Shown here in pieces: positions 1 through 48,102 of a stretch of DNA of 48,102 nucleotides. This DNA comes from Anaerolineae bacterium (GTDB taxonomy: Bacteria; Chloroflexota; Anaerolineae; JAADDB01). Numbering within the stretch: position 1 is the stretch's first letter; each line of letters starts with the position of its first letter. Below the pieces are notes generated by a model, which was given only the letters and a program-made list of their open reading frames with translations, was not told where the DNA came from and searched no databases. The translations under genes and the position numbers were made by a program. Location: assembly GCA_015486845.1 (NCBI GenBank), contig WFQU01000077.1:1-48102 (forward strand). The letters run 5' to 3'.

Positions 1-69
1 CCCCAATCCTGGGGGGTTGTTACTCTTCCCCCCAAGGTTTGGGGATAGGGAGGGACGGGAAGGTTATTG
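1..69. repeat. G/C-run palindromes downstream of the glycosyltransferase
   Basis: Two small inverted repeats lie here: CCCCA-atcc-TGGGG at 1-13 and CCCCAA-ggt-TTGGGG at 30-44. They follow the end of the minus-strand glycosyltransferase gene. No U-tract follows either on the minus strand, so they are not convincing intrinsic terminators. A similar CCCCAACATTGGGGGG block occurs near 24625, which suggests repeat-derived sequence. Confidence 0.4.
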
Positions 70-1326
70 TCATGCGTACAGTGGCAGCAACTGCTGCACG
101 ATGCGATCCCAGCCGTATCGTTCTGAGACAAACCGGAACCCGTTTGCGCCCAAACGTTTTCGGGCCTCCGGGTGATCCAGAAGATCGGACACAGCAGCGG
201 CAAAGTCGGCGGCGGAAGCCGCTAAACGGAGTTCCTCTCGGTGGCGCACTGGGTAACCTTCGGCGCCCAACGGCGTGGCCACAACAGCCCGGTGCATGGC
301 CATCGCTTCCAATACTTTCAACCGCGTTCCTCCGCCGACACGCAGCGGCACGACGTAGACCGCGGCGCCGGCAATATACGGGCGCACATCCGGCACCCGG
401 CCGGTGATAACAATCCCCGGCACCTTGGCCAGAGGCAACAGGCGCGGGTGCGGCTTTTGGCCCACGATATAGAACTGCGCCTCCGGTTGATCGGCACGTA
501 CCAGCGGCCAAACGCTGTTTACAAACCAGAGCACACCGTCCACGTTGGGCCGATAATCCATTTTCCCGGTAAAAACAATACTTTGCGCCGGGATATACAC
601 AGCTTGTTCATCTTTATCTAATACATAATCGGCATAAAAGGAGAGATCGACACCGTTGGGAATGACTTGCACCCGCCGACTGGGAAAAATCTTCGCCAGC
701 TCGTCCCCATCCGCAGCGGAGACGGCCAGAACAATATCGTGTTGCCGGCCAACACTGGCTTCATAGCGGCGCAACTTTTGCCATTGTAACAACGAATAAA
801 GAGCACCAGGCCACCGGCTCATCCGGCGCAAATCCGTCAAAAAGGCACGTTTCTGCAGAAGGAATTCCACATTATGATCGTCGAAAATGCGTAAGACAGG
901 TTGGCCGGCACCGTGTATATCGGCCGTGTAGGGCGCCATTTCGATGCCCTCCACTTGCACGATATCGTACCTTTGTTCGGCGAACAACGTTTGCAGGCAA
1001 TGATGCATGGCCGGGGAAGCTAAGCGCAGCGCCATATCCGGCCACGGCGACAAGCATGTCGAACGCAGACGGGGAAAAACCGAGCGGGTGGACGGCATGG
1101 GCACGGTATACACATGGCGACAAAATTGTGTCACCGGCGTGCTCGGCAGCATTTTCAGATCATCAGCTGTGGCAAAAGTGCATAAATCGACCTCATGATA
1201 ATGCGCCACGCGACGGATCAAATTGTAATTACGAATCGTTGTTCCCTGATTGGGCGGGAAAGGAAACTGTGGGGTCAAAAAGAGGATACGCTTCTTAACT
1301 TTCGGCAGTGGCAATTGCTGATTCAT
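70..1326 (-). CDS. GT4-type glycosyltransferase
   Basis: A 418-residue glycosyltransferase of the GT-B fold, probably using a nucleotide-activated sugar to build surface glycans or glycolipids. The N-terminal half opens with RILFLTPQFPFPPNQGT, typical of the acceptor-side Rossmann domain. The C-terminal half carries VFTGKMDYRPN, then GGGTRLKVLEAMA near residue 340, which holds the conserved glutamate of the donor site. ATG start; 6 bp separate it from the stop of the preceding glycosyltransferase gene, so the two are probably co-transcribed and act in one pathway. The family resembles those in exopolysaccharide clusters, but the donor and acceptor cannot be read from the sequence. Confidence 0.85.
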   Translation of the reverse strand: MNQQLPLPKVKKRILFLTPQFPFPPNQGTTIRNYNLIRRVAHYHEVDLCTFATADDLKMLPSTPVTQFCRHVYTVPMPSTRSVFPRLRSTCLSPWPDMALRLASPAMHHCLQTLFAEQRYDIVQVEGIEMAPYTADIHGAGQPVLRIFDDHNVEFLLQKRAFLTDLRRMSRWPGALYSLLQWQKLRRYEASVGRQHDIVLAVSAADGDELAKIFPSRRVQVIPNGVDLSFYADYVLDKDEQAVYIPAQSIVFTGKMDYRPNVDGVLWFVNSVWPLVRADQPEAQFYIVGQKPHPRLLPLAKVPGIVITGRVPDVRPYIAGAAVYVVPLRVGGGTRLKVLEAMAMHRAVVATPLGAEGYPVRHREELRLAASAADFAAAVSDLLDHPEARKRLGANGFRFVSERYGWDRIVQQLLPLYA

Positions 1327-1332
1327 AAGCTC

Positions 1333-2448
1333 TTATTGGCGACTCAGGTAAGCGTCTCGGTACACTTGCAGTGTCTCACGGGCTGCTTTCTGCCAGGAAA
1401 ACAGCTTAGCCCGTTTTAGCCCTTTTTCCCGCAACGATTGACGCAAGGATTCATTCTCCGCTAAACGGTGCATGGCCACAGTCCAACCTTCCACATCAGT
1501 GGGATCAACCAGCAAAGCCGCATCACCTACCACTTCCGGCAAACTGGACGCGTTGGAAACAATCACCGGTGCGCCACAAGCCATCGCCTCCAACGGCGTG
1601 AGACCGAAGCCTTCGTACAACGCCGGGTGCACCAATATGGACGCTGCATTGTAAAGCCGCAGCAGTTCCTCATTACTGACTCGGTTCAGGAAGAAAACAT
1701 GAGGTCCCAAGTCCAACGAAGCGACTTCCTGGTATATCTCTTCATAATGCCATCCCGGCGCACCAGCCAATACCAAGGCCAGCTCGCCATGGTAGCGCTG
1801 CCGGTATTGATGGTAAGCACGCAACAGCGTGACGATATTCTTGCGCGGTTCGATAGTACTGACAAATAGAATAAACTCGGCCGGCAAACGATACCTTTTT
1901 TGAACCCAACTATACGCGGCTTCACGATCTAGAGGCCGATAAAAAGGAGCTGCTGCTTCATAAATAACACTGATCTTCTCCTCCGGTGCACCAACCATGT
2001 TCACTAAATCATTGCGGGTGCTCTGGGAGACAGCAATAATGCGATCCACGCGCCTGGTTGCACGATCCACTTGTGCGTAATAACGCGCCGCTTCTTTCGT
2101 CAACAGATAAGGGTAGCGGAGAAAAGCCAAATCATGTATGGTAATGACGGTGGCACAACGTGCTCCAAAAGGGGGAATGAAATCCGGGCTATGCAGCACA
2201 TCGAGATGTTGCCAATTGATTTCCTTGCCGAGAAAACGTTGTTCGAAACGATGATGCGGCGGTGTCAAAAGGGAATGACGCCGGAAGTTCGGCGCTTCGA
2301 CTAAAGCTGCATTGTCCTGCCAATGCTGCAAAAGGACAAATTCATTTTCGCGATCGATTTCGGCCATGCCCTGGGCCAGCCGCTTGGCATACAACGTGAT
2401 TCCTGCTTGCTGGTAATGGTGCAGCCGGAAGTCGATACCGATTTTCAA
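1333..2448 (-). CDS. GT4-type glycosyltransferase (mannosyltransferase-like)
   Basis: A 371-residue GT-B glycosyltransferase. Recognisable parts are the N-terminal [16 protein letters not shown], then HDLAFLRYP, the hinge VSTIEPRKN, and the donor-site motif [19 protein letters not shown] with the family's E-x7-E arrangement. I place the start at a TTG at 2446-2448: AAAGGG lies 7 nt upstream, and the next in-frame upstream starts lie inside the DedA gene and add residues unlike this family. It sits 25 bp after DedA and 6 bp before the second glycosyltransferase, giving a three-gene envelope-related run. Donor and acceptor are unknown. Confidence 0.85.
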
Positions 2449-2473
2449 AATTGAACCCTTTCTATGCCTGAGA

Positions 2474-3127
2474 TTACTCTTCTGCGGTCGGCGTCCAGGC
2501 CGCGCGTCCGCGACGGATGTGATGCCATAAATAGAACAATAAGCCGCCCACCAAAATGACGGCAATGGGAATATCAAAAGGCCGCATGATTTCCCGCAAC
2601 ACTTCCCAACGGGAGCCAAACATGTAGCCGCCGAAAGTCAAGGCGGCGGCCCAAACGAAAGAACCCAGGAAAGTGAGTGCCGTAAAACGGAACAAGTTCA
2701 CCCGGGACACGCCAGCCGGAAAAGAAATGAAAGTGCGCACAATGGGAAGCAAACGGGACAAGAAGGCAACCCAATCTCCCCATCGGTGGAACCAATGGTC
2801 GGCATGCTTCAGGTCAGAAGGATTGACCATGATATAACGTCCGTATTTGTCCAGAAACGGCCGACCGCCCCAGGCGCCCAAACCGTACGAAAGCAAAGAG
2901 CCCACCGTACAGCCGATAGCACCGTAGAGTCCGCCCCAGAACAACGCGTCCAACTGGCTGCCGCCGTGTTCCAGCACTAACATCCAGCCGGCCAATGGCA
3001 TGGTGACTTCGCTGGGAATGGGAATATTGGCGCTTTCTAAAACCATAATACCCACGACGCCGGGCCAGCCGATACTATTGAAAAGATGGGAAAGGAATTC
3101 TACCAGTTGTTGTTCAAATCCATGCAT
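2474..3127 (-). CDS. DedA-family membrane protein
   Basis: A 217-residue DedA/SNARE-associated family membrane protein; members are implicated in undecaprenyl-phosphate or phospholipid translocation across the cytoplasmic membrane. Visible marks are ESANIPIPSEVTMPLAG near the N-terminus and the family motif R-L-L-P-I-V-R inside LSRLLPIVRTFISFPAG, together with several hydrophobic segments. The reading frame is open further upstream, but the ATG at 3125-3127 fits family length and has a GAGGT sequence about 10 nt upstream. It leads the run with the two glycosyltransferases, which fits a lipid-carrier role in glycan export. That role is inferred. Confidence 0.85.
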   Translation of the reverse strand: MHGFEQQLVEFLSHLFNSIGWPGVVGIMVLESANIPIPSEVTMPLAGWMLVLEHGGSQLDALFWGGLYGAIGCTVGSLLSYGLGAWGGRPFLDKYGRYIMVNPSDLKHADHWFHRWGDWVAFLSRLLPIVRTFISFPAGVSRVNLFRFTALTFLGSFVWAAALTFGGYMFGSRWEVLREIMRPFDIPIAVILVGGLLFYLWHHIRRGRAAWTPTAEE

Positions 3128-3251
3128 AAAATAGGTTACCTCGAAAATTTGAAATTGACGTTCAACCGTAAGTGCCGGGGAACGTTCATTCAGCAAGCAG
3201 TACCGCCAAAATCAGACAAACAATCGTTATCATTATAGCTTGCCGACGATA

Positions 3252-4889
3252 TTACCCAAAATCCGCGTGGTCGCTCGTGTAAACTCGGCGACCGCCTAAC
3301 CAGGTTGCTAAAGTACGCACCTGGTTGAGCTGCAAAGGCGCTTGCCACGCTAACAGGAATGGATTCTGGTCGACGAGGATCATGTCGGCCAGGTGGCCGG
3401 GCGACAAAGCGCCTCGGTCTGGATCGTTAGCCAGGCGAGCCGGCGCAACGCTGTAAGCGTAAAGCGCATCGGCCACCGCGATGCGTTCTTGCGGTATCCA
3501 GCCAGCCGGGCCGGGCATTCCGTCCGTCCGGCGGCGGGTCACCGCGGCAGCAATACCGGCCCACACATCAGGCGGCTCCACCGGCGCATCTGACCCGAAC
3601 AGCAAGTGTACGCCATGGCGCAGCATCGACTGCCAGGCGTAAGCGTGTTGTATACGTTGTCCCCAACGCGCTGTGGCGATCTCCATATCGCTCAAAACAT
3701 GACTCGGCTGCATAGAAGCTGCCACCCCGAGCCTGGCAAAGCGAGCAAAATCCGCCGGCCGTAACAACTGAGCATGTTCTATCCGCGGCATGGGAATGTA
3801 ACGCCCCTGGGGCCAAGACGCTTCCGTCAAGAAATGAGCATAGCGGTCTAAGACGAAATGCACCGCCGCATCGCCGATGGCGTGCACGGCCAGGCTAAGC
3901 TTACCCCCAGCCAAAATGCGCAGCGCTCCGTCAAGATCTTCCTCTGTCAATGTGTTAAGGCCCCAATTATCCGGGCTTCCCTCATAGGGATCAAACAGCC
4001 ACGCCGTCTGGGAACCCAAAGCGCCATCCGCAAAGAACTTAGCGCCGGCGATGCGCAACAGATCATCGCCGAAGCCGGCTTCGACATGCGCCGCAACAAA
4101 ATCGGAGAGTTGCCCGGCGGAGAAATAGTAAAGGACACGCAACCCCAGGGCATCATCGCGACGCAACTGTTGGTAGGCGCGCAAATTGTCACCAGCGGCC
4201 AAGTCTCCCATCTCGTGCACGGCGATGATGCCGCGCCGCCAGAGCACCGACTGTGCCCCGACGACAGCTGTAACGATTTCCGCCCTGGAGGGTTGTGCAA
4301 TGGAGCGTAAGATTAACGACACCGCGTTCTCTCGCAGGATGCCGGTAGGGGTGCCGTGCTGATCGCGTTCGATGCGTCCGCCCGGTGGATCCACCGTATT
4401 GCCGTCAATGTGCGCCGCACACAAAGCGGCACTATTGACCCAAAGGGTGTGCAAAGCATGATCGGAGAGCAAAAGCGGACGGTCCGGCACGATGGCGTCC
4501 AGCATCTGCCGGGTGAGCTGACCAGTATAATCCGGCCATTGACTTGTATCCCAGCCGATACCTCGCAGCGTAGCCCAATCCGGATGTGCCCGGGCCGCCG
4601 CGGCGATCCTTTGCAATGCACCAGCTAACGATTGCGCCGAGCGCAAATTAATCTGCCGGAGGGAAAGTGCCCAGGCAGCTAAATGGATGTGGCTATCTGT
4701 AAAAGCGGGGAGTAAAACGCGGCCATTTAGATTGACTAAGCGCGTCGCCCGGCTGCGTAAACCATCCAGGTCCGGAAAGCGACCTACTGCCAAAATACGT
4801 CCCCCGGCAACGGCCAATGCTTCAGCTCGCGGCTGGGACGGGTCCAGGGTGTAAATCTGACCATTGTGAAAAATTGTTTCAGCCAGCAC
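3252..4889 (-). CDS. YtcJ-like metal-dependent amidohydrolase
   Basis: A 545-residue amidohydrolase-superfamily enzyme of the YtcJ type, expected to be cytoplasmic; substrates in this family are mostly undefined. The metal site is visible: DSHIHL with H67 and H69, HAIGDAAVHF, RIEHAQLL, and FGSDAPVEPPDVW near residue 460. The start is GTG at 4887-4889, 5 bp after the parB stop, so it is probably co-transcribed with parAB although no functional link is evident. The full length and intact metal ligands suggest an active enzyme. Confidence 0.88.
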   Translation of the reverse strand: MLAETIFHNGQIYTLDPSQPRAEALAVAGGRILAVGRFPDLDGLRSRATRLVNLNGRVLLPAFTDSHIHLAAWALSLRQINLRSAQSLAGALQRIAAAARAHPDWATLRGIGWDTSQWPDYTGQLTRQMLDAIVPDRPLLLSDHALHTLWVNSAALCAAHIDGNTVDPPGGRIERDQHGTPTGILRENAVSLILRSIAQPSRAEIVTAVVGAQSVLWRRGIIAVHEMGDLAAGDNLRAYQQLRRDDALGLRVLYYFSAGQLSDFVAAHVEAGFGDDLLRIAGAKFFADGALGSQTAWLFDPYEGSPDNWGLNTLTEEDLDGALRILAGGKLSLAVHAIGDAAVHFVLDRYAHFLTEASWPQGRYIPMPRIEHAQLLRPADFARFARLGVAASMQPSHVLSDMEIATARWGQRIQHAYAWQSMLRHGVHLLFGSDAPVEPPDVWAGIAAAVTRRRTDGMPGPAGWIPQERIAVADALYAYSVAPARLANDPDRGALSPGHLADMILVDQNPFLLAWQAPLQLNQVRTLATWLGGRRVYTSDHADFG

Positions 4890-4894
4890 GCGCT

Positions 4895-5776
4895 TTAACC
4901 CTTCGGGCCCACGATACGATCGTAAATTGCCTGTAATTCCTCGTCCGAATAGAAATGGATCACCACGCGGCCGCCCTTTTTACCCCGCTGCAATTGCACT
5001 TTGGTGCCTAAAGCGGATTGAAACATTTCTTGAAGTGCCTCCGCTTCTGGATCCGGATCCGGCTTTCTCTGCTGCCCGCGCTGCCCGGCGGCGTTGACAT
5101 CTCGGACCAGAGCCTCCGTTTGCCGCACACTGAGCCGTTTCTTAATAATTTGGGCCAGCAGATCGCCTTGCAGCGACACATTATCCAGCCCCAAAAGCGC
5201 CCGCCCGTGCCCTTCGCTAATGCTACCATCTAACAAAGCGGCCTGGCAAGCACTGTTTAAATTCAGTAATCGAATCGTATTGGCAATGCTGACGCGACTT
5301 TTACCCACTTGGGCAGCAATCTCGCTCTGTTTTAAATCGAATTGTTCCATCAAACTTTTGTAAGCTGCTGCTTCTTCCAACGGGTTGAGGTCAGCACGCT
5401 GCACATTTTCGATGACAGCCCATTCCAAGAGCTGCTGTTGCGTAGCCTCGCGCACGATAGCAGGCAGTTCCGCTATCCCGGCCATCTGTGCGGCCCGCCA
5501 GCGGCGCTCGCCGGCGATAAGTATGTAGGGCACCGGCACATTCGCCGGCGCCCTCGTGACAATGAGGGGCTGGATGAGCCCATTGGCCCGAATCGATTCG
5601 GCCAACTCGGATAACTGTTTGTCGTCGAAATGCTGCCGCGGCTGTTCCGGATTAGGCGAAATTTGGTCGACGGCAACAGAACGTACGCCCTCAGTTCCGG
5701 TCTCGGCGGCCGACAACGATGGTGTATTGAGCAACGCGCCTAATCCTCGTCCCAATCCTCGCTTCGGTTTGTTCAT
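4895..5776 (-). CDS. parB: Chromosome-partitioning protein ParB
   Basis: A 293-residue ParB/Spo0J homologue, the CTPase clamp that loads at parS sites and spreads for chromosome segregation. The N-terminus KRGLGRGLGALL is typical of chromosomal ParB. The ParB/Srx domain covers about residues 33-125, with GERRWRAA at 89-96 and ENVQRADLNP at 123-132. A helix-turn-helix follows near 149-172, and the C-terminus is the usual dimerisation region. Its ATG overlaps the parA stop by 4 bp, showing translational coupling. I found no full parS palindrome in the window. Confidence 0.96.
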   Translation of the reverse strand: MNKPKRGLGRGLGALLNTPSLSAAETGTEGVRSVAVDQISPNPEQPRQHFDDKQLSELAESIRANGLIQPLIVTRAPANVPVPYILIAGERRWRAAQMAGIAELPAIVREATQQQLLEWAVIENVQRADLNPLEEAAAYKSLMEQFDLKQSEIAAQVGKSRVSIANTIRLLNLNSACQAALLDGSISEGHGRALLGLDNVSLQGDLLAQIIKKRLSVRQTEALVRDVNAAGQRGQQRKPDPDPEAEALQEMFQSALGTKVQLQRGKKGGRVVIHFYSDEELQAIYDRIVGPKG

Positions 5777-6561
5777 ATTGTCTCTCCTGGCTTATCGCCA
5801 AAACGTGCCAAAAATTCCTGGGCAAAAGTTTCATAAGCCTGGGCACCGGGTGAATGCGGCGCGTACCGAGCAATGGTTTGCCCATAGCTGGGCGCTTCGC
5901 TCAAACGAACGTTGCGTGGAATAATAGCTTGGAAAACCTGGTCAGGAAAATACTCACGTACGTCATTTACGACCTGCTTCGCCAAATTTGTGCGGCTGTC
6001 GTACATAGTCACAACGATGCCGGCCAAATAGCAGCGAGGGTTCAGTTGATCCCGTACTAAAGTGATAGTTTCCCACAAGCGCCCTAAACCTTCCAAAGCC
6101 AAATACTCCGCTTGCAGCGGCACGATCACGCCGTGAGTCGTTGCAACCAAGCCATTAATAGTCAATAATCCTAAGCTGGGTGGGCTATCGATCAAAATAA
6201 AATCATAACGGCCATTCACGCTGGCTAACGCTTTGCGCAATCCGATATGACGCTCCGGGGCATTGTGAAGCTCAACTTCAGCGCCCGCCAAATCAGGGCT
6301 ACTGGGCACCACGTCTAGCCCAACTTCGGCAGTAACGACTATGGTATCGCGCAGCGGCACTTGGTCTACCAGGACATCATATAGAGATTTCGGCAAATCG
6401 CGCACCGGCACGCCCAAGCTGCTGGTGGCATTGGCTTGAGGATCGCTATCCACCAGGAGGACAGAGTAGCCAGAGCGACTCAAGAAAGCCGCCAGGTTCA
6501 CTGCCGTCGTCGTTTTGCCAACACCGCCTTTTTGGTTGGCAAAAGTGAAGGTTTTCGTCAC
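5773..6561 (-). CDS. parA: Chromosome-partitioning ATPase ParA (Soj)
   Basis: A 262-residue ParA/Soj-type P-loop ATPase that dimerises on ATP, binds DNA non-specifically and moves ParB-parS complexes. The deviant Walker A motif KGGVGKTT lies near residue 11, VLLVDSDPQANATS is the A' motif, and FILIDSPPSLG is Walker B. Start is GTG at 6559-6561 with GAGGAGGAATT directly upstream. That Shine-Dalgarno is continuous with a copy of dispersed module A (TTCTATTTTCAGAGGAGG), so the repeat appears to form the leader of the parAB mRNA. Confidence 0.96.
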   Translation of the reverse strand: MTKTFTFANQKGGVGKTTTAVNLAAFLSRSGYSVLLVDSDPQANATSSLGVPVRDLPKSLYDVLVDQVPLRDTIVVTAEVGLDVVPSSPDLAGAEVELHNAPERHIGLRKALASVNGRYDFILIDSPPSLGLLTINGLVATTHGVIVPLQAEYLALEGLGRLWETITLVRDQLNPRCYLAGIVVTMYDSRTNLAKQVVNDVREYFPDQVFQAIIPRNVRLSEAPSYGQTIARYAPHSPGAQAYETFAQEFLARFGDKPGETI

Positions 6562-6804
6562 AATTCCTCCTCTGAAAATAGAACGCAGATTAACGCTGAT
6601 GCACGCTGATCTTAATTTTCATTCGCTGTGGTGTGCCGTAGGCTCATGATAACTCCTCTGAAAATAGAACCTCTCCCTTGGCTTGCCGCCCAAATAGGCG
6701 GCAAGCCTTCCCCTCCCCGACACAGGGAGGGGAAAAAGCTAAGTGCAGCTTAGAGGAGGGAGCACCCCTAAATATAGCTGACACAACACCTTCAAATCAG
6801 GCGC

Positions 6805-6904
6805 GTCATTGCGAGCGAAGCGACAGTGTGACCCTCTTTTTGGTCAAGCAATCTCCAACGCCAGTGAGGGAGATTGCCACGGCCCTGCCGGGCCTCGCAA
6901 TGAC
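6805..6904. repeat. Module D: 100 bp element with 11 bp terminal inverted repeats
   Basis: The element begins GTCATTGCGAG (6805-6815) and ends CTCGCAATGAC (6894-6904), an exact 11 bp inverted repeat. Internal AGCAATCTCC and GGGAGATTGCC extend the symmetry. This resembles REP/BIME or MITE-like elements known in many bacteria. Diverged relatives are visible at about 16568-16643 and from 24602. No target-site duplication is obvious. Confidence 0.75.
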
Positions 6905-6930
6905 AAACTCCGCTGAAAATAAACTTCTCT

Positions 6931-6967
6931 GGAGGGTAGCCGAAGGCAATGCCTTCGGCTACCCTCC
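6931..6967. repeat. Module E: 17 bp perfect stem with 3 nt loop
   Basis: The arm at 6931-6947 (GGAGGGTAGCCGAAGGC) and its exact complement at 6951-6967 flank AAT. A second copy at about 24834-24869 has CCGAGGGC facing GCCCTCGG where this one has CCGAAGGC facing GCCTTCGG, so one base pair changed on both sides. Confidence 0.8.
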
Positions 6968-7113
6968 CCTCCGAAAAATAGAACGCCGATCAATGCTGAT
7001 GTGCGCTGATAAATGCAGGCTGTCCCGCCCTGCGATTAGAAATCGCTGCTACAACTGCGAAACCTGCCTGCGCAAGTTGCATGCTAATCGCCGTAGGGCG
7101 ATTTTCCTATTTT

Positions 7114-7146
7114 AGAAGTCCAACTTCTTGAAGAAGTTGAACTTCT
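7114..7146. repeat. Module H: 33 bp palindrome, copy 1
   Basis: A near-perfect 33 bp palindrome, AGAAGTCCAACTTCTTG followed by its mirror. The upstream arm has one C in place of the T seen in the other copies (AGAAGTTCAAC). Further copies are at 11796-11828, 14216-14248, 28034-28058 (8 bp shorter in the centre) and 30311-30343. Confidence 0.8.
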
Positions 7147-7183
7147 AACCCGTTTACATCCCAAACGCAGGAGAAATGCGGGC

Positions 7184-10100
7184 CTACTGATGGCCTTGGT
7201 CAAGCCCGGATCCTCGCTCTAAGACTCGCGCCACAGCCCGCCCCAGTTGTTCCACCGTCAATGGCTTAATCAGGTAATCGGCTAAGCCTTCTTCCCGCAA
7301 AGCTGGCAATAATTGCTTCTCCGGATAGCCGGTCAATATGATCATCTTGATTTCAGGGTATTGCTTCCTAAGAGCACGAAACAGTGCCTCGCCACCCATT
7401 ACCGGCATGATCAGAGCACTAATCACCAACGCAACAGCTGATCCTGTTCCCTGGGAGGCATCACGGTCACATTGCGCCAGTATAGCCAACGCATCCCGAC
7501 CGTTGGCAGCCGTCAATACCCGGTAGTTCGACGACGTCAGAAAATCTGTCATGGCTTCGCGTATGGCCGTATTGTCTTCCACCAATAAGATGGTCTCTCC
7601 ATTTCCTCGCGGCGTTTCGCTAATAGCCATGGCCAACGGGTCTGGTTTTTCGATCTTTATTGCCGGTAAGTAAATCGTGAAGGTGGTCCCCTCTCCCAAT
7701 TTACTCGACACGTCGATATACCCCCCGTGCTGCTTCACGATCCCATACACCTGCGACAAGCCCAGTCCCGTTCCTTTCCCGACCTCTTTAGTAGTAAAAA
7801 AAGGGTCAAAGATGTGCGGCAAGTTCTCCGGCGGGATGCCTGTTCCGGTATCCGCGACAGTTATCCGCACCCATTCGCCTGCTGCCATCTCAGCTATAGG
7901 CGCTTGCGTGTGGTCCATCACCTGGATGCGTTCCAATTTCAGGCGTAATGTCCCCCCGTCCGGCAGCGCATCTCGCGCGTTGACGGCCAGGTTCAAGAAT
8001 ATTTGCTCTATGCGCGTTGGATCGGCGTTGATCATGTACACCTTATCACCATAATGCAGCCGGATTTCGATATGCTCCGGCAATGTGCGCTCCAGTAACT
8101 TGACTTGTTCCTTCAGAAAAGGCAACAAGTTCATGGCACGGCGTTCGAGGACGGCGCGCCGGCTAAAATCGAGGACTTGTTCGATTAGATCGCTGGCCCG
8201 CTTGGCCTGCTGAGCGATAGTTTCCAAATGTTTGCGTGTCTTCGGAAGGAGCTCAGCGTTTTTGCGCTCCATCTGGGCATAGAGAAGAATCACCGCTAAA
8301 ATATTGTTGAAGTCATGGGCAATGCCGGCCGCGAGTTGCCCCACGGCTGCCAGGCGCTCCTGTTGTTGGAGACGCCGTTGCACTTCCCGGACCTGGGTCA
8401 CCTCGCTGATGACCAGCACCTGCCCCGGGGAACCCGACCCATTCCCCATCGGTCGGGCCCGCACCTCAAAGACGCGATTTTCTGTTTTTACTTCATGCGG
8501 CAGCCCTTTAGCCGGTTTAATGAGCAGTTCCGCCAGGGGACGTCCGCCCAAATGGGTGAGCGTATCCTCCACCGCGGCATTAGCCAGCACTGCTAAGTGA
8601 TCCCGCGCTATGGGATTAGCCAGCACTACCCGATGATCGGCGTCTATCAGGAGCACACCGTCCGGTACACTATCCAGAATTTGTTGAATCTGCCGAGCCT
8701 GTTGTTGGATTTGTTCCAAGAATCGGGCATTCTGGATAGCGATGGCCGCTTGGGCGGCAAAAGTCCCCAGTATCCGCAGGTCTCGCTCGCCAAAGGCATT
8801 TGCCCGCCTGTTATCCATGATATCCAGCACGCCGATGACCCGATCTTGCCACTTGAGAGGGACACAAATCACGGAGCGGGCATCGGCATCGACAACCTGC
8901 GGAGATCTGCCTGCCCAGGTGCGCCGATCGGCCACGATCAAGGGCTCGCCATTCTGGAATGCCCGACCGGCACCTCCCTCACCTACACGCAAACGCAGAC
9001 CCGTGTAATCCTTTTCCAGACCGAGACTCGTCACGACAATTAACCGCTCCGCCACCGGATCGTAAAGATGAACCAACCCCCCTGTAGCGCCCACCAACCC
9101 CACCGCTCTTTCTACAATGGAATCGAGCAAGCGAGGTGTCTCTAACTGGGCGGTGATGTTCAAAGCAGTCTGGTGCAGGGCCGTCAGTTCTGTCAAACGC
9201 TGTTGGGTCTCCTGATACAGCCGGGCATTCTCCACTGCCATAGCCACTTGGTCGGCGATGGTGGCGAGCAGTTGCTGCTCCTCCTCGCCGTAAGCATTGG
9301 GACGGTAAGCTTGCACAGAGACGGCGCCGGTCACCCGATCGCCGATGCGCATCGGTACGCCCAACCAGGAAGCGGCGGCTTTCATCGTCCCCCAGAACCC
9401 AGCCTCTGGTAGATGGTCCTTTTCCTGCTCAAAATTCCGAACCAGGAGGGGCTGTGCCTCGCCGATCACGTGCGAGATCATCCCGACCCCCATCGGTTGT
9501 CGTTCCTCAGGCTGCTGGACCCCCTCGTCCACGCGAATACGGAAGTCGAGTTCATTGGTCTCTTCGTCGTAGAGCGCGACGAAAAAAGCATCGGGGCGGA
9601 AGATGGAAGCGATTTCCCGGCTTACTGCTTCCAGTAATTCATTCATCTCCAAGATGCCACTGGCTGCACTGGCGACGCGATTGATGGCCGCCAGCCGCTC
9701 GGCACGGCGGCGGGTATCTTCCTCCGCACGTTTGCGTTCGGTGATATCCAGTATCTGGGCTACGGTTTTCACTTGACCGGCGCCGGTGGCATCCCTGATT
9801 ACGCTGGAACTGATCTCCACCCGCCGCTTCTCGCCGTCAGGGTGAATGATATTGAACTCGTAGCGGGATGGGACCTCTTCTCCCTGTTGCCGCCGCACGT
9901 AGCGATCAGCAACCAGCTCCCGGCTCTCCTCGTCCAGGAACTCGCGAAAGTCGTGGCCCACGATCTCCTGGCGGGAACGGTCCAGAATACGACATAACTC
10001 GTCATTTATGTAGGTAAACCTATAACTGCCATCCACGATGAAGATACCAGCGTGTGAATATTCCACGATGGATCGGTAGCGCTCTTCCGACTCCTGCACT

Positions 10101-11329
10101 GCCTCCACGGCCTGGTGGTATCCTTCTTCCACTTCAATGTTGTGCAGAGCGAAAGCGATGTCTCCGGCAACCTCACTGAACAACGATTGTCCCGCTGCAT
10201 TGGTGACAAAATCGCCGGGGACAGAGACAGTCATCAAACCATAGATCTTCCCGTTATGTTCCAACCTGGCAGTCATCGCTCCCCGGCCGCCGTATTGGTT
10301 CGCCAGAGGGCAATCAGTGCAGTCGGAGTGCGGGTCTGTAGTAATTACAATTCCTGGCTGCGCCAACGCCTTCCGGCAGCAGGCGGGCAACACGCCACGC
10401 TGCAGTTGCTCGGCCAAAGGCAGAAAAGTCTCGCCCAATCCGGCTTCGACTGTCATCACCCCGGCTCCGGATTTGTCCAGCAGAGCAATCCAGGCATGAT
10501 AATAGCTGAGATCATTAATGAGATTCTTGCAAATACCTTGCAGCAAACGTTCACGGTTCTTCTCCCGGACAATGAGCTGATTAACACTACGAACGGAACG
10601 CAACACCGCATTGAGGTGTTTTAGCCTTCCTGCCGCCTGCCTATGGTTGATAATGATGGCCAACTGCGCCGAAAGAACCTCCAGACGGTGCAGATCTGAT
10701 TTTGTGAGAGGCTTTTTGCTGGATATTTCCAACAGACCAATGGCCTTGCCTGCTGTGAGGAGGGGAACAAGTATGACAGATCGTATACCCAGGACTTTGA
10801 GGATCTGGGGCACGAGTTTCCGAAGCGGCTCGCGTAATCTGTTGGAGAGAGAGATTGTTTCGACGAACTCGGTCGTTAAACGCTGGATGGCTGCGGGATC
10901 ATTGATGAGCTGCGGTTCACTCCTTTGCAGCGTTTCCAGGTACAGACTTCCTGCTTTCAACGGAAGTTGAATCCTCGGTATCTTAATGCCGATCAGCCGC
11001 TCAATGCGCTTGGTCATTCCCAGGGAAAGGACAAGACTCTGCATGACCAGGTATTTTTTGTCGTCGCTGACGAGATATGCCGTTGCCCCATCACTGAATC
11101 CTATTTTCTTTGTTCCCTCGGTTAACAAATGGATGATCTCCTGGATGCTGTCGCCCCGGTTGGCGGCCACATTCAGCGCATTGATCAGGGTCAGATCTCT
11201 CGCCTTTTGTCGGGCTTCCTCTTCTGCCTGCTTGCGTTCGGCGTCTACTGCCTCCAGCTCGGCAATTCGCCGGCGCAGTTCTGCCACTTCGTCTATGCCT
11301 TGCTCCTCTGTTTTATGTTTGTTTTGCAT
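7184..11329 (-). CDS. Multi-GAF/PAS hybrid sensor histidine kinase with degenerate receiver
   Basis: A 1381-residue soluble sensor kinase with no membrane segment. Domains in order: coiled coil 10-45, GAF-like 45-230, GAF 240-400 with cysteine-rich CC at 317-318 and CTDC at 337-340, PAS 415-530, GAF 545-705, GAF 715-870, PAS 880-985, HisKA 988-1060 with AGIAHDFNN (H1005), HATPase 1095-1223 with NLAVNARDA and VADTGTGIP, and a receiver at 1245-1370. The receiver keeps D1252, T1333 and K1355, but the phospho-acceptor position reads LVISALIMP with A1305 for Asp (codon GCT, one base from GAT). The kinase core looks intact, so the receiver may act without phosphorylation. No partner regulator is adjacent. 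Ligand and output are unknown. Confidence 0.92.
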   Translation of the reverse strand: MQNKHKTEEQGIDEVAELRRRIAELEAVDAERKQAEEEARQKARDLTLINALNVAANRGDSIQEIIHLLTEGTKKIGFSDGATAYLVSDDKKYLVMQSLVLSLGMTKRIERLIGIKIPRIQLPLKAGSLYLETLQRSEPQLINDPAAIQRLTTEFVETISLSNRLREPLRKLVPQILKVLGIRSVILVPLLTAGKAIGLLEISSKKPLTKSDLHRLEVLSAQLAIIINHRQAAGRLKHLNAVLRSVRSVNQLIVREKNRERLLQGICKNLINDLSYYHAWIALLDKSGAGVMTVEAGLGETFLPLAEQLQRGVLPACCRKALAQPGIVITTDPHSDCTDCPLANQYGGRGAMTARLEHNGKIYGLMTVSVPGDFVTNAAGQSLFSEVAGDIAFALHNIEVEEGYHQAVEAVQESEERYRSIVEYSHAGIFIVDGSYRFTYINDELCRILDRSRQEIVGHDFREFLDEESRELVADRYVRRQQGEEVPSRYEFNIIHPDGEKRRVEISSSVIRDATGAGQVKTVAQILDITERKRAEEDTRRRAERLAAINRVASAASGILEMNELLEAVSREIASIFRPDAFFVALYDEETNELDFRIRVDEGVQQPEERQPMGVGMISHVIGEAQPLLVRNFEQEKDHLPEAGFWGTMKAAASWLGVPMRIGDRVTGAVSVQAYRPNAYGEEEQQLLATIADQVAMAVENARLYQETQQRLTELTALHQTALNITAQLETPRLLDSIVERAVGLVGATGGLVHLYDPVAERLIVVTSLGLEKDYTGLRLRVGEGGAGRAFQNGEPLIVADRRTWAGRSPQVVDADARSVICVPLKWQDRVIGVLDIMDNRRANAFGERDLRILGTFAAQAAIAIQNARFLEQIQQQARQIQQILDSVPDGVLLIDADHRVVLANPIARDHLAVLANAAVEDTLTHLGGRPLAELLIKPAKGLPHEVKTENRVFEVRARPMGNGSGSPGQVLVISEVTQVREVQRRLQQQERLAAVGQLAAGIAHDFNNILAVILLYAQMERKNAELLPKTRKHLETIAQQAKRASDLIEQVLDFSRRAVLERRAMNLLPFLKEQVKLLERTLPEHIEIRLHYGDKVYMINADPTRIEQIFLNLAVNARDALPDGGTLRLKLERIQVMDHTQAPIAEMAAGEWVRITVADTGTGIPPENLPHIFDPFFTTKEVGKGTGLGLSQVYGIVKQHGGYIDVSSKLGEGTTFTIYLPAIKIEKPDPLAMAISETPRGNGETILLVEDNTAIREAMTDFLTSSNYRVLTAANGRDALAILAQCDRDASQGTGSAVALVISALIMPVMGGEALFRALRKQYPEIKMIILTGYPEKQLLPALREEGLADYLIKPLTVEQLGRAVARVLERGSGLDQGHQ

Positions 11330-11795
11330 TATGCCTTTTGTTCCTTTCTACTGGACGGCAGCCCCCCCGCCCAAGAGCGCACTACGTGACCCTCCATACC
11401 TGCTCTATACGACACAGATAGTGCCTTCAGGGATACTGTTGCACAGCGTGAAGGTAAAGAACGTTACTCTACCATGTACCCCACATTCACGTCTTTACGA
11501 CACCTATCCTTGTATGGCTTACAAAGAATAAATCACCGGAAAAACAGTACGTTATCTAATAATCCACGAGTATAAGTATATATTTCTGGTTAAATTTTGG
11601 GAAATGACTTAATGATATTGATTCTCCCCTGAAAATAAACTGGGACACAGATTAACGCTGGCTGCGCACGCAGATAGTAAATCAGATCAAAAAACTTGTT
11701 TCGTTACGGCGTCACGACCCCAGTAATCTTTACCGCCTTTCCTGGAAAATAGAACGCTGATCATCGCTGATGCGCGCTGATAAACACTCGGCTTT

Positions 11796-11828
11796 AGAAG
11801 TTCAACTTCTTGAAGAAGTTGAACTTCT
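11796..11828. repeat. Module H palindrome, copy 2
   Basis: 33 bp AGAAGTTCAACTTCTTG with its mirror arm, identical to the copy at 14216-14248. Confidence 0.85.
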
Positions 11829-11934
11829 GTTCGACGGCGTTTTCCGCCAGAGCGCACGGGGGGCAAATCCCCGTGCTACGTCGCTAAAAGCCCCCTGAAA
11901 GGGGGCTGCTGTAGGGCCGAATGAACATTCAGCC
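11796..11934 (+). repeat. Long direct repeat, copy 1 (module H plus hairpin string)
   Basis: 139 bp matched at 14216-14353 in the same orientation with, by eye, five substitutions and one single-base indel. It begins with the module H palindrome (11796-11828). Hairpins follow: GCACGGGG facing CCCCGTGC, AGCCCCC facing GGGGGCT around TGAAA, and GAATG facing CATTC. The two copies bracket fmt and the recombinase-like gene. Confidence 0.85.
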
Positions 11935-12026
11935 TGCGGTGCGCCTGTCTGCGTGCCCGCACAGGCAGGCCGCAAGACCATACCGACACCTCATGAACGT
12001 TGAGGGTTGCTGTAGGGCTGGTCTTT

Positions 12027-12055
12027 TTGGTTCTGACTAAAGGTTGCGCTATGAT
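12027..12055 (+). promoter_or_regulatory. Possible promoter for fmt
   Basis: TTGGTT (12027-12032), a 17 bp spacer, and TATGAT (12050-12055) about 33 bp before the fmt start. The -10 is good but the -35 matches only three of six consensus bases, so this is tentative. Confidence 0.4.
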
Positions 12056-12088
12056 AGACAAAAGAAATGGTGGAGGGGAGGTAAAATA

Positions 12089-13048
12089 ATGGCTTACAGG
12101 ACAATATTCATGGGCACGCCGGCGTTCGCACTACCGACATTGCGGGCGCTCCACGAAGCGGAGGAATATCAAATTGTTGGCGTTTTTACCAAGCCGGACC
12201 GGCCAGCAGGGCGGGGCAGAAAGTTACAGATGTCACCGGTGAAGCGTTACGCAAACGAAGCGGATTTGCCACTTTTCCAGCCGCGTTCACTGCGTCGCGC
12301 AGAACCGCAAAGCGAGCTCCTGCATTTGGTGCCAGATTTGATTATCGTGGCTGCTTACGGGTTGATCTTGCCCCCGGCCGTGCTGGATGCGCCTCGTTAT
12401 GGCGCTTTGAACGTGCACGCTTCGTTATTACCCCGGCACCGGGGCGCTTCTCCCATCGCCGCGGCCATCCGCGCCGGCGACCAGGAAAGCGGGATTACAA
12501 TCATGAAAATGGATCCGGGGTTGGATACCGGGCCAATCATAGCGCAGCAAGCCACGCCCATTGGCCCTGATGAGACGGCCGGAGAACTGGCATCGCGCCT
12601 GGCCGCAATGGGCGCAGCACTTTTGTTGGCAGTCTTGCCAAAATGGTTGGGGGGGGAATTGGTATCCGTACCGCAAGATGACAACTTGGCTACTTACGCA
12701 CCCATGATCAAGAAAGAAGAAGCCTGGCTGGATTGGACCCGACCGGCACTATTTTTGGCCCGGCAAGTGCGCGCTTTGAACCCCTGGCCGGTGGCGATGA
12801 CGACCTGGCAGGGCAAGCAATTGCGTATCTGGCAGGCGCGAGCGTTGGCACAAACGATGGCGGGCGAAGTAGGTCATATCGTTAATTGGCAAGGCATGCC
12901 GGCCGTTATCACTGGGACAGGTATCTTGTTATTGGAAGAAATTCAATTGGCCGGGAAAAAGCGGTTATCGGCGGCACAGTTTTGCCGGGGCTATCGCAAC
13001 TTTGTCGGTGGCAAACTGATTTCCCCTACTTCTACATTAGAAACATGA
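12089..13048 (+). CDS. fmt: Methionyl-tRNA formyltransferase
   Basis: A 319-residue enzyme that formylates initiator Met-tRNA using 10-formyl-tetrahydrofolate. The N-terminal GART-like domain has FMGTPAFALPTL at the start, then NVHASLLPRHRGASPI with catalytic N108 and H110, and MDPGLDTGPI with D146. The C-terminal OB-fold domain follows. I choose the ATG at 12089 because GGGAGG lies about 9 nt upstream and the protein then begins in the conserved way; the frame stays open 15 codons further. fmt often sits next to def, but no def gene is nearby. It and the next gene are the only plus-strand genes in the first 23 kb. Confidence 0.96.
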   Translation: MAYRTIFMGTPAFALPTLRALHEAEEYQIVGVFTKPDRPAGRGRKLQMSPVKRYANEADLPLFQPRSLRRAEPQSELLHLVPDLIIVAAYGLILPPAVLDAPRYGALNVHASLLPRHRGASPIAAAIRAGDQESGITIMKMDPGLDTGPIIAQQATPIGPDETAGELASRLAAMGAALLLAVLPKWLGGELVSVPQDDNLATYAPMIKKEEAWLDWTRPALFLARQVRALNPWPVAMTTWQGKQLRIWQARALAQTMAGEVGHIVNWQGMPAVITGTGILLLEEIQLAGKKRLSAAQFCRGYRNFVGGKLISPTSTLET

Positions 13049-13095
13049 CAAATTGCTATTCCATTCAATGGAAAGCTTGAACACGCCAACAACGG

Positions 13096-13124
13096 TTGAC
13101 AGGCGTTAATGTTAATGCTATAAT
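13096..13124 (+). promoter_or_regulatory. Consensus sigma-70-type promoter for the recombinase-like gene
   Basis: TTGACA (13096-13101), a 17 bp spacer, and TATAAT (13119-13124). Both hexamers match consensus exactly. Transcription should begin about 13131, leaving a leader of about 50 nt before the start codon at 13181. It lies just after fmt, so the downstream gene probably has its own strong constitutive transcription. Confidence 0.85.
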
Positions 13125-13180
13125 CCGTTTCCTACGGTGCAATAGAGCAAGCCGATACCTTCCCCCTTCACGAGGGTGCC

Positions 13181-14140
13181 ATGGACGAACAAAGGAAACT
13201 TTTTACAGAACCAACCGAAGATAGGCAGACGCGTAAAACAGCAGCGGCGGTGTTCCCTTCTCTGCAAAAACAGGAAAATCCAACGTTGAATAGTGCTGTG
13301 GCTGCTTTTCAGACTTACATGTTGGATCAACGCTTTTCGGCCAATACAGTAAAAGCCTTTTCCGGCGATTTGCGTTTGTTCGTGCAGTACATCGGCGGGG
13401 AGCGTCACGTTCGTGCCTTGACAACAGAAGATTTAGACCGTTTTTTGCACTATATTTTACACGAACGGGATGTACCGTGCAGTTCGAAAAGTTATGACCG
13501 GCGGGTGACAACCTTGAAGGTATTTTTCGGCTTCTTGAGCCAAGAGAATGTCATCATCGACGACCCGGCAGGACCTGTTTTGCACTTGAAAGCTAAATCG
13601 CCATTGCAGCGCATTTTACATAAGGACGAAATCGACCGCTTACTCTCTGTGACCAGAGACCGCTTGTGGGGACGCTCGCCTGATAGCCGGCCATATCTTT
13701 TAGTTAGCCTTTTTTTGCAAACTGGGATCAAGAAAAGCGAGGGAATGGCCATCAAGCTGGTGCACATGGATCGCAGTAACCCAACGGCGCCAATTTTAGA
13801 GATCCGTTATCAAGATGCTCGCTACGCGGCAAAGAACCGTAATTTGAGTTTCAGTCCCAGCTTGCTGCCGGTAATCGATCAATATGTCCGGCAATACCAC
13901 CCACAAACGTATCTTTTCGAATGCACAGCGCGTAATCTGGAATACGTGTTGAGCGATGCCGCCAAAGAAGCGGAAATCAAAGATCGGGTTTCTTTTGAAA
14001 TGTTACGTTGGACTTGTGCCGTGCGCGATTACCGCTATGGCATGGACGCCGAAATGTTGCGCAAGAAGCTAGGCCTTTCACCGATCTCTTGGCGGGAAAC
14101 ATTCGATAAAATACGACAATTGGCCAACCCTGGCTTGTAG
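13181..14140 (+). CDS. Tyrosine-recombinase-like protein with degenerate active site
   Basis: A 319-residue protein with the XerC/D two-domain plan. The SAM-like core-binding domain spans about 35-135 (AAFQTYMLDQRFSANTVKAF) and the catalytic-domain fold about 145-315. Aligned by eye to XerD, the first Arg motif TGLRxSE reads TGIKKSE (K184), H-x-x-R reads EMLR (E273, R276 kept), GHS reads GLS (L299), and the nucleophilic Tyr is F308 in RETFDKI. Four of six catalytic residues are therefore changed, and strand cleavage is not expected. The frame is full length with no stops, has GAGGG 6 nt before the ATG and a consensus promoter, so it looks like a functional gene with another role, perhaps DNA binding. 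I see no attachment sites. Confidence 0.85.
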   Translation: MDEQRKLFTEPTEDRQTRKTAAAVFPSLQKQENPTLNSAVAAFQTYMLDQRFSANTVKAFSGDLRLFVQYIGGERHVRALTTEDLDRFLHYILHERDVPCSSKSYDRRVTTLKVFFGFLSQENVIIDDPAGPVLHLKAKSPLQRILHKDEIDRLLSVTRDRLWGRSPDSRPYLLVSLFLQTGIKKSEGMAIKLVHMDRSNPTAPILEIRYQDARYAAKNRNLSFSPSLLPVIDQYVRQYHPQTYLFECTARNLEYVLSDAAKEAEIKDRVSFEMLRWTCAVRDYRYGMDAEMLRKKLGLSPISWRETFDKIRQLANPGL

Positions 14141-14585
14141 ATTTTCATCCCCACCGAAAACAGTTGACACAGAGACGCCAAGACGCAGAGCGTCTAAAAA
14201 ATCAGATCTCCTTTAAGAAGTTCAACTTCTTGAAGAAGTTGAACTTCTGATCGACGGCGTTTTCCGCCCGAGCGCACGGGGGGCAAATCCCCGTGCTACG
14301 TCGCCAAAAGCCCCCTGAAAGGGGCTACTGTAGGGCCGAATGAACATTCGGCCAGCGGTGCGAAGCGCCGGGCAATGATGGCATTTAGGCGACTAATAAT
14401 CACGACGTGCGGGGCCTTCGGGCTTTAGAAGTTCATGGCGGCGTTTTCAGCCGCTGCGGCGCGCCACAGGCTCATGACGACTACCACGAAACCCATTCAA
14501 TGCTATAGGCTGGCATCTGTCAATAACTTTGGCTTCCGGCCGCCAACGGACAACACAGAAAACTTTTTGTTCTACCTCAGTGCGA
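14141..14585. repeat. Intergenic gap filled by repeat modules
   Basis: 445 bp between converging genes with no credible coding sequence. A leader block (GACGCAGAGCGTCTAAAAAATCAG region, 14160-14210) is shared with 30245-30305. The long direct repeat copy 2 follows, then a half copy of module H near 14425, and module B at 14454-14469 in the inverted orientation. Confidence 0.8.
14216..14353 (+). repeat. Long direct repeat, copy 2
   Basis: 138 bp, about 96 percent identical by eye to 11796-11934 and in the same orientation. It contains module H (14216-14248) and the same three following hairpins. A third, partial and diverged relative is at 30311-30395. Confidence 0.85.
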
Positions 14586-15041
14586 TCAGGACGGCCGAAA
14601 AAGATGCTCTTCCCCCACACCGACAAAAGATTTAATGACATCCGGCGCGTGGACATATACCCCGTGGCCAATGTTGCTAATACTACCATCCGGCAAATAA
14701 ATTTCGCCGACAGCATGCACCACCCGACCGTTGGCCTTTTCAACCCGCCCAACGATGTGGACCGGCATACCCAACGGCACCGGTTGTTTGTAATCCACCT
14801 CTAAATGGACGGCTAAAACTTGATAGCCGGCTTGCCAAACGGCCATGCCCATGATCTCGTCCAAAAGTGCCGCCAAAGCACCACCATGGGCGTGCCCCGG
14901 CGGACCTTGTTGTGCTTCGCTAAACGTGAAATCGGTAAAAACTGTCCCATCTTCGTCAACCCAGAGTGTGGCGCCCATGCCCTGCGGGTTGGTACTTCCG
15001 CAAACAAAGCACTTGCCGTGTTCGGGAAACCGTTTTGCCAT
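14586..15041 (-). CDS. PaaI-like hotdog-fold thioesterase
   Basis: A 151-residue single hotdog domain, probably an acyl-CoA thioesterase. HAHGGALAALLDEIMG near residue 50 is the HGG-x-n-D/E motif of the PaaI/YigI-like families. The N-terminal CFVCGSTNPQGMG carries a CxxC typical of one subgroup. The substrate is unknown. ATG start, with only a distant GGAG (about 12 nt). It lies 31 bp after the LuxR-Kelch gene on the same strand and may share its transcript. Confidence 0.85.
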   Translation of the reverse strand: MAKRFPEHGKCFVCGSTNPQGMGATLWVDEDGTVFTDFTFSEAQQGPPGHAHGGALAALLDEIMGMAVWQAGYQVLAVHLEVDYKQPVPLGMPVHIVGRVEKANGRVVHAVGEIYLPDGSISNIGHGVYVHAPDVIKSFVGVGEEHLFRPS

Positions 15042-15072
15042 GAATGAAATCGCTCCTTATCTCGCTCTCGCT

Positions 15073-16404
15073 TTATTTATTGCCTGCGGGGTGGCTTGGT
15101 TCACGTACCGGCCCAAAGGGGATAAAATTACGAAACGATGCCTGGTATCGTTCGCTAACAGCCAAATAAGCGTTGGCCCAACCACCAAAAGCGTAAAGGT
15201 TCCAGCCATCGCTAAGCAGGGCCAGATGACGCCAAGGTGCAGGATAGGGCGCTTCAATTCTAGCCCAGGTATGGCTCAACAAATCGAATCGTTCGCCAAA
15301 GGATTGGCCGGCGCTTTGGCTTTGGCCACCAAAAACGTAAAGTGCATTGCCTTGCACCGTCGCAGCTGCGCCTTGACGGGGTGTCTGCAAAGGCAGCAAA
15401 CTCTCCCACCGGCCGCTATTGGGATGAAAACAATAAACATCGCGCACCGTCTCGCTGCCGTTCCACCCCCCGGCGAGATAGATACAATTCTGGTCACTGG
15501 CAGCTACCGAGAAGAGCAATGGCTGGGGCAAAGTACCTATTAACGACCAGGTATTACCCCCCGTGTCGTAGCGGTAAACCTGATCCTGAACCTTTTGCCC
15601 GTCCCAGCCGCCGAAGAGGTAAATTTGCCGGTTGAACAGGACTAAAGCATAGCCTGCTAAAGGATGTGGCAACGCCGTGCCCGTTTCCCATTGGTCACGA
15701 GCCAGATTGTAAATAGCCAAACGGTTACTAATCTGGCCATTTGCTAAGGTGCCGCCGGGCAAATAGAAAAGATCATCAAGGACAACACCACTGATATTGC
15801 TGGCCGGCTGGGTTTGATCCTGGCCACTGCCCCACACATTGCGCTGCGGATCGTAAATCGCCACCGTCGCGACCTGGCCGGACTTATTTTCACCGCCGGC
15901 GAAAACAAATTTGCCCTGCCAGACCGCGGCGGCCATCCGGCTACGCGGCAATGGCATAGGCACCAAGGCCTGCCAGCGGGGCAAATTTACCCGTTGTGGC
16001 ACAGTTTCGCTCCTACTTTGATCGCTGAGTATTGGCCTCAGGGGGGAAATAGTTTCGCGACGTTGCCAGTGCCAGCCGTAATAGGAGACGACTAACAATA
16101 GCGGCAGTAAGAAATAGAGTATCGTGGCCCATCCGGCTCGAGCCGGACCGGTACGAATCGGGGGAACAGCAACCTCCGCTGGAACGGCTTCACCCACATT
16201 CAGCCAGCCCTGACGAATAGCGTAAGTAACCGCTTCAGTACGGGAAACAACCTCGAGTTTCCTGAAAATATTGCGCAAATGCGTCTTGACCGTGCTGTTG
16301 CTAATATGCAACTGGCGGGCGATTTCCTGATTGGTTACGCCTTTGGCCACCAGTTGCAGCACTTCCATTTCACGGTTGCTAAGCAGCGGATTTTCGTTCG
16401 ACAA
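15073..16404 (-). CDS. LuxR-type HTH, one transmembrane segment and six Kelch repeats
   Basis: A 443-residue fusion. Residues 8-70 form a GerE/LuxR DNA-binding domain (LSNREMEVLQLVAKGVTNQE, STVKTHLRNIFRKL). Residues 91-110 form one hydrophobic helix. Residues 145-430 hold six Kelch units marked by AGG, PGG, FGGW, AGGW, FGG and FGGW, each followed by a Tyr/Phe and a Trp, consistent with a six-bladed propeller. The order implies a cytoplasmic DNA-binding head and an external sensor, as in one-component membrane-bound regulators. I place the start at TTG 16402-16404, with AGAAAGG 6 nt upstream, rather than the next TTG at 16425. Its ligand and target genes are unknown. Confidence 0.88.
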   Translation of the reverse strand: MSNENPLLSNREMEVLQLVAKGVTNQEIARQLHISNSTVKTHLRNIFRKLEVVSRTEAVTYAIRQGWLNVGEAVPAEVAVPPIRTGPARAGWATILYFLLPLLLVVSYYGWHWQRRETISPLRPILSDQSRSETVPQRVNLPRWQALVPMPLPRSRMAAAVWQGKFVFAGGENKSGQVATVAIYDPQRNVWGSGQDQTQPASNISGVVLDDLFYLPGGTLANGQISNRLAIYNLARDQWETGTALPHPLAGYALVLFNRQIYLFGGWDGQKVQDQVYRYDTGGNTWSLIGTLPQPLLFSVAASDQNCIYLAGGWNGSETVRDVYCFHPNSGRWESLLPLQTPRQGAAATVQGNALYVFGGQSQSAGQSFGERFDLLSHTWARIEAPYPAPWRHLALLSDGWNLYAFGGWANAYLAVSERYQASFRNFIPFGPVREPSHPAGNK

Positions 16405-16951
16405 AATTGACCTTTCTGGAACCAAGCTCTGTTCGTCTTTGACGCATTATCATTATTGCCGCTAATACTACGTTGGCCGGCACATTGTTTGTCTTTATTA
16501 TACGCAGTGGTAGTAGCTGGGCAATATCATTGGACATTCACAAGAGCATCACAGAATTGGCCGTATCATTGCAAGGAGCATTAGCGACGAAGCGATCTTC
16601 CTCATCGGCATCAAGAATTGCTTTACCTCGCGCACAATGACAAAACACGCTTCTCACTAAAAAATAGAACACTGATTAACGTTGATATGCGCTGATCTCA
16701 AATATATTACGCCACCAATATGAAAATCCCTGTTATCAGACCCAGTTCATATCTGCTATCATCAATCAGCTTCATGCCTATCAGGGTTGCATGACCTCTC
16801 AAGCCCGCGATCCCCAATCTTGTTAAGGGATTTTTATCCGCCGTAGTCCGTTTGTCTGCGCGCCTGCGTGTGCAGTACACGCAGACAAACCATTGTGGTG
16901 CTGTGCTAAGTTTCTTCTCGCTCAACACATTACGAAGACAGATGGCACCAA
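16405..16951. repeat. Intergenic gap with diverged modules D, A and I
   Basis: 547 bp without a credible gene. A diverged module D lies at about 16568-16643, module A at 16657-16697, and module I at about 16789-16848, inverted relative to the copy at 24905-24970. An open frame of about 90 codons across 16707-16976 is built largely from modules A and I, overlaps serA, and is not a credible gene. Confidence 0.7.
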
Positions 16952-18535
16952 TCAGAGCAGCAACGATTTCACCCAATAAGTATTCGGCAAAGCCAAAATC
17001 TGTTCTTGCAAGACGGTCGGCACTTCTTCATCCACACCTAAGACCATGACCGCTTCGCCGCGGCGCGCTTTACGCCCCACATGCATAAAAGAGACATTGA
17101 TATCCGCGGCGCCTAACAGCGAGCCGACCCGACCAATGGTACCCGGCCGGTCGTGATGACGCACCAGCATGAAGCGCCCCGCAGCAGGAAAAGTGACCCA
17201 AAAGCCATCTACTTCCACAATGGTAGGGTGGTCCTGCCAAGAAACGCCGGCTACTTGCCACTTCCGGTCACCGGCAGTCACCCGGCACCGCAACAAGCTG
17301 CTGTACTCGGCGCAGCTATCCTCCTTTTGCTCGCTTACCCGCAAATCACGCTGTTCAGCAATGTGCAAAGCGTTGAACAGCGTCACCCGCTGTCCCACAA
17401 TGCCGGTCAGCAATCCCTTGAGGGCCGCGGCGCGCAGATAGGTCAAATCAAACGCAGCCAGTTCTCCGCAAACAATGACCTCCAACCGCTCCAAATGCGT
17501 GCCGGCGAAAGTGCGCAGAAAACGGCCCAACCGTTCCGCCACTTCCACATATTGCAAGAGCAAGTCGGAGCCAGCCGGTAACAATGGCGCGTTGAGCACA
17601 TAGCGGGGCGGCGTGCCGGCCAAAGCAGTGAGCACTTGTTCAGCGGCATCCACCGCCACCTGGTCCTGCGCCTCCGTGGTAGAGCCACCTAAATGTGGCG
17701 TCAACACTAAATTCGGCAGGCCGCGCAAAGCGCTATCCGCCGGCAACGGTTCTTGCTCGTAAACATCTAACGCCGCGCCAGCCAGGCGCCCAGATTGCAG
17801 TGCATCCACCAACGCCGCCGTATCGACAATCCCGCCCCGGGCACAATTGATCAGATAAGCGGACCGCTTCAGCAACGCCAGACGCTCAGCGTTTACCAGA
17901 CCACGGGTTTCCGGCGTCAACGGCATGTGCAAGGTGAGAAAATCAGCCCGCCGGAAAACTTCTTCCAGTGGAACCAGTTCAACATTCAGCCGCTCGGCGT
18001 ACTCCGGCGGCACGTAGGGATCATAAGCGACCACTTTCATGCCCAAACCCTGGGCGCGTCGGGCCACCTCCGAGGCAACCCGTCCCAGGCCTAAGCTGCC
18101 CAACACTTTATTGCGCACTTCAACACCCATGAACTTCTTGCGGTCCCATAAACCGGACTGCATCGCCATGTGTGCTTGCGGAATGTGCCGGGCCAAAGCG
18201 AAAAGCAAGCCAATAGTGTGCTCGGCGGCCGCCACCACATTGCCTAACGGCGCATTAGCTACCAGGATACCTAGTTCGGTGGCAGCAGGAATGTCGATAT
18301 TATCCACACCGACGCCAGCCCGCACGACAATTTTCAGACGCTTCGCCGCTTTTAACAAATCGGCCGTGACATGCGTCCCGCTGCGCACGATCAAGGCGTC
18401 GTACTGCGAGATCATCGCCAACAAATCCGACGGCTTCTGCTTCGTCCGCACGTCCACCGATAGACTGCGCTCGCGCAGCAAATCCACGCCGGCCGCCGAC
18501 AACGCATCGGCGACCAACACATGTTGTTTGTCCAT
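16952..18535 (-). CDS. serA: D-3-phosphoglycerate dehydrogenase
   Basis: A 527-residue long-form PHGDH, which oxidises 3-phosphoglycerate with NAD in the first step of serine synthesis. The nucleotide site is LGSLGLGRVA at 145-154. Catalytic residues are R233 in NCARGG, E262 in DVYEQEP and H281 in LTPHLGGST. An intervening (ASB) domain follows about 315-445, and an ACT domain at about 455-527 (HHDRPGTIGRVGSLL) suggests allosteric control, possibly by serine. The ATG at 18533-18535 has GAGGGGG upstream; the frame is open 11 codons further. The gene follows argS by 45 bp. Confidence 0.95.
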   Translation of the reverse strand: MDKQHVLVADALSAAGVDLLRERSLSVDVRTKQKPSDLLAMISQYDALIVRSGTHVTADLLKAAKRLKIVVRAGVGVDNIDIPAATELGILVANAPLGNVVAAAEHTIGLLFALARHIPQAHMAMQSGLWDRKKFMGVEVRNKVLGSLGLGRVASEVARRAQGLGMKVVAYDPYVPPEYAERLNVELVPLEEVFRRADFLTLHMPLTPETRGLVNAERLALLKRSAYLINCARGGIVDTAALVDALQSGRLAGAALDVYEQEPLPADSALRGLPNLVLTPHLGGSTTEAQDQVAVDAAEQVLTALAGTPPRYVLNAPLLPAGSDLLLQYVEVAERLGRFLRTFAGTHLERLEVIVCGELAAFDLTYLRAAALKGLLTGIVGQRVTLFNALHIAEQRDLRVSEQKEDSCAEYSSLLRCRVTAGDRKWQVAGVSWQDHPTIVEVDGFWVTFPAAGRFMLVRHHDRPGTIGRVGSLLGAADINVSFMHVGRKARRGEAVMVLGVDEEVPTVLQEQILALPNTYWVKSLLL

Positions 18536-18580
18536 GCTGTTCCCCCTCAAAGAGAATTCAGCCGACAATCGTTGGCGGCG

Positions 18581-20245
18581 CTACATACGCTCCGGTGCGT
18601 TCATTCCCATCAACGCCAAAACACGCCCCAAGACCTCTTTGGCCGCGGCAGCCAATTGCAGCCGGGACTGGCTCAGCGCTTCGTTTTGGCGATCCAACAC
18701 TTGACAATCGCGGTAGAACTGGTGGAATTCCGCCGCTAAATCGCGGGCATAATAAGTGAGATGATGCGGTTGCAGCCGCGCCACCGTTAGATCGATCACT
18801 TCCGGCAACATGAGCAGCCGACGAACCAGCCGCAACTCGGCAGGATGAACCAGCAAGCTTAAATCAGCCTCAACATCGATCTGCCAGCCATTCTCCGCTG
18901 CTTTGCGGAAAATACTGGCGATGCGGGCATAGGCGTATTGCACGTAATAAACAGGGTTCTCGCTGGATTCCTGCACCGCTAAAGCCAGATCGAAGTCGAT
19001 GGTCGCTTCATTGCTGCGGGTCAAAAGCATGAAGCGCACCGCGTCTTTGCCCACTTCCGAAACAACCTCGGCCAAAGTGACCATATCGCCGGCGCGCTTG
19101 GAGAGCTTAACCTCTTTGCCGTTGCGCAATAACTTGACTAGGTCGTAAAGAACGACAGTCAGCCGGGCCGGGTCGATCTCCAGCGCCTGCAACGCCGTTT
19201 TCATGCGCGGCACGTGCCCTTGATGATCCACCGCCCAGACGTCGATGACCCAATCAAAACCCCGGCGCACGAATTTATCGTAATGATAAGCAATGTCAGA
19301 GGCGAAATAGCCGGGCGTGCCGTTAGAGCGAATGATCACCTCATCTTTGCTACCGCCCAAAGCGGTGGCGGTGAACCAAACCGCGCCGTCCTTTTCGCGC
19401 AAAAGGCCTCGGCCCCGCAAAATGTTCATCACTTCGCCAAAAGCACCATCTTCGTAAAGCGATTTCTCCGAGAACCAACGGTCGAAACGAACCCCTAACT
19501 GGCCTAAATCTCGTTCCATGTCGCGCAACGTGCGCTGCACGCCCCACTCGGTCAATGCAGTGATCGCCTCAGCGCGAGGCATCTGCAAATAGTGCTCCCC
19601 ATCCGCTCGCACCAGTTCAGCCGCCCATTCCTGCAAGTAGGCACCGTGATAACCCTCTTCCGGCAACGGCACGTCCCGGCCCAGCGCCTGGGCGTAACGA
19701 GCTAACAACGATTCGCCGAATTTGCGGATTTGCAGGCCGGCGTCATTGACGTAGTATTCTCGCTGCACCCGGTAGCCGGCCGCGGCCAACAGATTAGCCA
19801 GCGTGTCGCCTAACACGGCATTGCGCGCCCCGCCGAAATGCAACGGACCGGTGGGATTAGCGCTAACGTATTCCACCTGGACTCTGCGCCCTTGTCCTTT
19901 ATCGAGGTTTCCCCAAGTTGGGCCGGCCCGGCGCACAACGGCCACCTGCCTCGCCAACCAACTTTCGTTCAAGTGGATGTTGATGAAGCCAGGATGAACT
20001 ACTTCTGCACCGGCCAAGTAATCGACTTGGGGCAGATGCCGGAGGATCGCCGCGGCGATCTTCACCGGGGCCATGCGGGCCAGCCGGGCGGATTGCATCG
20101 CCACATTACTGCTGTAATCGCCAAAACTCGCGTCTTTCGGGTGTTCCACGGCCACAGCCGGTGGATCAAATTTTGGTAAATCCCCTTTTTTTTGTGCTTT
20201 CCGCAGAGCAGCTGCCAGCAAAGCGACGATATCATCACGCAACAA
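18581..20245 (-). CDS. argS: Arginyl-tRNA synthetase
   Basis: A class I synthetase charging tRNA-Arg, 554 residues from the start chosen here. The N-terminal additional domain precedes SANPTGPLHFGGARNAVLGD, where the HIGH motif reads HFGG: the usual last His is Gly (CAT TTC GGC GGG). The KMSK equivalent is KLSKRAGD. The C-terminal DALR anticodon-binding domain ends the protein. I prefer TTG at 20243-20245, because a strong GGAAGGAG lies 7 nt upstream. The next upstream ATG (20267-20269) would put that Shine-Dalgarno inside the gene and overlap a module A repeat. The start is uncertain; the function is not. Confidence 0.93.
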   Translation of the reverse strand: MLRDDIVALLAAALRKAQKKGDLPKFDPPAVAVEHPKDASFGDYSSNVAMQSARLARMAPVKIAAAILRHLPQVDYLAGAEVVHPGFINIHLNESWLARQVAVVRRAGPTWGNLDKGQGRRVQVEYVSANPTGPLHFGGARNAVLGDTLANLLAAAGYRVQREYYVNDAGLQIRKFGESLLARYAQALGRDVPLPEEGYHGAYLQEWAAELVRADGEHYLQMPRAEAITALTEWGVQRTLRDMERDLGQLGVRFDRWFSEKSLYEDGAFGEVMNILRGRGLLREKDGAVWFTATALGGSKDEVIIRSNGTPGYFASDIAYHYDKFVRRGFDWVIDVWAVDHQGHVPRMKTALQALEIDPARLTVVLYDLVKLLRNGKEVKLSKRAGDMVTLAEVVSEVGKDAVRFMLLTRSNEATIDFDLALAVQESSENPVYYVQYAYARIASIFRKAAENGWQIDVEADLSLLVHPAELRLVRRLLMLPEVIDLTVARLQPHHLTYYARDLAAEFHQFYRDCQVLDRQNEALSQSRLQLAAAAKEVLGRVLALMGMNAPERM

Positions 20246-20255
20246 AGTCAACTCT

Positions 20256-20301
20256 CCTTCCAAAAACATAGAACGTTGATCAACACAGGTACGCGCTGAT
20301 C
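20256..20301 (-). repeat. Module A copy upstream of argS
   Basis: A variant module A, with ACATAGAACGTTGATCAACA then CGCGCTGAT. On the minus strand its end leads into the GGAAGGAG in front of argS, matching the placement of module A before parA, mogA and the chemoreceptor gene. Confidence 0.65.
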
Positions 20302-20351
20302 TTTTTTCAGCCGTTAGGATGACAACAAGCACATGGCGACCATTGCAGGCC

Positions 20352-23114
20352 TTACGGCTGGTACGGAGCCAAATCGTACCAGTTCAGTCCGATCTCCACA
20401 TCGACCTTTAGGGCAGCTTTTAGTTCGTAAGCGGATTCCATCGTTTGTCGCAGCAGTTCCGCCGTAGGCGCGATTTCGCCTTCCGGGACTTCCAACAGCA
20501 ATTCGTCGTGTACTTGCAGGAGCATTTTGCCGGCGTAACCACCTTTTCCCAGCCGGCGATGCAAGTTGATCATGGCAATTTTGATGATGTCCGCCGCCGT
20601 GCCCTGGATAGGATGGTTGATGGCGGCCCGCTCCGCCGCAGCAATAATGTTATGGCTGACCCGGGCACTGCTTTGCAATTCCGGGAAATAGCGCCGCCGG
20701 CCCAACAGCGTTTCCACATAGCCGTGACGCCGGGCGAATTCCTTCGTTAGATCGATATACGCCAACACTTTGGGATAGGTGTTGAAATAAGCTTTAATGA
20801 ACTGGCCGGCCTCCGCCGGCGTCAAGCCGGTACGCTGGGCTAAACCATAATCGGTCACGCCGTAAGAAATGGCGAAATTAGTCATTTTGGCCACCCGGCG
20901 CTGTTCTTTGCTAACCTGATCGATGGGCACACCGAAGACTAACGAAGCCGTGTGGGCGTGAATATCCTCACCGCGGGCGAACGCGGCCAACATGGCCAGG
21001 TCGCCGGAGATATGAGCCAGGACACGCAGTTCCACCTGGGAATAGTCTGCAGCCAAAAATTGGTGCCCAGGCGCCGCCACAAACGCTTTGCGCACCTGCC
21101 GGCCCAACTCCGTGCGAACAGGAATGTTCTGCAAATTAGGATTGTTGGATGCCAGGCGACCTGTTTCCGCCGCGGTCTGGCTGTAAGAAGTATGAATGCG
21201 TCCTGTGGTTGGGTTGATCAGTTCCGGCAACGCATTGACATACGTGGAAAGTAGTTTGTGTAATTGGCGATATTCCAGGATCAGATCCACCACCGGGTGT
21301 TTGCCCTGCAACATCTCTAGCACCTGCGCCGAGGTAGACACGCGCCCCGATTTCGTCTTGCGCAGTCCCTGCGACGAGATGTTCAACTTGTCGAAAAGAG
21401 CTTCGGAAAGCTGCTGGGTAGAATTGACATTGAAGCGGTAGCCCACCACGCTCCATATTTCCTGCTCCAATTCGTGCAAACGGCTGCTCAATCGCCGAGA
21501 AAGTTCCGCCAATACGGCGGGAATGACCAAAATGCCGGTTCGCTCCATATCCACCAGCACCGGCACCAAGAGCATTTCAATATCCCAGAAAAGATGCGTC
21601 AAGGAGCGTTTTTCCAGTTCCGGCAGCAACACATCATAGAGTCGCCAGGTCATCTGGGCATCGGCTGCGGCGTAAGGCGCTGCTTGGGCCAACGGCACTG
21701 CGCCCATGCTGATCTGTTTCTTCCCTTTGCCAATCAAGTCGCTAATTTCGGTCATCTCCACGCCTAACCGGTTGAAAGCCAAAGTCTTCAGGCCCAATCC
21801 CCGGCTGGCGGGATCGATCAGCCAGGCCGCAATCATCGTATCGGCTAAAGGCGCGGCGACAGCAAAACCGTGTCGTTGCAACAACGTAATGTCGAACTTA
21901 GCATTGTGAGCCACTTTGAGCTTAGCGCTGCTCAGGAAGGACTGCAAAGCGGCTTGCACCTCGACCAACGACAACTGGCAGGCGTCATCATGCCCCACGG
22001 GGATGTAAGCGCTGTCCGCCACCGCCGGCCCCCACGCCAAGGAAATGCCGACCAGTTTCGCCCGCTGCTTATCAGTGCTGCTGCTCTCGACATCAAACGC
22101 AATGCGGTCAGCCTCTGCCAACGCCGCTCTCAGCGTTTGCAAGGCCGCCGCGTCCTGCACTAACAGGAAGTCGGTAGGAGCAGGCTCAGCGCTCGGTGCG
22201 GCCGTCTCCCCAGCCAAAAGGGGCAATTCTCCTTGCTGTGCTGCCGGTTCGCCGGGAAGCAATTTCAACAAGGTGCGGAATTCCAAATCCCGGAAAAGCT
22301 GATGCAAACGCGGCAGATCGTATTGCCCCCACCGGCACGCTTCCAGATCGAAAGGAACATCAAGGTCAGTGCGGATCGTGATGAGTTGCCGGCCTAACTC
22401 CACGTCTGCTTTGTGTTCTTGCAGCGCTAAGCGCAGTTTCCCCCGTTTGATTTCGTCTAAATGGGCGTAAACACCGTCCAAATCGCCATAAGCCTGCAAG
22501 AGCGCCGTGGCGGTTTTCGCGCCCACGCCGGGCACGCCGGGAATATTGTCCGACTTGTCGCCGACCAGCGCTTTGTGGTCGATCAGTTGCCGGGGCGAAA
22601 GTCCGTAACGCTCCCGGAGACGCTGCTCGTCGTAGATTTTCACATCGCCGAAACGCCGGCCGTTGGTGATGATCCGTACATGGGCATCGACCAATTGGAA
22701 AGCGTCACTATCGCCGGTGACAATAAGCACATCGGCGCCGGCCTCTTCCCCACGCCGGGCCAGGGTGCCTAAGACGTCATCCGCTTCGAAGCCGGGCAGC
22801 GTGAAAATAGGCATGCCCAACGCCTCGACCACCTCTTTGATCCGCTCTACCTGGGTGTGCAGCTCCGGTGGAGTTTTGGCACGCTGTGCTTTGTAAGCGG
22901 CGAACAGATCATTGCGAAAAGTCTTGCCCACATCAAAAGCCACCGCGGCATGGGTCGGCTGCTGCGCTTGCAAAGTGTGCAGGAGCATAGAGACGAACCC
23001 GTAAACGGCATTAGTCAGTTCCCCTTCGCTGGTGCGCAGGGTGGGCGGCAAAGCATGATAAGCCCGATAAGCTAAGCTATGCCCGTCGACAAGTAGCAGA
23101 ATGGGCCGGCTCAT
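20352..23114 (-). CDS. polA: DNA polymerase I
   Basis: A 920-residue three-domain Pol I for Okazaki fragment processing and repair. The 5' nuclease covers about 1-300 (LLLVDGHSLAYRAYH, GFEADDVLGTLA, GDKSDNIPGVPG). The 3'-5' exonuclease covers about 310-510 and keeps its acidic residues: AFDVES, NAKFD and YAAADA, so proofreading is probably active. The polymerase covers 520-920 with DYSQVELRVLAH, RRVAKMTNFAISYG and QVHDELLLEV. The ATG lies 1 bp from the stop of the upstream 73-residue gene, so the pair is co-transcribed from the promoter at 23458-23486. Confidence 0.97.
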   Translation of the reverse strand: MSRPILLLVDGHSLAYRAYHALPPTLRTSEGELTNAVYGFVSMLLHTLQAQQPTHAAVAFDVGKTFRNDLFAAYKAQRAKTPPELHTQVERIKEVVEALGMPIFTLPGFEADDVLGTLARRGEEAGADVLIVTGDSDAFQLVDAHVRIITNGRRFGDVKIYDEQRLRERYGLSPRQLIDHKALVGDKSDNIPGVPGVGAKTATALLQAYGDLDGVYAHLDEIKRGKLRLALQEHKADVELGRQLITIRTDLDVPFDLEACRWGQYDLPRLHQLFRDLEFRTLLKLLPGEPAAQQGELPLLAGETAAPSAEPAPTDFLLVQDAAALQTLRAALAEADRIAFDVESSSTDKQRAKLVGISLAWGPAVADSAYIPVGHDDACQLSLVEVQAALQSFLSSAKLKVAHNAKFDITLLQRHGFAVAAPLADTMIAAWLIDPASRGLGLKTLAFNRLGVEMTEISDLIGKGKKQISMGAVPLAQAAPYAAADAQMTWRLYDVLLPELEKRSLTHLFWDIEMLLVPVLVDMERTGILVIPAVLAELSRRLSSRLHELEQEIWSVVGYRFNVNSTQQLSEALFDKLNISSQGLRKTKSGRVSTSAQVLEMLQGKHPVVDLILEYRQLHKLLSTYVNALPELINPTTGRIHTSYSQTAAETGRLASNNPNLQNIPVRTELGRQVRKAFVAAPGHQFLAADYSQVELRVLAHISGDLAMLAAFARGEDIHAHTASLVFGVPIDQVSKEQRRVAKMTNFAISYGVTDYGLAQRTGLTPAEAGQFIKAYFNTYPKVLAYIDLTKEFARRHGYVETLLGRRRYFPELQSSARVSHNIIAAAERAAINHPIQGTAADIIKIAMINLHRRLGKGGYAGKMLLQVHDELLLEVPEGEIAPTAELLRQTMESAYELKAALKVDVEIGLNWYDLAPYQP

Positions 23115-23115
23115 A

Positions 23116-23337
23116 TCAAGCTTCTTCGATGATTAGATCGCCTTGCTGCAAATATTGCTGTACTTCGGGCAGTTCTTGCGCTTCGGAGACGATGCGCACG
23201 CGCTGGCCGCGATCAATGCGCAACAAGCCGCTGGGCAAATGCAAGGCAATGTGTTTCGCGGAGACATTCTTGAGGTAAAACGAGGTCTTCTCCCGTTTCC
23301 AACTTTTGCGCAGAAAATTCTTGGATGTATAAGCCAT
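23116..23337 (-). CDS. Small basic protein of unknown function upstream of polA
   Basis: A 73-residue protein I do not recognise. It has a basic N-terminal third (KNFLRKSWKREKTSF), a middle with alternating hydrophobic residues suggesting a small beta structure, and an acidic end (GDLIIEEA). The ATG at 23335-23337 has AGGAG 7 nt upstream; the frame is open upstream, but that part is unlikely to be translated. It is 1 bp before polA and 120 bp after a strong promoter. Cotranscription and the basic character suggest a nucleic-acid-linked role, which is inference only. Confidence 0.7.
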   Translation of the reverse strand: MAYTSKNFLRKSWKREKTSFYLKNVSAKHIALHLPSGLLRIDRGQRVRIVSEAQELPEVQQYLQQGDLIIEEA

Positions 23338-23457
23338 TTCACGACTCCTATTCATGAAAGATCCAGCAGCACCGGCAGTCCCATAGCCGACGCACACGGT
23401 CTACACAGGGAAAAAAACAGAAACTGAATAAGGCAAATCCCATACGTTCAGATTGCT

Positions 23458-23486
23458 ATTATAAAGCGGGCAGCGTCGGTTGGCAA
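23458..23486 (-). promoter_or_regulatory. Promoter for the 73-residue gene and polA
   Basis: Read on the minus strand: TTGCCA (23486-23481), a 17 bp spacer, TATAAT (23463-23458). That is five of six and six of six consensus matches. It predicts a leader of about 115 nt before the ATG at 23337. Confidence 0.8.
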
Positions 23487-23787
23487 AGCGAACTACAGCG
23501 CTTCCCGATTTAGACACAGTGACTAAAGTCACCGTTACAAGTTACCAGGTCTGCCAAAGCGGACTATTTACAACCGCTGAAGAGCGGCTCGGCAGATATT
23601 GCGGCGGGTAAAACCGCCGCCTGGCATCAAAGCAAGTTGATGCGCACAAATGCGCAGTCACCCTCGGACGGGGCGCTTGACGGCGAGTATCAGTCCTCCA
23701 TTCAACCTTGGACTATCGCCAATGATAGATAAAACGCAAGTCTTTACCGCGTACGAATAATTTCACCGATAGTATACCAGAATACCA

Positions 23788-23817
23788 TTCATACCTCGTG
23801 CAACATTGTGCTATAAT
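23788..23817 (+). promoter_or_regulatory. Promoter for a leaderless methyltransferase mRNA
   Basis: TTCATA (23788-23793), an 18 bp spacer, and a perfect TATAAT (23812-23817). The methyltransferase ATG begins at 23824, only 7 nt beyond the -10, where transcription should start. There is no room for a Shine-Dalgarno. Confidence 0.7.
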
Positions 23818-23823
23818 GCGCTT

Positions 23824-24585
23824 ATGAACGAATTCGATCTGTTTGCCCAATTTTACGACGCGGATTACGCCGAATATGAAGAAGATTTGTCGCTCTACCA
23901 AGGTTTCATCGGGCTCACCGGGGGACCGGTCTTGGAGTTGGCCTGCGGAACGGGACGGTTGACGCTACCCCTCGCCCGGCAAGGGGTAGATATCGTAGGC
24001 ATTGACATTTCGCCGGCCATGATTCGCTTGGCGCAAGAGAAGGCCATCAAGGCCAAGCTAACCGATCATGTTCAATTTCAAGTCGCCGACATGCGTCACC
24101 TGCAACCCAACGGACATTTTGCACTGGCCTTCGTGCCTTTCAACAGCTTCATGCACTTGACCAGCCAGGCCGACCAATTGGCAGCCTTAGCCAGCATCAA
24201 CCAACAATTGCGTCCTGGGGGGCTGCTCATCATCGATCAATCTAATCCGGATGTACCCTTTTTGCTGGAAGCAGACGGGCGCCTACTTCTGGAGAAACAA
24301 TGGCCCACGCCGGAAGGCGGTAGCGTGCTCAAATACGTCAGCCGCACGCTGCGCTTGGCAGAGCAAATACAAGACGTGACTTTTATTTACGAAGAGATTT
24401 CTCCCGGGGGGGAAAGCAAACGTAGTGTCATGTCATTCGCAGCCCGTTTCTTTTTTGCGCCCGAAGGCCAATTGCTGTTAGAAAAGAACAATTTCGTCGT
24501 CCAGGCTATTTACAGCTCATACGAATTAGAGCCTTATACCGACGACAGTGAACGTCTTATTTTCGTCGCCCGAAAAAGAGCTTGA
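23824..24585 (+). CDS. Class I SAM-dependent methyltransferase
   Basis: A 253-residue soluble methyltransferase with a Rossmann core. Motif I is VLELACGTGRLTLPLA near residue 38, followed by VGIDISPAMIRLA, then VADMRHL and LRPGGLLIIDQSNP. The substrate cannot be read from the sequence. The ATG at 23824 is preferred over an upstream TTG because the TATAAT overlaps the intervening codons. The gene stands alone between repeat-rich gaps and its transcript looks leaderless. Confidence 0.88.
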   Translation: MNEFDLFAQFYDADYAEYEEDLSLYQGFIGLTGGPVLELACGTGRLTLPLARQGVDIVGIDISPAMIRLAQEKAIKAKLTDHVQFQVADMRHLQPNGHFALAFVPFNSFMHLTSQADQLAALASINQQLRPGGLLIIDQSNPDVPFLLEADGRLLLEKQWPTPEGGSVLKYVSRTLRLAEQIQDVTFIYEEISPGGESKRSVMSFAARFFFAPEGQLLLEKNNFVVQAIYSSYELEPYTDDSERLIFVARKRA

Positions 24586-25231
24586 AGGGTATCTATGACA
24601 ATCATTGCGAGCGCAGTGAGCTATCCCCAACATTGGGGGGAGCAGCACACCTCCAGAATTAGGGGCCGGGGGTAACGACTCGGCCCGGCGACTAAAAGTC
24701 ACGGCAACGTCTGCAAAATCGCCCTACAGCGATTCGCATGCAACCTGCGCAGGCAGGTTTCGCAGTGGTGGCAACGATTTCTAATCGCCGGGCGAGACAG
24801 ACTGCGTTGTTCTGCGTTCTATTTTTCAGAGAAGAGGGTAGCCGAGGGCAATGCCCTCGGCCACCTTCCAGAGAAGTTTATTTTCAGGAGAGTCAGCATG
24901 GGACTGCGGCGCACCACAGCGAATGAAAATCCCTTGACAAGATTGGGGATCGCAGGCTTGAGAAGTCATGCTACGGGGAGACCTCTCCCCCAAGCTGCGC
25001 TGCGCTTAGCTTTTTCCCCTCCCCAATACAGGGAGGGGAAGGCTTGCTGCCCCTTTGGGCGGTAAGCCAGGGGAAAGGTCTTATTTTCAGAGTTGTCATG
25101 GGCCTGTGGCACACCACAGCGAATGAAAATTGCCGACTGGCGTCGAGCCTTTAGGCAGCTCGGCAGCGTCAACACCGGCTAAAGCCTCCACTCCGGTACG
25201 GTGGCGTTCTATTTTCAAAGAGGAGAAAACG
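24586..25231. repeat. Intergenic mosaic of modules D, K, G, A, E, I, B, C and J
   Basis: 646 bp without a credible gene, composed of modules seen elsewhere: a partial D from 24602; K at about 24689-24702; G at 24716-24806 (inverted relative to 7019-7108); partial A near 24808-24830; E at 24834-24869; B at 24904-24919 with I to 24970; C at 24981-25077; B again at 25104-25119 with J at about 25137-25190; and partial A at 25204-25230, which ends in the Shine-Dalgarno of the next gene. Most modules are inverted relative to 6562-7183. Confidence 0.85.
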
Positions 25232-26815
25232 ATGGCAATACATGATCATGTGAACAGCAGTCCATCCAGCGCACGGGCTAACGGACCCGCACGTAGCCAA
25301 AACATCCTTTACCTTGCTTTTTACGTAGAATCGGTTCTCGTTGTCGTATTTCTACTAATGGATATCCTGCTATTGGTAACCATCAACAATGTTGCCCACT
25401 CTATACACACGACCTATAATGGAATCAGCCAGTCTAACGAGATCAACAACATGCTACGCACTGCAGAACGCATGAATGAAGCAGGCCTAACAAATATTGC
25501 AACGCCCAATTCACACTTTACAGAAACAATCGAGCAAGAAAAGTCCAACTTCAACCTCGACCTGCAAAAATACCAGACTAAAAGTGACCAGACACAAGAA
25601 GCACAGATCAATCGACCGTTTCAGAAGTTCTACAAAGCATTATTAACTACAGGAAAAAATACAAACGGCCAACCACAACCGGGAGCTATCGCCCAATACC
25701 AAAGCCAAGTAATCCCTCAATACCACAAGCTCATTAGCGCACTAAACCAACAAACATCTTTGATCACAGAAAAAGAAGGCAATGCTCTTATCAATAATGC
25801 CATCACCCCGATAAAGCATGCACGCACACTTCTTTGGCTGCGTGTCGTCATCATTCCACTTATAGCTATCGCTTTTATTCTATATTTCGGACATTTTCTC
25901 AAAAAACGACTACGTATTCCCATTATGACCTTAGGGGAAACCAGCCAGCAGCTCACAATGCTATCCAATAGCTTATACAAGTCCATGAACGAAAGTTCCA
26001 GGTCGTTGGCTGAAATCACGGCCAGCAGTGAGGAATATAGGGCCATGGCGACCTCAATAGCGCAATCCACATTGCGTATCAAGGAGCATGCGGAACAAAC
26101 AGTCACTGAGGCAGAAAAAGCCACACGCATTAGTAAAGAAAGCGAACAACAAGCCACTGAGTTAGCACAACTCATCATTTACTTCAACAAACTTATCAAG
26201 CAAGAGCAACTTGCCGACCAAAAAATCAAGGAACTGAGCAAAAAGCTATCCGATATCGCCGATGAAACACATGTTCTGGCTATCAATGCCAGTATCGAGG
26301 CTGCGGCAGCTGGGGTTCAGGGTGAACGTTTCCAGGTTATTGCCAACGAAGTGCGTTATTTAGCTAAGCAAGAAACAACCACCAGCAAAGAGGTACAGAA
26401 ACTTGCCCAGCAGATAGCTAACAACATCGATAACTTACAACAGATTCACGACGCTGCTAAACCGGCCACAGAGCGTAATCTCCAGCAAGCCGGCGAAACA
26501 AAAGAGATCAACATCAGTACACTAAAACAAATGGCAGAAATACAAAAGCGGTTAGAGGAAATAGCCTTGAATAGTGAGCAACAAGAGATAGCCATCTCTA
26601 ATTTTGTCGAAAGCTTACAGGCATTACAGAAGATATTGAACGGTCAGACATCACAACGGGCCAAGACACTGGAAAACATCACGGCGATTAATCGTACCAT
26701 AGAACAACTAAACTGCGTGGTCAGCGTACAATCGATGGAAGCAGCCACCCCAGCGCCAATTTCTGGATCAACAAACGAGCCAAACCACAACCAAACCAGA
26801 AACGACCCGTCATAA
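25232..26815 (+). CDS. Methyl-accepting-chemotaxis-like membrane protein
   Basis: A 527-residue receptor-like protein. A transmembrane helix at about 23-51 and a second at about 199-220 flank an external sensor region of about 150 residues, predicted helical. The cytoplasmic part is a long coiled coil whose hairpin tip LAINASIEAAAAGVQGERF (about 349-367) and ANEVRYLA correspond to the MCP signalling tip, with deviations (canonical AARAGEQGRGF). No clear HAMP domain is seen. The ATG at 25232 has AGAGGAG 7 nt upstream, contributed by module A. The gene is richer in A than its neighbours. No cheA, cheW or methylation genes occur in the window, so its signalling partner is unknown. Confidence 0.85.
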   Translation: MAIHDHVNSSPSSARANGPARSQNILYLAFYVESVLVVVFLLMDILLLVTINNVAHSIHTTYNGISQSNEINNMLRTAERMNEAGLTNIATPNSHFTETIEQEKSNFNLDLQKYQTKSDQTQEAQINRPFQKFYKALLTTGKNTNGQPQPGAIAQYQSQVIPQYHKLISALNQQTSLITEKEGNALINNAITPIKHARTLLWLRVVIIPLIAIAFILYFGHFLKKRLRIPIMTLGETSQQLTMLSNSLYKSMNESSRSLAEITASSEEYRAMATSIAQSTLRIKEHAEQTVTEAEKATRISKESEQQATELAQLIIYFNKLIKQEQLADQKIKELSKKLSDIADETHVLAINASIEAAAAGVQGERFQVIANEVRYLAKQETTTSKEVQKLAQQIANNIDNLQQIHDAAKPATERNLQQAGETKEINISTLKQMAEIQKRLEEIALNSEQQEIAISNFVESLQALQKILNGQTSQRAKTLENITAINRTIEQLNCVVSVQSMEAATPAPISGSTNEPNHNQTRNDPS

Positions 26816-26969
26816 CATAGGAAGCCGGCACAATGAGCTTTCGCACAATCACCGCACAATATATTTCAGCGCAAATAGAGAAACACTGATGCTTTTAGCA
26901 ACACGTTGAGCGTGCTCCCTTTTACCGGCTGACTGACCATTAATCATATCACACAGAAGAAGGGACACC

Positions 26970-27977
26970 ATGTCAATCGCCGCCCCGCCCCAAACCAGGA
27001 ATAAACAAAGCGTATACTACCGGATTTTCCTTGTGTTTACGCTGCTAGCCGCGCTGCTCTTACCGACTTTGCCGGCCAACGCCAGCGGCAATATTCATAT
27101 CGTGCAGCCGGGCGAATCGCTCTCCGTCATTGCGGCGCGTCACGGATTGACTATTCAGCAATTGCAACAATGGAACCATATCAGCAATCCGAACTTGATT
27201 TACAGCGGGCAATCATTGCGGCTTAGCGAGCCTGGTTCGAGCAGCCAGCAAGGGCGTTATTACACCGTGCGCCGGGGCGATACATTGAGCCATATCGCCT
27301 CGCAATTTGGTATGACCGTATCCGGTTTAGCCAGTTACAATCATATCAGCAATGCGGATTTCATCTACATCGGCTTGCGATTACACATTCCCACTGAAGC
27401 GCCGCACATAACACCGACAGATGGGCCGGCTATTTCCACTTACACAGTCCAGCCAGGCGATACGCTGTCGGCCATTGCTTTTCGTTTCAACAGCAGTATT
27501 GCCACCATTGCTTACACCAACCAACTCAATAACGTGAACCACATTTACCCGGGCCAACGGCTGCGCATTCCCCACAGCGCCAATATCTACAATGGGGCAA
27601 AAAAATTCGTGATAAGCATCAGCCGGCAACATTGTTGGCTTTACAACAACAACGCGCTGCTATACAGTTGGCGTTGCTCCACCGGGCGATCCAGATGGGG
27701 CACCCGCACCGGCACTTTTGCCGTGCAAAACAAGCTCTCCCGGGCGTACGGAGGCAGTTGGAATATCTGGATGCCGTACTGGTTAGGCATTTACTGGGCC
27801 GGCAGCAGCCAAAATGGCATTCACGGCTTGCCGTGGAATGCCACCACTGGCGGGCAAACCTGGGCCGGCTACGTAGGCGTTCCCATCACTTACGGTTGCA
27901 TCATGTTAGATAATTACGCCGCCAGGACACTTTACCGGCTGGCCTACATCGGCATGCCCGTCATCATCAGGCCCTGA
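26970..27977 (+). CDS. Secreted LysM L,D-transpeptidase (YkuD)
   Basis: A 335-residue exported protein, probably acting on cell-wall peptidoglycan. A signal sequence or membrane anchor spans about 17-39, ending LPANA. Three LysM domains follow at 43-86, 97-140 and 157-200 (PGESLSVIA, RGDTLSHIA, PGDTLSAIA). The YkuD catalytic domain spans about 211-335 with H285 in GIHGLPW and C310 in ITYGCIML. The canonical S/T-H-G-C-h-R signature reads T-Y-G-C-I-M here, so the usual His and Arg are replaced while the nucleophilic Cys remains. An AAGGG sequence precedes the ATG. It stands alone on its strand, 154 bp after the chemoreceptor-like gene. Confidence 0.9.
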   Translation: MSIAAPPQTRNKQSVYYRIFLVFTLLAALLLPTLPANASGNIHIVQPGESLSVIAARHGLTIQQLQQWNHISNPNLIYSGQSLRLSEPGSSSQQGRYYTVRRGDTLSHIASQFGMTVSGLASYNHISNADFIYIGLRLHIPTEAPHITPTDGPAISTYTVQPGDTLSAIAFRFNSSIATIAYTNQLNNVNHIYPGQRLRIPHSANIYNGAKKFVISISRQHCWLYNNNALLYSWRCSTGRSRWGTRTGTFAVQNKLSRAYGGSWNIWMPYWLGIYWAGSSQNGIHGLPWNATTGGQTWAGYVGVPITYGCIMLDNYAARTLYRLAYIGMPVIIRP

Positions 27978-28033
27978 GCGAGCAACCTCGCGTCTGCTTT
28001 GAAAATCACTTCCCGGTTTTAGAAGCCTATTTC

Positions 28034-28058
28034 AGAAGTTCAACTTCTTTGAACTTCT
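28034..28058. repeat. Module H palindrome, shortened copy
   Basis: 25 bp version lacking 8 central bases of the palindrome while both outer arms are kept (AGAAGTTCAA facing TTGAACTTCT). Confidence 0.8.
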
Positions 28059-28230
28059 ATCCATGCTGCGTTGCTCTTGGGCGGCACGTCGGGCGATTGT
28101 GGGTTGTGGCGACTGAAAGTCACGCCGCACAGTACCTGCGGCCGAATGCCGGCCGGCGTGTCACGTTGTTTCACGTCCAATTGTTGGGAAAGCTGAGCAG
28201 TTACCCTCGTTCAATCCCAAGCGCGTTCAT

Positions 28231-28259
28231 TTAACAACTGATTTTCCTTGTGTTATACT
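28231..28259 (+). promoter_or_regulatory. Promoter for glpX
   Basis: TTAACA (28231-28236), a 17 bp spacer, and TATACT (28254-28259); each hexamer matches five of six consensus bases. The predicted start is about 28266, giving a leader of about 75 nt. A second TATATT at 28275-28280 lacks a good -35. Confidence 0.75.
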
Positions 28260-28339
28260 TTTGTTCAGGCGTGTTATATTTGTTCAACACATAGTAAACA
28301 AAGAAGCATCTCATTGCATTTTGCCAAAGGAGAAAGAAA

Positions 28340-29335
28340 ATGAGTTCGTCCTCAACAATCGATCGCAATTTAGGGTTAGAGTTAGTACGAGCCACTGAAG
28401 CGGCAGCCTTAGGGGCAGCTCGCTGGATGGGACGCGGCAACAAAATAGGGGCAGATCAGGCAGCTGTCGACGCCATGCGCTACATTCTCAATCATGTGGA
28501 TATGGACGGCCTGGTCGTCATCGGGGAAGGGGAAAAAGATGAAGCCCCCATGCTTTTCAATGGCGAAAAATTGGGTAACGGCGCCCCGCCGGCTGTAGAT
28601 ATCGCCGTCGATCCCATCGACGGGACCAGACTAACGGCAGAAGGCAGCCCCGGCGCACTCGCCGTCGTCGCCATTGCGGAGCGCGGTACCATGTTCGATC
28701 CTGGGCCTATCGTCTACATGGATAAAATCGCCGTCGGCCCTAAAGCCAAAGGCAGCATCAACATCGAATGGCCCATCGAAAAAAATCTACAAAGCGTCGC
28801 CCGGGCTCGTAATAAAGACATTGACGATCTCACCGTGGTAATCTTGGACCGCCCACGCCACAAAGAACTCATCCAGCGCGTTCGCAACAGCGGCGCACGC
28901 ATCCGCCTCATTCGCGACGGAGATGTGGCCGGGTCTATTTCAGTGGCCTTACCGGACACCGGCATTGACATTTTAGTAGGCATTGGCGGCACCCCAGAAG
29001 GGGTCATCACCGCAGCAGCCCTCAAATGTTTGGGAGGCGAGATTCAAGCCAAGCTCTGGCCGCGTAACGATGAAGAGCGAGACAGCGCGTCAGCTTTGGG
29101 CCTGGACCCCGATCGAATTCTATTGACTGACGACCTGGTAGCCGGCGAAAATATCTTTTTTGCTGCGACTGGCATCACCGATGGAGAGCTTTTAGACGGT
29201 GTAAAATTCTTCGGCAACGGCGCCCAAACCACATCCGTCAGCATGCGCTCCAAAACTGGTACAATTCGCTACATCCGAGCCATTCACAGGTGGGATAAGC
29301 TCATGAAAGTCAGCACGATTAAATACGACCTGTAA
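28340..29335 (+). CDS. glpX: Class II fructose-1,6-bisphosphatase (GlpX)
   Basis: A 331-residue GlpX-type phosphatase that converts fructose-1,6-bisphosphate to fructose-6-phosphate in gluconeogenesis or the Calvin cycle. Signature segments are GEGEKDEAPMLFNGEKLG near residue 62, AVDPIDGTRLTAEG near 91 with the metal-binding Asp residues, LIRDGDVAGSI, and GIGGTPEGVITAAALKC near 214. The ATG has AAAGGAG upstream. It is a single-gene unit, with its own promoter and a perfect terminator. Confidence 0.96.
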   Translation: MSSSSTIDRNLGLELVRATEAAALGAARWMGRGNKIGADQAAVDAMRYILNHVDMDGLVVIGEGEKDEAPMLFNGEKLGNGAPPAVDIAVDPIDGTRLTAEGSPGALAVVAIAERGTMFDPGPIVYMDKIAVGPKAKGSINIEWPIEKNLQSVARARNKDIDDLTVVILDRPRHKELIQRVRNSGARIRLIRDGDVAGSISVALPDTGIDILVGIGGTPEGVITAAALKCLGGEIQAKLWPRNDEERDSASALGLDPDRILLTDDLVAGENIFFAATGITDGELLDGVKFFGNGAQTTSVSMRSKTGTIRYIRAIHRWDKLMKVSTIKYDL

Positions 29336-29375
29336 GGCAACAGACGCGGCGTAGATCATCCGAAGCGTAAGACAA

Positions 29376-29408
29376 GGGCAGGACTGCAAATAACAGTCCT
29401 GCCCTTTT
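29376..29408 (+). terminator. Intrinsic terminator of glpX
   Basis: A perfect 11 bp stem, GGGCAGGACTG (29376-29386) with CAGTCCTGCCC (29394-29404), a 7 nt loop, and TTTT directly after. It lies 41 bp past glpX and 26 bp past the end of the convergent mogA-like gene, so it may also act weakly on the minus strand, where the T tract is poor. Confidence 0.9.
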
Positions 29409-29433
29409 GTAGACCAAGCCCTTTTCACATGCG

Positions 29434-29952
29434 CTATGCTGTTTGGACACCACGAAATTGATGATGCGCTTCTGCGTCGGGAGCATCCTGCAATAATTGC
29501 ACGGCATGTGGTAATGCCGGCGCAATCACAGCGAAGTTTTCCCGTACAGCCCGGGGACTGCCTGGCATATTCACAATCAAAGTATGCCCCCGTATGCCGG
29601 CCACAGCTCGGCTCAACATCGCGTGGGGCGTCACTTGCAGGCTGACCGCTCGCATCGCCTCGGCAAATCCGGGCGCTAACCGGTCTACGACGGCTAAAGT
29701 AGCTTCCGGCGTTACATCACGCGGCGCAAAGCCGGTTCCTCCCGTCGTTAAGACCAGATCTAATTGCAAATCATCCGCCCAGCGGCGCAAAACGGCTTGT
29801 AGCGCCGGCACATCATCCGAAACGACAATTTGCTCCACGATCACAGCGCCGGGCAGCTGTAAGGCTAACTCAGCTAACAACGGGCCGCTACGATCTTCCC
29901 GTTCGCCACGCGCCGACCGATCACTGGCTGTCAAAACACCTATCCTAATCAT
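29434..29952 (-). CDS. Molybdenum cofactor biosynthesis protein, MogA/MoaB family
   Basis: A 172-residue MPT-binding protein, likely a molybdopterin adenylyltransferase. It begins MIRIGVLTASDRSARGERED; TTGGTGFAPRDVTPEAT near residue 70 and MPGSPRAVRENFAVI near 130 are the two substrate-binding segments of the family. Whether it is MogA or MoaB cannot be decided. The ATG has GAGGAGGGGGG upstream, directly joined to module A (TTCTATTTTTAGAGGAG). No other cofactor genes are nearby. Confidence 0.9.
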   Translation of the reverse strand: MIRIGVLTASDRSARGEREDRSGPLLAELALQLPGAVIVEQIVVSDDVPALQAVLRRWADDLQLDLVLTTGGTGFAPRDVTPEATLAVVDRLAPGFAEAMRAVSLQVTPHAMLSRAVAGIRGHTLIVNMPGSPRAVRENFAVIAPALPHAVQLLQDAPDAEAHHQFRGVQTA

Positions 29953-30310
29953 CGCCCCCCTCCTCTAAAAATAGAACGTAGATTAACGCTGGCTGCGCAC
30001 GCAGATAAAAAATAATGGCGAAAAAATAAGCCTGATGACATCATTATTAGCGAAGCACTGCACTTTCCACAACACCGGCGTCGAGACTTTAGCCGGTAAT
30101 TGCGCTGCCAAGCCACCTAAAGGCTCGACGCCAGTCGTAAATTTTCATCCGCTGTGGTGCGCCGCAGGCCCATGCCGACTACCGAGAAACACACCTGTTT
30201 CTTCCTAAACGAATAATTTTGTATTCGAAAATTACGGAATAGCTCCTCTCATAATCAGTTGACGCAGCGGCGCAAAGGCGCAGAGCGTCTAAAAAATCAG
30301 GGCCTCTTTA

Positions 30311-30343
30311 AGAAGTTCAACTTCTGCGAGAAGTTGAACTTCT
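30311..30343. repeat. Module H palindrome, copy 5
   Basis: 33 bp palindrome with a changed centre (TGCGA instead of TTGAA) but unchanged arms AGAAGTTCAACTTCT and AGAAGTTGAACTTCT. Confidence 0.85.
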
Positions 30344-30433
30344 ATTCGCCGGCGTTCTCCGCCCGAGCGCACGGAGATTTGACCCCCGTGCGCCCCCCGG
30401 CCCCCAATATAGACGACAGTCCACGCAGGCCAA

Positions 30434-30475
30434 GAAAAAAGCAGCGGAAAGAAAATACATCATCCCCCCGCTGCT
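30434..30475 (-). terminator. Terminator of the ribosomal protein cluster
   Basis: On the minus strand AGCAGCGG (30475-30468) pairs with CCGCTGCT (30447-30440), and a run of T follows to about 30435. It lies about 45 bp past the rpsI stop and should end the long S10-to-S9 transcript. Confidence 0.85.
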
Positions 30476-30518
30476 AACTTAGTAAACTATTAAAAGCTCA
30501 CCACAGAAAAATTCGCTT

Positions 30519-30914
30519 TTAACGCTTGGTGTACTGCGGTGCCTTGCGAGCTCGCTTGAGGCCATATTTCTTGCGCTCTTTGATGCGAGCATCCCGCGTC
30601 AACAAGCCATAACGGCGCATCAGCGGACGTAAATTCTCGTCTAATTTCACCAACACTCGGGCGATGCCCAAACGCACAGCGCCGGCCTGGCCAGCAATGC
30701 CACCACCTTTGACCAGAACCGTAATGTTGAATTTATCTAAACTCTCGCTGACTGCCAGCGGTTCTAATAAATGCTGACGGTCCATTTCACGAGGAAAATA
30801 ATCTGCCAAAGGCTTATTGTTGATAATTACCGTTCCCGTCCCAGGATAAAGACGCACCCGAGCAGAAGCTTCTTTACGTCGGCCAATCGCCTCTGTATAT
30901 CTCACCTCATCCAT
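30519..30914 (-). CDS. rpsI: 30S ribosomal protein S9
   Basis: 131 residues. S9 sits in the 30S head; its C-terminal tail reaches the P-site tRNA and here ends in the expected basic KYGLKRARKAPQYTKR. The N-terminal YTEAIGRRKEASARV and the central VKGGGIAGQAGAVRLGIARV are family signatures. ATG start, 16 bp after rplM; the L13-S9 pair is conserved in most bacteria. It is the last gene before the terminator. Confidence 0.97.
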   Translation of the reverse strand: MDEVRYTEAIGRRKEASARVRLYPGTGTVIINNKPLADYFPREMDRQHLLEPLAVSESLDKFNITVLVKGGGIAGQAGAVRLGIARVLVKLDENLRPLMRRYGLLTRDARIKERKKYGLKRARKAPQYTKR

Positions 30915-30930
30915 CTATGCCTCCTAACAT

Positions 30931-31359
30931 CTACAGGTCCAACACTTTGGGCTGCTGCGCCTGATGTGGATGCGTATCCGACGCGTACACCTTCAACTTC
31001 TTGAACATCTTGCGTCCTAACGAATTATGGGGCAACATGCCGCGCACCGCTAATTCGATCGCACGCTCCGGGTGCTTTGCCATCATCTCCTGCCAGGGAA
31101 TCTCACGTAGCCCCCCGGGATAGCCGGAATGTCGATAATACATTTTCTGCTCTGCTTTCCGACCCGTCAAACGCACCTTACCGGCATTCACCACCACTAC
31201 AAAATCCCCACAATCCACATGGGGCGTAAAAATAGGCTTGTGTTTGCCTCGTAGGATTTTGGCAATCTCGCTGGCTAACCGCCCCAAAGTCTTACCCTGA
31301 GCGTCAACCAGGTACCACTCCCTTTTAATTTCACCTTGCTTAGGACTGTACGTTCGCAC
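30931..31359 (-). CDS. rplM: 50S ribosomal protein L13
   Basis: 142 residues, an early-assembly 50S protein. Seen: [20 protein letters not shown] near the N-terminus, [14 protein letters not shown], and [19 protein letters not shown] near residue 107. The start is GTG at 31357-31359 with AAGGAG upstream. It forms the usual pair with rpsI and follows truA by 17 bp. Confidence 0.97.
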
Positions 31360-31376
31360 CGTACTCTACTCCTTAC

Positions 31377-32132
31377 TCAATAATTCACTTGCCACAGAAA
31401 GAGGCCTTTAGCCGGGGCCGGCGGTGGTGCCATGGCCAAATCCTTAGCTGCCAAAACAGCCGCCAATTGTTCCACCGTCCAACGTTTTTGCCCGACCCAA
31501 ACCAACGCCATCACCAAACGGCGGACCATACGCCACAAAAACGCGTTAGCCTCCACGCGGTAAAGCCACATACGGCCATCCTGCCACCAATCCGATTGCA
31601 GTACTTCGCGCACCGGATTATTGCCGGCCGGCGGCTTGCCGAACGAAGAAAAATCATACCGACCCACCAAAATCCTCGCCGCCCGCTGCATCAGAGCAAA
31701 ATCCAAAGCGCCCGACACATGATAGCTAAACCGTTCGTGCAACGGCGAACGCACCTCACCCCGCCACAAAAAATAGCGGTATTCGCGACTGTGCGCACTA
31801 AAGCGAGGATGAAACCTCCCCTCGGCCAGTTCTAACTGCAAAACGGCCAGGTCATCCGGCAAAATAGCATTCAAAGCTCGCCGCAACGTCGCCAAATCGT
31901 GGCGCCACGGAAGAGAGAAAGCAACCACCTGCCCATTAGCATGCACCCCGCTGTCCGTGCGACCGGCACCCACGATTCGCACCGGCACCCCGCTCAACCG
32001 AGCCAAAGCCTGCTCCAAAACCCCTTGCACCGTTCGTCCCCGGGCCTGAATTTGAAAGCCCCGGAAATCGGTACCATCGTAGGCAATATTCGCCCGCAGG
32101 TAGACCGCTTCCACCTCCTTTACGACAGGCAA
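31377..32132 (-). CDS. truA: tRNA pseudouridine synthase A
   Basis: A 251-residue enzyme that makes pseudouridine at positions 38-40 of the tRNA anticodon arm. The catalytic Asp is D60 in GAGRTDSGVHANGQV; IAYDGTDFRGFQ near residue 16 and FLWRMVRRLVMALVWVG near 205 are conserved segments. The start is uncertain: TTG at 32130-32132, 2 bp after the rplQ stop and 7 nt after a GAGG. The AAAGGAGG a few codons inside the frame has no well-placed start. Its position between rplQ and rplM is common in several phyla and couples tRNA modification to ribosome synthesis. Confidence 0.93.
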   Translation of the reverse strand: MPVVKEVEAVYLRANIAYDGTDFRGFQIQARGRTVQGVLEQALARLSGVPVRIVGAGRTDSGVHANGQVVAFSLPWRHDLATLRRALNAILPDDLAVLQLELAEGRFHPRFSAHSREYRYFLWRGEVRSPLHERFSYHVSGALDFALMQRAARILVGRYDFSSFGKPPAGNNPVREVLQSDWWQDGRMWLYRVEANAFLWRMVRRLVMALVWVGQKRWTVEQLAAVLAAKDLAMAPPPAPAKGLFLWQVNY

Positions 32133-32134
32133 AC

Positions 32135-32518
32135 CTAATCCTCGGGCCCCTCAACCAATTCCAACAAAACCATCTGCGCACCATCTCCAGGACGAGGCCC
32201 CAACTTCAAAATACGGGTATAACCACCTTTCCTGGATTGGTAACGCGGCGCAATATCCGTGAACAATTTCCGTGCCATCTCGTTGTCGTTCAAATGGGCA
32301 GCTGCTCTGCGTCGTGCAGCTACCACAGCGCGCTGCCCTTCTAAAGCACGTTTCGCCGTTGTAATGAGCCGCTCGGCATCGGAACGCGCAGCTTTCGCTT
32401 TCGCCTCTGTGGTGCGAATACGCTCATGACGAAATAATTCCGTTACCAGGTTCCTAAATAGTGCCTTGCGGTGCCCCGAAGAACGACCGAGATGTCGTCC
32501 AGCTACTCGATGTCGCAT
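32135..32518 (-). CDS. rplQ: 50S ribosomal protein L17
   Basis: 127 residues. The N-terminal [20 protein letters not shown] and [19 protein letters not shown] are typical of bacterial L17, near the exit tunnel. ATG start. It follows rpoA by 43 bp, as in most alpha operons. Confidence 0.97.
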
Positions 32519-32561
32519 TGATTTTCACTCCAACTTTCTATGACTGGCTCGATCCAATCCA

Positions 32562-33509
32562 TTACTCGATATATTGATCGTAGCCTTTTTCGTGCATTTT
32601 CGCCTTCAACTCATCCAAAGACTTGCGCCCAAAGTTGCGGATAGAGAGCATCTCGCCGTCACCCAAGCGCATCTTCTCAATAATCTGACCAACTTGCAAA
32701 AGCCCGGCCCGCTTCAAACAATTGTCCGCCCGAGAAGAAAGCACCAAGCTTTCCATCGGCACGGAATACACTTCCAGCGGGATATTCTCCACATCAGTCA
32801 CAGGTTCTACAACCGGCGGGACATCGCTAACACCGGCCACCAAAGCAAAATGGCGCAACAAGATGGAAGCACTTTGTCGCAGTGCGTCCTCCGGTGCAAT
32901 AGTGCCATCCGTCCAAATTTCTAACAGTAAGCGATCATAGTCCGTTTTCTGGCCAATGCGTTCACTATCCACGGAAAAATTCACTTTGCGCACTGGACTA
33001 AAAATCGCGTCCACAGGAATATTACCCAGTGGTAACTCACGGCGACTCTCGGCTGGGGAATAGCCTCGTCCCCGCGTGACGGTCAACTCCGCGTCTAATT
33101 CCACATCATTGGAATCAGCAGTGCACAGATAAAGTTCCGGATTCGCTACTTCCAGACCATGCGGGCAGTAGACATCAATGCCCGTCACCGGCCCTTCCGC
33201 ATTCACCTCCAACTTGACCTGGATTGGATCGTCAGACTCGGTCAGCCAACGAAAACGCAACCGCTTCAAATTAAGAATAAACTGAATGGCATCTTCACGC
33301 ACATGAGGAATCGGTGAAAACTCATGCTGAATGCCAAGAATACGTATAGATGTAATAGCCGCCCCGGGCAAAGAAGAAAGCAACACACGGCGTAATCCAT
33401 TGCCTAACGTAATCCCGTATCCTTTCTCCAACGGGCTCACGATAAAACGGCCATATGTCTGCGTTGTTGCCTCTATTTCTACTACATTTGGCAAGACTAA
33501 ATCTAACAA
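32562..33509 (-). CDS. rpoA: RNA polymerase alpha subunit
   Basis: 315 residues. The N-terminal dimerisation domain includes GYGITLGNGLRRVLLSSLPG near residue 30 and FSPIPHVREDAIQFILN. The C-terminal domain, which contacts promoter UP elements and activators, has SSRADNCLKRAGLLQVGQ and IRNFGRKSLDELKAKM. The start is TTG at 33507-33509 with GGAGG 7 nt upstream; the next residues LDLVLPNVVEIE fit the usual N-terminus. It lies between rpsD and rplQ as expected. Confidence 0.97.
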   Translation of the reverse strand: MLDLVLPNVVEIEATTQTYGRFIVSPLEKGYGITLGNGLRRVLLSSLPGAAITSIRILGIQHEFSPIPHVREDAIQFILNLKRLRFRWLTESDDPIQVKLEVNAEGPVTGIDVYCPHGLEVANPELYLCTADSNDVELDAELTVTRGRGYSPAESRRELPLGNIPVDAIFSPVRKVNFSVDSERIGQKTDYDRLLLEIWTDGTIAPEDALRQSASILLRHFALVAGVSDVPPVVEPVTDVENIPLEVYSVPMESLVLSSRADNCLKRAGLLQVGQIIEKMRLGDGEMLSIRNFGRKSLDELKAKMHEKGYDQYIE

Positions 33510-33579
33510 AAGAAACCTCCTTGCTCAGGAAAAACCGACGTCCCATCCCTGTGAAAATAGACGGCACGCTTCTTACCCA

Positions 33580-34215
33580 TTAGCGGCTGTAATATTCGAC
33601 AACCAACTGTTCGTTGATGGGGATGTCGACGTGTTCCCGTTCCGGCAAACGCAAAACGACCCCGCTCAACGATTCAATATTTAGCTGCAACCAATCGGGG
33701 ACTGTTTTATCAGCAGCGATCTCTTCACGCAGCTTGAAAAAGCCATTCTGGCGGTGACCTTCACGCACTAAAATGGTATCCCCGGGAGCCACCAAATAAG
33801 AAGGAATATTTACTTTCCGGCTATTGACAGCGATATGGCCGTGACGGACCAGCTGTCGTGCTTGGGCACGAGAGTCCGCCAGACCAAGCCGGTACACGAC
33901 ATTATCAAGACGACGTTCCAATAACGTCAAGAGAGCCGTGCCGGTCTTACCCTTTTGGCGAGAAGCTTCCGCAAAATAGCGGCGGAACTGCCGTTCCATC
34001 ACGCCATAAATACGGCGCACTTTTTGCTTTTCGCGCAACTGGATAGCAAAGTCCGATGCCTTGCCACGACGCCGGCGATTATTACCTTGATCGCCGGGCG
34101 GGTAGGGGTGACGCTCGAACGGACATTTCGACGAAAGGCAACGATCACCTTTCAAAAAGAGTTTTTGATTTTCTCGCCTGCATAACTTACAAACAGGACC
34201 TGTATAACGAGCCAA
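33580..34215 (-). CDS. rpsD: 30S ribosomal protein S4 (zinc-binding form)
   Basis: 211 residues. S4 nucleates assembly of the 30S body and in many bacteria represses its own operon. [12 protein letters not shown] and [10 protein letters not shown] near the N-terminus supply four Cys for a zinc site (C+ form). The S4 RNA-binding domain lies at about 100-165 ([22 protein letters not shown]). I set the start at TTG 34213-34215, giving the family-typical [12 protein letters not shown] with GGAGG 5 nt upstream. A GTG four codons earlier overlaps that Shine-Dalgarno. Confidence 0.96.
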
Positions 34216-34350
34216 ATTAACCTCCACTTCTCGAATTTCTTGGGGTTTACAGCTTGGCTAAACTTTCATCCCCCGATAAATCGCACAAACTCAGCAAGCT
34301 ACAACATAGGCGCTCAGAACGGCCTCTACTCGCGCGACCGAGCCACTACT

Positions 34351-34755
34351 TTAGACACGTCGCTTTTTGGGCGGGCGGCAACCATTGTGTGGCACCGGCG
34401 TAACATCGACAATGGCATGAACCACAATACCACTGCCTTGCAACGAGCGCAAAGCAGTTTCCCGCCCCGGCCCCGGCCCTTTCACTCGCACTTCCGCCTC
34501 ACGCATGCCAACATCAAGGGCCATTTTTGCCACCTGTTGGGCAGCTAACTGAGCAGCATAAGGCGTGCTCTTACGCGATCCCTTGAACCCGGCCGTTCCG
34601 CCACTCGCCCATCCGATGACATTCCCCTGTTGGTCTGTTACCGTGATGATGGTATTGTTAAAAGTAGACTGAATGTAAAAGCGGCCTCTCGGCACCAATT
34701 TCTTTTCTCGTCGAGCGCCAGAACGGCGACCTCGACGACGTGTTGGTTGAGCCAT
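34351..34755 (-). CDS. rpsK: 30S ribosomal protein S11
   Basis: 134 residues. A 30S platform protein near the mRNA exit. [37 protein letters not shown] and [18 protein letters not shown] are family signatures. ATG start. It lies between rpsM and rpsD in the alpha operon; 135 bp without a gene separate it from rpsD. Confidence 0.97.
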
Positions 34756-34834
34756 ATAACTCCCTCTGCAAGATAAACCCTAAAACAGGCACAACAGACC
34801 GACCACCGGTCTCCTGCCTGACCAACTAAGCCAT

Positions 34835-35212
34835 TTACTTCCGCGCTCGCTTGCGGCCTGGCACAGTTTTACGTGTCCCACGCCTCGTGCGAGCGTTCGT
34901 GCGAGTGCGCTGGCCATGCGCCGGCAAATTCCGGCGATGCCGCAAACCGCGATAAGCACCAATTTCCGTCAAACGCTTGATATTCATCGCCACATCCCGG
35001 CGCAAATCACCTTCCACACGATAATTGCGATCGATGATCTCACGCAAACGAATGACCTCAGACTCAGTTAAATCATTCGAGCGCGTATCAGGATCCACGT
35101 TAGCCACCCGGAGAATCTCCCGGCTGGTGGAAAGCCCAATGCCGTAAATGTATGTCAACGCCACTTCAATGCGTTTGTTGCGGGGTAAATCAACCCCTGC
35201 GATACGAGCCAT
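34835..35212 (-). CDS. rpsM: 30S ribosomal protein S13
   Basis: 125 residues. A 30S head protein at the subunit interface and P-site. [26 protein letters not shown] and the basic [18 protein letters not shown] tail are typical. ATG start with AAGGAG upstream. It follows rpmJ by 18 bp. Confidence 0.97.
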
Positions 35213-35230
35213 TCGCCAACTCCTTTTTCA

Positions 35231-35344
35231 CTAACCTTGGCGCTGCTTGTGTTTCGGATTAGAACAAATTACCCGAACCACTCCTTTGCGCTTCACAATT
35301 TTGCACTTCTCACACCGCTTCTTCACAGACGATCGTACTTTCAT
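35231..35344 (-). CDS. rpmJ: 50S ribosomal protein L36 (zinc-binding form)
   Basis: 37 residues. It reads [20 protein letters not shown], then [18 protein letters not shown]11, C14, C27 and H32 form the C-x2-C-x12-C-x4-H zinc knuckle of the C+ form. Two ATGs lie in tandem; the second (35342-35344) is 6 nt after GGGGAG and gives the standard N-terminus. It sits between map and rpsM, where infA would often precede it. Confidence 0.95.
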
Positions 35345-35368
35345 CATTTTCTCCCCAGCGCCCGAAAA

Positions 35369-36154
35369 TTACAAGCGTGTTAAAATATCAGCCCCGTTTT
35401 CGGTGACTAACAATGTATGTTCAAAATGGGCCGACAACGCGCCATCAGCTGTGACCACCGTCCAGCCATCAGCCAACACCCGCGTGCGCCAAGTGCCCAT
35501 ATTTACCATGGGCTCAATGGCAAATGTCATGCCCGGTTGCAAAACCAAATAGCTATCGGCATGCGCCATATTGACGTAATGCAGAATCTCCGGCGGCTCA
35601 TGCATCTCCCGGCCAATACCGTGTCCGGTATATTCCCGCACCACCGCCAAACCGTGGTTTTCCACATATTGCTGAATAGCGGCCGAAACCTGCATCATAG
35701 GCTTGTTCGCTTCCACTGCGGCAATGCCTTTATAAAGGGCATCTTTCGTCACATCCAGCAACCGTTGCGCGGCGTCGCTGATCTGCCCCACAGGGTAGCT
35801 CCAGGCACCATCTCCCTGCCAGCCTTTGTAAATCGTGCCGGTATCGATACTGACGATATCGCCTTCCTGCAACACCCGGTCCGGGCGGGGAATGCCGTGC
35901 ACCAATTCATCATTAATGGACGCACAAATAGAAGCCGGAAAACCATAATACCCCTTGAAAGAAGGAATAGCCCCATTCTTCCGAATCACGCTCTCAGCCA
36001 AAGTATCCAACTCGGCAGTCGTAACGCCGGGTTTAATAGCCTCCCGCATGTGCGCATGTACTAAAGCGACCAAACGCCCTGCTTCCCGCATCAGCTTAAT
36101 TTGTTCTGCCGTCCGGCATTTCACCTGCGCCGGACGCCGCTTCATCTGTTTCAC
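35369..36154 (-). CDS. map: Methionine aminopeptidase, type I
   Basis: A 261-residue metalloprotease that removes the N-terminal Met of nascent proteins. The pita-bread metal ligands are visible: two Asp in IDTGTIYKGWQGDGAW, His in GHGIGREMHEPP, Glu in MTFAIEPM and Glu in HFEHTLLVTENG. The GTG start at 36152-36154 shares one base with the adk stop (TAGTG), indicating coupled translation. Its place after secY-adk is the classic spc-alpha arrangement. Confidence 0.95.
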   Translation of the reverse strand: MKQMKRRPAQVKCRTAEQIKLMREAGRLVALVHAHMREAIKPGVTTAELDTLAESVIRKNGAIPSFKGYYGFPASICASINDELVHGIPRPDRVLQEGDIVSIDTGTIYKGWQGDGAWSYPVGQISDAAQRLLDVTKDALYKGIAAVEANKPMMQVSAAIQQYVENHGLAVVREYTGHGIGREMHEPPEILHYVNMAHADSYLVLQPGMTFAIEPMVNMGTWRTRVLADGWTVVTADGALSAHFEHTLLVTENGADILTRL

Positions 36155-36822
36155 TACGCTCTGACACTCTCTACAACCGCTATCAACGCGGCTTGCACAT
36201 CATCAACCTTACAATTACCGTTAATCTCTCGCAAAAGCGCTTGCTGACGATAAAACGCAATCACCGGCAACGTTTCTCGAAAGTAAACTTGCAGCCGGTT
36301 ACGAGCTGTTTCTGCGCTGTCATCCGAACGTTGGTAAAGTTCACCACCGCACAAATCACAAACCCCATCCACCTTGGGCGGGTTGAATAATACATGATAA
36401 ACAGCTCCGCAATTTCGGCAAATCCGACGTCCCGAGAGTCGTTGGATTAAGACTTCATCCGGCACTTTAAGATACACAGCGACATCAACCTGGCCGCCAA
36501 GAGAAGCCACCACCTCGTTCAAGGCCTCCGCCTGCCGCACAGTTCGGGGAAAGCCATCCAACAAGGCGCCGCGAGCACAATCTGGCCGCGAGAGCCGCCC
36601 TCTGACCATAGCAACCGTCACTTCATCCGGAACCAGCTCGCCTTTGTTCATGTAGGACTTGGCCAAAAGCCCTAGCTCTGTTTCCTTTTTTAAGTTCTCC
36701 CGAAAAATATCACCTGTCGATACCTGGGGTAAGCCGGTCGCTTTTTCTAACAACTTAGCCTGCGTACCTTTTCCGGCCCCTGGTGCCCCTAAAAAGACGA
36801 CGAAAAACGGTCCTTGCGGCAT
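36154..36822 (-). CDS. adk: Adenylate kinase (zinc-lid form)
   Basis: A 222-residue enzyme interconverting ATP plus AMP with two ADP. The P-loop is GAPGAGKGT at 12-20; FPRTVRQAEAL near 91 is the AMP-binding signature. The long lid carries C135-x2-C138 and C155-x2-C158, the zinc-binding type. ATG start. It overlaps map by one base and lies 61 bp after secY. Confidence 0.96.
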   Translation of the reverse strand: MPQGPFFVVFLGAPGAGKGTQAKLLEKATGLPQVSTGDIFRENLKKETELGLLAKSYMNKGELVPDEVTVAMVRGRLSRPDCARGALLDGFPRTVRQAEALNEVVASLGGQVDVAVYLKVPDEVLIQRLSGRRICRNCGAVYHVLFNPPKVDGVCDLCGGELYQRSDDSAETARNRLQVYFRETLPVIAFYRQQALLREINGNCKVDDVQAALIAVVESVRA

Positions 36823-36883
36823 TTCTTATGCCTCCAAAACCCATCGATTTAAAAGAACGCCTCCCCACCTCCACTTACTTAGC

Positions 36884-38167
36884 TTAACGAATAAAACCTT
36901 CGTAATGACGCATGAGCAACTGTGCTTCCATCTGTTTCATCGTGTCCAATACCACACCGACAACGATCAGCAAACCGGCGCTGCTGATGAGCATGACGGA
37001 CGTGGACGTAAACCCGCGCACGAAGAAAGGTATGACCGCCACGGCGGCTAAAAACAACGCTCCCACCAGGGTAATACGGGACATCACTTTGTTCAGGTAC
37101 GTCTCGGTAATCTTACCAGCCCGGATACCGGGGATGAACCCTCCCTGTCGCTGCAATGTTTCCGGCAAGTTTTGTTGTCGAAACACCACATCGGTGTAGA
37201 AATAGGTGAACCCGACAACCATCCAGAAATAAGCAAACCAGTAAAACCAACCTTGGATATTAAAGACAGAAGTCGTCGCGCTGGCCACGGAAGCAATCCA
37301 AGGCGTGCTGGAACCCACGAAATAGCTGGCCAGGGTGGCCGGCAAAATCATCAAACTCTGGGCGAAGATAATCGGGATCATGCCGGCGGCGTTAACGCGC
37401 AACGGCACATAGGTGCTCTGGCCGCCGTAAACTTTGCGCCCGCGCACCCGCTTGGCGTATTGTACTGGAATACGGCGCTCGCCTTCCTGTACAAACACGA
37501 TCACAGCAACAGTAATAATCATCACCAAGATCAAAACAGTAAAGCCGACATAATTGCCGGCGGCTAACATCTGGCCCATGCGCCGGGGCATAGCCGCCAC
37601 AATACCACCAAAGATGATGATCGATATGCCGTTACCAATGCCATCCGACGTAATCAGTTCACCTAACCACATGGCAAAAGCGGTGCCGGCCGTCAAGGAG
37701 ATCAACGTCGTCACGGTGGGCAACAAGTTAGCGCCGGTGAAACCGAAATGCGGCAAAACGCCCGCTCGCGCTAACAAAACCGACTGTCCCCAACCTTGCA
37801 ACAGCGCCAAAGGAATGGTCAGCCAGTTGGTGTATTGGTTGATCTTCTGGACACCCTGCTCGCCCTCTTTGGACAGCTCTTCCAATTGCGGAATAATAGG
37901 CACCAACAACTGCAAGATAATGGAAGACGTGATGTACGGGTAAACGCCCATGGACATAACCGAAAACCGGGACAAAGCCCCGCCGGAAAACATATCCAAT
38001 AAACCCACTAACGGATTACTGGCAAATACTTGCTTCAAAACATTTTGATCCACGCCGGGAGCAGGAATATGCGCCGCCAGCCGGTAAATGACCAGAAGCC
38101 CCAGCGTCACCAGCAGCTTATTACGCAGATCCGGCAGGCGGAAGGAATTACGTACAGCATCAATCAT
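36884..38167 (-). CDS. secY: Preprotein translocase subunit SecY
   Basis: 427 residues, the channel subunit of the SecYEG translocon in the cytoplasmic membrane. Ten hydrophobic segments can be recognised, starting with LLVTLGLLVIYRLAAHIPAPG. GGALSRFSVMSMGVYPYITSSI near residue 61 is the family signature, and the cytoplasmic loop VQEGERRIPVQYAKRVRGR lies near 225. ATG start. It lies between rplO and adk, as is standard. Confidence 0.97.
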   Translation of the reverse strand: MIDAVRNSFRLPDLRNKLLVTLGLLVIYRLAAHIPAPGVDQNVLKQVFASNPLVGLLDMFSGGALSRFSVMSMGVYPYITSSIILQLLVPIIPQLEELSKEGEQGVQKINQYTNWLTIPLALLQGWGQSVLLARAGVLPHFGFTGANLLPTVTTLISLTAGTAFAMWLGELITSDGIGNGISIIIFGGIVAAMPRRMGQMLAAGNYVGFTVLILVMIITVAVIVFVQEGERRIPVQYAKRVRGRKVYGGQSTYVPLRVNAAGMIPIIFAQSLMILPATLASYFVGSSTPWIASVASATTSVFNIQGWFYWFAYFWMVVGFTYFYTDVVFRQQNLPETLQRQGGFIPGIRAGKITETYLNKVMSRITLVGALFLAAVAVIPFFVRGFTSTSVMLISSAGLLIVVGVVLDTMKQMEAQLLMRHYEGFIR

Positions 38168-38261
38168 TGCGTTGTTCTCTCCTCAAAAGCAGGATACCCT
38201 GTCACAAATCTCCCCCACCCGGGCTGGTCGCGTTTTACTGGCCAACTCAGCAGGATCGACA

Positions 38262-38717
38262 TCAACGCGACAGCAATTCAACGGTACCGCCGACAGCTTC
38301 TACCTTCTGCCGGGCACCTCTGGTGATCCGATGTACTTTCACCGTCAAAGCACGATCCAAGTCACCATCACCTAACAAAACCACGGGCAGCGCTGTAGAA
38401 CGAATGAAGCCTGCGCCAGCCAATTGCTCCGGCGTCACCTCGCTACCGGCAGGAAACCGCTCTGCGTCCAGGTCGCCGACATTCACCTCTGCATATTCCA
38501 CCCGCCAGCGATTCTTGAAACCTCGCTTGAAAGGCAATCGCCGCACGAAAGGCAACTGACCGCCCTCAAAATAAGGGCGCACACCGCCGCCGGAGCGGGA
38601 ATTCTGGCCTTTGGTACCCCGGCCAGCCGTTTTACCTTGCCCTGCAGCAATGCCTCGGCCAACCCGTTTCCGGGGGCGACGACTGCCGGGAGCAGGTCGC
38701 AAATCATGCAAATTCAT
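38262..38717 (-). CDS. rplO: 50S ribosomal protein L15
   Basis: 151 residues. MNLHDLRPAPGSRRPRKRVG and the glycine-rich GKTAGRGTKGQNSRSGGGVR are typical of L15, a late 50S assembly protein. I choose the ATG at 38715-38717 with GGAGGAG 5 nt upstream; a GTG two codons earlier overlaps the rpmD stop. 94 bp without a gene separate it from secY. Confidence 0.96.
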   Translation of the reverse strand: MNLHDLRPAPGSRRPRKRVGRGIAAGQGKTAGRGTKGQNSRSGGGVRPYFEGGQLPFVRRLPFKRGFKNRWRVEYAEVNVGDLDAERFPAGSEVTPEQLAGAGFIRSTALPVVLLGDGDLDRALTVKVHRITRGARQKVEAVGGTVELLSR

Positions 38718-38719
38718 GG

Positions 38720-38923
38720 TCACTCCTCCACCACTTCCACGCTCACCAAATGGCTCACCTTCGCCACCATGCCGCGCACCGCGGGTTGATCATTGTGTTC
38801 TACCATATCACCTAAATGGCGCAACCCCAAAGCACGCACCGTCGCTTTCTGGCGAGCTGAATAGCCAATGGCGCTTTTCACATAAGTTACGCACAAACGG
38901 CGTGTCGCTTGTTCAGTCACCAC
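38720..38923 (-). CDS. rpmD: 50S ribosomal protein L30
   Basis: 67 residues. [20 protein letters not shown] and the turn [20 protein letters not shown] are the L30 signature. Two GTG codons in tandem (38923 and 38920) can start it; both lie inside the last codons of rpsE, so the genes overlap by 8-11 bp. AAAGGA lies upstream. Confidence 0.95.
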
Positions 38924-39464
38924 GCTTTTCCTTTCTCAGCCAAAATGGCTGCAACGAGCCTGCGGGTCTATTCCGCAGGGCAGCAACCTCTTCTGGCGAT
39001 TGCAACTGGCGCAACCCTTCCAGCGTAGCTTTGGTCACATTCAAAATATTGGCGCTACCCATGGATTTCGTCAAGACATCCCGAATGCCGGCAGCTTCCA
39101 ACACGGCACGCACGCCGCCACCGGCAATAACGCCGGTACCGGCAGAAGCAGGCCGCAAGAGTACCTTGGCTGCGCTGTAGCGAGCAATGATCTCATGGGG
39201 AATCGTCGTTTCCACCATGGGCACCGTGATCATGTGCTTGCGCGCCCGCTCAGAGCCTTTGCGAATAGCATCAGGCACCGCACCGGCCCGGCCAACGCCC
39301 ACGCCAACTTTCCCTTTTCGATCGCCGACCACCACAACAGCACGAAAACTAAAGCGCCGGCCACCTTTGACGACCTTTGCCGTGCGCGCAATATGAACTA
39401 CACGCTCGTCGAATTCGTCAACTTCTTCGCGCCTACCCCTGGCAACATTTCTTCTCGCTGGCAT
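38913..39464 (-). CDS. rpsE: 30S ribosomal protein S5
   Basis: 183 residues. The N-terminal double-stranded-RNA-binding fold contains [19 protein letters not shown] and [16 protein letters not shown]. The C-terminal part contains [20 protein letters not shown] and [15 protein letters not shown]5 contributes to decoding fidelity. ATG start. It overlaps rpmD. Confidence 0.97.
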
Positions 39465-39490
39465 TTGTCCTCCTCATTCACACCAAACAC

Positions 39491-39856
39491 TTAAAATTGC
39501 AAGCCAGCTTCGCGCGATGCTTCCGCCAGCGCTTTCACTCGCCCAAAATAAGGGTAGCCGCCACGATCAAAAACCACCGTCGTGATACCTTGCGCCAATG
39601 CCCGCTGGGCAACCAACTGACCAACCAGTTTAGCTTGCTCGATTCTCCCCAAACCCGTCACTTTATCCCGCAGTTCTTTGTCTATGGTAGAAGCTGTCGT
39701 CAGTGTACGGCTGGCCTCATCGTCAATCACTTGTGCATAAATATGATTCAAGCTGCGGAACACGTTCAAGCGCGGACGAGAGCTCGTGCCGGAAATTTGT
39801 TTCCGAACCCGAACATGACGTCGCAACCGTGCCGCAGAACGTTTATCCCTTGCCAT
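39491..39856 (-). CDS. rplR: 50S ribosomal protein L18
   Basis: 121 residues. L18 binds 5S rRNA; its basic N-terminus [20 protein letters not shown], the segment [20 protein letters not shown] and the C-terminal [20 protein letters not shown] are typical. ATG start, 26 bp before rpsE. Confidence 0.97.
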
Positions 39857-39904
39857 GATAACCTTCCCTCTTCATAACATACAGGGCCGCCCGACAATAC
39901 GCCA

Positions 39905-40447
39905 TTAGCGTTTGCCCGCTTTACCCACTTTTTGCCGTACATATTCGCCCTGATAGCGAACGCCTTTCCCCTTATACGGTTCCGGGGGACGGCAACTGCG
40001 CACGTCCGCCGCGATTTGTCCCACGACCTCTTTATCGATACCCTTAATGACCAATTTTCGGCCGCTGCGATCCGTTTCAAACGCCAACCCAGGAACATTG
40101 AATTCGATGGGATGCGAATAGCCTAATTGCAGCACCAATTTACTGCCATCACCATCAGCACGATAGCCCACACCAACGATCTCCAAAGTCTTCTGGAAAC
40201 CCTCGTTGACGCCGATTACCATGTTATTAAGCAACACACGCGTCAATCCGTGCAAAGCCCGGTGCTGGCGTTGATCGGTAGGACGCTGGACCATCACCTG
40301 ATTGCCATCCTGCGTCAACTGCATATCTTGAGATAATTGGCGCGTCAAAGTACCTTTCGGGCCCTTGACCGTCACCATATTATCGGGGGCAATGGTCACT
40401 GTTACCCCTTTCGGAATTACAACCGGACGTCGTCCAACTCGAGACAT
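39905..40447 (-). CDS. rplF: 50S ribosomal protein L6
   Basis: 180 residues in two repeated alpha/beta domains. MSRVGRRPVVIPKGVTVTI and VTVKGPKGTLTRQLS mark the first; the second ends with the signature PPEPYKGKGVRYQGEYVRQK. L6 sits near the factor-binding site. ATG start, between rpsH and rplR. Confidence 0.97.
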   Translation of the reverse strand: MSRVGRRPVVIPKGVTVTIAPDNMVTVKGPKGTLTRQLSQDMQLTQDGNQVMVQRPTDQRQHRALHGLTRVLLNNMVIGVNEGFQKTLEIVGVGYRADGDGSKLVLQLGYSHPIEFNVPGLAFETDRSGRKLVIKGIDKEVVGQIAADVRSCRPPEPYKGKGVRYQGEYVRQKVGKAGKR

Positions 40448-40472
40448 TATACTATCCTCCTGTGACCGACGA

Positions 40473-40868
40473 CTACCAGACGTAACAAAGGACCTCGCCG
40501 CCCGTATTGAGCTGACGCGCCTTTTTCCCCGTCATAACCCCGCGTGACGTAGAAAGGATGGCCGTTCCCAGCCCACTACGCACCCGAGGAATGGATTGTC
40601 GTTTCGTGTAAATTCGCCGGCCCGGCTTGCTGATCCGCTTCAAACCCGTAATCACCGGCCGCCGATTCTCATCATACCGTAAAATTATCCGCAACATCGG
40701 CTGTGGTTCCGCCCGGTTCACGTCAAAGTGCTGAATGTACCCTTCTTCTTTCAATATCCGGGCCATAGCGACTTTGGTCTTAGAACTGGGAATCAACACA
40801 GAACGATGGTGAGCCATATTTGCATTGCGTATGCGTGTTAACATATCCGCAATAGGATCCGTCATCAT
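40473..40868 (-). CDS. rpsH: 30S ribosomal protein S8
   Basis: 131 residues. [18 protein letters not shown] at the N-terminus and the C-terminal [20 protein letters not shown] are family signatures. S8 binds helix 21 of 16S rRNA and often regulates the spc operon. Two ATGs lie in tandem; the first is 9 nt after GGAGG. The 143 bp before it, up to rpsN, are AT-rich and hold no gene. Confidence 0.97.
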
Positions 40869-41011
40869 AAGTGCTATCCTCCAAGTTGCAGTATCGGCTG
40901 CACCTAAAGCAGTTTTTCCGACTTACAGCCTGGTTCCCAAAAGGGGAAAATATTTATTTTCCACTATAAAATTAAAGAGAACCACTGTAAACTGATTTAA
41001 CCGCTACAAAC

Positions 41012-41194
41012 TTACCAACTCGACTTCGTTACACCGGGCAACCGCCCATTCAAAGCTTCTTCGCGGAAGCAAATGCGACAGAGGCCAAACCGACGAATGT
41101 ACCCGTGCGGACGACCACATTTTCGACAACGGTTGTGCTCCCGCACTTTATATTTACGCCGGCCTTCTTTAATAACCATACTTTTCTTAGCCAC
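41012..41194 (-). CDS. rpsN: 30S ribosomal protein S14, type Z (zinc-binding)
   Basis: 60 residues, the short zinc form of S14. [20 protein letters not shown] supplies the C-x2-C and C-x2-C ligands. The GTG at 41192-41194 gives the usual [17 protein letters not shown] start and has GGAGGGG just upstream; the frame continues upstream without need. The gene is also known as rpsZ. Confidence 0.95.
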
Positions 41195-41208
41195 AACCCC
41201 TCCTAAAC

Positions 41209-41760
41209 TCAAGCTTGCTGAAGCGGCATGCCGAACAATCGCAATAACTCACGACCTTCTTCATCCGTCTTCGCCGTAGTGACAATAGAAACTTCCATGC
41301 CGCGCACTTTGTCGATCTTATCGTAATCGATTTCCGGCCAAATCACCTGCTCGCGCAAGCCTAACGTGTAATTACCTCGACCGTCAAAAGCATCCGCCGA
41401 AACACCTCGGAAATCACGCACCCTGGGCAAGGCAATGTTAAAAAGGCGATCGACAAAATCATACATGCGATTGCCGCGCAATGTCACTTTCAGCCCCACC
41501 GGATTCCCTTCACGCAACTTGAAAGTAGAAATGGCTTTGCGCGCCCGGCGCACGATCGGCTTTTGTCCAGTGATGGTCATCAAATCATTGGTAGCAAAAT
41601 CCAACGCTTTGGCATTTTGCAACGCTTCGCCAATACCAACATTGACCACCACCTTGACTAAACGCGGCACTTCCATGACGTTTTTGTAGCCGAAAGCTTT
41701 CACCATTTCCGGCACAATTTCATCTTGATAGCGTGCCTTTAATCTTGGAACTCGTCCCAT
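41209..41760 (-). CDS. rplE: 50S ribosomal protein L5
   Basis: 183 residues. L5 binds 5S rRNA and contacts P-site t[38 protein letters not shown] and [19 protein letters not shown] are family segments. I take the ATG at 41758-41760, behind AAGGGG; a GTG three codons earlier is possible. Confidence 0.95.
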
Positions 41761-41794
41761 CCTGTTCACCCCTTACAAAAATTACCCCTCAGAA

Positions 41795-42169
41795 TCAACT
41801 ACTTTCTTGAGGCTTAGGCAAAAACTCATCATATTTGCGGCTGTAGCGAACGTATTCCCCTTCAGAAGTCTCTTTGTAATTTGCTCGAGTGCGTTTATTC
41901 GCATCGGGCGTTACCAACATCACATTGGAAATACGAATAGGCGCTTCACGTTCAATGATACCTACCTGCGTCCGCACATTGCCGGTAGGACGCTGATGTT
42001 TTTTCACCAGATTGATACCGGCGACAACCACCCACACGTCATCAGGATTATACCCTTTGCGCGGGGGACGCCAACGATTCCGAATGACCCGCTGTACCGT
42101 CCCGCGACGCCCTTTTTCATCTCCGGAAATAACTTCTACCAAGTCGCCTTTTACGATATGAACCTTCAT
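41795..42169 (-). CDS. rplX: 50S ribosomal protein L24
   Basis: 124 residues. The KOW motif KGDLVEVISGDEKGRRGTV near the N-terminus binds rRNA, and GINLVKKHQRP is typical. The C-terminal 20 residues (EYVRYSRKYDEFLPKPQESS) extend beyond the common length of about 105. ATG start, 11 bp after rplN. Confidence 0.95.
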   Translation of the reverse strand: MKVHIVKGDLVEVISGDEKGRRGTVQRVIRNRWRPPRKGYNPDDVWVVVAGINLVKKHQRPTGNVRTQVGIIEREAPIRISNVMLVTPDANKRTRANYKETSEGEYVRYSRKYDEFLPKPQESS

Positions 42170-42180
42170 CCGACAACCTC

Positions 42181-42549
42181 CTATAGCACCTCTGGCGCTA
42201 ACGAAACAATGCGCATATAGCGCTTTTCGCGCAACTCACGGGCCACAGGACCGAAAATACGCGTCCCCCGAGGCAACCCATGGTCATCAATCAACACAGC
42301 AGCATTGTCGTCGAAGCGAATGTAAGTGCCATCCGGACGCCGGTACGCTTTAGCGACGCGCACCACGACCGCCCTGACCACATCACCGCTTTTTACTTGA
42401 CTGTTAGGGGCTGCTTGTTTAACCGTGGCCACAATGACATCCCCCACCGACGCATAACGCCGCATGGAACCACCTTTCACGCGGATACAAAGAATCTCTT
42501 TGGCTCCCGTGTTATCGGCAACTCGCAGCCTACTTTCTTGCTGAATCAT
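42181..42549 (-). CDS. rplN: 50S ribosomal protein L14
   Basis: 122 residues, the usual length. [19 protein letters not shown] begins the protein and [20 protein letters not shown] ends it. L14 forms intersubunit bridges. I take the ATG at 42547-42549; the frame is open six codons further, but that would add residues foreign to the family. Confidence 0.97.
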
Positions 42550-42607
42550 AACTCCACCATCCTTCACGCCAACGGAAAACTATCCCAATCGGCAACCGCC
42601 ATTCACG

Positions 42608-42859
42608 CTATGCCTCGTGGGCACGTTCGAGAATTTCCACCACAACCCAATGTTTCTCTTTGCTCAGCGGGCGAGATTCTTCGATGCGAACCGTATCGCC
42701 GACGCGACAACTGTTGTTCTCGTCATGGGCCTTGAAACGACGTGTGGTGCGCACCACTTTGTGATAAATAGGGTGCCGCCGCCGTCGCTCCACCATCACA
42801 ACCACAGTTTTAGCCATCTTGTCGCTGCTAACCTGGCCGACTAAAATTTTTCGAGCCAT
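42608..42859 (-). CDS. rpsQ: 30S ribosomal protein S17
   Basis: 83 residues with an OB fold. [20 protein letters not shown] and [20 protein letters not shown] are typical; S17 is a primary 16S rRNA binder. ATG start, 3 bp after rpmC. Confidence 0.97.
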
Positions 42860-42862
42860 CGG

Positions 42863-43063
42863 CTATATCCCCTCCGCCAATTCCCGTTCCCGCATGACTG
42901 TACGAATCCGGGCAATATCCCGGCGTACCTCCCGGAAACGAGCGTAATTCTTATGCTGACCGCTCGCTTTATTGAAACGAAGTTTGAAATATTCTTCGTA
43001 CACTTCGTCCAAATGGGCCGACAGCTCCTTTTCACTCAAATTGCGTAACACGCTGGCTTTCAT
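42863..43063 (-). CDS. rpmC: 50S ribosomal protein L29
   Basis: 66 residues, two helices. MKASVLRNLSEKELSAHLDE and LRFNKASGQHKNYARFREVR are the L29 signature near the tunnel exit. The ATG at 43061-43063 is 1 bp after the rplP stop, so translation is coupled. The frame is open far upstream inside rplP but is not used there. Confidence 0.96.
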   Translation of the reverse strand: MKASVLRNLSEKELSAHLDEVYEEYFKLRFNKASGQHKNYARFREVRRDIARIRTVMRERELAEGI

Positions 43064-43064
43064 T

Positions 43065-43490
43065 TCACACGCCGCCCTTTTCGCCTTCGCGGGTAATAAT
43101 TTGCGTCCGAATGGGCAATTTGTAAGAAGCCAAACGGAAAGCTTCCCGCGCCAATGCCTCATCGACTCCGGCGATCTCAAACATGACCCGGCCCGGTTTT
43201 ACTACCGCGACCCAGTGGTCCACATTGCCTTTACCGCTCCCCATGCGGGTCTCGGCAGCTTTCGCAGTCACCGACTTATCCGGGAAAATGCGAATCCAAA
43301 CTTTACCACCACGCCGTAAATGCCGGACTATAGTCCGGCGTACAGCTTCAATCTGGCGACTGGTAATCCAAGCTGGTTCTAAAGCCTGCATACCCACATC
43401 GCCAAAATCCACAGAATTACCGCGCATTGCTTTGCCCTGCATGCGGCCGCGATGCATCTTGCGGTACTTCACGCGTTTTGGCATTAACAT
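43065..43490 (-). CDS. rplP: 50S ribosomal protein L16
   Basis: 141 residues. [20 protein letters not shown] opens it; [19 protein letters not shown] and [20 protein letters not shown] are signature segments. L16 lies at the A-site tRNA elbow. ATG start, 16 bp after rpsC. Confidence 0.97.
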
Positions 43491-43506
43491 GAATCATTCT
43501 CTCCTA

Positions 43507-44157
43507 TCAAGCCGCCTTGCTGGTCTTTTCGGGCAAAATATCGCCACGATAAATCCAGACTTTCACGCCGATGCGGCCAAATGTCGTCAATGCTTCAGAT
43601 TGAGCATAGTCGATATCGGCACGCAGCATATGACGCGGCACGCGGCCTTCTCGCATCAACTCCCGCCGGGCCATCTCCGCCCCGGCCAAGCGACCAGCAC
43701 AGGCAATCATGATCCCCTGAGCGCCGCTGCGCATAGCCCGACCAATAGCCTGACGCATGGCCCGGCGATAGGAAATACGCCGCTCTAACTGGCCAGCAAT
43801 ACTACGTGCCACTAAAGTAGCACTCAATTCCGGCCGTTTGACCTCTTCGATATCCAGTTTTACCTTTTTCCCAGTCAGGTCGATCAGCCGTTGGCGCAAC
43901 GCTTTCACGTTAGCACCACTTTTGCCAATCACAACCCCCGGTTTTGCCGATCGCACGGTCACATGCACTTGTTGCGGATAACGGGCAATAAGAACATCTT
44001 CTAAATCAGCACTCTCTAAATCCTTTTGGAGCATAGTGCGAATTTTCTCATCTTCGATAAGCAATTCATTATAGCGACGGCCCTCAGCATACCAATGGGA
44101 CTTCCAATCCTTTGTTATACCCAGACGAAACCCGTAAGGATGAACTTTACGACCCAA
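43507..44157 (-). CDS. rpsC: 30S ribosomal protein S3
   Basis: 216 residues with a KH domain ([20 protein letters not shown] near residue 60) and the C-terminal [20 protein letters not shown] region; S3 lines the mRNA entry channel. I take TTG at 44155-44157, giving the family start [18 protein letters not shown] with GGGGGG 6 nt upstream. The upstream open frame would overlap rplV. Confidence 0.96.
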
Positions 44158-44185
44158 AATCTGCCCCCCTTTCCCTGCACCTGGT

Positions 44186-44545
44186 TCAGGCACTTTCCTC
44201 AATTAACACGACAGTAATGTGCGAAGAACGCTTCAAAATTGGTTTGAAACGCCCTCGGGCACCAAAACGTCCCCCCCGGCGCGTTGGTCCTTCGTCGGCA
44301 ACGATGTACGAAATAACCATATCTTCCCGCGCGAAGCCAAAATTCTCCTCCGCACTGGCCAGGGCAGAGGCAATGGTCTTGGCAACTGGCTTCGCGGCGC
44401 CCTGTGGCATATAAGCCAGAACGGCTAAAGCCGCTTCTGCCCGCATCCCGCGTAATTGGTCAATTACTAAGCGAACCTTCTGCGCCGAACTGGACACGTA
44501 TTTGTTCACAGCCCTGACTTCAAAGCTACCTGCATAGTCTTCCAT
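44186..44545 (-). CDS. rplV: 50S ribosomal protein L22
   Basis: 119 residues. [20 protein letters not shown] and [20 protein letters not shown], the hairpin that lines the exit tunnel, are clear. ATG start, 37 bp after rpsS. Confidence 0.97.
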
Positions 44546-44582
44546 AGCATAAACCCTTCAACATCTCAACGAGAAAAAGAAC

Positions 44583-44867
44583 TCACCGACGGTGAGATAT
44601 TTTCTCTCCCTTTGCTATATGCCCGCGAAAATAGCGTGTCGGCGCAAATTCGCCCAACTTATGGCCCACCATATTCTCGGTGATATAAACCGGAACATGT
44701 CGTCGGCCATCATGCACAGCAATCGTATGACCAACCATTTGCGGGAACACCGTAGAAGCACGGGACCAGGTTTTGATCACTTGCTTCTCACCACGTCGAT
44801 TCATCTGCTCAATTTTCCGCAGCAATCTCTCTTCTACATACGGCCCTTTTTTCAGAGATCGAGACAT
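44583..44867 (-). CDS. rpsS: 30S ribosomal protein S19
   Basis: 94 residues. [20 protein letters not shown], then [20 protein letters not shown] and [18 protein letters not shown] are typical. It sits in the 30S head. ATG start. Confidence 0.97.
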
Positions 44868-44900
44868 AAAACCTTACCCTCTCGCTTAACTCAAACGCGC

Positions 44901-45734
44901 TTAACGCCCTTTGCCACGACGGCGAACGATATATTTGTCCGACGACTTCCGATGGCGTGTCTTATAGCCCAACGCCGGCTTACCCCAAGGGGTCTTTGGC
45001 CCTGGCATTCCTACCGGAGAACGCCCTTCACCGCCGCCATGCGGATGCGAAGACGGATCCATGGCCGAACCGCGCACTGCTGGACGAATGCCCATCCAAC
45101 GCTTACGCCCTGCTTTGCCCAAACTGATGTTGGCATGATCAATATTACCGACCTGCCCCACCGTAGCCATACAAACAGCCCGCACTTTACGCATTTCGCC
45201 ACTGGGCAAACGCAAGGTGGCGTAATCGCCTTCACGAGCAACTAACTGCGCCGAAGCACCGGCCGAACGCACCAATTGACCACCACGTCCGGGGTACAAT
45301 TCCACGTTGTGCACCTGCGCCCCTAACGGCAGACGAGCTAACGGTACGGCATTGCCCACACGCGCTTCCGCATCTGGCCCAGACACAATCGTCGCGCCCA
45401 CCTTCAGGCCCAATGGCGCCAAAATATAGCGCTTCTCACCGTCCGCATAAACAATCAAAGCGATGCGCGCCGTGCGGTTCGGGTCATATTCGATACTATC
45501 CACCCGGCCGGGAACACCGAATTTATCGCGTTTGAAATCAATCACGCGATAACGCCGTTTGTGCCCCCCGCCTTGGTGCCGAACCGTCAGGCGCCCTTGC
45601 CGGTTGCGCCCCCCCCGTTTGCGCAACGGGCGTAACAGGGCACGTTCTGGCTCTGTACGAGTGATCTCCTCGAAAGTGGAGACACTCATCCCCCGTCGGC
45701 CCGGGGAAGTTGGCTTATAAACTTTCACTCCCAT
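44901..45734 (-). CDS. rplB: 50S ribosomal protein L2
   Basis: 277 residues. L2 is needed for subunit joining and peptidyl transfer. Seen: [40 protein letters not shown] and the active-site-proximal [20 protein letters not shown], which contains the essential His. ATG start. 121 bp without a gene separate it from rplW. Confidence 0.97.
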
Positions 45735-45855
45735 AACAAAAACTCCTCATTTCGCAAGCTGACCCGGCCCTACGACCGGGCAGACAGACGTTACCTGCTC
45801 AGCCTGAAAAGGCCAAGGCTCGCGCCCTTTGCCGCCTGTCCTTTCCCATCAACCA

Positions 45856-46149
45856 CTAAACACCTTCGAACAGCGTAATCGATTCGCCTTCCGCCAATTG
45901 CACGATAGCTTTCTTCCAGGCGGATTTGCGCAAGGTGCGACGGCGCCCACGCAACGCATTGTATTTCGCCGGCTGTTTGATCACATTCACACGCAATACA
46001 TGAACATCGTAGATTTGCTCCACGGCCACCTTCACCTGGTGCTTGTTGGCCCGCGCATCTATCTCGAACGTGTACTGATTATTCTCGGCAGCCTGCGCGT
46101 TGCTTTTCTCCGTGACTACCGGCCTTCTGAGCGTTTCATAGAGATGCAT
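45856..46149 (-). CDS. rplW: 50S ribosomal protein L23
   Basis: 97 residues. LYETLRRPVVTEKSNAQAAE, YTFEIDARANKHQVKVAVEQ and YDVHVLRVNVIKQP mark L23, the docking site for trigger factor and SRP at the tunnel exit. ATG start, 10 bp after rplD. Confidence 0.97.
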   Translation of the reverse strand: MHLYETLRRPVVTEKSNAQAAENNQYTFEIDARANKHQVKVAVEQIYDVHVLRVNVIKQPAKYNALRGRRRTLRKSAWKKAIVQLAEGESITLFEGV

Positions 46150-46159
46150 TGCTTACCTC

Positions 46160-46780
46160 CTATGCCAAAAATGACTCGATCGCCGGCAGCGCCGCAAGCG
46201 GCAAAACTAGCGTTTCGTAACCTAACAGGTCTTTGATGTTCAAATAGGAAGCGCGCAGGACTTTCACATCCGGAATATTCCGCGCCGCCAATTCCACATT
46301 CTCATTCCGATCGGGCAAAAGGAGCAACGCACTGCCTAACACATCCAACCGTTCCAGAAAAGCTTCCATATCCCGCGTTTTCGGTGCGTCGAAGGCCAAA
46401 CCATCCACAAAAACCAGCGCGTTTTCGGCCACGCGAACAGAAAGCGCAGAACGCAACGCGGCCCGGCGCATTTTGCGCGGCATTTGCTTGCGGTAGGAAC
46501 GCGGCGTGGGGCCAAAAACAACGCCGCCGTGCCGCCATTGCGGTGCTCGAATCGTACCTTGCCGGGCGCGGCCGGTACCTTTTTGCCGCCACGGCTTGGC
46601 ACCACCGCCAGCCACCGCACTGCGGTTTTTCACTTTGTGTGTACCTAAACGGGCATTAGCCAGTTGGCGAACCAGCGCCTGATGCATCAAAGGTTGATTC
46701 ACAGGTGCCGCAAAAATGGCATCGTTCAGTTCCACCTCGCTGACTTGTTCACCCGCCATGTTCTTGACAATTGCTTTCAT
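46160..46780 (-). CDS. rplD: 50S ribosomal protein L4
   Basis: 206 residues. The extended tunnel loop is seen in GGAKPWRQKGTGRARQGTIR and RHGGVVFGPTPRSYRKQMPR; the globular part follows. In several bacteria L4 also represses this operon, which cannot be judged here. ATG start with AGGGG upstream, 6 bp after rplC. Confidence 0.97.
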   Translation of the reverse strand: MKAIVKNMAGEQVSEVELNDAIFAAPVNQPLMHQALVRQLANARLGTHKVKNRSAVAGGGAKPWRQKGTGRARQGTIRAPQWRHGGVVFGPTPRSYRKQMPRKMRRAALRSALSVRVAENALVFVDGLAFDAPKTRDMEAFLERLDVLGSALLLLPDRNENVELAARNIPDVKVLRASYLNIKDLLGYETLVLPLAALPAIESFLA

Positions 46781-46786
46781 ATTTCT

Positions 46787-47461
46787 TTACCCCTGTTTCC
46801 GAGCATCGCGAATGATTAACAAACCGCCCTTCGGCCCCGGCACCGCCCCGCGTACAATCAACAAATTCTGTTCCGCGTCTGTGCGTACCACGCGAAGGTT
46901 GGGCTGGGTCACCCGTTGGCTTCCCATGTGCCCGGCCATGCGCATCCCTTTGAAAACGCGACCCGGCGTGCTGCCGGCACCAACCGACCCCGGGGAACGC
47001 TGGCGATCTGACTGTCCATGTGTTTTCGGGCCACCACTGAAACCGTGTCGTTTCATGGTACCCTGAAAACCACGCCCCTTCGATGTGCCAGTGACATCCA
47101 CATAATCACCGGCCGAAAATACGCTGGCATCCAATTGCTGCCCCACCTGGAATACACTCGCATCGCTCACCCGAATTTCACGCAAGACGCGCAAAGCGGG
47201 CACTGGTTTCTCCATCTGTTTGCGCTCAGGATGTTTTTTATCTGCGCCTAACAAGCCTAAATGACCACGCTCAGCTTGCGTCAGTTTACGTTCCGGCACT
47301 TCCGTGAAACCAACCTGAATCGCTTCATAGCCATCTGTCTCTTTACGCTTCACTTGCGTAACAAAACATGGCCCTGCTTCAATGACGGTTACCGGTACGA
47401 CTAAGCCGGCATCGTCAAAGAGCTGGGTCATGCCCACTTTCCTGCCCAATATTCCTTTCAC
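46787..47461 (-). CDS. rplC: 50S ribosomal protein L3
   Basis: 224 residues. [20 protein letters not shown] and the long loop [20 protein letters not shown], which approaches the peptidyl-transferase centre, identify L3. The start is GTG at 47459-47461 with GGGAGG upstream. 114 bp separate it from rpsJ; this spacer holds short inverted repeats (ATGAC facing GTCAT, 47516-47532) but no gene. Confidence 0.97.
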
Positions 47462-47575
47462 AAAACCAGACCTCCCGGGACTGCCAGCTCAACGCCGCAT
47501 CATCCCCTAATTCAAATGACTTTTAATGTCATAGATCACTCACAAATTTTTGTGTGTCTTAAGAATGACCAACTA

Positions 47576-47887
47576 TTAAAGCTTAATCTCGATATCCACA
47601 CCTGCCGGTAAACTCAGGCGCATTAAATTATCAATAGTCTTAGAACTCGGGTCCAATAAGTCCATCATCCGTTTGTGCGTGCGGATCTCGAACTGCTCAC
47701 GAGAATCCTTGTCGATAAATGGCGAACGGTTAACCGTGAATTTTTCCACGCGCGTTGGTAAAGGCACTGGCCCTACAACCATAGCGCCTGTACGCTCCGC
47801 AACTTCCACAATATCCCGCACAGCACCATCAAGAACCCGGTGATCGTACCCTTTCAGCTTAATACGAATTCGCTGCTGTTTGGCCAT
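47576..47887 (-). CDS. rpsJ: 30S ribosomal protein S10
   Basis: 103 residues. [40 protein letters not shown] and [20 protein letters not shown] are the S10/NusE signature. It heads the S10 gene block after tuf. ATG start with GGGGGAGG upstream. S10 also serves in Nus antitermination complexes. Confidence 0.97.
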
Positions 47888-47905
47888 GCATTCCTCCCCC
47901 AGAAT

Positions 47906-47926
47906 GGGGACGGTTTAGCCGTCCCC
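47906..47926. repeat. Perfect 8 bp hairpin between tuf and rpsJ
   Basis: GGGGACGG (47906-47913), loop TTTAG, CCGTCCCC (47919-47926). No T tract follows on the minus strand, so it is not a plain intrinsic terminator. It could be an mRNA processing, stability or attenuation element between tuf and the S10 genes. Confidence 0.6.
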
Positions 47927-47941
47927 TGCGCCAATGCTCTT

Positions 47942-48102
47942 CTATTCGATAATTTTAGTGATAACCCCGGCGCCAACGGTGTGTCCACCTTCGCGAATGG
48001 CAAAACGACTTCCTTCTTCCAACGCCACCGGCGCAATCAGTTTTACCTTCAAGTTCACGTTGTCCCCAGGCATCACCATCTCCACACCCTCCGGCAGAAA
48101 TA
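47942..48102 (-). CDS. tuf: Elongation factor Tu, C-terminal end (partial)
   Basis: The last 52 codons plus stop of EF-Tu; the 5' part lies beyond the window edge. The translated end reads [20 protein letters not shown], then [20 protein letters not shown], which is the beta-barrel domain 3 that contacts aminoacyl-tRNA. TAG stop at 47944-47942. The tuf-rpsJ order places the str operon just upstream. Confidence 0.95.

Follow-up and report, generated by a model that had tools for sequence, protein, structure and literature searches.

Arrays of short cassettes occupy much of the intergenic DNA of the Anaerolineae bacterium studied here. These cassettes are probably non-autonomous mobile elements that are targeted to Shine-Dalgarno (SD) sequences and supply a new SD at their own 3' end. 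The stretch of DNA analyzed, hereafter the window, is contig C77 (48,102 nucleotides) of a 3.28-Mb draft genome, which consists of 182 contigs and is 97.9% complete with 0.9% contamination.

Repeat blocks are abundant in intergenic DNA

A first-pass annotation of the window had proposed that seven gaps between genes are largely built from common short blocks. Self-comparison of the window by BLAST confirmed that such blocks are real and far above chance: positions 6614-7105 matched positions 25131-24715 at E=1e-59, the segments 11793-11943 and 14213-14362 showed 95% identity, and further pairs were found. The genome-wide copy count suggested as a check showed the blocks to be common beyond the window, with 117 matches to gap 6562-7183 in the same genome, several of them long and collinear. 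Copy numbers in this genome are lower bounds, because many matches sit at contig ends; the arrays appear to break assemblies, and contig ends often fall in them.

A 448-kb sample, made up of 21 stretches picked blind to repeats, was used to compare intergenic and coding DNA: bases recurring at least three times accounted for 25% of the former versus 1% of the latter.

The seven gaps differ in how far they are covered by repeat blocks: 27978-28339 holds one palindrome fragment alone. Positions 11330-11620, inside gap 11330-12088, are unique sequence, and in gap 16405-16951 at least threefold recurrence is found only at 16668-16765 and 16798-16845. The description of many blocks as hairpins stands with the correction that some blocks are not.

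The units end in a Shine-Dalgarno motif

Read toward the gene that they face, the units end in variants of TATTTTCARRGGAG. The unit borders are set by a common 14-nt end, the reverse complement of CTCCTCTGAAAATA, which was absent from the block list of the first-pass annotation. The consensus of the 3' end is (T)ATTTTC-N-RAGGAG; module J ends in TGATTTTCARRGGAG and module G has a shorter purine tract. Exact copies of TATTTTCARRGGAG numbered 262 in the genome, versus 0 for the reversed control.

The terminal motif is a Shine-Dalgarno site, typically 4-13 nt from the start codon. In the 448-kb sample, 26 motifs closed an array, and 17 of them stood 2-15 nt before the start of an ORF with 100 or more codons; the proportion for random intergenic positions was 4.5% (p=3e-17). 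Array ends without a recognised start codon beside them made up about a third. The genes behind the arrays are diverse, with no common theme, and include what we take from their sequences to be PurB, RimM and a cobalamin adenosyltransferase.

Among 42 start-adjacent motifs in the sample, none lacked a module upstream. The motif therefore belongs to the element, and the possibility that native SDs occur by chance near repeats was ruled out. Behind the 79-bp U1 body the sequence was AGAGGAG without exception, and behind U2 it was AGGGGAG in nearly all cases, while the 5' flank varied (AGAAG, AGGGAG, GGTAG). Because each unit type has its own 3' SD regardless of what precedes the unit, the SD is carried by the element, which speaks against a target duplication as its source.

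Arrays in the window

The array in gap 6562-7183 precedes a minus-strand gene for a ParA-family ATPase (PF13614; 5773-6561), the closest named relative of which comes from an Anaerolineae MAG (77% identity), and would supply its ribosome-binding site. The 3' terminal motif TATTTTCAGAGGAG (6567-6580, minus strand) is the putative SD of this gene, whose GTG start codon at 6561 is that of the ortholog in L093. Further upstream, all on the minus strand, the following units were mapped. The 86-bp U1 cassette (B+A; 6567-6652) starts directly after the GGAG of the upstream unit and has exact 86-bp copies. The C cassette (6653-6768) also ends in TATTTTCAGAGGAG (6653-6666). Module D (TTTGTCATTGCGAGG...GCAATGACACG), together with a spacer of about 36 nt (6769-6910), starts after an SD-like GGAG. 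The E cassette (6911-6967), with the palindrome GAGGGTAGCCGA..., ends in TTTATTTTCAGCGGAG, its 5' end overlapping the preceding motif, and the F+A cassette (6964-7109) ends in TATTTTTCGGAGGGGAG (6964-6980). The REP-like palindrome G (AGAAGTTCAACTTCT...AGAAGTTGAACTTCT; 7110-7148, no strand assigned) was placed by self-BLAST and by the module map.

Positions 6803-6910 of module D (TCATTGCGAGC...GCAATGAC) form a long imperfect palindrome that is also found outside SD-ended arrays. Module D may belong to a repeat family of its own that the arrays have picked up as cargo.

On the plus strand, array F-E-B-L-C-B-K (24621-25225) is located upstream of a gene for a methyl-accepting chemotaxis protein (25232-26815). 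It contains an internal terminal motif, TATTTTCAGGAGAG (24879-24892), with a B module directly after it, and closes with a U2-type cassette (B+K; 25093-25225) ending in TATTTTCAAAGAGGAG, 6 nt before the ATG at 25232. The end of array a-K-B-J-G-H (29958-30391, minus strand) is formed by TATTTTTAGAGGAG (29960-29973), which directly precedes a molybdopterin-binding-domain gene with its ATG at 29952; this motif and those of the ParA and chemotaxis genes are the start-adjacent motifs of the window. Array a-A-G-H-I (11624-11991, minus strand), ending in TATTTTCAGGGGAG (11624-11637), is not start-adjacent: the gene start, at 11329, is some 290 bp further downstream. Array J-G-H-I-B (14150-14477, minus strand) faces the 3' end (stop codon) of a plus-strand gene and is an exception to the start-codon rule.

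The minus-strand region 30519-47900 looks, by ORF sizes and order, like an alpha/spc/S10 ribosomal protein operon. No listed array lies inside this putative operon; the array in 29953-30518 is just past its end.

Modules are co-oriented and form units of fixed length

A map of thirteen modules and a linker was drawn for 101 islands in 563 kb. Among 371 pairs of neighbouring non-palindromic modules, 364 had the same orientation and 7 the opposite one. The blocks had been described as shuffled in order and orientation: the 364:7 co-orientation rules out a random shuffle in both orientations, and the order does vary, but the module adjacency matrix revealed a partial grammar. The observation that at least five modules of 6562-7183 recur inverted in 24586-25231 was reproduced, with their order kept. 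The inversion is only apparent: the two gaps hold arrays of one kind that face genes on opposite strands, and an entire island is turned round when the gene it faces is.

Successive motifs were found at fixed spacings of 86, 130, 86-87 and 115 bp, corresponding to units U1 (modules B+A, 86 bp; 27 copies with a mean pairwise identity of 97%), U2 (B+K, 130 bp), U3 (86-87 bp) and C (115 bp). Overall the units measured 67-260 bp and contained no genes. Exact unit borders and zero coding content ruled out pieces of one long insertion sequence. The first-pass annotation was right to see in the blocks a composite repeat system that acts on intergenic DNA and not the remains of one insertion; the system is genome-wide and made of fixed-length recombining units.

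The 5' border follows an SD-like sequence

Module B, the common 5' module, starts directly after an SD-like GGAG. For the 5'-most B unit, the preceding native sequence is usually SD-like as well (GGGAGGAG, ATAGGAG, AGGGAG, GGAGGT). Modules C, D, E, F and H-K have no B-type 5' end.

For a hairpin in the 5' module, shuffling each sequence separately yielded a combined p=3e-5, but RNAalifold returned no consensus structure for this module; recognition through such a hairpin is at most a possibility. A subterminal TGAAAAT/ATTTTCA pair links the end of B with the 3' motif, and this complementarity could bring both ends together, though the RNAalifold analysis of the 5' module showed no covariation in its favour; no terminal inverted repeat was seen. 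No Rfam family scored above its gathering score in the window.

Empty and filled sites

Filled and empty orthologous sites were compared between the genome of the window (G000) and a genome of another genus (G003) for nuoI, a mutase-like gene and a response regulator. Upstream from nuoI, the empty site in G000 reads ATCTACAGGAG-AAGTAAATAAAT-ATG; the filled site in G003 reads AAATCAGAGGAG, followed by two units ending in ...ACGAGGAG-AGGGCGAT-ATG. For the mutase-like gene, CACGAAGGAG-AAAAAT-ATG in G000 is replaced in G003 by GAATCAAGGAG, a unit and CAGAGGAG-ACCACT-ATG. The junction between a histidine kinase gene and the response regulator gene gave a similar pair, but its 3' side shows no clean motif. 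Within another genus, G303 has a plain SD-ATG arrangement, GAAAGCGAG-GACTC-ATG, at the position where its sister G277 carries an array of two or more units.

The three pairs between genera show apparent insertion 3' of the native SD, the intergenic DNA of the empty sites being too diverged for independent base-exact junctions; the G277/G303 pair supports this reading. Flanking genes of the two genomes are about 70% identical and the modules 92-98% identical, which indicates that the modules were moved or shared recently. Contamination as the origin of the near-identical modules in G003 was ruled out, since the flanking G003 genes are only about 70% identical.

In arrays with at least two B modules (n=11), the gene-proximal B had on average 0.27 mismatches versus 1.14 for the distal B (paired p=0.027). 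From this small sample of 11 arrays, growth appears to take place at the start codon.

Distribution among other genomes

Across 396 genomes of the class, some families were rich in copies of the motif (123, 70, 50, 36, 32) and most had none; the motif was absent from four of the five other members of the same family. In six genomes of other families, 34 of 44 motif sites were located 4-18 nt before an ORF start. Many units in other families start after GGAG with a B-like end, T..TCAYGAGCC..GGCACACCACC..ATGAAAAT, and units there end in ATTTTCGAAGGAG or close variants. A sequence model of the 5' end had matches in 16 of the 18 motif-rich genomes and in one of the 14 that lack the motif (p=5e-6), and in a stricter phylum-wide scan matched one genome of another class. 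The unit bodies are family-specific and in other families often have a 7-nt period (lag 7, z=14, in the 60 nt before the motif); in the genome of the window the period is 10 nt (lag 10), not 7.

In a genome from which the exact 3' motif is missing (L240; G022:C100), 15 B-type 5' ends were counted. One of these units ends in the variant ATTTTCGGAGCGGAGG, therefore the 3' end varies beyond the search pattern.

Comparison of U1 with phages and plasmids gave no match; the B core matched one viral contig. In L245 (G330:C190:7439-10482), a B-type end is found directly before an ORF, 468 aa or longer, whose start resembles a helix-turn-helix and which may encode a transposase. This candidate for a gene-bearing cassette had no NCBIfam match and was rejected as probably an unrelated insertion.

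At L130:1-240 (G003:C323) and at G000:C46:2895-3025, an a/A module contains a fusion to an apparent group II intron 3' end, with the domain V-like sequence GAGCCGGATGCGGGAAATCCGCATGTCCGGTTC. The junction, CTCTACC/GTTGATCTGCGT, is identical in G003 and G000.

A model for array formation and its alternatives

We propose that the target of a cassette is the SD of a gene. Insertion would occur directly 3' of an SD-like RRGGAG, before the start codon, with a constant orientation and no duplication of the target; the GGAG would then be followed at once by the best conserved 5' end of the cassette (B and relatives). The cassette's own 3' SD would then land at working distance, and the gene would still be translated from it in vivo. 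This new SD would be the next target, later cassettes being inserted serially beside the start codon and older ones pushed upstream; because the new SD is itself a target, co-oriented head-to-tail arrays would be formed. The cassettes would be moved by a putative enzyme. The model takes in the observed borders, polarity, targets, start-codon position, element-borne 3' SD and empty sites, and the patchy spread across genera.

More tentatively, the cassettes may represent an element class that has the ribosome-binding site as its integration target. Its enzyme would recognise GGAG, the 5' module and the (A)TTTTC..RRGGAG end and would insert directionally, with the SD replaced each time. Arrays would then record the order of insertions at each gene, across many families of one class.

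The arrays could instead be translation-control leaders comparable to the start-codon heptamer repeats (MacGregor 2015), that is, regulatory elements of the 5' UTR that are maintained by selection and whose mobility is secondary. The position of the motif beside start codons, the 7-nt periodicity before it in other families and the presence of an ATG five nt after GGAG in 66 of 67 B copies would agree with this explanation, which we nevertheless consider unlikely. Near-identical copies across genera and empty orthologous sites show movement, and the downstream genes share no theme. The mini-ORF of module B (MSLRHTTADEN*) was rejected as coding: its ATG is conserved, but the variation is not at third positions.

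Spread of REP/BIME-type repeats by a RAYT (TnpA_REP, an IS200/IS605-like HUH transposase), with start-codon placement due to survivor selection only, is decidedly improbable. Directional insertion without duplication, next to and 3' of a short guide motif, is what HUH enzymes carry out, and the polarity without duplication observed here fits single-strand (HUH) or site-specific recombination chemistry in general. RAYT genes are known to be flanked by their own REPs (PMC2817692), and both Y1_Tnp (PF01797) loci of the genome, L071 and L072 (G000:C99 and C73), are flanked by AAGTTCAACTTC palindromes. These palindromes correspond to module G, however, and not to B or SD-ended units; the two Y1_Tnp matches are weak and one has an internal stop. 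L071 and L072 are probably a RAYT in decay whose REP is module G, and Y1_Tnp may explain module G alone.

Across 32 genomes, the raw counts of Y1_Tnp and of the motif showed a weak rank correlation (rho 0.38, p=0.03), but the presence of Y1_Tnp did not track the motif: it was found in 14 of 18 high-motif versus 11 of 14 zero-motif genomes (Fisher p=1), four of the 18 motif-rich genomes had none, and motif-free family members with a strong Y1_Tnp exist. In RAYT-dependent BIMEs the orientation of the REPs alternates (PMC2817692), whereas that of the modules described here does not. The TnpA_REP mobiliser suggested in the first-pass annotation is not supported for the system. With Y1_Tnp as the enzyme compared across the 32 genomes, neither a mobiliser nor an autonomous copy was found.

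There is even less to recommend an integron-like system, in which a tyrosine recombinase would exchange units at (A)TTTTC..RRGGAG, acting as attC/attI. As in integrons, the arrays are directional and head-to-tail, with variable bodies and one common 3' site, and a gene for a divergent Xer-like tyrosine recombinase (13181-14140, plus strand) is located between two of them. This recombinase, however, scored far below the NCBIfam XerC/XerD cut-offs, and reached 29 bits with the integron-integrase model against a cut-off of 265; Xer proteins are near-universal. Unlike integron arrays, the units are gene-free and attC-free, no integron core site was found, and there are hundreds of sites instead of a single platform.

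Local duplication and homologous recombination between leaders, acting with no dedicated enzyme, could produce tandem whole-unit repeats such as B-K-a-B-K-a at C49:16308-16827, but can hardly account for exact GGAG borders in unrelated flanks, for the insertion of a single unit at an orthologous gene in another genus or for dispersal over hundreds of unlinked sites.

Relation to known repeats and significance

The SD-targeted cassettes resemble REP/BIME repeats and their RAYT system in being high-copy short palindromic repeats that form composite intergenic mosaics, with a short guide-like motif 5' of the repeat (GGAG here, GTAG/CGTC in REP). They differ from them in being directional, SD-ended and placed at start codons. 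Modularity, with optional internal parts between constant ends, is shared with pneumococcal BOX (boxA-boxB-boxC), RUP and SPRITE. In BOX and RUP, terminal inverted repeats are accompanied by target duplications, and copies are enriched in the gaps between convergent genes (PMC3049150), whereas the cassettes have no target duplication and are located before start codons.

The TAACTGA heptamer repeats of Beggiatoaceae, Cyanobacteria and Bacteroidetes also point toward start codons from a few nt away, precede unrelated genes and are patchily distributed; their 7-nt period recalls that of the cassette bodies in other families. SDs are rare among them, in about 10% of repeat-bearing regions (PMC4679880), and no known element ends there, whereas the cassettes are SD-ended and have a defined 5' border. 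Prokaryotic MITEs, ERIC and Rickettsia palindromic elements are likewise short, non-autonomous, present in hundreds of copies and able to sit in transcribed leaders, but no SD target or SD end is described for them; a 2024 MITE review does not mention Shine-Dalgarno, ribosome binding or start codon (PMC10969869).

The literature that was searched, with subscription journals mostly outside it, described no SD-targeted element. We know of no described element with an SD target or an SD end. The cassettes can be placed among short non-autonomous repeats as a variant; the possibility that they form a separate class is real.

The patchy distribution implies that the mobiliser should be findable by genome comparison. 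A gene would be expected to fall silent when DNA is inserted between its ribosome-binding site and start codon, and yet stacks of up to about eight units are carried before diverse genes, some of them essential-looking. If the model is true, elements that aim at an SD and pay one back would reveal a new way for parasitic DNA to avoid doing harm, and would provide a simple route to long structured 5' leaders.
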